In this document: positions 1-64,000 of the stretch, piece after piece
How the letters are laid out: the number at the start of each line of letters is the position of its first letter
Numbering within the stretch: the stretch's first letter is position 1
Program-made: the position numbers and the translations under genes
NCBI GenBank assembly: GCA_947179485.1
Contig: OX359249.1
Span: forward strand, 620,001-684,000
DNA: 64,000 nucleotides
Origin: Allacma fusca
Lineage: Eukaryota > Arthropoda > Collembola > Symphypleona > Sminthuridae
Reading direction: 5' to 3'
Notes under the pieces: generated by a model
What the model was told of the DNA's origin: nothing
What the model saw: only the letters and a program-made list of their open reading frames with translations
The model's database searches: none

Positions 1-133
1 GCCTTTGACCTACAAAATAAATAGTAAAATAAATAGTGACTTTTAAGATAGTCAAGCAACGTAGTTTCACGACGTATAAAGTCTTGCAAATGGTGTACTA
101 AGAAGTCAATACATTAATATTGAATTTTGACAG

Positions 134-1696
134 GAAATGAATTTGGTCACCCAGAATGGCTGGATTTCCCTCGTGCAGGAAACAACGATTCTTACTTGTA
201 TGCTCGCCGACAGTATAACCTGGCTGATGATAATTTGCTCAAGTACAAGTTTTTAGCACGATTTGACGAGGGTATGTTGCACCTGGAAGAGAAGTATGGA
301 TGGCTTCATAAGGATTCAGTAAGCATCTTGTTTCCAGTTTCCATTTGAAAAATGTGTGAAGTTATCTGAAATGTGATACAGAGTAAATGTGCTGTTTCTT
401 AAAACATGTTTGTAGGGATATGTAAGTTGGAAACACCAAGGAGACAAAGTGATTGTCTTTGAACGAGGTGGACTTGTTTTCGTGTTTAATTTTCATCCAT
501 CTGGCAGCTTTCCCGATTACAAGTATGTTGGTAGTCTTATCGCATTGTTTCCCATTTATTCTGATGTTAAGTGGATAAAGTGATAATTCATGGCCTTGTT
601 TCATAGAATTGGAGTCGATGTTCCTGGAAAGTATAAAATCGTCCTTGATAGCGACTCAGAGGAATATGGAGGTACAAATCGACTTGATCGTAATACAGAA
701 TTCTTCACTTCTTCCGAAGGATTTACTGGACGAAGAAATTCTTTAATGGTCAGTTTTATACCTCCTTAAATTTGGAATATGAATTATTTGAATGCATACG
801 CACACGCGTACATACCCCAATCACGATCCCGTTCTGGTTTCGTGTTAGTCGATTTACCAGGTCGCCAGAACTTGTTTTTAAACCTCAATGGTTACACGTT
901 ACATAATTATTCAAAAAATATGTAACTAGTTGTATGGCCGGGCTGTGTAATTCAAAATGAGCATCATTGAACTAAAGCGTGACGCGGTGGAAAGGAAGCA
1001 AAGTGTAATTAAATGTATTTATTTCTCGGGTTTTGACGATTTGAATTGCACAGGGAATTTATGTTGTAATTTTACTGTGGCATAAGTTAGTACGTTAATA
1101 TTGCTGACACACCTGCGGAAAGGTGAAGGGCTGTGTGAGATGGAGTAGATGGAATTTCGGGAGGAGTATCTATGTTATCCAATGTGAAGATGAATTTGCG
1201 GCTGCGGAGTCCACTTTGTGAATTGTCAGTCCGGTGTAAAAATGATAACAATGTGAGGATGACGGGGGGTGAATGGACTTGGAAAGACTGAGATGTATGC
1301 AGTTAAGTGAGTGAGGTGACATTGCAGGGAATTATGAAGTGGAGGAATGTGTGGATGATGAGCGAATGGAGGTGGAGGGACGCTATGTTGACAGACTGGA
1401 TGTTGTTTTAAGGAGAAGTGAAATGTGTAGTTGTGATCCCATCATGTTTTATTTGTTGATAAACAGTTGAGTGTACAGGGGTATAGAGGAGAGTTGGGCG
1501 ATAGTAGACAACAAGGTTGTTGAGCAAGTTGTGCGAGTGGTTTTTAATGCTCTTCAAATGTTCCGACTCAGGTTCAATGGATGTTTGCCTGGATGCAATT
1601 TGCTTGTCCATTGGAATTGTCTACATGAAAGAGATATTTTGGTTACAGGTTTACATCCCAAGTCGAACTGCTTTCGTGCTCGCAAAGGTGGATTGA
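134..1696 (+). CDS. GBE1: 1,4-alpha-glucan (glycogen) branching enzyme, C-terminal exons (5' partial)
   Basis: This is the 3' part of the cytosolic enzyme that makes alpha-1,6 branch points in glycogen (GH13 family). Exons are 134-318, 416-522, 607-748 and 1649-1696, with stop TGA at 1694-1696; earlier exons lie before the window, and bases 1-133 are intron. The first exon opens with [14 protein letters not shown], the conserved block near the end of the catalytic barrel. Then come [17 protein letters not shown] and [13 protein letters not shown] of the C-terminal beta domain. The last exon is only 48 nt and encodes [15 protein letters not shown], the expected family C-terminus, after an intron of 900 nt. 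Phases fit at every junction. The donor before the last intron is GTCAGT, so reading straight through it would give a false stop at 767-769. The identification is very secure; the last exon is supported by homology recalled from the family and a good acceptor (ggttacag). Confidence 0.95.
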
Positions 1697-1999
1697 TAGG
1701 TGATGAGGGTGAAGGTGGTGCTGAGGAACTGGGAAGATGGGACTTGTGCCGAGTTCCCACCTGCCGTCCATCCGACCAAGGAAATCAACATAAAATTAGA
1801 TTTTTCTGTGCCAAAACTTACTCGTGCACCATGTCTCCCCACAATACACATTTATGGTCAAATTTTTCCAGAAATCTTTCAACAAATATTATTTTTATGA
1901 TGATCAGATCCTTGTTAATAGTCTAAGTCGCTCCTCAGACATGCGAAGGTGAAGGTGAAATTGTGCCAATCCGTCTTGTCTGTGACAATCAAGTCAGTC

Positions 2000-2005
2000 A
2001 ATAAA
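2000..2005 (+). terminator. Candidate poly(A) signal of GBE1
   Basis: AATAAA lies about 300 nt after the GBE1 stop codon, a normal 3' UTR distance. No better AATAAA was seen between the stop codon and this site. Confidence 0.45.
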
Positions 2006-4144
2006 AGCATTAAGAGTAATTTATTTGTCCATTTTTTCTCTTTTGCCAATCATTCCTTGAGTTGATGTGCTGCATCAAAAGCGAGAGCCGAAGCATACAG
2101 AGAGTTGTGTAGATCGCTGGCAAGACGAATGGTGCTTGGGGAGAAAGAAAGGGGCAGGTGTCCGAGCCATCCAACTCAACTGCGTGACATTAGCGAGTGA
2201 TAAACTTGTCCAGTGGTAATTGCCCTGCTAATTATGCACAATTCACACACTACAGGCATCATCTTCCCAATGACCACCGCAGCTGATGGTCAGTACTGTG
2301 TCCCACAAGCACACACCTGCTGCACCACAACTCAAAGAGAGGTGCTGGACTGGCAATGAGTGAAAGGATGCAGCTGAGCGCTACTTGTTCTACATCACCT
2401 TCAAAGTCGTTAGCGAGCTCCCTCGATTCCATAGGACGAGCTGCCACGAGCACAGCTAATTAGACAGTTATAACATAGCATTTTTAGTAGTCTAAACCAA
2501 ATTCATCAAGCGCAACCCGAACGCATCTGCTCCTTCCACTCTTCCTCTCGTTCAGCCCCTTCCCACTTGTTGCTTCCATAATTACTTATGTACCTTACCT
2601 TGCTGAGCAAACTGAAAAAATCACCCGGGCTCTTCCGCATTTCCTTCGATAACACTCCAAACGGTTCTTCACATATGCTTAGTGTCTGAGCTGAGATTAA
2701 GATACGTCTGGTAAGAAGCATGTTAACATATGTAGTAGCTTTACAAGCACCAGAGAGTAATGTCGCCGAAAAGCTTGTACTGCACGTGTAACAACTACAA
2801 CATATGCAATCGTTTTGAAAATAAAAAAAGATGCAATATGTTCGGGTAAGAACCAAATTTGGACATTTGCAAGCTCCTAAAAAGAAACGTGGCAGTTAAA
2901 TTGACAATTTGAAGGACAGAATTGCACTTCTATAGTGAAGGAAGATGTTCACTTTTGTGTCTTCCACAATCCCCACATATTCAATTTTGCCGTCAATAAA
3001 ATTGTTCTGTTATTCCTGCTCGCCGACAGTAACTTGTAATTTTTGTGAGAACAGAAGAACAAGTTTACGTATTTGGTTATTCATTAATTACAACAATGCA
3101 AATGCTGAGTTTTGTCTCCTATATTTCATTACAAAGTTTACAGACTAAGTATTATTGATTGGAATATTGAAGATACTCTGCTTTGCTGCGTAGCCGACAA
3201 TATGTAACAATGGCTGATACAAGAGAGATTTATGATTGTCATTGATTAGAACTGAGATGCTGAGGTTTTGATACTTTAGCCGGAGATACTGCTACTGAAA
3301 TGATCTGTGATGATAGTAATTATACGTACGGGTAATAATTATCGTAGATTTGTATGTGCTTTCGTTGGTCGATGGCGGACGACGAGGGAGAGAGACGACT
3401 TCTTGATGGACAGGCAATGGACGACAGTGCATTTGGGTGGGCAAATGGGATTCTTTGGCTGGTACGACTTAGAATAGGAGGACTGTCTTACCTCTCGCAT
3501 GTCCTTGCTACTCCAGAGTGATGGACAGTGGAAGCACTGAGCCAACAGGTTGCTTGGTCCAGTTTTTCTGCTTCGACAAGGGCAGGATTGATGATGGGAA
3601 GCCAATGAGTGGAAGAGAATGTGCGGATGCAGCGAATAATCATTGATGAGTTATTAGAAGCATGATTGGAAAGGATGGTGGACGGAGGGAGGAAGAGTGT
3701 GCAGGTCAAGAACTCACTCGGGAATGTCGAGTCTGTCGCCAGTCACACTCCTCGGTCCACTCTTCCCTCTAATTACATCCTCTCATTTGCATCGAACGTC
3801 TCTTATGTCTTCCCCTCGCCGCCGCATTCCTCTCTCCCTCACTCCTTCCATCTCACATCCTTACCTGTGCTTCTAGAACACTCATCCCATTCCACACTCG
3901 CTCATCCACTCACTCTCGGGTACAAACAGATCGAGAGAGAGAGAGAGAGAGCTCGGGAATGTGACGGCATCAAGTTGCAACTCGCGGCTGTCTCCTCCTT
4001 GTATGTTTTTACGCAGGGAGGGATGCAATATTCATTGCTCGCATCTTCCCGTGTCTGCTTCCGACTCAAAGGGTGAGTGTGATGATTGAATGCAGGCATG
4101 TTAGGTCAGGCTTTGCTCTGCGCACCGACCTGTGCTAATCAAGC

Positions 4145-4203
<59 letters not shown>

Positions 4204-4515
4204 GGAAATGAGGAGGAACCGGTTTCCGTTTGTAGTTATGTAAATAACTTGTATGCATTGTGGAGGGGCAAAGGGAGACTTGGTATCTGCTTTTTATTGT
4301 AAGCCAATCATTATGTCATAGTACTTACTTGCTGTGTAACAGTGCTCGTTACTATAACATAGTACATAAGTATTACTGACAGTTATATGTATATTGTGGA
4401 GTAGTACTAAGAATTTTTTGATGCAATGCTACGAGTGACCCGAATGGTCTGAAAGAATGAACAGTGCACTCCAGTGGAACAATCAGTACTGTTATTGTCT
4501 TGAAGAAGGCATGGA
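2006..4515. other. Intergenic region, no gene recognised
   Basis: The interval lies between the convergent GBE1 and TGF-beta ligand genes. Short open frames on both strands carry no recognisable domain and are not flanked by convincing splice sites. It contains a short (GA)n run at 3933-3951 and the longer (GA)n tract listed separately. The last part probably includes sequence downstream of the TGF-beta gene. Confidence 0.5.
4148..4200. repeat. (GA)n microsatellite
   Basis: A pure GA dinucleotide run of about 53 nt. Similar but shorter tracts occur at 3933-3951, 6432-6471 and 10542-10567, all around the TGF-beta ligand locus. Confidence 0.97.
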
Positions 4516-4521
4516 TTTATT
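4516..4521 (-). terminator. Candidate poly(A) signal of the TGF-beta ligand gene
   Basis: TTTATT on the + strand reads AATAAA on the - strand, about 520 nt beyond the ligand stop codon. It is the nearest clear signal seen, but the evidence is positional only. Confidence 0.3.
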
Positions 4522-5040
4522 GGAAAGGATTTGCTACAAGAACAAGACTAATAGACCCTGTTGACCCAAATTTGGGTCACAGTGCGAGAACTGACAAATT
4601 GCAGAGCGAGTGACAAAATAGAAAAGAATAAGTTATGCGGAAGAGATATAATACTTAATGAGTTCCTCTGACCTGCCCAACCCACCTCGCCGAGCTCTCC
4701 GAGCCTGGATGTGTGAGTCCTTAAGGGGTCCTTAATGCGGGGAGAGCGTTTGGGCGGAGGAGCGGTGCTTGTGCTGAGGTGGAGGAGGTATGGAGCATGA
4801 CTAGACACTTGAGACATTGTACGGGACACATGGAATGACTTAGTGGGAGGTGGAACCTCGTCCTGGGAGGACTCAGATCTGGAGACAAGGGACCACACAA
4901 ATCAGTCTCGACAAGGGACAGGTTGCGGGAGGTTCGACCCGCTCTACTCCCGCGTCATCCTCCGCCAGCCCTGCACACCTTCCGCTGACGAAGACGCTGG
5001 AGGCGGCACAACAACGACCACGACATCAACTACAACGAAT

Positions 5041-6427
5041 TTACGAGCAGCCACACTCGACTACCTTCGCGTTGTGAATCACTGTCACCTTTAACTGGTC
5101 ATGTCGGAGCGGGTCCCGCTGGATCACGTCCACTTCAGTCAGTTTCGTAGGCGAGCAGCACAACTTCGTACCTCGCCCCTTCTTCAGAATCATGTGCTGG
5201 AAGATCGCATGATTCGAAGCGTATGGCAGTCTCCGGGCGCTGCACCGACCATCACAGTAGTCCATGTCAAAATTTGACGGGGCGAGGATAACCTCTGTGA
5301 TCTTCAGCTCCTCAAAACTAACTTGAAGCTTCTTCCGACAGCAGCTTTTTCCATGCTTCAATTCAGCACAGTCCTTTGCCCGCCGCTTGCCCAGTCTTCG
5401 CTCCTTCGCCTCAGTCTCTCCATCCGCGAAGTCTGACACACGAAGCTTTTTATTCCCATGTACCTCCCGCCGTACCCTACCCTCACCTTCCATTCCTCGC
5501 TTGACTGTTACGACCTCCAGTCTTGCCAAATCTTCCTCCGCCTCTGGGGCATTCTCGTGTTGAGAGCACACTACAGGAGCACTCCATGGTAAGTACTCCG
5601 CATCCATCCCTCGCTCCTTCTGCAGCCACCGTATGACACTTCTTGATACATCCCAGGCCTGCATAGGGGCTGCTTCTGTCCCATTGGTATCCATAGGTCC
5701 AATACCGATGACGCCACAATCATGAGGCAGCCAAAGAGTTGCTTTCTTCACCTGTAATCCGCCTGCTTCCACCAACTGGTCTCTTGTAAGGGGAAAGGTG
5801 TGGCGGTCGTTGAGATCCTTCCAACCTACAACAAGTATTTACATAATTATATACTAACAATAAAGTGACGGGAAGAGGAGCAGGAGGATAGGGAGGTGGA
5901 AGAGGAGACTGGGAATTCCGAGGGACGTTATGCATGGATGGCCAGGATGGGGCAACGCGAAACTGTGAGTGAGGCAGGGTTTTTCCGCTCGAAAGGCTTA
6001 ACGGAACTCTGTGGCTAATGTCAAGGGCGACAGCGAGTCTATGACGAGGCCATCTCTCACTCTCATTGTTTTTCTCGCTGCATGGACTTCCCCAAGTTTT
6101 TTCCTCACCAACTCCTGGCTTTCCGCTCCATTCACGTCATCTTGAGGGGCGAGAGAATGACTTGAGCGTTGACAATCGACTCACGCTTCGTCACACGGAA
6201 CTCTCCACTGAGTCACTCACTCACCTCCGTCTTGTTGACTTGGGGCATTCTGAACCACAACAAGGAGCAGGGCTGGCGGTGCGTGCGAGGAGCGTGCAAT
6301 GGTGCGTGCCGTTTTGATCATGTTGACGATGGACGGAAAGTAAACCAGGTCGCCAACTAAGGCAGTGAGGAAGGAGTAAGCTTTGGAGCAAAGTGTTTGG
6401 AGAAACTATTTGGAGGAACGTAGGAGG

Positions 6428-6474
<47 letters not shown>

Positions 6475-7759
6475 GAGTGCAGGACATTGGGTTTTTGGAG
6501 GTGGGTGAGTAAGCGGAAGTAGTTGGAATGCTCGGAATGCTTGGCATGTGTCTGGACTTGTGACTTACTTGATGTGGCAAGGAAGGTGTGGAGTCTGATT
6601 TGGCTGGCTTTCCTCCGCTCCTTCGCGGTCTTCCTCCACGACCGCTGTCCGAGTCTCCGCTCCCGGACGTTCATCATGTACTGCGTGTAGGCCCTTAGGA
6701 ACTGGTCGTGGCTGATGCTGGTGGCCTGAAATAGACAGAGAGAGAGAGCTGCAGAGACACGCACACACACATGGCCCACATCCCTTGTCAATTAGCTCCT
6801 TGTCATTTTCATAATGTGTTGTGCGGAGAGGATGCGGAGGCGTGTGGGTGGCCATAGGAATGTGCTCATGTCAAAGGACTCGAAAGTCATGTGCGCCCAA
6901 CCTCCCAGAGCACCTTCCCTCTCAGCGCCCACCACCACACGCTTCCACTCACTCTCCCAGCCACCAACAAAGGAAGGACTGGAGCTCCTCCGAACACACC
7001 GATCCGCCGACTCGAATAACTTAAGCTCGGCAAGTCGTGGGCAAGAGCCAGGCTCTCTCCCCACACACCACAACACCAATACACCAATACCACCAACTCA
7101 CATGCCTTCGCTCTCACTCACTCACAACAACAAAACAAAGACTAGCCCACAACTAACAAACCACCCTCGAACATCCCTCTCTGACAGCAACAAGTAGTGC
7201 ACTCTCCCTCATCCGACCACAGCTTGCCCAGCAACAGTCACAGTAATGTGCTGAGACGGAATTTCGCACGTGGCACGATCCATATCCGCCTTTGCAGCAG
7301 CTTGACACGCTCGGACCGATGGAATCGTAAATAATGTGATGAGCCAATGCTGACTCACTCACTCTCTCCCAGTCCAAGGCACTACTTAACATTAACATCA
7401 CATACTTGAGTATGCACATCCTGGTGTTGCATAACTATTTGTGGTCGGAGGAAGGTGCAAGGGTCATCATATGTGCCAACAACACTTACACACTCATGCA
7501 CTTTTTTTTTCTAATCCCCACTCAAGGGTCAGACACAGTGTGTAAAATAACTTACGGAGAGGTTGGATGGGAGACTAGGGAAGCCTAGGTCTTGCAAGAT
7601 ACTATGCCTGAGCTCCTCCATGACATCCTTCGGGTCCTCTTGAGCGTCCGGGTCGCCTTGATTAGATCCGGACGGTCGTCCCCTCACCCCGTCCACTCCG
7701 CAGAGGAGCAAAGTGAGGACGAGGAGAAGTGGGCACAGGTGGTCGCACCTCATGGTCAT
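5041..7759 (-). CDS. TGF-beta superfamily ligand precursor (nine-cysteine, activin/TGF-beta type; possibly maverick- or myoglianin-like)
   Basis: This is a secreted growth-factor precursor of 381 aa. Exons on the minus strand are 7759-7556, 6725-6569 and 5825-5041 (stop TAA at 5043-5041); all splice sites are GT-AG and phase-consistent. Residues 1-27 form a signal peptide starting MTMRCDHLCPLLL, and the second Met is an equally possible start. The propeptide includes MEELRHSILQDLGFP, typical of the family. A furin site RVRR lies at 237-240, giving a 141-aa mature chain; a second basic cluster (264-269) sits closer to the knot. The knot starts at Cys273 and has nine cysteines: C, CC, DYCDGRC, LCCSP and a final CGCS. 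The extra N-terminal cysteines and CGCS ending resemble the activin/TGF-beta/GDF8 branch, while SNHAIFQ is BMP-like. The tryptophans normally found in the GW..WI motif are absent (it reads ELKITEVILAP), so orthology is uncertain. It presumably signals through type I/II serine kinase receptors and Smads. Confidence 0.93.
6432..6471. repeat. (GA)n microsatellite in intron 2 of the TGF-beta ligand gene
   Basis: An uninterrupted GA run between exons 2 and 3. It makes the minus strand (CT)n and produces spurious SLSLSL frames there. Confidence 0.97.
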
Positions 7760-10700
7760 GTCACTAATTCCTGTCACTTGCGGTCTCTGTCACTCCGACA
7801 GCACTCTTCACATGCTGAGACTCACTCAGGTAAACTCAGTGTTGATTGACACGTCTGTTGTTATGTGGAAATGTCGTTCTCTGAACACTCCGCTGCTCTT
7901 TCGACCGACTGTGTGTGTGCTTGGAAGCGAACTGAGCCAGAGCAAGTTCTGTTGGGCCTTTTAAGCTTCACATTCGCTTAGCAGTGAGTGAAGAGCGAGA
8001 GGAGAGGAGATGAGGCGAGCAGCAGAAAGCACAGGGGAACAACAGAGGCAAAGCAACATGTGGACCTCTCAATCTCGCTTTTCCCGTTACTCTCAAGACT
8101 AACATGAGCTCTGCACTGATTACGAGCCAGGTCAGGCACACAGTAACGACTCCCGAGACGCTCATCAGTCCCCTCAATATTTCCCCATTTTCCCAAAAAC
8201 ACCGACCTTTCCCGCGAAAACCCCGAGCTCCTTCCGTCCGCCTTGTCCAGTTCCTGGAATTCTCTCCATTTCCCCGAAAACACATCACTCCTTTCCCAGG
8301 ACGTCGCGTGCCACACGGAGCAATGCCAACTCCTTTTCCAGGGAAACTTGTCCCGCTCCAGCACGCACTTCATCTTCATCATCACTCCATGCATTTCCTC
8401 CCATATTCCAGCACCCGTGTGGTCTACGAAGGACTCATCTCACATTCCTCGGAACTCCTTTCCTATTTGACTCATACTTTACCTGAACAGTCACTCCCGG
8501 CCCGATGCTTCTTTTCAAAAGGAAATTATCGAGCGCAATCAGTACCTACAATGATGATAGGTAAAGCAAGACATGTTCCACAGTCATTCTTCCTATCTTA
8601 GGATCATTACCCTTCTATTCCAGGCAAATCTATGTACCCGGAAAAGTAGCTCTTATCAAAGAATGCTCTTACTATATCGGAAAAGGTAGCATTGAAAATC
8701 TACTAGTTGCACTTCAATATCCTATGGAGAAAAGTCCCTTGTAAGGAGCTGTGTTATGATTTCATACTTTGTAGATAACTACTGATATTGTAGACAGGAC
8801 GCCTTGCCTATCTTTGACCGATTCATTGCAATCTTCCCTCTGGCCGCCTGACTTCACAAATAATTAGATATTCTACTTACTTGGCCTGCTTCTCAGAATT
8901 CTTTTCAATAATTATTATCGTATGTATGTAAGTAAATAGAAAGAATGGAACCGGGTTTACTGGTCATATTGTCTGCGAGAAGGTCTTTCAGTGCTCACTT
9001 GTTGTGCAATGCGGAGCAGTTGTCATTAATGAATGAGTCATCGCCCGAGTGTTTCTCGTGAGTCTCGTTCCATCATCGCCCAAATCATGCCAGCCTTATA
9101 CAACACTTCTCACCTACATACGTTTGCCAGTACATGGCGGGAATGTTGCGGGCAACGTTTCTCCCACAGCTAAGCTTAGCAAAGTTTATGCACTTGTATT
9201 CAGCCCATGCTTCCCATACGAACCTCCACATACATATTGTCCAATACAGTATGTATTGGGCAAACTGAGCATTCTCTTTCACTTGAACCTTTTGAGAAAA
9301 AGTCTAGTGGAGCAGGAACCAGAGGAATGCATGTTGTTGTGCCTGGATTGAGACTAGAGGAAATGAGAGAGGTCGAAGGTGAAGCACTGTTTGGTGTTTG
9401 TGAGAGAGAGAGCATCGTATCTCGCTTAACGGATGAGTGGCCGTAGGTTATCGAAGGTTAACCCACACTCTCATCCCTTCTCAGTCATTCAAGAGTATCA
9501 CAAAACTCAAAAAGTTGCGTCAATAATCCAATAATCCTAATCCCTACATCACACTGTCATGGACTTTGGCATCCTCAAGGAGCTGGTCCAGCCTAGGTAT
9601 TTAAGTACTGGGGGATGGGGCAAAGCCCGAACAGCTCAGCAGCAACGTACATATCTGACTCTAATCCTTCACTTGGTCTCACAAGTCTGAGGTGAGGTGC
9701 ACAAAAGGGTGTCTATTAAATGTTTTTTGTGGATGTTAAGAACGATAACCATTAAATGACATGTGTTTCTCCAAGATGCGTAAGCACATATGAGTGCATC
9801 TGCGTAAATTACTTATGACAAGGTTCGGACGAGTTGAGCATGTCTGTGGCTGGAAATGACTCCCAAGCTCTGTACGTGACAATAAAGCAATCACTACTAA
9901 GACTTTCATGAATAATTAGCTCCATGTATCTACTTGACTTCCGGGCAGATGATTTCCTCGAGCTTGGTCTGATCTGTCGACAAGCTACGTGTGACTGGTT
10001 GCACATATGTACGTAGTTCCTAGCATAAAACTGGCTTCATACAAATGTCCTGGAGTTGACATCATGCAATGTGGAGAGCCAGGTCACTTGGCTTTGCACT
10101 CTAAACATCCATAGCTTGCTTGCATGTGACACCTGAGTGAGCCTGAAATAGATGCCGAGTCACATTCCTCGATTTCTGCGGACTTTTTGGCTCTGATTCT
10201 GTGCATATACTTTTAGTTAGCATAGAGAAATGGTCTGCACTTTGTCTACCTTCTGCACAGTTAGACAAGAAGTTAGGGATACGCATGGTGATGTGTGTAA
10301 ATACATGCCACATTTACATACAGGGTAATAAACAACATTGGTAGCTTCAACAGGAAGTCCGATTATGTGTACATACATACATCATATCATAATAATAAAG
10401 GTTATTGAATGATTTAAGATGATTGTGCACTCGTTTTGTATTCGCAAATTAGCTGCACGCATTTTGCTTAAAATATGCCGGTTCATTGAATAGACGCTGT
10501 AGCTACTGTCTTGTTGACTGCACTAGCGGATTGATTGTTGGGAGAGAGAGAGAGAGAGAGAGAGAGGAGCAGGGTACATGTGTCTGTGTGATGGGTCAAA
10601 TAACATGTCCCTTCTCACGACTGAGAGTGAGCGTTTGTCACCCGAGATATTGATGACGTGTGCCAAAAAGTAAGGACTGCTCGTATCAGCAAGTCCAGTG

Positions 10701-12328
10701 TTCGGGTGTCAAGTTTCGTGAGACGAGTGTTGGTTGAAATACGAGAGGACATGGAGACGAGTGGATTGTGGTGGGAGTGCCTAAGAGCCGGAAATGCTCC
10801 TTCCTTTCCCTCTTGCACCTCTCGGACAGAGAGATGAAATCCTGCTGGGAAGAGAGAAAGAGCTGTTGGACAGAGAGAGTGATGTGATCCGAGTTGGGGT
10901 GGAAAATAACGGGGCAAGGTGAGAGTGAGTGCCGGATGAGGAAGAGCTGGCCAGCATTGACTCTGGGCTGGAAATGAGCGAGTGATTACATGAATATCTA
11001 CATATGCGGTGGCTGGTTTCCAACGGTGGAAGGTGATCGGTGCAGGTAACCACCGCCACGCACTGTTGGCAGGGACGGTGCGAATCGATGAAGCGGAGTG
11101 AGGTGATGAGGATGATGATGTGACTGATCCTTCCAGCCCTCTGCTCCCAAGCTCTCTCACGTGTCCATGGCAATGAGAGCATGTGACAGGTGCTGTGGCA
11201 GAAGGCCGATGAGTGCGAGAAGAGTGCAGAGTGCGGAGATTGGAATGCAAGTGGAAAAAGGTGAGTGTGGGACTGGGAGCTGAAAGTGGCCAAACTGGAT
11301 TCGAGGCGGTGAGCGGCCTCACATGAAGGGAGAGCCGAGTGTGACAAGTGCCAATTAGGACGGAGCAGCAAGTCAATAAATGTCTCTCTGTCCATTTCTC
11401 TCCCATTTTATGAGTTTGCTCGTGTGGCGGACAACACGGCGTCCTTCCCAATCTCCTTCCATCCACGCGACGACCGCCATCCCAACCATCGAGATCAGCA
11501 CTTGTAGTCTAAGTGCCACAAAACCGGAGAGCAAGCGCTTCGCTTTTAAGAAGCAAATATCAACATCTGCAAATCCCGCTGAATAGCTGAAAGTTAGTTA
11601 AGAAGTGAAATTGAACAACTCCAATTTACAAACACATGTTCATTTTTGCTTCTTAACAGCCGTCCAAATATTCCTAAACTGTTTTGCAGATGTAGATTTT
11701 ACGTCTAAGCCGAACATACATATGTACTTACGTGGAACTGACTTCATGCAAATCATGTTTGGTAAAAGGGAGATGGCTCTTGGACATAAATGATTGGAAG
11801 TAAGACTGTGAACTAAAGGCAAGCGATTGGCGATTGCACAGAGCGAGACATAAAAACCTTGAGGGATTTACGGAGAGCTGAGTGGCGGACGACGACGACG
11901 ATGATGACAGATGATGACGACTGGGGAGAGTGAGAACGGGACGTGTGGCCATTGCTCCACGTGGTGTGAGTAATCGAGTGAAAATAGACGACACTCACAC
12001 GGACAGAGCTCCACAACGCGAGGGAGAGTTTTGGGAAGGTGGGAAGATTCGGCGCCAGCCACTTTCACGCCGACCTCCTCAAGTCAATGCTCAAGTGCTG
12101 TACCACGGTCTCCTCAGCAGTATCCACCACAACCACATCATCCGCCAATCTTCATCCGCTCCTTTTAAGAATCCACAAAAGAGAGAAGCTCATTGCCAAT
12201 GCAGACACCCTCGTCATTCCAAGTCCATTTTGTCATCCGTGATGCATCATCTCTCGCCAGAAAGAACCAGCCACCACATTCCACACATGGCCAAATCAAT
12301 GCAGTCACATCCCTCATACAAAATCCCT
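7760..12328. other. Intergenic region between the TGF-beta ligand and DCP1, no gene recognised
   Basis: This 4.6 kb should hold the 5' UTR and promoter of the TGF-beta ligand gene next to 7760. Long open frames are present (8104-8601 on +, 10615-11466 and 10781-11395 on -), but they overlap in several frames. They are Ser/His/Pro/Thr-rich, lack domains and follow the CT/GA composition of the region, so I treat them as non-coding. A (GA)n run lies at 10542-10567. No tRNA or other RNA gene was seen. Confidence 0.5.
10542..10567. repeat. (GA)n microsatellite
   Basis: A short pure GA dinucleotide run in the intergenic region upstream of the TGF-beta ligand gene. Confidence 0.95.
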
Positions 12329-12334
12329 TTTATT
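12329..12334 (-). terminator. Poly(A) signal of DCP1
   Basis: TTTATT on + is AATAAA on -, about 100 nt past the DCP1 stop codon. It fits a short 3' UTR. Confidence 0.55.
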
Positions 12335-12430
12335 ACTTAAGTCAATATTTATATGAGACAGGAGCTCAGCGCAAAAGAAAAACAATCGTGGGTTATGAAT
12401 GCAAGGAGCATGAGTGCATCCACACTACTT

Positions 12431-15400
12431 CTATTCCCTAACTCCTTCCTTCGAGCAGCTCAGGTAGGCCTTGTGCAGCTTCTCCGCGAAGTCAGCATCA
12501 GTCTGCACAAAAAAAAAAGCCTGTCAACAATCATCACTAATTAATTATGTAGTTCCTGAACACATTACGTTTCCGTATTTTAAGTGCTCAGGTACTTAGT
12601 TATCAAGGAATGTACAAATAAAATAGGCTTTTGTTCCTACAACGATTACTCAGATTTGGAACTTCAGACAAAACAAACGCGAAAGATATACGGGTAAAAC
12701 CGAAATTTCGAATAAAACGGATCTATTCCGACCAAGGCTGCGAACCTTGATTCAGGTTTCATGCATTGTAAACAAAAGTACAATCTTCCGTCCAAGCTCC
12801 AAAATAATAAAAACTATTCAGAAAATTCTACAAAATGTTAAAAATTAAAACATTATCTGAAAATATTTTGCCTAGTCAAAAAAAGTGCATATTTCAAAAT
12901 CGATTCACTCATATTTATAATTTATAATTCCGTGGAAATTCTCGAACTGAATTGTCTTCTATCCTATTATAGATACAGTGACTATCGAAAGAAACAGGAT
13001 TTTCAGCAGTATTTCTGGCCTGATTTTTATATCTACCGTAAATCTTACTTCAGATTTCAAATTATCATTGACATTCGCGATTTACCTTAAGAAGGTAGGA
13101 GAGAGCTTGGATCATTTGGTCTTTATTAAGCACTCCGACCCTTGTTGTAGGCTGAGGGAAATGGTGTGAAGAAGGAAGGCACGAGTCTCCACCCGACTGC
13201 ATGTCCAAGCTCTTCCTGTGGGAAAACTCCCGGAAAGCTGCTTCCCGCCTTTCCCTACCCAAAATCTCTTGCTTTTTCCTTTCAAACTCCTTGCGGCCCT
13301 CATTCTCCCCATCCTCAACGACAGAGGTGGCGATTTCCGAGGAGGGTAAATGTTGCAAGGATTCTTCAATCGACCATGTAGGATCATTCACAACACATTG
13401 CCTCTGGAAGTTGGCGGCGACGTCGAAATGTTCCGATTGATCTCCCAGCTCACCCTGCTTCATCCAATCAGCAACCGCATCACTTCTATTTTGAATACCA
13501 AGAGTAGCTCTCAATTCTTCGCCCAAACTTTGCAGATTATTACTGGGGAATAGTCCAGGCTTCCCAACATCACCTCTATCAGGCTCCTCTGGAAACTAAA
13601 AAAAGAATGAAGGAAAAATAGACTTCTGAGCCGTCTCATACCACTCTACTCCTCCCATCTTCCTTGAATCTTATGTTTGACGTACATCAAAAACAGGCAT
13701 CTCTAATTTACTTGAAAACAAGTTGGGGAAGGCGAGGGATTCATTTGAATGGCCAGTCCATGCAGCGCAAATATTTCTACCTGCTTCCTCGCCTTGCTCT
13801 TGCTCCTCACCCATACGGTCCGGCAGTTGATCCTCCTGAAATAATTCAAACCTGTTAGTATTACATCTGTATCAAATTTTGCTTGACTGACAACTTTGAA
13901 AGCAGGCCAACACAGTGTGTCAGCACCGCGGCAACCTACCTGAAAACCCCAGTTCTGCTGCAACCCATTAGTAATTTGCGATGCGGTGGTGGGGCGACTA
14001 GCCTTAGTGTTACTTTGCGTAGCATTAGATTCCTTTGCCTATAAAAAAATTCTCATAAATAATTTGAATAAATCCTAAAAACTATAAATATTATGAACAT
14101 GAGCAACTTGTCATGTCTGCCTATTTGAAAATACAACAGAACGCAATATAACGAGTGGAAGAGGTGATTGCCTGGTTATGATGCGTGTTGAGGAGCATGT
14201 CCAGGATCAAGTTTGTTGAAGGAGCAGGCTTATTAGGTTGAGAGGCACTTGGGGTGGGGTCCGAGTCGTTGTCTGTAGAGCTCTCTCTTTCCAAACGTCG
14301 GACTGAGGTTCCAAGGGCTGTGGTGACATCACTGGCAATCTGAATGCACTCCGACTCATTGTAAAACCAGAGGCAGCGAATAACTACGAATTTTTTCGGT
14401 AAACATGTTTATGATACATTATTTAAAAGCTACGGCTGTTGATATGCAATTAACTGGCTCTGGAAAAAATACCACCTTGTTGATTATTCATTAGAATGTG
14501 AGGCATCACGACTTGGACCTCGATGTCCGGTGTCAGAAGCTGTACGAAGTTGTTGAGGCTGTTCCGGTTAAGGATGAAGAGGCCGTTCGTGGGTGCATGC
14601 GTTCTGTGGATGAATAATGAGAGCGGCGTTAATTGCTTGAAGTACAAGAATTATGAAGAGAGAAACGTGATTTTGTTGTAGAATTGGGGTCATGATTTGT
14701 CGGCAGTAGGTGGCAAAGTGTGCGAGTGGATAATATAAACAAGGCAGCGAAAATGCTGAGGCGGATAAGAAACGTCGGGAGGGAGGCTATAGAGAGCGGT
14801 CCTCACATAAAGGGGAAAGTGAAAATGTATTGTAAGATGTGTTGTGTATCTCCTACTTGGCGCCCGCTCAACGCCCTCAACAACACACTATTGTGCTTTG
14901 AAGAGATTTCCCACTCTCCCAAGATAAGCTTTGAATGTGCAGGAGATTAGAGACGTCAGGAAAGAAACAGTCTCTATTTCTGTCTATGATTTGGCCTATA
15001 GTGAAGTATAACTTTTTTGGCTCCTACTTCTTCACACAAGCTTCTTGGACATGAGAGTAACAAGAAGCAATCTCAGTTTCCGAAACCAACATTTTTGAGC
15101 ATATCGTTGGCTAAAATCCTCCCAAGTTTATTTGTCCCAGTCAATTTTTTAAGTGGAAGCAGGTAACATAAAAAATTAATGCGGTTGCTGAAACTTCGCC
15201 ACCATCATAAATTGCTGATATTTCAAAATACCACGTCCCATTTTAGACGATTTTGAATTAAATAGTTCGACGATATGCAGCGGTACTGAATAAGCTGCTC
15301 ATGGTAGTCATGGTCAAACATAGGTCTGAAACTTGGTCACGTTAGCCTTCGTGGAGTTTAAAATGGTTAATTATTCAATAATATTGGGAATACACTGAAT

Positions 15401-16693
15401 TACCTACCACCCAAATAACGAGATAGCTGTTATAAAATTTTATAATAGTTATTATATTACAGTAGTGTAACATTACTGCTTTTTCTCATCATATTTAAGT
15501 ATTTCCGAACTGCTGAAATTCATTATAAAATTTAAAAACGCATTAGACAGACGTATTCCAAATCTTGTCAATATCTCCACCTTTTCAAAATCTATAGACA
15601 TATTGCACGATTATTGAAAGTGGTAATTTATTACCTCTTTACTTAAACAAACTGTAAAATGTGACAATGCATTAGTTGCTCAAAGACAATTAAGGGCTAT
15701 TTTCCTCAAGCACAAGGCTGCTTCTGATTCTTTGAAGTTTGAAATCAGATAAGTATTCTAATGAAATCGCTTCTGAAACATCAAAATTAGACTTACTGGG
15801 TAACATGGGGGGGGGCATGACAATAAAAAAGTGGCTGACATCCTACTCTATAAATTCAAAATTGTTTAAATGACAATGACTTCTTTGCATTTGGTCATGT
15901 TTCGACATTTCAGTAGAAAAGATGAGTACACATGTAACACACTCCTTCAGTACAATTCGAAATGAGTGAAATCATCTGGTATCCTTTTCGCCAGCCTCAA
16001 CCACCCTTAATTTCTGCCTCAATTTAAAGGTCACTGCTGTTGTCCTTATGGCAAACCTTTGAATTACACTTTTTCTTGCTTCCCTAACTGCCAGCTTCAT
16101 GTCCATTTCCAAGCATTTTCCGTCCGTTCCCTTGTACTTACCTCTCATAAAGGAAGAGGCAGCCACTGATTCCCACACTTTCCTAAAATATGAAATAAAT
16201 GAATCAATCGTCTCGTTTCAATCACCAACATCTTCCACTTCCAACAGTACGATTACCCGACCCCACTCAAAAGCCAAAAAGCTCGAACCATTTTATCCCC
16301 CAGGGACTTGTATATTGCAAAGAGGTTCTTCCAAACAAATAAAACAGGAGAAATCAAATATCAAATTACCCGTCCTCTTACCCATTTTTTTGCTTGGCAG
16401 TCATACTCATACAGTGCGACCTGACTAGCAATTCTAATAATTCTTGAGAAACAGGGATCCTGTCTCTTGACAACTTCCGAATTTAATCGGGTAGCTTCAT
16501 CTTTCCTGCTCTCTCCTTCCCTCCCACTTTTACGGTCCTTAGAGCCACGCAAGGTCACAGAACTTGTGTGTCTACGACTGCTCCCTTGTGATCCTGTCCG
16601 ACCTCTCGTAGAATGAGTACTGCTCGTTCCAGTAACCAACTGAAGACCTTTGCTTCCTCGTCCATTCATGCCAGCTGATGTTCTGTCGCTCAT
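12431..16693 (-). CDS. DCP1: mRNA-decapping enzyme subunit 1 (DCP1)
   Basis: This is the activator subunit of the DCP2 decapping complex in cytoplasmic P-bodies. Eight minus-strand exons were assembled: 16693-16382, 16182-16142, 14603-14476, 14383-14172, 14038-13940, 13835-13781, 13588-13086 and 12502-12431 (stop TAG). They total 473 aa, and all phases agree. The EVH1 domain spans about residues 75-195: RQDPCFSRIIRIASQVALYEY, then GCLFLYER across the exon 2/3 junction, APTNGLFILNRNSLNNF, and VIRCLWFYNESEC. NLILDMLLN (about 218-226) corresponds to the short helical motif after EVH1. The C-terminus, LNKDQMIQALSYLLK then TDADFAEKLHKAYL (436-464), is the DCP1 trimerisation domain and is split by the last intron. 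Two features are odd: an extra Ser/Arg/Gly-rich stretch of roughly 74 residues before EVH1, and a probable GC-AG intron after exon 4 (CCAG/GCAATC). The 1.54 kb intron 2 holds no other gene. Identification is secure; the exact start is less so. Confidence 0.94.
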
Positions 16694-19359
16694 ATCTCCG
16701 AAATTCTCAGTCGCATAGTATTTACCCGGACGCTGCTGGGCAAAATTAAAGTAATTATTACAAAAAACCAGATCATTAGAATTTCTAGTAGTAACCGAAG
16801 CAAATATTCTATTCAGGGTCAGCTAGCAGCCCGAGCTTTACAAAGCTACTGCCACTTCTGAAGCTGATCAACAAACAAAATGAAGTGCATTACCTGTAGG
16901 GATGATGAAGTACTTTCGCACAATTATGTATGAAAATGTACCGAATCTGGATTTTGAACTACTTCCTCAAAACAGAGCAGAGTGAACACTTTTTGACACT
17001 TCCCTTCTTCCTTGTTTTGTTATGTATGAATGGAATTAGTCGTTCTCCCGTCCCTTTCCTTTTCTGGCTACATTTTTAGTGTTGTCATATTTGAACCCTC
17101 CCGCCCATTTATGTCAGTGTGTATCAGATCTGAATCTTCTGACCCACTTTTCCCGGTATTGTCAGTCACCATAGCCCCAAGTCCCAGTCATTACCAAATT
17201 CAGCCGAACAGTGCCCAGCCACCGATATTGTTTTGAAGGGAGAGGTCGAACCCATCCGGTTTGTTTACAATTATTCCATTAAAATTATACGCAATAAAGG
17301 AAACGTTTGCAATGGATTTCGGAGATCACTTTACAATCAACTTTTTGTCTTAAGCCATCCGTTTATACATCTAGCAATAAGTACATTACAAGTACAAATG
17401 CATTCCCAGCTATTCACATATTTTAATGAAATTCCTCCTGGTACACTAGACTACGGATCTGAAAGAAATAATTCTTTGTCTGACGCATCTGTTTTCCGAG
17501 ATTGAGAGGTTATGAGTGAGAAATGTGACTGGCTGAGGATGATACGAATCCTTACCATGACCTTTGAACTCTCTTGTGTTTGAAACTTGAAATTTCTACG
17601 AAAAATTCCTTTTGATCCCCTGCCTACACCTTAAATAGGGGATCTGTACCAACTTTCATCAAAATCGAAAAGTATCATCTGTTACAGTAAAGATTCTTAA
17701 AACCCGAACTTCTATAAAAAAAAGTGCTGATGTAGAATTCTTCGTCGTATCGCTAATAATGAGATTTTACAGCGCCGTCAAATTCCACGAGGGTTCCCCA
17801 AGGGACAAGCCAATTTCGTCTTTACACGTCAATCCCTTAAATGACACAGTTGTGCACTCCAATGTGTAGATGGGGTTAGAGAGGAACCCAGCAATTTCTT
17901 CGATGCAGCCCTGTCTATATGTACGTGGGTACCCTTACAATTAGTTGATTCGGAGATTTCAATTCCACTGACTTAAAATCCGCTCATTTTTTTCATCAAG
18001 CTCCAATTCGTTGCTCACGATTACATAGTTTGCTTGAGCATGGGGTCAAACGGGGCTGTTGTATAGTAAAAGTAAAATCCGGCTGTAGTAGCACAAATCG
18101 TGGGATATTTCGTAGGGGTGCGTTCAGTACCAGCACATTCCGTAGCTTTACAGAAAGAATTTACCGTTATCTTAGAATTTTAAATGCGTTTTAACCCCGG
18201 GATTTTTAAGTAGCTTGACGCAGAAAAATCCAATGGGAATCGTGCACTCCTAGAAGTTTCAGAAAAACATCTTTGGGACAATAAGTCTTCTTGTTACGGG
18301 TACACTGCCAGGACCAATTTGGCTTCAATTTGTATAAAATATATTCCTGGTGTTAACAATGTGTACTTGGTACAACTTCGGACATTTTTCTCATTGTGAC
18401 TATTGTTAGTTGCCAGTACCAAGGGAAGCTTCAGTTGATGCCAACAGGATTTCCAGAATCTGTTGCCACCCCCTAGTCCACATATGGCAGTGACTCATAG
18501 AATATTTGATTCCCCCATTTTGTAACAAATTTAGTTCCATATTTTCTGAAATTTACTTGGTTGAGTTGGGTCAAGATTGACGTCAATAGGTTCAAAAACG
18601 TGAAGCAAACTCAAGGTTTTGTAGAATTGTGGACATAGCAGGAAGGTACAAGGAGTAAGGTTGGAGAAAACGTACTTGAGGACCGTAAATTAAATATTAT
18701 GCGAAGGGGGAATATCTGATTTTGTTTCCTGACGGGGTCGTTGGAGAAATTTGAAAGTAGTGGCCTTGTAGCAAATTTTATTGAGATTTATTTTCATCAA
18801 ATATCAACAGTCCATCACAAAAATTGGGGTCACAGAATCCACAAATGTGAGGGAAGGTTAATTATGACTCATCGGGAGCAAACGTTTTGCTTTATTTAAA
18901 ACTTAACTCACATTTTTGGATGCTGTGGCTCCAATTTCAAAAGGCTTAGCTTTTGGCTGTGATGGGGATTCATTCGAGTCTGATATGTTCAGTCCAAGCC
19001 TAAAATTGATTCTGATGAAAGCTTCTTGAAATAATAAGCCATTTCAATTTGCTACAAATATGTTTATGATAAACTTATTTAAAACGCTTTACTGCCTATT
19101 TCCTCGACCGCTACACGGAGAGGCGTTGAAACAAATTTTGAAAAATATGAAGGAAATTTGCTATGAAAACTAACCACTTTGAAAATTGAGCCATTAATGT
19201 TGGTATTTGCTTTGACACTTATACCGGGATAATAAAAATGCTTATTTTAAAACATTTTCTAATTGTCACATTACGTTGTATTGTAAGTAAGTGAAATTAA
19301 TGTGTAATTTTATCCCAAATCTAATAAATAAATACTTGTCTAGCCGGAACCACTTTCAG
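16694..19359. other. Intergenic region with degenerate repeats
   Basis: The DCP1 promoter and 5' UTR should lie at the left end. A possible 5' UTR acceptor (ttttgcccag on -) is just upstream of the start codon. From about 17.5 kb the sequence is AT-rich and resembles decayed transposon DNA, with phrases such as caactttcatcaaaatcg and blocks related to the inverted-repeat element of the tandem unit. No convincing exon was found on either strand. Confidence 0.5.
18505..18620. repeat. Diverged copy of the dispersed repeat also seen at 24461-24592
   Basis: The stretch containing ttgtaacaaatttag, ttttctgaaatttacttgg and gaagcaa follows the same order of phrases as 24461-24592 and the reverse complement of 25668-25792. 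Identity is clearly well below 100 percent. It is probably an old MITE-like or other non-autonomous repeat family. Its boundaries are approximate. Confidence 0.45.
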
Positions 19360-20737
19360 ACTTCAGAGAGAGTCCTTCCTTGTAAATTGTCCCACTACCA
19401 TTAAAATCATTGGAACCAGTGTAATTAAAGTAATTGAATACTTCGACGTTCTTGTCTTTGAGAATCTGACTGTCTTTCGGAAATCCCGTTAAAATAGGAG
19501 TAATAATAATTGTCCTATAGTTGGCGTTTAGGTAGCGTTAGCTAAAGTTAAAAACGTTTCATTACGAGGTTGCAGAGATCTTGCTCTCATAAACATCCCT
19601 TGTAGTGACAATGTTATATTTTTGATTATCAGTAATTATAAACGGACATTCTCCCAGGACTCACACCTAACAAATCTGACCCTTAAACTTACGCCTTCAT
19701 TATTCCTGTTCCCGTGTGCGCCAGTCAGAGCCATGTTGCTGCTAACTATGTATTGAATTACAGTATTAGAGTTGAACATTTATTGACCATTGCACTGCTT
19801 CCAACCTGAGCACGAAATGAGGCAGGAGAGACTTCTTTTCTGACCAGGGAGTGAAAATGTGGAATGCCGGGGAGTTGACATATGCAAATATAACTCGATA
19901 AAAATACAATTTTGTCTGCGTTTTCCTTAAGCGCAACTTCATGTGAGCAATTACCCCTGCCTAAAAAAGTAATATGCAAAAGTATATACTTAAACACAGT
20001 AAACAATAACCATATTCCAGATTTAGCGTTACAAACTCACAATCACAATACTTATGCATCGATGGAAATTATTTAGTAAAAATTGCAAAAATAAATCCAA
20101 CAAATCCCAATCTATATGATTTAACACTTCAAACCTCACTTAATCATTATGATTGTCCTGTTCAAGTTGGCAGTAGCCTTCTTCTTTAAAAACAGTCATC
20201 TTCACCTTTATGGAGTAATCTCAGTGGAAAAAGTCATAAATATTTGGGGAAATAATTATATACAAACTTCCTCAACCTTAATACTTGTGACAGATTTCTA
20301 GTCCCCATCTTCCTTTTTGGCACATGAAATTAAACAATTAACCTGGTCCTGGTCGTGACTTCAACTTCAATAAAAATATGGTAGCTAAGCTGGTGTGCTC
20401 AAGGATTGTGTTTAGCTGACGTTGGCACTTCTGTCTCGTATTAAGTCACTGGCCCTAATGTGAACGTGACTGTGTAAACATTAAATACTAGATTTGGTCA
20501 GTTGTTAAGCTTTGACCTTGACATTATTATTGTTTCATCTGTGTTGACTCTGTTAAAATTCCGAGAAGACTCGGGAGTCGGACCCCTTTATTGTACCTCC
20601 TCATCCCGTCTTTCTTCAAGCGAGGTTCGATACGTATGTATGTATGCACAATTAGTGTATCACCATATCTCTACCTCTCATCTCATACTTACCTCTCATA
20701 TTTAATATTAAGGTCAATCGAAGTACAATTGACAAAA

Positions 20738-20873
20738 CTACGGACCAGCCGTACCGGCCTGTACGTAGGGGCCTCCCTCCATGAAGTCAATATCATACTC
20801 AACGTAGATATCAAAATATATTCCCCTGAGATCCCCCCAATGAGGAGACTCACTGGAATACCAATAGTTGGAA
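20738..20873 (-). other. Possible coding exon of unknown identity in copy A (low confidence)
   Basis: On the minus strand a good acceptor (cctttcttacag) precedes a 44-codon open frame ending in TAG, rich in Tyr, Asp and Gly (for example GIYFDIYVEYDIDFMEGG). The equivalent in copy B (28743-28611) keeps the frame through a 3-nt length difference. A possible upstream partner on the minus strand lies around 21436-21560. No family was recognised and other frames are also open here, so this may be chance. Confidence 0.2.
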
Positions 20874-22991
20874 CTGTAAGAAAGGAAAAAAGGAGGTTGT
20901 GAAGGTCGTTGTTGGAGTAACTATTGAGAAGGTTGTCGTACTGCCGAGAGAAGTAATAAGTAAATGGCTCAAAACGGGTTTTCCATTTCACTCTACTCTC
21001 CAGCTTGTGCTTCTCAATTACTGCTCTCCCGGTGAAATTTCTTAAGAGCTATGATCCTATTAATGCACCATGTTCTGTGGAGGTTTCCAGAATCATTCCT
21101 TCCAGCTAATCCTCTCCTTCCTTTCTGGTGTAATTTCGTGGAAAGTTGAGAGAGAACAGGATTCTAAAGAATAGTTTTGTGGTGGGCTCAAGTTCAAAGT
21201 TGTGATTCTTTTGTTGTTATGAGTGAGTGGTTAGATATAAGAGATTGATTCAATTTGATCCCTGGGAACTAAAAATTTTATATTCTTTAAGAATGGAGAC
21301 AATAAATATTTTGATGCTTTTTTATTTATTCCAGACTTGAAGCATATTAACTTGCAATGCTCCATGCTGCTCCGTTTTTACTCTTTGAAGTACCTGGAAC
21401 TGGGAGACGCCCTAGCCCTCTCATCTCGCATCCCTGTTTTCACTTATGTATTACTTTCTCCATTACATCCGTTGGGTGAGGAGTGTACGCGGTATCGTGC
21501 CTGTAGTTACTTCCGTAGCAACACTCCCGGGAATTGTAGTAGTAGTCATTCCACCGACACATTTAACCGGGAATGAGAATCCTGTTTTTTAATTCTGATA
21601 CTTTGGTATGTTCTACATTGTGTGCTCCTACAGTGGGAGTGTACACGTAATACACATTTCATAATAATAATTTTATTATTATAGTTAACTGTAGGAAATA
21701 TGCGTAACCATCTGGACTAAAAAATACATTTTTATACAGAGTGTGGATGTTAATAAATAAATCCCAATATAATATGAACGCTCTGTCCTTTGAGCTTGTC
21801 CCAGAGTTTCTGAGCTATAAGGTTGGAACGAATTTTGGGAAATCTGAAAGAAAATTTGCTATGAAATGGGGAACCGAATAAATTTCACCATTGTTCCTTC
21901 CACGGGCTAGGGAGACGGAGGTTTTAAGGTACCCTGTCTCCAACAATCTCAAGGATATATATTTTTTATCTATATACATTTTTTAATCTTGAAGACTTTG
22001 AATTCTATGATATTTTATAAGTTTGCAGATAAGAGAATCCTGCTATGGTTTTCCTTCATATTGAAGATCCATTGCAGCTTCGAGTTCTCTCATTGTTCAG
22101 TTTGACGCTTTACAAAACCTCGCTCTGGCGAATAAACGGATAATATTTTGTAACCATCCTGTAAATGGTGGGTATCATTCGTAAAGTATTTCTTACTTTG
22201 GGAAAAAATTTGGATTTATACGAGTGGTTAACCGCTCCTTACAGCTATCATCGGTATTGATTCGCTACATTTTTAAATCAGGGTTTTTCAGTCCGTTTTA
22301 GGTCAGTGCAGCCCTCTGTTGATATCTTGTTGTCCGTGGACACAATAACTCAAAAACTTCTCCACTGCATTCAATCAAAGGCTAAGGTGTTCCTCTCGAC
22401 TGAGTTTGATTTTGATAGAGATTGGTGCAGTAGTTTCTGAGAAAACGATAATAATTTTATTATTGTCCATTTCTAAAAATGTTGTGGAAAAATGTGGGAA
22501 GAACAGATCGGGGGATACAAATGATTGTACAATAGTGTCGTATAGCCATCTTTAGACTATTTAATTAACGAATAAGCGAAAACAAATGGCCAAGGATAAT
22601 TTTTATCTTTATAAAGGACGTTAACATGAATGAAGAATGCCTGTTGTACTAAATGTCTAATTGAACTACTGCTGCACTGCCCCTTCGAATACACTCCATT
22701 TTGTTACATGGTAAATCCTTGAGACATTTTCCTATAAGCCTCCAGTGTTAACTGACGAGGAATCCTTTGAGACAGTACTCTTGGCAATCTCTTCTAAATA
22801 ATTTATTAACATTGGTGTAACGTTTTAGTACGTGTTTTTCTAGACTTATTCTCTTGCTAGCACATAGTAATGCCAGTTATCTCAAAATTAGTTTTACAAG
22901 ACAATTAAAGCGTACTCACTTCACTGTCACTGCGTTTAGCTTATTGATTACTTTCTTACCTTGATGGCTTGCCTGTTTCAATGGTGCCTAA

Positions 22992-23575
22992 TAGGGTTGC
23001 CAATGGCGATATAGCGATATGGCGAGACGCTATAATTGCAAATATTGCCAAATTTACTGGCGATATTTCAGGCAATAATTATCACAAATTTTGTCAAGAA
23101 TATTGGGCAACGATCTGGTTTAATAGATTACGAGTTTTAATGCGAAGTTGTAATGATCGCGGATGAAAATGGAGCAATTCTTGTCAGCGTGTATCTTTCT
23201 CTGCATTGCGTCAGTCCAACATTTAAATGAGCGTGAGTGAGTAATAAGTAGTAAATGTGACAGAGTAACTAATGTGTGCGTCCTTACATCAATTATATGT
23301 GTATACATTAGTGATTTTACCAGTTCAGTGTATTTTACCTTAATGCTTTATTAGTTTTTAACTATTAGAGCTGTAGAAAACTCTTTGTATATCGTCTGGT
23401 TTTGTAAATTGCAAGCCACTTTTGAAAAGCTAACAGTGTTTTGGTGTACACATATTTTGTTTTTGTTACTTTTGATTCGGGATTATCATTATTAAAGAAA
23501 GGCTTCATGGTCGATATAGCGCCAAAACTGGCTTTAGTGAGACTCAGAAAGCCGATATGAGCAAAATGGTCTCTA
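22992..23575. mobile_element. Possible MITE in copy A (hAT-like termini, tentative)
   Basis: The left end TAGGGTTGCCAATGGCGATAT resembles, in reverse complement, the right end best preserved in copy B (TAAAGATTGCCATTTTGC then TCATAT). Both fit the loose hAT start YARNG. No clear 8-bp target duplication was found and the inverted repeats are imperfect, so the boundaries are uncertain. The interior has no transposase. Confidence 0.35.
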
Positions 23576-24460
23576 GCACGCCTAATACTTACGTAATAAT
23601 GGTTAATTATTAAAACATTCCAATTCCTTAAACATGAGAATCACTTCTTGCTTATTTCCTATTTTATTACGAAGATGCTTTGTTTTTTACTGATTCGCGA
23701 AAATAAGAATTTCCAAAAATACGATAAACTACATACGTTTAATTGTTGCGCAACTATTCAACTATATTTGTATCTTCTGTAAAAGTATCTGTCAAAACCA
23801 TGTTAGTCAAATATGTCATTCAACAGTGGCATATTCAAAGTGTGTAAATGCAATTAGCTGACCTTGACTAACTTTAATTGGGTCTCTATGGTTAAAGGAA
23901 CCTTTATAGTTACCTTTTTTATCTTCAGTGCTGAAAGTTATTTTGTTTTATACATTTCATTTCTTCTAAATATTCCACGTTACTGGTATAGTCCTTTCCA
24001 CACTGGATTCTGTGCCCGCCACAACGACAATGGACAATAGTGGGTTAATAACAATTCACCCTAGTAAGCTCTCTTCTTTAATCGAGGACGGGGGGTTTAA
24101 GAAATACGGAATGCCACCTGGCCAGCTCCTTATCTCAGTCAGAACAAAGAGAGTGGGACCCTATCTTCTATTTTCTGTGAACTTGAATCTGTAACAATAA
24201 AATCTATACAATCTCGGAGGTTTGCATTCTGCATCTTCCGGTACTTAAGTAGTAGTAGTGAGGGAAAGCATAGATTTTATTCTACACCTGTCATCGTGCG
24301 CTGTTTACCTAATGGCAGTACTAACATCAGTGCTTTTACAGAAAGTAATAAATACAACATATTCAGCCATAGTTATTTTTACTTGATAACACAATTGGTA
24401 AAGGTTTTTAACATTGTTCATTCATATCTGTGCCACGATTCTAGCCTTCTCTTCCGCTGG

Positions 24461-25792
24461 GGGAGTGGTACATAAAATATTTTATTTCCCCCAGTTTGTA
24501 GCAAATTATTTTCCAGATTTTCTAAAATTTACTTCATTGACCTGGATAAATATTTGAGGTTGCAGGGATGAATACCGTGAAGTAAAGTCGGTATTTTTAG
24601 AATGTAAAGGACCTGTGAAACATGAAACAGGGTTTTTATTGATACAAAATTTTCGATGGGTTTCTCCTTAAAATAGCTGCAACAGTCTATATGTGCATTT
24701 CGTGACCTTATGGTAATCTGACCAAAATCATTAGTGTTCTTCCCAGTGACATCACATGATTTGTAAAACATTCAGCACACCAAACCTTTCTGTTCACCCG
24801 TTATCGTGGCAACAAACTAGAGCATCTCGGGCGGTTAAAATTTACGGGTAAGCCCGCAAAAAGCCCGGCCCGCACGGGCTTCGAGCGGGTACGGGTAAAG
24901 ATTATTACGTTTGACGGGTTACGGGCGGGTACGGTCTTTTCATCGCGGTTAAAAAAGACCGTGAAAGCCCGTAAAAGCCCGTGAGAAATTCCATTAGTTG
25001 TGAATGCAGGAGCAGCGGTTGTGAATGTACATAGACTTGAACGAATTTCAGACGTTTGCAATTTTAGCTTTCAAACAAACTAAGGCTTGGTGTACGATAG
25101 AGCATCACCCCGTGGGATATTTTAGGCCCGTGCCCGTCTGTACGACTGTTAATAAAATAACAAAGGCAGGTATGCAAGAAAACTTTTCTTCTTATTTAGT
25201 AAGTTTGATTTCGCTCTTCATCACTGTGGAAAATTCCATTTACTCTAGAAGATGAATCCTGCTAGTAGTTCAAGTATTTGTAATAAGAATCCAGAAGTTA
25301 ACATTGTAATAAATTCAAGAACGCCACCAGAAGTGCTTACCAAAGCCGAAATAGCAGCATAAGTATTGCCTTCTTAATAAACAAGGTAGTTTAACGACTG
25401 TATATGTAACAGTCAAGAACACCAATATTTTAAAATACAGTTTTTCAGTATTTAAGATGTATGGTATTTGCGGGCGGGCTACGGGCTTTTTCGATAAACA
25501 TTAATTTCGGGCCGGGCGGGTACGGGTAAAACGTTACGAGCTTCGGGCGGGCACGGGCCTAAAATATCCCACGGGGTGATGCTCTACAACATACACAAGA
25601 ACACTTCATATATCATCGGAAATCTAAAGCATGAACAGATTGACATTCTAAGAAAATCTTGACATTGCTTCACCTTTTTTGAATCCCGTGGCCTCAAATA
25701 TTAACCAGGTCAATGAAATAAATTTGTGATAATCGGAACTAAATTTGCCACAAACTTAAGAGAACAAACATTTTTTGTCACTCCCTTTTGTG
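24461..25792. mobile_element. Older inverted-repeat element in copy A, interrupted by a hAT insertion
   Basis: The left arm (24461-24592) and right arm (25668-25792) are diverged inverted repeats. The left contains cattgacctggataaatatttgagg; the right, read in reverse, contains cattgacctgg then ttaatatttgagg. Both carry gtgaag/gtgaagc after that and ggcaaatt or agcaaatt before it. The hAT element at 24818-25586 sits inside, so this element is the older one. There is no coding capacity. Confidence 0.6.
24818..25586. mobile_element. Non-autonomous hAT transposon, copy A (769 bp)
   Basis: The terminal inverted repeats are TAGAGCATC at the left and GATGCTCTA at the right, fitting the hAT start consensus YARNG. 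Flanking 8-bp sequences are caacaaac (24810-24817) and caacatac (25587-25594), a target site duplication with one mismatch. Subterminal regions are packed with CGGGTACGGGTAAA and CGGGCGGG motifs in opposite orientations, typical of hAT ends. No transposase frame is present, so it is non-autonomous. About 39 bp of the right end recur inside in inverted orientation (from 25098: TAGAGCATCACCCCGTGGG), suggesting a rearranged or composite element. Confidence 0.85.
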
Positions 25793-27213
25793 GACAAGGA
25801 CCGGCGGTAAAATGATTATGGTCACCTTGTTTCAATACCAAATCGATTCTTCATAATTACATGGAAATCACGTTTACCTCTCTTTTGGACTGATCATACC
25901 AGACTCAAATGAATCTCCATCTTTTTGTAAGGTCCGCATTTTACATAGCCATTACAGGGGCCAGATCTTCCATGACAAAATCCACAATGATCAAAGACCA
26001 GAAATGCTTTCTGTTTCGAGCCTTCCTCAGTTTCGCTCCTGAGACTTGAATATATTATTCCTTGTATAGTTTATACGTGTACTTGTAATCACCCTTTACA
26101 TTCTTTACCTGCATTACTAAACAAAATCTTCTACAGGAAATATCATATCCTTAAACCAAAAACTTGAAGTAATTTTGCTCACAATCAGTCTCTGAATGCA
26201 CAGAAAAGTTACGGTACTGGTTTTTTCTTGAAGGACAAGAAGCACCGGATATCCTGTCAAGCTTAACATTTTTAGATGTCTTTGTAGCTGAAAATCAGTG
26301 TAAGACTCAAACGTGGAAACATTCCATTTCAGCGATTTTTTACCTCTTCAACTTCTGATTGATTTAAGTTCCCCCAGTAACGTATTACGGATCAGATTTT
26401 ATTTCCGGTCTGTTTGACTCTGGAGTGCTACTACATCATTTTTTGCAAATATAATTTGAGCTTCCAAGTAATGAACGTTTTCAGTAGGGAACTTTTGCAG
26501 GCCGTCTCATATGCAGTAACAATAAAGAGGCTTTCCTTTGTTGGTTTATTTGGTTCCTGCATAGTAATACACATTTATTTATACAAGCTGTAAGTAAAAA
26601 TTTAGACATAAGACACGAAACTGAGAAGAGTAAAGATCAAAGCACCCGTTAATCGGAACTTGAAAGGATACAACTATACCACAATAACCTCAAGTTCCTC
26701 TCATCCCAGCATTATAAGCTCCACCTATATTGAGCCAATGAAGCTCAGCAACTTGAACACTCCCGGTCTACAACCTAACTTCCTCTCCTGCTATCAAAGC
26801 TCGCATTGTCACTAAGCCAATAGCTCCATCTAATTTCCTTCTACAATATGCACAAACTAGCTCCTCATTTTACAAGAGAAACATGGGTTTCTGATCATTA
26901 CCTCTATATAAGTTATTCCTGAAATTAAAAGTCGCTTGCTTCCGAGCATTAGACCGATATCTCCGGCATAAAAAGCACCTTTCGGGGCACTGGATAACCG
27001 CGCAACACAATCCGCGCGCAGCGCTGGGGTTTTACTCTTTTTCCCAAACCTGTTACTTAACCCGTTTTACCTTCGACCGGTCAACTCTTACCTCTTTCCG
27101 CCCAGGACCTGCTACCCTAAATTACAGTAACTCTCCGAATAAAATACTTTGCTCCTGCAACGGGCCTTTAGTCCAAATTACCCAATCCCCTTACTCTACC
27201 ATATTGACACCAT

Positions 27214-27232
27214 AGACATACACCATATTGAC
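27214..27232. other. Filler sequence at the tandem duplication junction
   Basis: Nineteen bases, agacatacaccatattgac, separate the end of copy A from the start of copy B and are absent at the outer borders. The filler completes a second copy of accatattgacac, so a 13-bp direct repeat (27198-27210 and 27222-27234) spans the junction. This looks like a templated insertion. Confidence 0.85.
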
Positions 27233-28610
27233 ACTTCAGAGAGAGTCCTTCCTTGTAAATTGTCCCACTACCATTAAAATCATTGGAACCAGTGTAATTA
27301 AAGTAATTGAATACTTCGACGTTCTTGTCTTTGAGAATCTGACTGTCTTTCGGAAATCCCGTTAAAATAGGAGTAATAATAATTGTCCTATAGTTGGCGT
27401 TTAGGTAGCGTTAGCTAAAGTTAAAAACGTTTCATTACGAGGTTGCAGAGATCTTGCTCTCATAAACATCCCTTGTAGTGACAATGTTATATTTTTGATT
27501 ATCAGTAATTATAAACGGACATTCTCCCAGGACTCACACCTAACAAATCTGACCCTTAAACTTACGCCTTCATTATTCCTGTTCCCGTGTGCGCCAGTCA
27601 GAGCCATGTTGCTGCTAACTATGTATTGAATTACAGTATTAGAGTTGAACATTTATTGACCATTGCACTGCTTCCAACCTGAGCACGAAATGAGGCAGGA
27701 GAGACTTCTTTTCTGACCAGGGAGTGAAAATGTGGAATGCCGGGGAGTTGACATATGCAAATATAACTCGATAAAAATACAATTTTGTCTGCGTTTTCCT
27801 TAAGCGCAACTTCATGTGAGCAATTACCCCTGCCTAAAAAAGTAATATGCAAAAGTATATACTTAAACACAGTAAACAATAACCATATTCCAGATTTAGC
27901 GTTACAAACTCACAATCACAATACTTATGCATCGATGGAAATTATTTAGTAAAAATTGCAAAAATAAATCCAACAAATCCCAATCTATATGATTTAACAC
28001 TTCAAACCTCACTTAATCATTATGATTGTCCTGTTCAAGTTGGCAGTAGCCTTCTTCTTTAAAAACAGTCATCTTCACCTTTATGGAGTAATCTCAGTGG
28101 AAAAAGTCATAAATATTTGGGGAAATAATTATATACAAACTTCCTCAACCTTAATACTTGTGACAGATTTCTAGTCCCCATCTTCCTTTTTGACACATGA
28201 AAGTAAACAATTAACCTGGTCCTGGTCGTGACTTCAACTTCAATAAAAATATGGTAGCTAAGCTGGTGTGCTCAAGGATTGTGTTTAGCTGACGATGGCA
28301 CTTCTGTCTCGTATTAAGTCACTGGCCCTAATGTGAACGTGACTGTGTAAACATTAAATACTAGATTTGGTCAGTTGTTAAGCTTTGACCTTGACATTAT
28401 TATTGTTTCATCTGTGTTGACTCTGTTAAAATTCCGAGAAGACTCGGGAGTCGGACCCCTTTATTGTACCTCCTCATCCCGTCTTTCTTCAAGCGAGGTT
28501 CGATACGTATGTATGTATGCACAATTAGTGTATCACCATATCTCTACCTCTCATCTCATACTTACCTCTCATATTTAATATTAAGGTCAATCGAAGTACA
28601 ATTGACAAAA

Positions 28611-28743
28611 CTACGGACCATTGCATGCCTGTACGTAGGGGCCTCCCTCCATGAAGTCAATATCATACTCAACATAGATATGAAAAAATATTCCCCTGAG
28701 ATCCCCCCAATGAGGAGACTCACTGGAATACCAATAGTTGGAA
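28611..28743 (-). other. Copy B counterpart of the possible exon at 20738-20873 (low confidence)
   Basis: The same acceptor and minus-strand frame as in copy A are kept, but with 43 codons. Relative to copy A the encoded residues YFD become FFH, and VQAGTAGP becomes VQACNGP through a replaced segment 3 nt shorter. Identity is unknown. Confidence 0.2.
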
Positions 28744-30874
28744 CTGTAAGAAAGGAAAAAAGGAGGATGTGAAGGTCGTTGTTGGAGTAACTATTGAGAA
28801 GGTTGTCGTACTGCCGAGAGAAGTAATAAGTAAATGGCTCAAAACGGGTTTTCCATTTCACTCTACTCTCCAGCTTGTGCTTCTCAATTACTGCTCTCCC
28901 GGTGAAATTTCTTAAGAGCTATGATCCTATTAATGCACCATGTTCTGTGGAGGTTTCCAGAATCATTCCTTCCAGCTAATCCTCTCCTTCCCTTCTGGTG
29001 TAATTTCGTGGAAAGTTGAGAGAGAACAGGATTCTAAAGAATAGTTTTGTGGTGGGCTCAAGTTCAAAGTTGTGATTCTTTTGTTGTTATGAGTGAGTGG
29101 TTAGATATAAGAGATTGATTCAATTTGATCCCTGGGAACTAAAAATTTTATATCCTTTAAGAATGGAGACAATAAATATTTTGATGCTTTTTTATTTATT
29201 CCAGACTTGAAGCATATTAACTTGCAATGCTCCATGCTGCTCCGTTTTTACTCTTTGAAGTACCTGGAACTGGGAGACGCCCTAGCCCTCTCATCTCGCA
29301 TCCCTGTTTTCACTTATGTATTACTTTCTCCATTACATCCGTTGGGTGAGGAGTGTACGCGGTATCGTGCCTGTAGTTACTTCCGTAGCAACACTCCCGG
29401 GAATTGTAGTAGTAGTCATTCCACCGACACATTTAACCGGGAATGAGAATCCTGTTTTTTAATTCTGATACTTTGGTATGTTCTACATTGCGTGCTCCTA
29501 CAGTGGGAGTGTACACGTAATACACATTTCATAATAATAATTTTATTATTATAGTTAACTGTAGGAAATATGCGTAACCATCTGGACTAAAAAAATACAT
29601 TTTAGTAGAGTGTGGATGTTAATAAATAAATCCCAATATAATATGAACGCTCTGTCCTTTGAGCTTGTCCCAGAGTTTCTGAGCTATAAGGTTGGAACGA
29701 ATTTTGGGAAATCTGAAAGAAAATTTGCTATGAAATGGGGAACCGAATAAATTTCACCATTGTTCCTTCCACGGGCTAGGGAGACGGAGGTTTTAAGGTA
29801 CCCTGTCTCCAACAATCTCAAGGATATATTTTTTTTATCTATATACATTTTTTAATCTTGAAGACTTTGAATTCTATGATATTTTATAAGTTTGCAGATA
29901 AGAGAATCCTGCTATGGTTTTCCTTCATATTGAAGATCCATTGCAGCTTCGAGTTCTCTCATTGTTCAGTTTGACGCTTTACAAAACCTCGCTCTGGCGA
30001 ATAAACGGATAATATTTTGTAACCATCCTGTAAATGGTGGGTATCATTCGTAAAGTATTTCTTACTTTGGGAAAAAATTTGGATTTATACGAGTGGTTAA
30101 CCGCTCCTTACAGCTATCATCGGTATTGATTCGCTACATTTTTAAATCAGGGTTTTTCAGTCCGTTTTAGGTCAGTGCAGCCCTCTGTTGATATCTTGTT
30201 GTCCGTGGACACAATAACTCAAAAACTTCTCCACTGCATTCAATCAAAGGCTAAGGTGTTCCTCATAATAAAAGCTCGACTGAGTTTGATTTTGATAGAG
30301 ATTGGTGCAGTAGTTTCTGAGAAAACGATAATAATTTTATTATTGTCCATTTCTAAAAATGTTGTGGAAAAATGTGGGAAGAACAGATCGGGGGATACAA
30401 ATGATTGTACAATAGTGTCGTATAGCCATCTTTAGACTATTTAATTAACGAATAAGCGAAAACAAATGGCCAAGGATAATTTTTATCTTTATAAAGGACG
30501 TTAACATGAATGAAGAATGCCTGTTGTAATAAATGTCTAATTATTGAACTACTGCTGCACTGCCCCTTCGAGTACACTCCATTTTGTTACATGGTAAATC
30601 CTTGAGACATTTTCCTATAAGCCTCCAGTGTTAACTGACGAGGAATCCTTTGAGACAGTACTCTTGGCAATCTCTTCTAAATAATTTATTAACATTGGTG
30701 TAACGTTTTAGTTCGTGTTTTTCTAGACTTATTCTCTTGCTAGCACATAGTAATGCCAGTTATCTCAAAATTAGTTTTACAAGACAATTAAAGCGTACTC
30801 ACTTCACTGTCACTGCGTTTAGCTTATTGATTACTTTCTTACCTTGATGGCTTGCCTGTTTCAATGGTGCCTAA

Positions 30875-31461
30875 TAGGGTTGCCAATGGCGATATAGCGA
30901 TATGGCGAGACGCTATAATTGCAAATATTGCCAAATTTACTGGCGATATTTCAGGCAATAATTATTACAAATTTTGTCAAGAATATTGGGCAACGATCTG
31001 GGTTAATAGATTACGAGTTTTAATGCGAAGTTGTAATGATCGCGAATGAAAATGGAGAAATTCTTGTCAGCGTGTATCTTTCTCTGCATTGCGTCAATCC
31101 AACATTTAAATGAGCGTGAGTGAGTAATAAGTAGTAAATGTGACAGAGTAACTAATGTGTGCGTCCTTGCATCAATTATATGTGTATACATTAGTGATTT
31201 TACCAGTTCAGTGTATTTTACCTTAATGCTTTATTAGTTTTTAACTATTAGAGCTGTAGAAAACTCTTTGTATATCGTCTGGTTTTGTAAATTGCAAGCC
31301 ACTTTTGAAAAGCTAACAGCGTTTTGGTGTACACATATTTTGTTTTTGTTACTTTTGATTCGGGATTATCATTATTAAAGAAAGGCTTCATGGTCGATAT
31401 AGCGCCAAAACTGGCTTTAGTGAGACTCAGAAAGCCGATATGAGCAAAATGGCAATCTTTA
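30875..31461. mobile_element. Possible MITE in copy B (hAT-like termini, tentative)
   Basis: Copy B equivalent of 22992-23575. Its right end, GGCAATCTTTA, is better preserved than in copy A (GGTCTCTA) and is what suggests an inverted repeat with the left end. No target duplication is clear. Confidence 0.35.
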
Positions 31462-32346
31462 GCACGCCTAATACTTACGTAATAATGGTTAATTATTAAA
31501 ACATTCCAATTCCTTAAACATGAGAATCACTTCTTGCTTATTTCCTATTTTATTACGAAGATGCTTTGTTTTTTACTGATTCGCGAAAATAAGAATTTCC
31601 AAAAATACGATAAACTACATACGTTTAATTGTTGCGCAACTATTCAACTATATTTGTATCTTCTGTAAAAGTATCTGTCAAAACCATGTTAGTCAAATAT
31701 GTCATTCAACAGTGGCATATTCAAAGTGTGTAAATGCAATTAGCTGACCTTGACTAACTTTAATTGGGTCTCTATGGTTAAAGGAACCTTTATAGTTACC
31801 TTTTTTATCTTCAGTGCTGAAAGTTATTTTGTTTTATACATTTCATTTCTTCTAAATATTCCACGTTACTGGTATAGTCCTTTCCACACTGGATTCTGTG
31901 CCCGCCACAACGACAATGGACAATAGTGGGTTAATAACAATTCACCCTAGTAAGCTCTCTTCTTTAATCGAGGACGGGGGGTTTAAGAAATACGGAATGC
32001 CACCTGGCCAGCTCCTTATCTCAGTCAGAACAAAGAGAGTGGGACCCTATCTTCTATTTTCTGTGAACTTGAATCTGTAACAATAAAATCTATACAATCT
32101 CGGAGGTTTGCATTCTGCATCTTCCGGTACTTAAGTAGTAGTAGTGAGGGAAAGCATAGATTTTATTCTACACCTGTCATCGTGCGCTGTTTACCTAATG
32201 GCAGTACTAACATCAGTGCTTTTACAGAAAGTAATAAATACAACATATTCAGCCATAGTTATTTTTACTTGATAACACAATTGGTAAAGGTTTTTAACAT
32301 TGTTCATTCATATCTGTGCCACGATTCTAGCCTTCTCTTCCGCTGG

Positions 32347-33678
32347 GGGAGTGGTACATAAAATATTTTATTTCCCCCAGTTTGTAGCAAATTATTTTCC
32401 AGATTTTCTAAAATTTACTTCATTGACCTGGATAAATATTTGAGGTCGCAGGGATGAATACCGTGAAGTAAAGTCGGTATTTTTAGAATGTAAAGGACCT
32501 GTGAAACATGAAACAGGGTTTTTATTGATACAAAATTTTCGATGGGTTTCTCCTTAAAATAGCTGCAACAGTCTATATGTGCATTTCGTAACCTTATGGT
32601 AATCTGACCAAAATCATTAGTGTTCTTCCCAGTGACATCACATGATTTGTAAAACATTCAGCACACCAAACCTTTCTGTTCACCCGTTATCGTGGCAACA
32701 AACTAGAGCATCTCGGGCGGTTAAAATTTACGGGTAAGCCCGCAAAAAGCCCGGCCCGCACGGGCTTCGAGCGGGTACGGGTAAAGATTATTACGTTTGA
32801 CGGGTTACGGGCGGGTACGGTCTTTTCATCGCGGTTAAAAAAGACCGTGAAAGCCCGTAAAAGCCCGTGAGAAATTCCATTAGTTGTGAATGCAGGAGCA
32901 GCGGTTGTGAATGTACATAGACTTGAACGAATTTCAGACGTTTGCAATTTTAGCTTTCAAACAAACTAAGGCTTGGTGTACGATAGAGCATCACCCCGTG
33001 GGATATTTTAGGCCCGTGCCCGTCTGTACGACTGTTAATAAAATAACAAAGGCAGGTATGCAAGAAAACTTTTCTTCTTATTTAGTAAGTTTGATTTCGC
33101 TCTTCATCACTGTGGAAAATTCCATTTACTCTAGAAGATGAATCCTGCTAGTAGTTCAAGTATTTGTAATAAGAATCCAGAAGTTAACATTGTAATAAAT
33201 TCAAGAACGCCACCAGAAGTGCTTACCAAAGCCGAAATAGCAGCATAAGTATTGCCTTCTTAATAAACAAGGTAGTTTAACGACTGTATATGTAACAGTC
33301 AAGAACACCAATATTTTAAAATACAGTTTTTCAGTATTTAAGATGTATGGTATTTGCGGGCGGGCTACGGGCTTTTTCGATAAACATTAATTTCGGGCCG
33401 GGCGGGTACGGGTAAAACGTTACGAGCTTCGGGCGGGCACGGGCCTAAAATATCCCACGGGGTGATGCTCTACAACATACACAAGAACACTTCATATATC
33501 ATCGGAAATCTAAAGCATGAACAGATTGACATTCTAAGAAAATCTTGACATTGCTTCACCTTTTTTGAATCCCGTGGCCTCAAATATTAACCAGGTCAAT
33601 GAAATAAATTTGTGATAATCGGAACTAAATTTGCCACAAACTTAAGAGAACAAACATTTTTTGTCACTCCCTTTTGTG
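32347..33678. mobile_element. Older inverted-repeat element in copy B, interrupted by a hAT insertion
   Basis: The arms at 32347-32478 and 33554-33678 are the copy B equivalents of those at 24461-24592 and 25668-25792. They surround the hAT element at 32704-33472. Confidence 0.6.
32704..33472. mobile_element. Non-autonomous hAT transposon, copy B (769 bp)
   Basis: Same length, TAGAGCATC termini and imperfect 8-bp flanks as 24818-25586. The two copies arose by the segmental duplication, not by separate insertions. Confidence 0.85.
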
Positions 33679-35099
33679 GACAAGGACCGGCGGTAAAATG
33701 ATTATGGTCACCTTGTTTCAATACCAAATCGATTCTTCATAATTACATGGAAATCACGTTTACCTCTCTTTTGGACTGATCATACCAGACTCAAATGAAT
33801 CTCCATCTTTTTGTAAGGTCCGCATTTTACATAGCCATTACAGGGGCCAGATCTTCCATGACAAAATCCACAATGATCAAAGACCAGAAATGCTTTCTGT
33901 TTCGAGCCTTCCTCAGTTTCGCTCCTGAGACTTGAATATATTATTCCTTGTATAGTTTATACGTGTACTTGTAATCACCCTTTACATTCTTTACCTGCAT
34001 TACTAAACAAAATCTTCTACAGGAAATATCATATCCTTAAACCAAAAACTTGAAGTAATTTTGCTCACAATCAGTCTCTGAATGCACAGAAAAGTTACGG
34101 TACTGGTTTTTTCTTGAAGGACAAGAAGCACCGGATATCCTGTCAAGCTTAACATTTTTAGATGTCTTTGTAGCTGAAAATCAGTGTAAGACTCAAACGT
34201 GGAAACATTCCATTTCAGCGATTTTTTACCTCTTCAACTTCTGATTGATTTAAGTTCCCCCAGTAACGTATTACGGATCAGATTTTATTTCCGGTCTGTT
34301 TGACTCTGGAGTGCTACTACATCATTTTTTGCAAATATAATTTGAGCTTCCAAGTAATGAACGTTTTCAGTAGGGAACTTTTGCAGGCCGTCTCATATGC
34401 AGTAACAATAAAGAGGCTTTCCTTTGTTGGTTTATTTGGTTCCTGCATAGTAATACACATTTATTTATACAAGCTGTAAGTAAAAATTTAGACATAAGAC
34501 ACGAAACTGAGAAGAGTAAAGATCAAAGCACCTGTTAATCGGAACTTGAAAGGATACACGTATACCACAATAACCTCAAGTTCCTCTCATCCCAGCATTA
34601 TAAGCTCCACCTATATTGAGCCAATGAAGCTCAGCAACTTGAACACTCCCGGTCTACAACCTAACTTCCTCTCCTGCTATCAAAGCTCGCATTGTCACTA
34701 AGCCAATAGCTCCATCTAATTTCCTTCTACAATATGCACAAACTAGCTCCTCATTTTACAAGAGAAACATGGGTTTCTGATCATTACCTCTATATAAGTT
34801 ATTCCTGAAATTAAAAGTCGCTTGCTTCCGAGCATTAGACCGATATCTCCGGCATAAAAAGCACCTTTCGGGGCACTGGATAACCGCGCAACACAATCCG
34901 CGCGCAGCGCTGGGGTTTTACTCTTTTTCCCAAACCTGTTACTTAACCCGTTTTACCTTCGACCGGTCAACTCTTACCTCTTTCCGCCCAGGACCTGCTA
35001 CCCTAAATTACAGTAACTCTCCGAATAAAATACTTTGCTCCTGCAACGGGCCTTTAGTCCAAATTACCCAATCCCCTTACTCTACCATATTGACACCAT

Positions 35100-38000
35100 G
35101 TGATACGGTCATGATTTAGTATGCCCACCCCAGGGGCAAGTATTTCCTTAAAAAAGATTCTTGCAGTCCTGAGTTGCTTGCTGTAAAAAGTAAATATCTG
35201 CTCAGTCCTTTAATCCGAATCAGTCATTTTCCGTTCAAAGTTTGTACTTGTTATTATATATTTTATAATAACTACATTTTTGCACACCAACTTTTGCTAC
35301 AGTTCCTTATCTTCGGTTAAATTGACTCAACTGCCACTGCCAGTACAATTCTGTACGCTCCCTGACGTCCGCAACCACTGCTTGACCCCATGCCCGCAAC
35401 TCAAAAAGAGGTCTCCAATTGAAACGGGGGAAAAGCATGACTATTTAAATTTTGGGGAGCTTATGCTGCTAATTTCAAAATCTGGAAACTTCTGTAGATT
35501 GTGATGTTCATGAGAAGCTAGCCGGCCGCAATATGTGTTGTACTTGGAATTTGAGTGGTAAGCTTTGGAAAAATGTTGGGACGATCTTTAATGCAATAAG
35601 ATCCATTAAGTACAGTATTAATTGACTGAATTTCTTTCCAAGGACAGTAGATAAGTTGTAATTGTCAACAGAAGGTTGTCGGGCTTTCATTTTAAGTCTG
35701 GTTTTCAATGTCGATGTCGGTTCTAGGAAATTCCACTTGTACCGAAAACTTCTGCTCCTACACAATGTAGGCTTAATACTGCAGTTTTTAAGGAGCATTT
35801 TTGTTGCTGTGTAGTTTATATGAGTAATATATATGGGGGATATATTTTCGTTATTTTAGAGAACGAGGCCCCTATAGAATTTTTCCCCCTCTTTAGGGGG
35901 TAAAATATTTAATTGTTATTCATTTGTTAAAATGTGTTAATTTTTCTCCTTGTACATACAAAAGATCATGTCACTGTATACTGTAAGAGATAAATGTAAC
36001 TTCCAGGAGTGCACTTACAAATGCATCAGCTTATCACCGTCATAAAATAGCACAAAGAATTCTGGAGATTGGAGACATTTTGCAACTGACACAGCTTCTG
36101 ATGGTAAGTGAATGGTGGACACGATCTGATTATCAATGGCTAACTACATTTTTGGTTACTCTGTTAGAACTGCTAAGACTCAGACAGTTCAGTTTTTCAT
36201 GTACTTTCGGACTGGCAAATAAAATTCAGCTAAATTTCAACTGTCAAAGGGTCAGTGACAGTGACACTGTTAGCTCTGATACTGGAAATATCTCTCGTCT
36301 TACATAATCTTGGTGATCCTTACAGAAGTAATAATAATATTATTATCTAGATAAAATTCCGGTCCTGTACTTAAACTAATACATAATCTCCTGTAAAAAC
36401 ACGAGTCCATAGTTGTCGAAATTGCAGAAATGTCTTGTAGAGGTATATGAAAATACAGTGTTGGTCAGAATTATATTTTTATAAGACGTTTTCTTGTAAT
36501 TATTATTATTTGTGCTTCCAAGAAGGATTTTTTAAAAGCTAGCTTCCTTTGGCAAAACGGGCAGCTCTACTGAGCTTGGCACTGGACGTCGGGTACTTTT
36601 ACTCCTGAGAAAACTGACTGGGCACTGTTTATTCTCATTACAAGAGTACGTGACGACAGGAGTGAGATTTGGGTTGTTGGAGGAGTAGATACTGTTGCAA
36701 GAGAGTGGACCGGACAGAGTTATATGCTGACGGATGCACAATAAATGCTTGGGTTGTAGCTTGAATGGTTGCGGATTGTTCGTGAAAATGATTTACTTTG
36801 GTATAATAATTTTAACTGTCAGACATGAAGTATAGAGTTAATGGTCTAAAACATTATTTGTTCTCCTCATCAGAAAGAAATGGTGTCTCTAACAGTTGAC
36901 TGGACTAGTACAAGTTACAATTGAAATAGACTTTGTTTATATTAGTTAATTAATATTATCATTATATTGTACAATATGATGCCGGTTGTAGTATTCATAG
37001 ACAAAGTGAGTGAGTCCTTACCCCTAAAGTCTTCTTCATCTTACCTTAATCTTTGCTTACTCGACTAGAGCCATTCAAGTTATGTAAGTCCTCGCGAATC
37101 ATTTACAAGTACATAATCGTTACACTACGACAACTCTAATAATAATTATTACTCCGTCGTCTCAAATCCTTCCATCCCACCCTCCCTCACCAACCACCCC
37201 ACAGAACCACCCCTCCATCATCCTCCCAATATTCCGGAGGAGGTCACCGGGAGGATGGTGAGACACTCGTCGTCCAAAGGGGCACTTGATATGTATCCAA
37301 TCCTTGTCCACAACTCCTCTCTTTATTTAATAATTACTTCCACATTTTGACAAGATCGACGTGTGTGCGCTCAACTGCCCCTCCAACGATCAGGGCCGGG
37401 GTCAGGCGGAGAAGGTCACCAATAAGGAACAGGCAACTCTCGGAAAGTCAAGTAAATTATCCTAAGTTATTGCAGAGTTGTCCCCATGTATGGACCAGTG
37501 TCTCACTCGTCGCAGTCCCTACTCCCTCTTGTGTCCTCACAACAACAAGGTGGTGGTGAAGAGGACTCCGAGTGCAGGGCTGAGTTGTTGTGGTGAGGAG
37601 TAGGGGTGACAGTGAGTGATGATGTGTGTGGGAAGTGATTTGTATGGTGGAAGGGCTGGTGAGAGACTGACCCCATGTGCGGGAAAATGAAGGGAGAAGA
37701 GGGAAAGGCGCTTATCTCTTCTCGAGACGGAGGGGAAATGCTCCGAGAGCTTCAACCACGTTGCTCCTTGACAAGGGAAAGAAGAAGAAGGAGAGGGGTG
37801 AGGGAAAGAGTGGGACGTGTGAGTGGAAGGGGCTCATGGAACAAGACTGGTCACTTAAATTGTGCATCTGCCGAGTGTCCTAGAGGACCCAAACCATTGT
37901 TGCTTCGTCCAGCACGGATGCTCATGAGCGTCGTTCCTACTCCTTGCATCCAATCTTTTAATGCTACGTACCAATTTGATAAATACTCTTATGCCAAACT

Positions 38001-38157
38001 CTCTACACTACCAAAGTTATACGCAATTTTAGAATTTTAAAAACTTTAAAAATTCTCTCATCTTCCTTCTTGCTCTTGAATGGCCGAAGCGCTCCCGTCC
38101 ATCCCTTCCGTCTCTCTCTGCTTCAATGGAATTATTACTCTAATATTATTATTATTA
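35100..38157. other. Intergenic region, no secure gene
   Basis: Unique sequence follows the tandem repeat. A short GC-neutral open frame (35280-35504, +) after a possible acceptor (tttgctacag) and an exon-like block at 36007-36103 are the only coding hints. A small perfect hairpin ttccccc-tcttta-ggggg lies near 35883. From about 37.1 kb the composition becomes GC-rich and GA/CT-skewed towards the onecut gene. Confidence 0.45.
36007..36103 (+). other. Exon-like block of unknown identity (low confidence)
   Basis: An acceptor (taacttccag) and a strong donor (ATG/GTAAGTG) bracket 97 nt. One frame is open and encodes a plausible helix, KIAQRILEIGDILQLTQLLM. No neighbouring exon with matching phase was recognised, so it may be a remnant of a gene or chance. 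Confidence 0.2.
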
Positions 38158-38163
38158 TTTATT
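38158..38163 (-). terminator. Candidate poly(A) signal of onecut
   Basis: TTTATT on + (AATAAA on -) lies in an ATT-rich stretch about 590 nt beyond the onecut stop codon. The evidence is positional only. Confidence 0.3.
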
Positions 38164-38746
38164 ATTATTTTGGACCGAGAGAGAAGGAAGTTCGGATGTT
38201 ATTTCTGGGTGTGATAGGAAGGACTGGATTGCTTGGCGGACTCCTCTTGGCTGCTGTTTGGGTGGACAGCGCGGACGTGTCGGAAGGGACAGAAGGTTCG
38301 TCTCGCAAGTCCTTGGAGCTCCACAAGGCTGACAGGACAATGGCCATGCAATGGTCAGTGGCGAGGGCCGAGAAGAAAGGAATGTGTTTCACCCTCATGA
38401 CTGGGGAGGGCGTTCCTGGAATGACTAGAGCTGACCAGTAGATGTATTTGGGAATGGGGACACTGTGTTTTGTGGAGACTAGATTGAGATCACAGAGCGT
38501 GTGGGGACAAGAAAATACTGACCGAGACCTTGTCGCCTTATTGTCCTGGTTGGTGGTGGGAGAGTGGGGAGGGAGAGAGTGCCTGATATGTCTTGATATG
38601 CTCTCCCGCCCACCCACCTCCGTAATACTGACTACCACCCCGCAATGCTTCCTGCACCGTGTCACACTCGCTGGACTGATCGGGACGACGGGTAAAGGGT
38701 GTCAAGGCTACTTGAGAAACAGGGTGATGGCTTGACCCGAGTTGTG

Positions 38747-41700
38747 TCACAAAGCCTCGTTCTGGTGGAGGTGAGGTGACGCCGAGTCGTTGAGGCCCGT
38801 GTGATGCACCGTCACCACCTGCGTCACGTTCACCGTCTGTCCTCCAGCCAGGTGACTCAGTTGCTGCTGCTGATTTGACGACGTCGAGCTCACTGTGTGA
38901 TTCGAGGCATTGCTGGCGTTCGAGCTTCCGTTGGAGCCTGAGCTGGTCACTTTGTTCCCGTCACTCTCCTCTTTCCATTTGTCCATCGAGCGTCGGCGTG
39001 CGTTCATGAAGAAGTTCCCCACTGTCGTTGGCTCCAACCCCAGTTGACGAGCGATTGTCACCTGCATCTCCTTAGACGGCCTCTTCGTCTCCTGCAACCA
39101 CAAAAACAATAGTCACTAATATTCACACAAAACCAAATCCTCTTTCCAGCAATCTATAACCCACTATCCTCCAACAACAACCTCAAGCCGCGTCACTCTC
39201 AATTATTACAATAATTATTCTCATTAGCAACTCATTTCCAATAAGTACAACAGACATTTCCACATGTATTACCACCAGTACAACGATAATCATTTGTGAT
39301 TGATTTTAAAAACTAATTATATTCATTAATTTTAAGATTAAACTGGTTACGTGATAAAATTATAGAAACAAACGGATTCCAAAAAACGTTGAAAGCTGGA
39401 GATCATAATAATAGAAAGATTATATTCAATATTCATTATTATACTGTATGTCCACTGTAATAATAGAATCTCTGATTAATTCGTCGTTCGATACTATCTT
39501 AGGAGTGAACGTGTTGTCAACGTATTGTCAATAATTGATCTAGATTAGTCTTTACCCTTTGAGGATCTCACGGAAAGCAAAAACCCTGGTTCATATTATA
39601 AAACTAAGAAGTTGAACAGTGTAGGGTACAATTTGCCATTATGGAGATACTGAAGGTAATAATTATTACTAATCCCAAACTCACTGCTGCCCTAGATGGA
39701 CAATAATTGTTAAATAGACGTTAATACACTTAGCCTAAGTAAATCAACATCATTTTAAAATTGCTCAATTCAGGAAGGACAGTAGAAGTAAATTCAAATA
39801 CAAGGTAGAGTATGGGAGCTAAAAAACCTTCTTAATTATCCCGTTTCCGAAATCTTTTGCTGAAATAGCAATAAATAATTATTAATTAAAAAATATAATT
39901 TACAGGGGCATTGTCGCGAGTGTGGAATAATGTGACGAGAAAATCCTAAAAGAGGGAAGGAATATTTGAATTGAAATTTCATACATTTAAGACTACAGAA
40001 TAGAGCTAACCTTGAAGATGGCCTGAAGGGTACGTCGTTGCAGGTCAGTGAAGACCAAGCGGGGTTTCTTGGGTGCGGGTGGATGGTCTGTCCCACTTTG
40101 CTGCTCCTCCTTTCTTTTACAAGCTGGAACCAATCACCAATCCCACTCATTAATTACCATCATCAATTAAGGCTGCCGAAGGGCGTAAGCAATAAATTTT
40201 GGGACAAGACGAGGTCAGCTGCTGAAGTTCTCACTCGCTCCTTCGCCTTCACGTCCTGCCCCGCGTATATTTATGTATTTATTTATTTATTTGTTTCTGT
40301 GGGAGCACGGATGATAAGCGAGGCCTTGCTATCATCCGTACTCCCGTATTCCTGCCCACGTTCCCCGTTCCACAACACAGTCGTCATAAAAACAAATGTC
40401 TCCGCAGTCAGTCATGGATTGTCGATTTAAAAGCGCTTAGAGGGCCTAATGCACCGCAGATGACGTCGCATCTCGTCATCTGCCTCATGGCAATCAGAGT
40501 TGAGGTCGTGGGCCATCTCTGCCTAATCATTTCTTCGATATTTCCCTTCGAATCAAGTCATGACCAAGTATCTAATCGCTCCATCAATGCACTTACTCCC
40601 CTCCCACTCCTCAGTCATCCCGAACTTCCATTGACCGCACTCTGGCCTCGCACACTCCACTGTATTTTCTTTTCTCTTTTCCAACTTTCTTTTCGTCCCT
40701 TTTTCAATTCCCAACTACTCTTCCAGTTACTTTAACATTGCGAAAATGTTTGCTGGCTTGTTGTTTCGTTTTTGCTCCTTCTGGAACAATTTCAAATGCC
40801 CCACAATTGAAATTCCCCTACTTTGAACTTATGAAATTGGAAAATGGGAGATAAGGAAGAGACTAGAAATAACATTGCACGACCAGGCGCATCCCTTGAC
40901 AGCACGCATCAACTTGGTGACTTTGGTAGGACGGAGACGTGAGATGGTGAGGAAATAAGCAAATACTTGACCACTGAGAGGGTCAATGTTTGTACAAGAA
41001 TTTTTGTTCTGGTCGTTCCAATAGATACATGATTTGGATGCAGAACTGGGGATGAGCAGGAGAGATAAATATGGAAGGAAGGAGAGAGACCATGCTGGTC
41101 AGGGAGAAGGAAATCAAAGTCAATATTGACTCACTTGCAAATAAGCGGACTTAGGCAGGTGTGAAAGTAATGAATGGATAGAGAAAGGGAGAGGTAAAGG
41201 AGAGAGCTATGGTGAGGATGATGGTGAGGAGAGAGTGGTGATGGTGTGTGGAGTGGAGAGCCGTGACTGTCACCGGGAGCGGACGACCGGAATGGCGAGG
41301 AGCGGGAAAGTTCAACTCCTGTCATGATTTCACTCCCATCATTAATCAGGTGTGGGGAGAAGAGTGGGTTCGCACTCTCTCATCAGACTAATTGCCAACA
41401 ATGCGATGGTCAGGGAGGATGCAGAGTGTACTGAGGAATGGTCCAGAGTTACGATTGGTGCGTGGAGTAGTGAGTGTTGATTCGCGATGGAGTAGAGAGC
41501 GAGGAGGAAGTGGAGTTCTCGCAAGGCAATGGAGTATGAAAGCCGATAAGGAGTAAAGACATTATAGCTCCGCATCCCGAGTGCACTTGAATGGACACCA
41601 GAACCAAGACTGACTGTGTGAGCCAGCAACAATGCGAGAATTAGTCTACCAGAAAGGCCGATAGCTCTGTTCATTGCTGGCTCGGGTCCAAACACATGCC

Positions 41701-44700
41701 CACTCCACGCAGAGGACTGCCAAGTGCATCGTAATTGCTCATCCGCACTCACCTGCTCATCTCTGGCTCTCTCGTTCTCTGTCGAGACGAGGGAGACGGA
41801 GAATGAGTGAGGAGTGGGAGGAAGAAAGTTCTTACCGATGCCCGAGAGGGTCGCCTCCTCGGAGCCACAATTGAATCCTAGGTTGACTTGCATGCATGAG
41901 GAGGAGTGCATGGTCGGCTTGCCTGTAAGAAAATAAGATACAGATGAGTGTTCACCCTTCTTTCCTCAACAAGTGCAAACAAAGCATTAGGAGCGGAAGG
42001 AAGGGAAGAGAGAGAGGTATGTCGGAGAGTGGTACGAAGGAGGGTGGTGAGAGCCAGGTACGACTTCCACCACTTGTTCCCTGCACTCTCTCCGCCACGG
42101 AGACACTCGGACAAAAGCAGAACAGGAGCAGCGTGAGGCTCATCAACTCTTCCACAATGATGACGGGAAAGAGAGGAGGACGAGGGAGAGAGTGGCTAGG
42201 CGTCACTCGTACAAGTACAAGCGGCAGCGTGGTCATGGCAACCGAGGGAAACAAAGCACACAGAGACGACATGTTCACACCATGCTCTTTTTTCCCACGG
42301 AATTCTCTGAATTCGCTTGGAGAAAGCATGTCAGCGTACACACTAAGGGATGATTTGAAGGAAGTAGATAGCTTGTAGGAATGCATGGGTGTAAAGAAAA
42401 GGAGTAAGAGCGATTCTGAGGATGAGTTCCATGAGTCTTGTGAGTAAGACAGAGGAGTGATGGGATTGTTGACGGGTGAGAAGAAGACTCACCGAACTCC
42501 AGTTGGTCACCGAAAGCTCCCACACGCCCAATCTCATGAAGGCGCTGAGGCTGCCGTGGAGCTGACCCTCTCTCCGCTCCTTGAAACAAACAATCAACAT
42601 GCCAGATTCAAATGCAAAGCAATTAGGAGAGCGGGTAATTTGAGGAGAGAGCGGAGTTTAATGGTCAGCAAGTAATTCAACACCGAATAACTTTGGAGGA
42701 CTGCAATGATGCAAGGACTACTGCCACTAATTACATTAATGAGCGGAGGAGGAGGACATGAAGCATGAGAAATAGTGCGGATGCTTACCTGCCAATCTGA
42801 GAGCAGACATCCGCTGGAACTCGGGTTCCTGGAGCCACTTCCACATTCGACGGAAAGTCTCTCGACCGGATTTGAGCTTGGACCAGGGCTTGGGGTTACG
42901 GAGAAGGTCGGACAGCGTTCCTTGGGAGCGACAGAGAACTCGTTGTGCGAAGATGGCTTGTGGGATGCTGTAGCGCTTGAGCTCGGCACTGATTCGAGCC
43001 GCCAACTCCTTCGTGTTGATTTCCTCGAGCTCACCGGACCCGGAGATGGACGAACCGCCACTGTTGCCTGAGCCAGCAGGTGTAGACGTGAGGTTGACAT
43101 TCGGTCCGCCGCCGCCTCCCAGCGTCGTAGCCGTTTTGATGGCCATTGAGCCTGAGTTGACGACGTGTGTCACATGCCCACTCGTCACATTGCCCGTATG
43201 ACTAATGTGAGGATGTGACGATGACGAGTGTCCGGAATGGGCCGTGATCACGGCTTGCGTTGTCAGACTCGCTCCTGCAGGCATACCCGTGCTGGTTACG
43301 AGCGACGAACCTGACATGACACTAGTCATGGACATGGCACTTGACGACGGAGGTGACGACGCGTTCCTATGGGTCACCACGACGGCTGTGGCTCCGGCTA
43401 GGGGCGGCGAGTTGTCGGGTGACGATGAGTGCGGACTGAGAATGGCGAGTCCGTTGACTCCAGGCATGGACGATGTGAGTGCCACTCCAGTGGCAACCCC
43501 AAAGCCCAAGTGGTGTGGCGGAGGTGACCCGTGTGTGCCTACGGATCCCGGTCCTGGTGGACTCAGTGAAGGACTATGGCTATGTGACCCACCTACTCCG
43601 TGTAGACTCTGGCGGAGGTCACGCGGCTGACTAGAGGACTGCGGCGTATGAGGATTGGGAGTACCACTGCCTGCACTGCCCCCACCGCCACTCTCATAAC
43701 TGTCATAACCGTTGGGTGAGAGGGCCTTGGGTGGGGAGGACAGACCGTTTTGACTGTAATGCTGTGGCGAGATGGATGGGGAGGGTTGGTGAGAAAGACC
43801 GAGTCCGAGACCGTTGGTGGGAGAGGAATAATGGGGTGGGGACATGCCCATGGAGGAGAGCTTTTCGTAGGAGTATGGTGACGTGACACCCATTCCCAGG
43901 TTCGCCAGACCATTGTTGTGCATGACAGTGAAAGAGCCCGCCACGTTGCCCGCGTGTCCGTACGAGAACTTGTCTGACATGGTGGAGATTGGCGGGAGGG
44001 GCTGGAGGGGTGTCAGCGTGGCGTACTGGGAGCTCGCCTGACCCGGACTGAACCCTTGCGGTGAGAGACGTCCGTTGACAGAACTTAAGGCTTGATACCC
44101 GTGCTCCTGCTGCAAGCCACGGAATTCTGAAGCGTCGATCATGCTTTGCACACTCACTGAGATCCCACTCGAAGGACTCAGCTTCGGACTGAGCAATTGA
44201 GCCTCGCTCGAGTCCTCGTTCCCTCCTGGCACTATGACAGTCAATGTCGTCGCTCCGTCGCCGCTCTTATTTCCGCACTCGTCCTCCAAGTCCTCATCTC
44301 GCTCCGAATCGTTTTCCTGATGGTGCTGGTGCTGTTGGTGCTGTTGGTGGTGATGGTGCTGTTGTTGAGTTTGTTGTTGTTGTTGTTGTTGGTGGTGGTG
44401 GTGAGGATGACTGTGATGATGGTTCTGGGGATGTTGAGAATGGTGAGGAGGATGGTGGTGGGGATGGTGGTGAGAGGAGGGAGCTGAGGAGGATGTGGAG
44501 TGGTGGTGGTTGTTATTGTTGTTGTTGTTTTGGTTGGACTCGTTGCTTGCCGAGACGGACAAGTCCTCTGCGGCAGTCTGGAGTTCTTCCTTGACCTGGA
44601 TGCGGTGTAAGGTGAGCGTGTGTGAGCTGGCAGAGAGAGCTCCATGTGAAGTGACCACGACAACTCGACTCACGGCTGGAGGACGGGCAGTGAGGACTCC

Positions 44701-44913
44701 GGCAGAAAACACTTCCCCGGCCCCATGAGTGTGAACGGAGTTGACGGGAGTTTGTGCCAGCACGGCCTGGTCCAGGACAACTCCGTGCGACGACGCAGAT
44801 GGCGAGTGCTGAGCGTCTCCGTCCCCAACCAACACTCCACTATGACCGTATACTTGGACTCCATGCCCATCTCCTCTCAATTCTTCCTCACTCATCTCAC
44901 TCAGGTTGTCCAT
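38747..44913 (-). CDS. onecut: ONECUT-family transcription factor (CUT domain plus homeodomain; HNF6-like)
   Basis: This is a nuclear DNA-binding protein of 860 aa. Three minus-strand exons: 44913-42789, 40123-40011 and 39091-38747 (stop TGA at 38749-38747). The junction codons join to give LRLAACKRKE as in the family. The single CUT domain is at about 629-710 (LEEINTKELAARISAELKRY, then FAQRVLCRSQGTLSDLLR, and NPKPWSKLKSGRETFRRMW). The homeodomain is at about 726-785 (RLVFTDLQRRTLQAIFK, then LGLEPTTVGNFFMNARRR), with the Phe48/Met50 pair typical of ONECUT. The first 600 residues are low complexity: poly-Asn, His/Gln repeats (about residues 128-205), then Ser/Pro/Gly-rich stretches. The ATG at 44913 begins MDNLSEMSEEEL. 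The 2.67 kb first intron and 0.92 kb second intron contain no other gene. Family members act in neuronal, photoreceptor or liver-type differentiation. The long open frames on the opposite strand over exon 1 are shadows. Confidence 0.97.
44325..44528 (-). repeat. Imperfect trinucleotide tracts encoding His/Gln/Asn runs in onecut exon 1
   Basis: The minus strand reads mostly CAC/CAT/CAG/CAA/AAC codons and encodes long His, Gln and Asn runs. On + it appears as ggtggtg and gttgttg arrays. Such tracts vary in length between alleles. Confidence 0.9.
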
Positions 44914-47224
44914 GGTCCACAAGAGCCGAACAAGGGCCACAGCCTTCGATCAACACTGCACTGTCAACCCATGCACTGCAACAATTCCCACAGCAACAAT
45001 GGAACACAATCAGCCCGACTAGCCCACAATTACGAGAGAAATCCGAGAGCCCAGCACAAAACCAAAGTCACTTGTTCGTCCATGTTCGAGTACTATCTCT
45101 GCCCTCCCAACTGCGCACCCTCCAGCGCAAGTTCGTATCCCGACTACAGCCAGGCATTCCCTCCATCGTCCCGCGAACACAGCAAACGGACCGATTCCAG
45201 CAGAAAGAAGCAGTAGCAGCAGCTGCCTCTACTCTCTCTCTCCCTAACTCTCTCTCTCTCTCTCTCTCTCTTCACTCTCTCGCTTACTCGCTTACTCGCT
45301 CACTTGCTCCCGTCCACGACTCTCTCCACCAACTACTCTCTCCCCATCATCCATCTCTCCACTGGGCTCAGTCAACAAAGGCAACGAACACCTGGCGAAC
45401 CGGACGAACCCTTCTCCAGGCAACACGTGCCTACTCACAACCACTCCAGCCCGCATAGGTCCGTACACGAGCAGTGTGGGAATGCCGAGCTCAGGTTGCC
45501 CCATAAATCCCACACAGCCTCTAGTAAGTAACTATAGGCAGTCTCATTCAGTCTCTCATTGATAAGTGGGCTGAGATGTGCGGTTGATCCGAGCTCACTC
45601 AAACGTCCAACTTAGGCCAGGTGTGCTAGCCCCACTTCCTGCTCAACCACCAGGCCTCTCTGTATCCCGTAGTCTCCCACAATCATCGCTCATAATCAAC
45701 AACCAACATTCAACAAATAAGTCATGAATGCAATCTGAAAAAAATATTTTTCCGCTCACTCTCCAATCTCCACTACTTCCTTCTCCCATCCTTCATTTCT
45801 ACTAGTAGTCCCAGTCCCAGGTCACAGTCCTCCTATTAACCCAGTCAGCAATGTCAGCATAGCATAGGAGCTCTCAATAAACAAATTATTATTTTATAGC
45901 TCCTCTTCTACAGTCCACTGCCTAGTGTGTCTAAACTCTCTTCAACTCTTCTTCTCCCGTCTTACATAGAACGTTGCGTGTCAGGAGGAGAAAACTCAAC
46001 TCTTTAACTCTAACTCATTACGCTTTCCTTCGCTTCATTTCCTTTGACTCCTCACCAACACCGAACACAGTAAGACTGTAATTTAATATATTCGCTGGAG
46101 TGCGAGTGATCACTCTCTGCTCTCTCATTGACTCTCCCAACCTGCACGGTCGTCTTCATGCGTGAATAACTTGCCCGATCCATATGCATTTCAAATCCTT
46201 CATATACCTCATTTTCATGCAAAAGTGCAGTAGCAAAAGAATTGATGTGCTCTGTCCTTTCACTGGGAATTTCAGTGCGAGAGTGGAAGTCCGATGCGTC
46301 CTGTGTCCGCTTGACTCCGGTCAGTCTCACTACGAATAGCCTTCCAATATTCTTTGTTGTTTCTTCATTGTCTCCTGCCGAGTCAAAAGCAAAACATGGG
46401 ACAAGTTTCAGGGATAGAAAGTAATGCAGAATAATAATTATAAATTATTATTAGCCCTAGTCAAATACAGGAAGGCAAACAGGCGAATTAATTTTTTCTA
46501 ACTAGTAATTGCACCGAGTTCAAAATTAGGAAAAATTAATTACTACGTATTATTATTTATCAGAATACTAGAGAACGCAAAGGCGAAAAAAGATTTCAAT
46601 GCATAGCACTATTAGCGAGTGGACGCTCAAGAGCAATCAGGAATAAGCGTTGTGATAAGTCTCGGTAGCGCAATTCCAATGTCTCTGCTTCCACAGCATT
46701 CTTCGTTTTGGGTGACCTCTGACCTGAAGGAGGTCTGAGTGTGTGTGACTGGCTTGGAATTTGAATGGAGCTGATTGTGAGAGGACTTCGAGGGATGAAG
46801 CAATTCATACTGAACCTAACCTCAGTCTTCTGGAGCAAGAGAGGGACGAATTTATTCAAGCTTACGTAAATTCGCCACTGCTTGCTCTACTCATCTCATA
46901 TGCGATCAGTTGTGAATTGTAATGCACCGGTGAAGAGGCAGAGTCTAGAAGTGCAATTATTATTAATTATCTGAGAGTAAAGGCAAAAAGAAGGATTTAT
47001 GTGCCTGTTGCTGTGAAAGCAATGCGAGTTGATAGTGTTTATTTGAGAGAATTTTATTTGATTTTGTGGAGAACATCAATTTTGTAAAATAAATTTGGTT
47101 AAAAGTGTAACATGGTTGTAGGAATTGCTCACTTTTCTTCTTGACTGCCAATATGTAGAATCTATATTTAAGTGAATTTTGAGTCCGTGATTAAATTAAA
47201 GGGAAACTTTTTGATTACCACCAG
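44914..47224. other. Divergent intergenic region between onecut and the 47225 gene
   Basis: The region should carry the onecut 5' UTR and promoter on the left and the promoter of the + strand gene on the right. The left third is pyrimidine-rich with a (CT)n run at 45249-45272, which creates long spurious + frames (44754-45458). No exon or RNA gene was recognised. An in-frame TAA at 47192-47194 closes the frame upstream of the ATG at 47225. Confidence 0.5.
45249..45272. repeat. (CT)n microsatellite
   Basis: A pure CT run upstream of onecut, inside a wider pyrimidine-rich block (about 45190-45360). Confidence 0.95.
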
Positions 47225-48529
47225 ATGAATCGTGAGATGACCCACGACATTCATCGGGTGAGGGAGCTGAGCGCCCTACTAGAAGAGCGTCGGCGCTATT
47301 TTGATGGCCAGTTGGGCGAAGTGTATCGGAATGCAGGGGTGAGCAGTCCAAGCGCCTCGCTCCCGAGGCTCCGCGGCCTTGACTCTCCCCCAGTGTCAGC
47401 AAGCGTGTCGGAGTCGAATATGACGGACATAAGTCTTCTAGGGAGCGATGTCACGACGGCGGGTTCCATGGACTTGGGTTCAGCTTGCAGTGCTAGGAGC
47501 TACAGTGTCTTTGCAGATGATGAGTGCTCGGTTGCAGACTCCTACGAGTTTGCCGAGACCAAGGCCCGTCTTGGAAGGAACTGGAGCTCATCGACACTTC
47601 TAGGAGCAGCCAATAATGCATCGAGCAAGGCAAGGCTGGGTAACTTACCCAAAGACTCCATCCACAATGAAGTGATGCGCGCTGCGGATTTGGAGAAGAA
47701 GCTCAAGTCCCGACGATCAAGTCTGCCGCTCGCTCTGGAAACGAGTCTTCGACGCCCGGTAAACAAGACGTTCACTGGTAATTGGCGCAAGGACAGGAAG
47801 GATGAAGGGAGGAAAAGCCTGGCTTATAAGTACACTCTGGCGGCAAGAAACAAAAGTTACTCGGATTCCTCGGATCCAGAGGACTCTCAGGGACGCTTCC
47901 CCTCCGATACGCGCAAGGGTAGCGGGGATCTTTTCAGCATGACTGACACCCTGGTCAAGACCCGTAAGTATGAGGTAGCCAATGATCTAAAAAGGGCACT
48001 GGAACTACCAAGTCTCAGTCTACTCCGACATGGTAAGGCAAGTGTGAAGTCCTTGGACCGTGCCAATTGGGACGGTGACATTGTGGGAGGGGCTCCTCGA
48101 CTCAAAACCAAGTTCTCCCCGAGAAGGTCATTAGGGTCTAAGTCAGCGTCTTCCACCCTGGCTCCTTATGCCGACTATTCCCCCAGGTCATCTTTGTCCA
48201 CCCTAAGCGGCTCCTACCCACGAATTGCATTTACTTCTCTGGAGAAGGTGTACCGGGAGGATGGGGATAAGTCCAAGTATGGTCTGCATGGTCACCTGCT
48301 CCTGAAGCCTCTTCCTAAGATGGACTTGTTCCCGGAACAGGGTCATCTTGAGCCGGACTACAGTCATGACTTTCGCTACTTGTCCTTGCTTGACGCTCTA
48401 GTCCCTGTATTTCAGCCTGGAAATTCTTGGAAGCCCCCATCGTCCCATCAGTCTGACCAGATGCTCTTAAGTATTCATCCATACAGACCACAGCCGGACA
48501 CCTCTCTCAATCGCTTCTTCCCTTCCTGA
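47225..48529 (+). CDS. Intronless gene for an unrecognised 434-aa Ser-rich protein
   Basis: The open frame runs from ATG at 47225 to TGA at 48527-48529, with a stop in frame 33 nt upstream and two overlapping AATAAA signals about 70 nt downstream. It therefore looks like a complete single-exon coding sequence. A 5' UTR intron ending in ccaccag is possible. The N-terminus (about residues 5-35) is a charged helix (VRELSALLEERRRYFDGQL). The rest is Ser/Arg/Lys-rich and probably disordered, with an acidic patch FADDECSVADSYEFAE (96-111), a twice-used KARLG motif, basic RRSS sites and several SLS/SST clusters. The C-terminus is more hydrophobic (RYLSLLDALVPVFQPG). There is no signal peptide, membrane segment or domain I recognise. 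Codon use and the lack of long rival frames support real coding. Function unknown; a cytoskeletal or scaffold role would be a guess. Confidence 0.8.
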   Translation: MNREMTHDIHRVRELSALLEERRRYFDGQLGEVYRNAGVSSPSASLPRLRGLDSPPVSASVSESNMTDISLLGSDVTTAGSMDLGSACSARSYSVFADDECSVADSYEFAETKARLGRNWSSSTLLGAANNASSKARLGNLPKDSIHNEVMRAADLEKKLKSRRSSLPLALETSLRRPVNKTFTGNWRKDRKDEGRKSLAYKYTLAARNKSYSDSSDPEDSQGRFPSDTRKGSGDLFSMTDTLVKTRKYEVANDLKRALELPSLSLLRHGKASVKSLDRANWDGDIVGGAPRLKTKFSPRRSLGSKSASSTLAPYADYSPRSSLSTLSGSYPRIAFTSLEKVYREDGDKSKYGLHGHLLLKPLPKMDLFPEQGHLEPDYSHDFRYLSLLDALVPVFQPGNSWKPPSSHQSDQMLLSIHPYRPQPDTSLNRFFPS

Positions 48530-48597
48530 AAAGGTCGGGGAGCCCCCGATAAATTTCCTTGTTCTTACTTTTCTTAATTATTTTATTCATTCAATTC

Positions 48598-48607
48598 AAT
48601 AAATAAA
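48598..48607 (+). terminator. Poly(A) signal of the 47225 gene
   Basis: The sequence AATAAATAAA holds two overlapping AATAAA hexamers about 70 nt after the stop codon. Confidence 0.7.
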
Positions 48608-51600
48608 GCTCAGACTGTGTAATGATTTTGTGTCCTCTCTCTGTTCACTCTTACATAGATAATTATTACAGATTACAGCTACACAGCAAAATTATAAGAA
48701 ACTTTTTCCAGTGTGAAATCCCATGTTTTGGGGTTATTTTAAAGTTATTACTGTTTTGATCTTGTGTCCTTAATATTAATTCTTACCCTTCAATTTCGTT
48801 TTGCTTATATTGAAGCGTACAGACTTTTAATGTTTCACTGTGCGGGATTTAATTTTGCTTGTTTATATTTAGTAGAATTTCTTGGAATATAATTTGGCTA
48901 ATATTTTTAATATCTACGCATTTTTGAATTCATTTTGCTCCGTTGTCGTTAGTACTAATCATTTGTTTCCTTCTTGATCCGTCCATTGGCATTTTACAGT
49001 TTTTCCCTTACCTTCAAAGGTCATCATATAATCTGGAACGGAGCATGTTGGTTTTACTCATTCTTACTCCCTTCAACCTTCCGCTAATTATTGGAACATT
49101 TTGTTCTTTTCTCAAAATTATACGTTACTCTTGGTAACAGACTAAGGAGAAAAGCGGGTGGGGGGATGAATACTCGAAGACAAATCTGGGACTAGGATGT
49201 AGACCGTTGGAAAGGAAAAGGAGAGATCGGAAAGTTCTTGTTAGACAGTGATTTGGGAGTTTGTTTTTTTTTGGGGGGCATTGGAGGACATAATAATAAT
49301 ATTGAGCACAATATCTACAAGGAACAACTCTTGAAAGTTTTGTCAATAAAAATTGCGTTGTGGAAACGTGACGTGGGGAAGAAAATGCGAAGACAACTGG
49401 TGTTCGGAGCTGAGGAAATGTTCGAATCTAACGACTTGGCTCGTCAGGAGTGGGACGGATTCCTCGAATCCCCAACCTTCTGATGGGATATGAATATGCC
49501 AAAGAAAAGAAGACAGAAAGTAGCTTTGATGACTCTCCCCTCGCCTCATCTCCTCGCACTCCTCCATATTCCTTTGTGTCTGTGTACACAGTCAAAAGGT
49601 GGAGGAGAGAAAGGCCGACCAAATGCAGAAATAAAATGCTCCAGCAACACCGCAGAGGGCTTCCACTTTTCACAGACATTTTGTTTCATTTTACTTGTTG
49701 CAGTCATCAACTCCTGAGACGAGTCAGTGACGGATGTTTGCACTGCATTGAGTTGATTCTTACACCGAGTCCTGGGCATAGGAGTTGCAAAATCCTGGCA
49801 TGGTCATTAGACCAAATGCCCATCCGCATCACGGACATGGAATCTGCGTCCCTCTCCCCTGGCTATCCCCACAAAGTAACAATACATGAGACCTCTTCAT
49901 TTCCGGGTTCCAACCCAAAACATCCACAGTGGAGAAACCTTCTCCGTTGAGTCATGCAGGGGAGAAACCAATGTAATGGTTCTGCCAACTTGGAAAGCAT
50001 GTAATAACTAAATGACTCTACATATAACAGAGAGTACACTCAATAAGTATGTATATTCCATGCGGAGTGCGAAGTAGGGAAATGAAGGCAGGTGAGCTGA
50101 ATCCTTTCTCTCGAGAAGGGGGAATGCACACTCACACACAGACACACACACACACTCACACACACAGACACACACACACACACACATGTCCCATCAAAAC
50201 TCAAACCATTAATGCCACACAAACAACATATGCCCATGTCTACTTTTTATTACAGAGCATCATTACTTCCAACTGTCCCAACGTCGTCTCAAACCATGGG
50301 CTGACTACCTTCACGATTCACCTAACAATAAGCAATTACTTGTACATGCAATTATGAGTACTTACTTTCCATCAAACAAGATATTTAGGCAAGCAAGTCA
50401 CTTACTGTATTAAGCGTCCGCACATCACGCCTTATTTAACGTCTATTCACTCCTTGCCTAATTATACCAAGCTATATGTACTTGCTCTTGGAGGAGCGCT
50501 AGATAGATAGATTCTAGGTGGATCTTCCTGCATTTTTGTACATATGCACATATGTACATAGAGCTGGTGTCCAGGAGTACTCACCAGTTCCCAATTTGAC
50601 GGGTTTACGAGATCTCATATATTTGACATAAGTTCCTGCAAGTGCTGCTATGATGCTGGAAAGACTTAAAACACTCAAATGAGCTAAACAAATTAAGGTT
50701 GAGTATATGTTCCGTAAAAAAAATGTGTTCAAGTATTTTTGTTTCCTTTGGAATTACAAAATTGTCTGGCCTTCCTTCAAATCTGGACCCGATGGGAATG
50801 GATGTGTATAATTCCGAGCTCCTCACCCAGTTTTTATAATACTGCGCAATAAATAATAAGCAGACTGACTCTGACAATTCTGTATAATAAGAGAACCAAA
50901 AGTACGAATCCTTCATCCCTGCCTTCCACTAACTCACAAAACCTTCTTCCGATTCCTTTGAACTTATGTTGTTTTATATATTGTCCGTATTGCTTTCTTT
51001 TACAATTTTTGAGGTAGTTGTGGATGATAGTAATTGAGCAATCTTTCTATAATCTGATGTTAAGCCCCATTCAAAGTCCTAATGAGAGAGGAATATGGAT
51101 ACAACAGCATAGTTTATATGCCCATTTATATACACTATATCTCTGAAAGGATTTCTGGGAGGATTGAAAATAATAAACTAGAATAAAAAGTAATTTGTAT
51201 TTCTAAGATTTTTGCATGCAACTGTGTTTAAGTTTAAAACACATTCCGCCGTCCAGTTGTAATTCCACTAGCTTCTATTTTCTCTCTCTAAAAAAAAGTA
51301 AAATAATACTGGAGTCAAATAACGACTAAAATGTACTTCATATTTTTGTATGGGCTGGAATAAGTATCATATCACATATTGTTTTCTCATATATGTATGT
51401 AGGATATTCTTGAATAATTGAAGATACACTGAAAGAGGACAGGATAGAAGGCAACTGCATGTCAAATGTGTCCCATTTAAGTCTATACAATAAAATCCTT
51501 ATAATTTTATTACTAGTCCTTTACTCAAGTATGACAGCACACCTCATCAGAGGATTTTCTGTTTCCTCAGATGCATTTCGTATGCCCCCATGATATGTAA

Positions 51601-51840
51601 TTACCCCTATCTGATATACACAGAACCCCCATAAAGAAGTTCTCCTACATATATTCTGAGTATAGGGTTTGAAGTTTGGGAGTATGATAAAATAGTCCAG
51701 GTAGCCAATCCATGCTTAAATTATCCTTGACTCGGAAATTGAGTCCAAGAAGAATTAAAATCCTTCCACGACCAAAGTCAGTACTTTTATAATAGTTCCT
51801 TATAATAATTAACTGAACAATGAATAATTACGGGATACTA
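48608..51840. other. Intergenic region, no gene recognised
   Basis: AT-rich sequence with short frames lacking domains or splice context. It contains a (CA)n tract at 50127-50187. From about 51.5 kb, phrases such as acccccataaagaagttctcc resemble decayed DNA-transposon ends. No kinesin-motor motif (P-loop GQTGSGKT-like, or DLAGSE-like) was seen on +, which matters for the gene at 53674. Confidence 0.5.
50127..50187. repeat. (CA)n microsatellite, interrupted
   Basis: CA dinucleotide repeats are broken by ctca and caga units. They give Thr-His frames on + and Val-Cys frames on -, which are spurious. Confidence 0.95.
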
Positions 51841-52641
51841 CAGTCTCCCTATAAGAGACTCTTCTCTTTCAAGAGCCTGGTCTCTATACATTCTAGGGAA
51901 CTACTCTACTTGAGTATGAGGGGAAAATATCCGGGCACATTCTCCTTTACTCCAATGTCAATTTTCCCCTTTTTTTTCAGAGGAAGGTAGCATCAGAGTG
52001 ACATTTTAGGGCTCTGGGGGATGCTCTTGTGAAGCGCTACTGGACTGCACATACTCCATAATATCCTACTTTACACTCATTTCTGTCCATACGATGCACA
52101 TCTATTTATATACAATTTCCGCTCTCCCTTACAGGACACTATAACTTTCCTAGGACCATGCTCTCTACAGAGAGACTCCTCAATTTCACACGTAGTTTTT
52201 CCTTTATTACAGTTATTTTTTTCTCCAGCGAAGAGCCTGTCGTCGTCCCCTTGAGAGTGAAATGGTCATTTGAGAGGTGTTCTCATAAATAGGATGAGGT
52301 GTCCATGCGGACATTTGCATTTCCCATACAATGTTAATTCCTCTCTCCTCAATAATAGCATATAAAAATATTAGCGAAAAAATAAAACAAATTTCCGTAG
52401 AATCTTTTAGAAAAATATTTTTCCAGTACAGAGATATAGACTCCCTATTTACCCGGAATGTAATGGTTGTTTTGATAAGAGAGCATATATATCATATTAT
52501 TATGTCCTATGGAGTTTTTGGAGGAACAAAAATATTCGGAGACCTTCCCTATTCAATAATTAGGGCAAATATTTGTCCCTGATTATACTGGGAGTGAGCG
52601 TTATAAAAAGCGTAGGTGGATGCTATAGGGAGCGTGGACTG
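51841..52641. mobile_element. Tc1/mariner- or pogo-like MITE (about 800 bp, tentative)
   Basis: The left end is TA/CAGTCTCCCTATAAGAG and the right end is CTATAGGGAGCGTGGACTG/TA. Reverse-complementing the right end gives CAGTCCACGCTCCCTATAG. Both ends begin CAGTC, share CTCCCTATA, and are bordered by TA, the target site of this superfamily. The interior has pogo/Tigger-style phrases (gaggtgtccatgcggacattt). There is no transposase, so it would be non-autonomous. Confidence 0.5.
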
Positions 52642-53673
52642 TATATAATTATGAGTGTGTTTTAGAGTTGGGATGAGAGACGGAGGAGGAAAGGACAGAC
52701 TGACTCCGGCTCTGATTGTGAGTTGGAGTTGGAAATGGGGGAAAAAGGGAAAAGGCCAAGAGGAAAGGACATGATTGGGATTTCGATGGCAAGGCTGGAT
52801 TCTCCTCCGTCACTCAATGACCATTCCTCCTATCTCTCAACAAATCATCACAGAATTAGTCCATTCCGCATTTCCATAGAGAAATATTTGAGCCCAGCAA
52901 CTTTCCAACTTCCAAATTACTCCAAATAGCATGGACATTTATTACCAGCATTTGGGCATGGACTAACTTAGTCTCAAATTTATACTTGACTTAGTTAATG
53001 CTCTCAGCTCACTATCTCAACTCCAACTCCCTCACATCAACACAAATTAAACATTTCTCTCATGTGTTCCATCAACAAGTTCAAGGGCTCATTATTACCG
53101 TCATTATTTCCCACTGAACTCCATTTAAGTCAAATAAACTGACAATATTTTATTATTACTCATTTTTACCTCCCCATTTGCACTCTCCCGAACAATTAAT
53201 TATTAATTTCTGTTGTAAATATAGTAAAAATAAGAATAGGGACTTATTCAAGTGTGCTATTGTCCAGTAAATACATTTTGATAAAAACAAGTTCGTGGTA
53301 GTTGAGGAATTCATAAGGTTAAGGAAATTCAGTATGAGATTTGTTTTGGTTCTGTTGTTTGGAGTGAAATAATAATAATTGTGCCACTATAGTGTTATTT
53401 TGTGAAGGGTAGATGTGTTACATGGAACAGTTACTTGAGTTATTTATTTGAAGGGAATTTGAAGATCTGAGTAAGATTTTTATGTAAATACGTGCATCTT
53501 ATCTAGTAATAATTATTTATCTTCGTGTCCATCGGTCTATGCTTCAAACACCTCGACACTTTAGTAAGTAATGGGCTGTGTGAATGTTTAGAGAGGATTT
53601 TAGTTGAGGAGAGAATTTATATGTAATTCCCTGGTTGTTACAGATGGGTAGATCCTGTTGACCCTTGGTTGAC
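52642..53673. other. Upstream region of the Cos2/KIF27-like gene
   Basis: No exon was recognised. Just before the start codon, ggttgttacag/ATGGGT (53643) is a possible 5' UTR acceptor. The frame leading to the ATG at 53674 then contains a TGA at 53658-53660, so an upstream coding exon could not be joined in frame through it. Confidence 0.45.
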
Positions 53674-56624
53674 ATGAATAGGTTTAATTCGGCTCAGCTG
53701 TCGTCCTTGTCAGGTGAGTGTCATATTTTTGAAGGATAGTTTGGACAGCCGGAATAGTTCCGGGTATCTCTGTTGGTAGTTTATGATGTTAATTATTTGG
53801 ATTTAGACGGAGACTCCGACCAGGTCACGGATATCTCAGACAGCGATGGAGACGTGACGGAGGATGAAGACTCGGACAGAGAGCCAGCTGAAGATGATGA
53901 TGATGAGTCAGATGGGAAAAGTACGCAAGACCTCATTGATCAAGTGGAAGCATCATTTCTGGACCTCCTAGTCCACACCGTGGAACAGGTCCAGAAGAAT
54001 CATGATACTAATATACAAATCCGCATAGAACCTCCGAAAATTTTAACTACCCAGAGTCGGGATGAAGAGACCCAAACGGATGCGAACCACGGAAGCAGTG
54101 TATGTTAATGAACAATATCTTACTTATTCCTACAACAAATTATTCAGTTCGGCGTTATTTTCGCGGTAATTATTCTTATTATTTTGTCTTGCTCATCGAT
54201 TTAATTAAATTAGCAGGATCAGGCCAGTGAAAACGCATCACCAGCAAACGATTCGGAGGAAATACGAAATGAAATTGCATCCTTGCGTGTAGCCAGAGAT
54301 TCCTTGGTTAACCAGAGGAAGGAGGTTGCAGACCGAATGAAGAGAGTAAGATGATTTTTTCACCAAACGATGTATTATGAGATGTCAAAAGATAAATGGG
54401 CGTTTCATTATATTAGGATGTTCCTTTATATTTATTTTCAGAATAATATGAATGGAGACCATAGGGCTGAAGATGAAAAGAAACTTTATGAATTTGAAGA
54501 GGCTATAGAAGCTATTGATTCGGTCATTGAATTTAAAAATGAAGCTATATGTGGAAGGGAATGCATTTTATCCAACTGTGTAGCACCTGGAAGGGTAAGA
54601 AAAATCTAAAAATTGTTATGGGTTAAAATGGCAAAATTATTTTTAGTAGAGTTTAAGTCAGTTACTATTTGCGCAGTTTGAAGTGAACGTATTTTCAGCA
54701 TACTTTGCATGTATCAACTACTCATTAGTATAATCGGAGTACTCAAAGAAGTTTTTGGTTCAAGATAGAGCTTGTCGAATCCTCAGTACGACGGTCAGAC
54801 AAGGAGGCACTTAAAACTGAGAAGCTCAGTATTAATGGTTACATTTTAATGAAGGGCTTGTTTTATAACACCAATAGTTCAGTGGTATTTGAACTCATTC
54901 CTTGGTAGCATTATACAAAGCCCCGTGGGCTCCCTAGGATCTTTGTATGAAATCTGAAGTTAGATTTAAGGAACAGATGATGCCAGAAGAAGCATTTTTA
55001 AATGCTTTTTGAAACTTGATGTAAAACAATCTATGAAAGTAGTTACGCAATGAATATTTTGACGCGTGATGATGAAATGCTCTAGTAGTAATTTTTCATT
55101 ACTTTCTAACCTAGTTTAGTTTAAGAAAAGATGTTCACACGTCAAACCACAAAGACCAAAAAATATATTGACCTTGTGGTTATTTATGCACCGAAGTTTT
55201 GATATTATTGGTTTTCGTCTATTAACTGTGTTTCAGAATGAAGCTGACTTGGTCACCCGCTTAACAAATTTGACGACTCTGGATCTGCAACGTCTTCTTG
55301 TAAAGTACTTTTCCAAAGTGGTAGAAATTCGCTACAGCTCGAAGCGTTTAGAAAAACAAATAGAGGAACTAGAGGTAAGTCTTCAATTTGATTTTTTTCA
55401 AAGAATTAAAATAGTTTTGTATTAGACTAAGTGGTCTACAGAGTGAAATAGTTTTTTATGGGATCTATAGACATATGATTGTTTCTTGGTTTTATAGAGT
55501 AATTGCGAAAATATGGGACTTATGTTGACCAGAAATCAAAAACAAATTAAAGAAATGAATTTACAGTATGAGGCGGTAAGTTCCGTTCCTTACTGTTTCT
55601 TACAACTTATAAAATATTCCATAACCCATTAGAGTGAATAATTATTACTACTTTTTCTTTGTTTGTATTAGCGAATTAAGTTGATCATCGGTCTTTACAA
55701 CAAAAATGCGAGCACTGCCTTAGATGAATACGTGCACATACTCGACAAAAAGTTGTCAGCTGCGTACAAGAGACAGCATGACCTCCAAACTGCACTAACG
55801 GAACTACTTGTTCGTCACAGATACCTAACTAATGGAACAGGTTGGACGCTTGATTTTTTAAAATATTTAACCCTAAACAGGTTATATTCAATATTTGCTA
55901 ACTGAATACTGACTGAGGAAGAAATTAATTACAGTAAATCTGAAGGTCTTATTACTTAGTATTTGTGATTGGAACAGTCAAGTATTAAACTATCCATAAA
56001 ACTAAGCTCATATCTGTAAGTAAAACCTGAAAATGTGTATGTACTCTGAAGCTAAAGTGAATGGTAAGATTTAAATAAGTTTTAACGTTGTCTCCACACT
56101 CCTACGTGCATGATTATGGATAGTTGAGTACAACCCACATTTAGATTCATGTATTACAATTATTAATGAAAGTGTTGTTTTTTTTTCAAGGTAACTTTAA
56201 CTATGCTAATAGCACTAACTGTAAACTAAATAATATTTCTATTTAAATAAATTTTTTAGACTATGATGTCAAACACGTCGTCAAGATGCTAGGAATCGAC
56301 ACTGCTCAGACCGGGCTTAACTGGCGACCAGAAGATAAACCGAAGAAAAAAGCTGACCAAATGGGGGAAATTTCGTCAAATCGTCGCCATGCTCTGGAAT
56401 CCGGATTGGATAGTCAAGGAATTAGTCGTCGGATGAGAGAAGTGTACGAGCATCGACAGACCTCCCACCGCAGTCATCATCACCCGTCGCAGCATCATCA
56501 TCAGCGAGATGTGAATGGGCTTGATATGCAAGAGTCTCATCACGTACCAGTTCAAGAAGTTCGTAGGAAAGGTCGTCAAAAACTCTACATTCAGCCAAGA
56601 TCATCTTCACCTCATCCTCCTTAA
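53674..56624 (+). CDS. Costal-2/KIF7/KIF27-related coiled-coil protein lacking a kinesin motor
   Basis: Eight + strand exons: 53674-53713, 53807-54099, 54217-54345, 54442-54594, 55237-55374, 55498-55575, 55672-55840 and 56260-56624 (TAA). They give 454 aa with perfect phase. Residues 14-60 are very acidic (SDSDGDVTEDEDSDRE, EDDDDESDGK). TQT at 102-104 (DEETQTDA) fits a dynein light chain LC8 motif. From about 130 the protein is coiled coil and matches the C-terminal conserved block of the kinesin-4 relatives KIF7/KIF27/Cos2: EFEEAIEAIDSVIEFKNEAI (171-190) and LLVKYFSKVVEIR (225-237). A weaker coiled coil follows to about 330. The tail is His/Arg-rich (HRSHHHPSQHHHQ) and disordered. Full family members exceed 1000 aa and start with a motor; here the model has none and none is visible upstream. 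The first exon is the least certain; exon 3 has a NAGNAG acceptor. Family members scaffold Hedgehog signalling (Fused/Ci/Gli, cilium tip). A similar role here is inference. Confidence 0.85.
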
Positions 56625-56688
56625 GCTATTCCATAGCTTAATCAAGACATATCAAATAATATGCATCAGGTTGATGCATGCGCAATCA

Positions 56689-56694
56689 AATAAA
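56689..56694 (+). terminator. Poly(A) signal of the Cos2/KIF27-like gene
   Basis: AATAAA lies about 65 nt after the stop codon, followed by AT-rich sequence. Confidence 0.65.
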
Positions 56695-59600
56695 ATAATA
56701 TTTATTTTTCATGAATTATAAACCGTGTTTGATTTGCCCAAAGCACTGGTACTCCTTGTTTTTAATAAAGCGTTGTCTTTTATAAGTAGTCAAGGAATCT
56801 TACGAGTAGAAATTCTGTAATATAGCATCACGTTTTATTATTTTTGTTTATGCAACATCAACCGATGTCATATGCCGGCTTTCTCAGTCTCAACGGTGTT
56901 TGCTAGAGTCAGGTCATGTCCATTTAATAACTTTTTGCTATAAAATATGTAGCTATAATAATTACATGTAATTGAGCATTCGCTTTTCATCGTGAGTTTA
57001 TTTTTCTTAGTTTATGCAAATGATGCTATTTATGCAATCCCTCAGAAGTCGTCTCCTGCCGAACCCAAAGTAAAGTAATGGCATATATAATTATGCTAAT
57101 CATGCTAATCATACATGACAATGATCGAGCTCGGCGACTACATTACAAGTGGTCAGTCTGACATTCAAACGAAATAGTTCCGTTGAGAAATTTGGTAATT
57201 CATGTGCTGAAGTAGTGAAATAAACAGCATTCCCCCTATTTAATTCATCATTAGGCTAACATACGCTAGTTAATGCATTACGTTGGAAGTCAGTGTTTCC
57301 AAGCTAGTTGGTAGCTGCTTAAATTACCAATTGATACTGGTAATTCAAGATCACGAATGCAAATGACTTTAACCAATATTTATTATTTGCCTCCTTATAG
57401 ACTGCTGACTTGCATGTCACACAAGTGAACAGTAAGCTTCAGTAAGATGATGAGCATTTAAATACGATTATACTGAATGATCGTACTGAAGGGATAAAAG
57501 CAGGATCCAAAATATGTGCTTCCGATGGGATGATATAAATTGTACAATTTGTTTTTACTCTTCAGTCACATAAGAGTAACAATAAAATATTTGTCCAGAA
57601 TTTCATGAAAAACAACAACTGATGTCACTGAGGAATACATAAATGGAAAAATCCAAGAGCTTCGATTAAAAGTTCACTAATTCACATATTTCTCTACTTA
57701 AAAATTCTCTGCATTTTTAATGTACAATGTATACGCTGCTAGAAAATTGAGCTTGTTTCAAAAAATAAAACAAATTATTCCATGGAAAAAGAATTAAGTA
57801 GACACACTTGTGTAGAGCTATCTAGATCTCTGCAAACTACTAATAAAATTGCACCTTAGCGTACCATAATAATACAAATTACTGATAACAATCGTAACAT
57901 TATCGTCCTTAATTTCTAAATATAATAATTATAGAGTTTAGCTCAATGGAATTTTCTTTTGGTGGAAATTCAAACACAACTTGCCCAAATATCAGTCGGA
58001 GGGGTACGAGTATGACGGATTTTAAGGTCACCCTTCATGCCGGTACCCCCCGAGACATATCTTTACCATATCCAACATGGTCGTTGTTGTACTTACACAC
58101 CACTTCAAAAATCCTAATTCGTAATAATAGTAACTGTACAAATATACACAGTCGAATTTCTGGGGCTGCGGTCATTCGTACACAGCTATAACATAAAGTC
58201 AATTTTCCTCCGTTTCTTTCCTATACATTTAATTAAGTATAAGTATTTGGATTGGATATATATTCAGATAATATAATTTTTTATATAGAGTAGTAATATA
58301 TGGAAAACTCACAGTCATTCCGACATACACATAAAAGTAAGTACTAAATAGCTGAAATTTAAGTACTCATTAGATTATTCAAACGCAATTATTGCAGAAA
58401 CTAAAGGACAAACAATTTGGTTAGAATTTTATCCTTTTGTTTTATTTATTTCTGCCACAAGTGATAAAAATGGTCTTAACCCTTACAACATTTTGGCAAA
58501 CACAAAAGACTACATGCTTGTGGAATTTCAGCTGGCTTTAGTATTGAAACCTCTGAAAAAATTAATATATGGAGATGAATTGTAGTAAAACGTACAAAAA
58601 TTCACGCGTTAGATAACAAGTACAAGTAATATAAATATTTTGTGAAAGAAGTTGTTCCACGTCATCATATGAGTCATGTACTAAACTATGGAGGCAACCA
58701 CCTAACAACAGGAACAACATAACGGTTACGAATGTAGAAAACTAATGTACTGTATACTGTAATATAGCATCTGCAATGCATCTTCAAAGCAAGCGAACGT
58801 ATGGATTCCTTCAAGAAATATGGAACTATATATAAATATGTAGACCTGCGAACATTATTAGTACCAGAAAAATATAAAAAAATTGCCGCGGAATTCTTTC
58901 CTGAGGGAACACACGCTACCATATAACACATCTAAATAAACAACATTGGCTATCAAAAATTCTTACTAGTAGTCACTCTGTAAATGACCTACGCACGTAA
59001 CGTAAAAGTGTACAATTAATTTGAGTATAAAAAAGGTTGCAAGAATTACACTCACACGCACAACAGTTCCATTACAGTATTTTATAAAATCTCGCTTATA
59101 TAGAAAACAATATAGTGCATTTCTTTTATACTCCCACTGTTCCGAGCGTTCTTCTTGCGTTCCCTGCATAAAAAACATCGCTCGTTCATGACACTCTAAT
59201 ACACTAACTATATTCATTTTAAATCCATAAATTTCCATCGAGAATCCAGAAAATGGACTGAGTTGTGATTCGAAAACAGGAATTATTAGAGAGAGAATAA
59301 TCTCAAAGGATAGCGTCAGCTCTGACTTGCTCAACCAACTCACGTGTAATGATAGACAAGACCACATGAAAAATTCCGTAAAATTATGGCGGGATCACGG
59401 CACTGTTAACTAACAAACAAATATAAATTATCCGTCACATTTAACGCATATTTTCTATTACATATTACATAGGAAATGACACCCATCCATTAAAGTTGAT
59501 ATGGGTTGACATTTCTTTTCAAGACATATCTTGTTACGAACCGGTACAGACAGACAGAAGTTTTAAGACTGGTGACTTATACGGAATGAAGGAATGTGCA

Positions 59601-60111
59601 GATATTTTGGGTGGTGCCAGGACTCAATGAAAAAAATGCTTGCTTCGATGTATGACTTATATGAGTACTTGACTAACGATTTAAGTGTTTGCTCTTCTTC
59701 CTCTGTCGTACTATACATCCACACCCAAAACCTGGCTATTATGCGAGGATTTCGGTAGCTGCTCTTCTCTTTCATCGATGTATTCAGTTTCTGTTGACTT
59801 CCGCATCTAAAACGGCTTTGGGGACATGTACGGGCCATGTCTTTCGACAGCATGCGGACGAGCAGACACAAATACGTCATGACCACAAAGATACAAGTTT
59901 CTGTTATGTTGTGTATATAATATTTTGTTAAGTTCGATCATTTTCACAATTCCAATATACTGTGGGCAAACATGGATCCCAAATCAGCACACATCCTCTC
60001 ACAGTAGTACTCATTTCAGTAATAATTAATTAACTCAGGCCGTGGTTTTTCCTGTTCATGAAATTGATAATTTTCAACTTTGCACTAAACGTATTTTAGA
60101 ACAACACAAAA
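56695..60111. other. Convergent intergenic region and 3' UTR of the delta-catenin gene
   Basis: The genes on both sides point into this interval. The right part is probably the 3' UTR of the catenin gene on the minus strand; the AATAAA-bearing stretch near 58441 (tttatttattt on +) is one possible end. Open frames at 58966-59367 and 59563-59886 (-) and 57946-58191 (+) have no recognisable domain. Nothing else was identified. Confidence 0.4.
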
Positions 60112-63100
60112 CTAAACCCACGAGTCTCCCGCAGGTTGATGTGATAAATTGTCCACTGACACTGAATTAGAATTGTCTTGCCAATGACCTTCTGACGGGC
60201 TGCCACTGTATCCGCCATAAACTCTTGAATTCCCTTCAAAATGTCGATTTTTCTTTTTCTCCCGATTCACTTGAGCGTATAGTGGCTCTCCTGGCTTCAC
60301 CTGTAACAATATGCCAACCGAAAAGTTGAGAACTTCCACATTTTATTCGAAAACAAACAGTAAAACAATAAACGAGGGAGAACGTGTTTAGTCATTACCA
60401 CGTTTTTAAGTTCGCAGTTAAGACAAAACAATTAACCCAAGCCAAATGAAATAACTATTTACTAACTACGCATTCAAGTCTCCTAGAGTCATAAAAAAGT
60501 CTTAACCTACAACCAAGTTGTAAATGTCGGCTACCAAATACTTATTTACATCCAAAACAATCCCCATTTATCATCGAAATGGTTATCAGTCATGCCTATA
60601 GCGTCAGAGCTCCGCTAAGTTCAAGTAATACTTGACAATTTTCATGCTCGGTCTTATCAACCTTTACTCATGTTCAAATAAAATACGCATGTCAATCGCC
60701 ATTTTGTCATATATAGTATCTCCTATTAGAAACTGTCATATTAAGCTGCTTGTCAGCGGATCATACATTCTGGCTTTTCCTTGATTTCCAAGTTTTCTTT
60801 CAAATTCGGGTCTTGCATTATTCACTTGAATACTCCAGCTCGACTAGTTGAAGTATTTAGCCGGACTGGTATGTCCAAGCTCAGATCTAAAAAGTATTTA
60901 ATTCACGATCAGGTGAAGTTGAAGTTAGAACCTTTGAATTACTTGACCCGAACGCAGCTCTGATCAGCGTTATTTCATATTTACAAGTGTAGTTGTTATA
61001 CAGAGAGAAGTTTAAACACTACGCCCTTGCACTCAAGGCCTTTAAGCATTTTCCTAAGCCGCATGCGAATTCCAAGCTCTGCGAGTATTACACCGTGTCT
61101 CTACATGCTGAGCTTGTGTAACAATACTCTGTGGAACCATAAATTGAGTTGAAAATATGCGCACAGAAACAAAAAATCATTGCTAATAATTATAAATTAA
61201 CACCATTGCATTACTAATATATGTTTCATGCAGGCTGTCGAAGTTCACGCTTCATGACAACAACATGTTAAGCTTTTCGAAGAAATAATCCAGAACAGAT
61301 CATCAAATGGAATAAGAAAGGACCAAGGGATAGCAGGGAAGAGCTTTTGCAGAAAAAGCGAGTGAAAAGATGGAAACCCACCAGTGAGATTACTGTCCAG
61401 GCTACAGCAATGTGATCAAACAAAGAAACATTTAGTTTAGAAGATTTTCAATATCATCATCAGTCTTAGTTTAATGCAAAGGAAATGTCACATTGTACCA
61501 GTTAGCATAAGCTTGGTCACCTCAATAACACTACTTGCCCAGGATTTCTTTCCTTTAACATTAACCCAGACATGTCAAAATACAAAACTATCGAAAATAA
61601 AACTAACTAAGCTATCCTTAGTCAGGGGTTGTTGTTAATCCAGAAAAGATTTTGGGGATGTTTGTCAACGGGTAACTTTCTACTGCAATCTGGCGTACCT
61701 TCCTTTGTGAGCTGACACAACGCGACTGGTCGCGCCTACTGCAATAACACACTCAAGTAGCTGCGGTTATGTCGTTACCGATACAATTTTCCCCTTCATA
61801 TGTCAAAGACTAAATAGAAAGACTAGTATATCAAAAAGTAACTAATTCCAGTTAGAGTATTTAGTTTTATGCATTATACTGGTTACGAAATCGCTTTTAG
61901 TTTGACACGGCATTACTTGAGTACAAAGATCACTAAGCTGTTATATTGTGCCGTTAGAGAAGTTCTAGAAATTTACCGGCTGATTTGGATACATTCGGAA
62001 GGCGCCTGGGGGTGGGGCATGTGAACCTCCGTCAGGATAAGGCATATCCGCAAGTGGAACTTCTTCTCCCTGTATTGATGCATATTTTAAAAAAAGTTAA
62101 ATTAGTCAAGTTAAAACACCACCTGGAAAATTCTTTCTTCCAACGCATTATATTAATACCTAGTGTGACTGTAGTAAAATGCATACAACGAATGTGAAAT
62201 AACTACTTGATTTCAATACAGAATCAAATACACAAGGATAGGGGATCTACATGAGAACCGCTCAGTTTCTCCTGTAGAGATGAAATATTCTTATGCAAAT
62301 TTTCAAGTGTTATGTAAGCAGAAACCTCTGTTTATACGAACTGATAATACTCGTTTGTTTGTGGCTGAGATGGTATACTGACCAATTTATACTTTAGAAA
62401 TTTTTTAAAATCTAAAGTCAACTAAAAAATAATCAACAATTATTAACAATTCCTACCTACACCTAATCCAGTTAGACATCGAAAACAGGTCTCTTGTAAA
62501 ATACAGAATCGAATTAAATTAATGCGACTAGAGGACCTGCGGCATCACTCGGTTCGACATAATTACCGTTTGGATTGTGTTAAATTTCCAAAGACATTAC
62601 TCAGGAAATTCAGCATCTGCAATCTGTACATGTTTGACTTCCAGGTTTCCGTCCAAACCATTGGAATCTGTCTTTTACAATGGCTATTCTCTTTGTGTTT
62701 ACAACATTATGGTGTTTACAATTGTAACTAACGTAACATGTTGTGAACAATCAACTACGAATGCAACCGAGTATACAAAACACGTAAAGTGATACCCGAA
62801 ACTTTCGTTGTAAACAGAAGCGAAACACTGACTCATTCACTAGTTGACGTTACATAGGTAAGCACTCAGTAGAGCGCTGATTCTGCACGTATTACACATG
62901 TAAACATTAACTATACCGCTAATTTACAATTGTGAACAGTCATAAGCACTATGTAAACACTAAACTATCTACTTGTAAACACATTACCGAAAATACCATT
63001 GACACGTTTCGCTTTCATGTCAAAAGCTCACACGAAGCATTAAGTAAACACTTCACAATCAAGCACAATTCGTTCAACGTTACAGATCTATTTCTATCTA

Positions 63101-64000
63101 AAAATCTGAATACAATAATCGAAGTGTACGAGAACTATTTAAGCAACACAGTACCGCTTAAGTCATATGAGATAGTTCTGGTGAGCAGAGATGTCCCGCC
63201 CAAAGTTAAAACATTACAACAGCATATAATGATCTGCTAACGCCGAAATTCTGCTGCCATTGAATTGTTCTCTGAATAGATGCCCCAATTCAAGAGCCAT
63301 ACTGCATCTAAACATTTAAATGACGGACCTGAGGGTATGACGGTGGGGGGCTCTTTGGTACACTATTATTGGCTCCTCGCTGCATTGTCTTGTCTTCGTA
63401 TCTCGTGCCACTTTGGCTGGCCATAGGCCGATTTAATGTGCTGTTGGCATTTACAGGTGAACCAGCACTACTTGGTTCTGTACCACTACCGCCGGGAGCC
63501 GGACTTCCTCCCCGTCCTCCTGTTCCTTTGCTCACAAAGTCCTGTTCGGTCCAGCCAGCCTTCTTGTAAACTTCTCGAAGTTCCTACACATTACACATAT
63601 ACTATGAATGAAAATCTATAGCACGATTTCAAAAATTATTTAAGCGTTTTTGAAAACACGTCATACCTGATGTTGCCACATCGAGTATAAGACTTGTGAG
63701 GCAAATTTTACAACCCGGGGTGAATAACGTCGTTTTTGTTGCGTCAGCAAAACTAGTCTTTCCACACCTTCAGCTTCCATCAGAGATCTGAACACGATAT
63801 TAAAGTCGAATATATAATACTCCACAATTATGCCTGATCTGTATTAGTGCCAAACTTTGTTGATTGTAATCCTTTTACATGGTGCGCTACAAACTGACCT
63901 GGAGAATTCTGCATTCTTTTTGATGACTTCATTGAGAGTTGCTAGAACTGCTGCAATTGTATCGTCAGAGGTACCCTGGTCATGAGGTCGACCTGAAGGA
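60112..64000 (-). CDS. p120/delta-catenin family armadillo protein, C-terminal exons (5' partial)
   Basis: This is the C-terminal part of a cadherin-binding armadillo-repeat protein (p120ctn/CTNND1/CTNND2/ARVCF group) acting at adherens junctions. Five minus-strand exons: 64000-63899 (runs off the window), 63787-63667, 63583-63329, 62069-61977 and 60300-60112 (stop TAG). All junctions are phase-consistent, giving about 253 residues. The last armadillo helices are visible (TIAAVLATLNEVIKKNAEFS, GVERLVLLTQQKRRYSP, VVKFASQVLYSMWQHQ). Then comes the family boundary ELREVYKKAGWTEQDFVSK and a disordered Gly/Pro/Ser tail. The last residues, GDSWV, are the PDZ-binding C-terminus of the delta-catenin/ARVCF/p0071 branch, so the end of the model is secure. 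Two donors are unusual (GTCAGT at 63898, GTCCGT at 63328). The introns of 1.26 and 1.68 kb show no other gene. In Drosophila the group has one member, p120ctn; this gene may likewise be its orthologue. Confidence 0.95.

What the first reader, a model, noticed from the sequence alone, without database searches (positions are those of the whole stretch)
53674..56624. Costal-2/KIF7/KIF27 relative that appears to have no kinesin motor
Exons 3-7 match, in order and spacing, the conserved C-terminal coiled-coil block of KIF7/KIF27/Cos2 (DEKKLYEFEEAIEAIDSVIE, LLVKYFSKVVEIR). The protein is only 454 aa, begins with a short acidic N-terminus, and has an in-frame TGA 16 nt before its ATG within the probable first exon. 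The 5 kb upstream has no open frame with motor motifs. A stand-alone tail could act as a Hedgehog-pathway scaffold without motor function, or as a competitor of a full-length paralogue. I am not aware of such a protein being described.
Basis: partly seen in the sequence, partly recalled or inferred. Interest (0 to 1): 0.78.

Follow-up and report, generated by a model that had tools for sequence, protein, structure and literature searches.

The report
Springtail Costal-2/KIF27 tail without motor
A springtail genome carries an intact-looking gene for the tail end of a kinesin used in Hedgehog signalling, but searches of that genome found no matching motor half, which suggests that the motor was lost and only the tail was kept.

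Summary
Window 53674-56624 (+) is an eight-exon gene model with seven GT-AG introns, one open frame of 454 aa and an in-frame TGA just before its ATG. Its coiled-coil block resembles recalled KIF27 and KIF7 tails (46.6 and 41.2 bits) far more than KIF21A or KIF4A tails (12.4 and 3.9).

Scaffold lengths point to the springtail Allacma fusca, X1. Only one copy of the tail was found. The 134 kb before it are gap-free and hold no motor but that of a separate KIF12-type gene. Genome-wide, Pfam Kinesin finds 23 motor clusters; a KIF27 motor query finds 22 of these and no others. In trees of 22 of them none joins KIF7+KIF27 (UFBoot 100). Hedgehog and a Sufu-domain gene are present.

Best reading: a motor-free, stalk-free descendant of Cos2/KIF27, probably a scaffold. 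A competing full-length paralogue is not supported. No transcript or relative could be examined; a diverged or unassembled motor, or an unseen first exon, is not excluded.

The parts
53674..53713 (+). exon 1, ATG and 13 codons plus 1 nt (phase 1 out)
   Evidence: GT donor
53659..53661 (+). in-frame TGA upstream of the ATG; a transcript that keeps exon 1 in this frame cannot carry a motor upstream on the same exon
   Evidence: read
53807..54099 (+). exon 2, acidic low-complexity N-terminal part; the place where an unseen alternative first exon could join
   Evidence: found in the own genome only here
54217..54345 (+). exon 3, start of the coiled-coil block; collinear with KIF27 in the spliced alignment, not significant alone
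54442..54594 (+). exon 4, EEAIEAIDSVIEFKNEAI block
55237..55374 (+). exon 5, LLVKYFSKVVEIR block
55498..55575 (+). exon 6, coiled coil, weak alignment
55672..55840 (+). exon 7, coiled coil, weak alignment (mainly KIF7 in phmmer)
56260..56624 (+). exon 8, His- and Ser-rich C-terminus and stop
56689..56694 (+). AATAAA after the stop (a second at 56764)
48598..48607 (+). AATAAATAAA behind the stop of the upstream + strand ORF (47195-48529); suggests that a neighbouring transcript ends before the tail gene

Best explanation
The gene encodes a motor-free and stalk-free descendant of the Cos2/KIF7/KIF27 kinesin, kept as the only member of its class found in this springtail. Shown by sequence: an open spliced frame with canonical splice sites, homology of its coiled-coil block with the C-terminal block of KIF27/KIF7, one copy found, and no motor of this class found by the searches available. 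Inferred: it forms a coiled-coil dimer and works as a scaffold or adaptor that holds the tail's partners (a Fused/STK36-type kinase the first candidate, since KIF27 binds Fu; perhaps Smoothened as in fly Cos2), in Hedgehog signalling or at the cilium, without walking on or binding microtubules through a motor.
For: Gene model. Homology and class preference: 46.6 bits KIF27, 41.2 KIF7, 12.4 KIF21A, 3.9 KIF4A (tails recalled; the KIF21A one hits Pfam KIF21A at 3.6e-65). One copy found (7 exon matches, all at C5:673806-676621). No N in the window or the 80 kb before it; the only motor in C5:540001-684000 is a KIF12-type gene with its own coil. PF00225: 63 matches in 23 clusters. KIF27 motor query: 61 matches, in 22 of those clusters and nowhere else; the longest high match, 56% over about 195 aa, is a KIF21-type gene. 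Trees of 22 of the 23: KIF7+KIF27 at 0.996 and UFBoot 100 without a genome member. hh and a Sufu-domain gene present. KIF27 binds Fu (passages of PMC3266853).
Against: No transcript was seen, so exon 1 and the start are inferred. The motor search works exon by exon and can miss short or diverged exons: the KIF27 query missed the diverged KIF9-like motor that Pfam found. Fly Cos2 has an atypical motor (recalled); KIF4 and kinesin-14 motors were not recognised either. The published assembly has 744 contigs in 95 scaffolds. A query of the genome with the recalled KIF27 tail did not complete. No relative's genome could be searched, so selection is untested. The Hedgehog role is inference.
Confidence: 0.58

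Rival explanations
1. The gene is an ordinary full-length Cos2/KIF27 whose motor and stalk lie on distant upstream exons joined over a very long intron to the 53807 acceptor; exon 1 is a minor promoter.
For: The acceptor at 53807 is phase 1 and could take another first exon; a motor gene lies on the same strand about 111 kb upstream.
Against: That motor is KIF12-type (48% to recalled KIF12; UFBoot 100) and is followed by its own coil (my reading). No other motor-like or KIF27-stalk-like frame with E below 0.1 in C5:540001-673674. At least a CUT-domain frame on the other strand lies between.
Confidence: 0.1
2. Gene fission or strong divergence: a Cos2-class motor exists elsewhere in the genome but is so diverged or so split by introns that the searches miss it.
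For: Fly Cos2 has an atypical motor (recalled). The KIF27 query missed one of 23 known clusters. KIF4 and kinesin-14 motors were not recognised. The two motif scans recover only 10 and 8 of 23 clusters, and the second does not fit KIF7 and KIF27, which have Ile where it demands Leu.
Against: Pfam Kinesin still found a strongly diverged KIF9-like motor (L037). The KIF27 query brought no cluster beyond those of Pfam.
Confidence: 0.15
3. The motor half is missing from the assembly only (gap, collapsed or absent sequence).
For: 744 contigs in 95 scaffolds, 3.9% BUSCO missing.
Against: No N in the 134 kb before the gene; printed QV 58.7 and k-mer completeness 100%; the loss would have to hit just this motor and stalk.
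Confidence: 0.07
4. A decaying remnant or non-functional fragment of a lost Cos2/KIF27 gene.
For: Loss of motor and stalk; no expression evidence.
Against: Open frame over 8 exons with canonical splice sites, 0 of 2000 shuffles stop-free.
Confidence: 0.06
5. Not of this class: a fragment of another kinesin-4 tail (KIF21 or KIF4), or generic coiled-coil similarity.
For: The recalled KIF27 tail itself touches Pfam's KIF21A-like domain at 18.8 bits (cut-off 28.5), so the block may be shared by all kinesin-4; the gene's block touches it at 10.7 bits. The genome shows no KIF4 motor, so a stray KIF4 tail had to be considered. Reference tails are recalled.
Against: 46.6 and 41.2 bits to KIF27 and KIF7 against 12.4 and 3.9 to KIF21A and KIF4A; Smith-Waterman 173 and 147 against 84 and 67 (shuffle maxima 74, 85, 72, 65). 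29 columns are identical with both KIF27 and KIF7, among them YF, KVV and R of the exon 5 block KYFSKVVEIR.
Confidence: 0.04

Closest known systems
KIF27 (human; annelid and crab orthologues)
   Same: C-terminal block collinear with exons 3-6, the best of four kinesin-4 tails; an acidic stretch also occurs in recalled KIF27
   Different: KIF27 has an N-terminal motor and a long stalk; crab KIF27 is 1369 aa (passages of PMC12155367), annelid KIF27 has the motor (passages of PMC9695228); here 454 aa, no motor, no stalk
KIF7
   Same: same block, 38% over 93 aa to the recalled tail
   Different: motor and the GLI-binding coil (recalled) absent here
Drosophila Costal-2
   Same: arthropod member of the class, itself a scaffold with an atypical motor (recalled)
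   Different: Cos2 keeps a motor domain, to which Ubr3 binds (passages of PMC4873228); not compared by sequence here
KIF21A and KIF4A tails
   Same: kinesin-4 relatives with an alignable tail block
   Different: score far lower against this protein

Membership tests
KIF7/KIF27/Cos2 (kinesin-4) proteins | C-terminal conserved coiled-coil block, closer to KIF27/KIF7 than to KIF21/KIF4 | tested here: met
   (reference tails recalled)
KIF7/KIF27/Cos2 (kinesin-4) proteins | N-terminal kinesin motor domain in the same protein | tested here: not met
   transcript not seen
KIF7/KIF27/Cos2 (kinesin-4) proteins | long coiled-coil stalk between motor and tail | tested here: not met
   no frame in 144 kb matches the recalled KIF27 stalk at E 2.9 or better; the stalk may be poorly conserved, so this test is weak
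KIF7/KIF27/Cos2 (kinesin-4) proteins | a motor of this class anywhere in the genome | tested here: not met
   sensitivity limited
Hedgehog signalling complex | binds Ci/Gli, Fused or Smoothened | not testable with these tools
   only the presence of hh and a Sufu-domain gene was seen; which Frizzled-family match is Smoothened was not resolved
KIF12 (the nearest motor gene) | the tail gene is the 3' end of the KIF12-type gene at C5:557.8-564.4 kb | tested here: not met
   KIF12-type motor and its own coil exon; inferred without transcripts

The most novel reading that the evidence does not exclude
A hexapod with a Hedgehog ligand and Sufu has discarded the Cos2/KIF27 motor and stalk and kept only the tail as a stand-alone gene, which would show that the conserved tail block, not the motor, carries the indispensable function of this class.
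Probability: 0.42. Interest if true: 0.78.

Novelty: new variant of a known kind. Interest (0 to 1): 0.6.

Why it matters
What the motor of Cos2/KIF7/KIF27 contributes, against its scaffold parts, matters for how Hedgehog signalling works. The recalled KIF27 and KIF7 tail blocks reach no Pfam family over its cut-off, and the KIF27 block has no match in the PDB at E up to 0.01. A natural tail-only member, if transcribed and conserved, would be an evolutionary deletion experiment that isolates the tail's function and gives a small 454-residue protein to test.

Tried and rejected
Considered and rejected: (1) the KIF12-type motor about 111 kb upstream as the missing N-terminus. (2) The diverged motor at C9:35.76 Mb as a Cos2 motor: best PDB match KIF9, 3nwn, E 4.6e-20; its place beside KIF9 in the tree is weak (0.66; UFBoot 67). 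(3) The kinesin-4 at C10:34.6 Mb as KIF27: best PDB match 7x4n, and the tree places it with recalled KIF21A. (4) The tail gene as a stray KIF21 or KIF4 tail. (5) Extra hits of the motif scans: L039 and L040 read as DExH helicases, L041, L042 and L043 show no kinesin. (6) That chromosome 1 escapes the search: other families are found there. (7) C1:74.94 Mb as Smoothened: reads more like a Frizzled, left open.

Led nowhere: Rfam, two paper searches without a hit, a motif pattern that I wrote too loosely (1762 matches, not used). A first look at kinesin pieces with a badly seeded profile was replaced. Structure prediction was not attempted, because the spliced protein is not one unbroken translation of the window.

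Full report
What is there. The window is G000:C5:620001-684000 of an assembly of 392,743,791 bases in 91 contigs. C10 is 66,084,411 bases, exactly the scaffold N50 printed for the springtail Allacma fusca qeAllFusc8.1 (section 5 of PMC10427803 read). C5, C8 and C12 agree with X1, chromosome 2 and chromosome 4 to the printed two decimals. C9 (48,059,808) is about 6 kb shorter than the printed N90 scaffold and C1 (81,893,619) about 4 kb shorter than the printed longest scaffold; the paper counts 95 scaffolds and 392,786,974 bp. I take the species to be A. fusca and the window to lie near one end of X1; the tools did not name it.

The gene. Eight exons from 53674 to 56624 on the + strand give 454 aa. 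All seven introns are GT-AG, the frame has no stop before its end, the other frames have 26 and 43, and 0 of 2000 shuffles are stop-free. An in-frame TGA lies at 53659-53661. AATAAA follows at 56689. Pfam-A names no family over its cut-off; the unspliced frame around exon 5 touches DUF4446 at E 0.008, 16.6 bits against a cut-off of 27.4. The PDB gives one chance match at E 1.1.

Homology. Against recalled human KIF27 (about residue 600 on) and a recalled KIF7 tail the protein scores 40.2 and 39.7 bits (phmmer) and 62.0 and 54.7 bits (blastp), with 26% identity over 165 and 38% over 93 residues; Smith-Waterman scores are 194 and 147 against shuffle maxima of 114 and 71 (300 shuffles each) and reversed scores of 84 and 41. 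In a three-way alignment 29 columns are identical. As a blind control, recalled KIF27 from about residue 344 was run against all 6308 open-frame pieces of at least 15 aa in C5:540001-684000, both strands: the two best are the pieces with exons 4 and 5 of this gene (E 0.0031 and 0.0039), the next is at 2.9; exon 3 (E 28, in register) and exon 7 (E 63, out of register) are not significant alone and exon 6 is not listed. So exons 4 and 5 carry the evidence.

Which kinesin-4 tail. The recalled KIF27 tail touches Pfam's KIF21A-like domain below its cut-off (18.8 against 28.5 bits), so the block may be common to kinesin-4 proteins. I therefore compared this gene with four recalled kinesin-4 tails: KIF27 46.6 bits, KIF7 41.2, KIF21A 12.4, KIF4A 3.9; Smith-Waterman 173, 147, 84 and 67 against shuffle maxima of 74, 85, 72 and 65. 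A five-sequence tree puts KIF27+KIF7 and KIF21A+KIF4A on opposite sides (UFBoot 96 each) with the gene between them, which fits a sister of KIF27+KIF7 but does not place it inside. The memory was checked where it could be: 148 of 148 KIF7 motor residues equal PDB 4a14, recalled KIF7 and KIF27 motors are 61% identical, the figure printed in PMC3266853 (passages), and the recalled KIF21A tail hits Pfam KIF21A at 3.6e-65.

No motor nearby. Translations of the three + frames of 39.0-57.8 kb hold no Pfam kinesin. There is no N in the window or in the 80 kb fetched before it, so 134 kb before the gene are gap-free. In the 144 kb stretch the only motor pieces with E below 0.1 are seven pieces of one gene at C5:557.7-563.7 kb. 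It groups with recalled KIF12 at UFBoot 100 and has a coil after the motor (C5:563722-564384, my reading).

No motor elsewhere. PF00225 gives 63 matches at E at most 0.001, which I group into 23 clusters. A recalled KIF27 motor gives 61 matches at E at most 1 in 22 of these clusters and none outside; it misses the diverged motor at C9:35.76 Mb. Its longest high match is 56% over about 195 aa at C10:34.6 Mb; two short pieces of other clusters reach 63% over 73 and 54 aa. The C10:34.6 Mb gene's best PDB match is 7x4n (404 bits), then KIF4 (303), then KIF7 (273), and it joins recalled KIF21A at UFBoot 100. 22 of the 23 clusters entered the trees; one (C10:46741058, about 55 motor residues) was left out. 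KIF7 and KIF27 form a clade (0.996 in FastTree, 100 in IQ-TREE) without any genome motor. Class names for motors other than the KIF21-, KIF12- and KIF9-like ones are my reading of motifs. Limits: the search is per exon; KIF4 and kinesin-14 motors were not recognised, so they are lost or were missed; the motif scans recover 10 of 23 clusters and 8 of 23, so their silence says little. Chromosome 1 shows no motor, but it is searched: 1 of 75 homeodomain matches (150 of 163 candidates scored) and 3 of 14 Frizzled matches lie there.

One copy. The tail protein finds only its own exons, 7 matches at C5:673806-676621; a much diverged second tail could be missed, and the query with the recalled KIF27 tail did not complete. 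There is no sign of the full-length paralogue that the competitor model needs.

Pathway context. A Hedgehog ligand gene (two exon matches, C5:6436024-6459434) and a Sufu-domain gene (two matches near C5:32.04 Mb; the domain also rings in two of 14 control genomes, one over the cut-off) lie on the same chromosome as the tail gene. Frizzled-family genes are present (14 matches); which is Smoothened was not resolved.

How it probably works. The retained part reads as coiled coil between an acidic N-terminus and a His/Ser-rich C-terminus (my reading of the sequence; no structure was predicted). Without a motor it cannot be a microtubule motor. In vertebrates KIF27 binds Fu while KIF7 does not bind Smo or Fu (passages of PMC3266853), so the simplest inferred job is an adaptor for a Fused-type kinase in Hedgehog signalling or cilium building. 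The region that binds GLI in KIF7 lies in the lost stalk (recalled). The fly E3 ligase Ubr3 binds the Cos2 motor domain (passages of PMC4873228), so a motorless form would be expected to escape it. None of these steps was tested.

Prior description. Ten searches of the open-access library were made. Two found nothing, one was for the species (54), and some listings were cut (20 of 83, 20 of 26). No listed title or abstract start describes a tail-only member of this class. Annelid and crab KIF27 are described as motor-bearing or full-length (passages). Most subscription papers and all bioRxiv preprints were outside the library.

Verdict. An intact-looking gene, class assignment good, absence of the motor supported but not proven, function inferred. 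New variant of a known kind; the decisive test is a full-length transcript and the same gene in other springtails.

Noticed in passing
window 19360-27213 and 27233-35099: 7.87 kb direct tandem duplication, 99.3% identical: recent, or an assembly duplication.
   Followed up: partly
G000:C1 (81.9 Mb): The largest chromosome carries 0 of 63 kinesin and 1 of 75 homeodomain matches although it is searched: poor in these two families.
   Followed up: partly
whole genome: No KIF4-type and no kinesin-14 motor was recognised among the 23 motor clusters (my reading); lost, or missed by the exon-wise search.
   Followed up: partly
L017 and L018 (C9:6.70 Mb and C9:15.74 Mb): Two nearly identical Unc-104-like kinesin-3 genes (my reading) with long unbroken frames of 1559 and 1574 aa.
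   Followed up: no
L036 (C8:67.2 Mb): Partial, diverged copy of the motor of L021; looks like a decayed copy.
   Followed up: no
C5:6.4 Mb, C5:32.0 Mb, C5:0.67 Mb: hh, the Sufu-domain gene and the tail gene all lie on the X1-sized chromosome; males of A. fusca lose one copy each of X1 and X2 in early embryos (PMC10427803 passages).
   Followed up: no
window 47195-48529 (+) and 42736-44949 (-): A 444-codon open frame without Pfam match, and a CUT-domain (Onecut-like) frame next to it.
   Followed up: no
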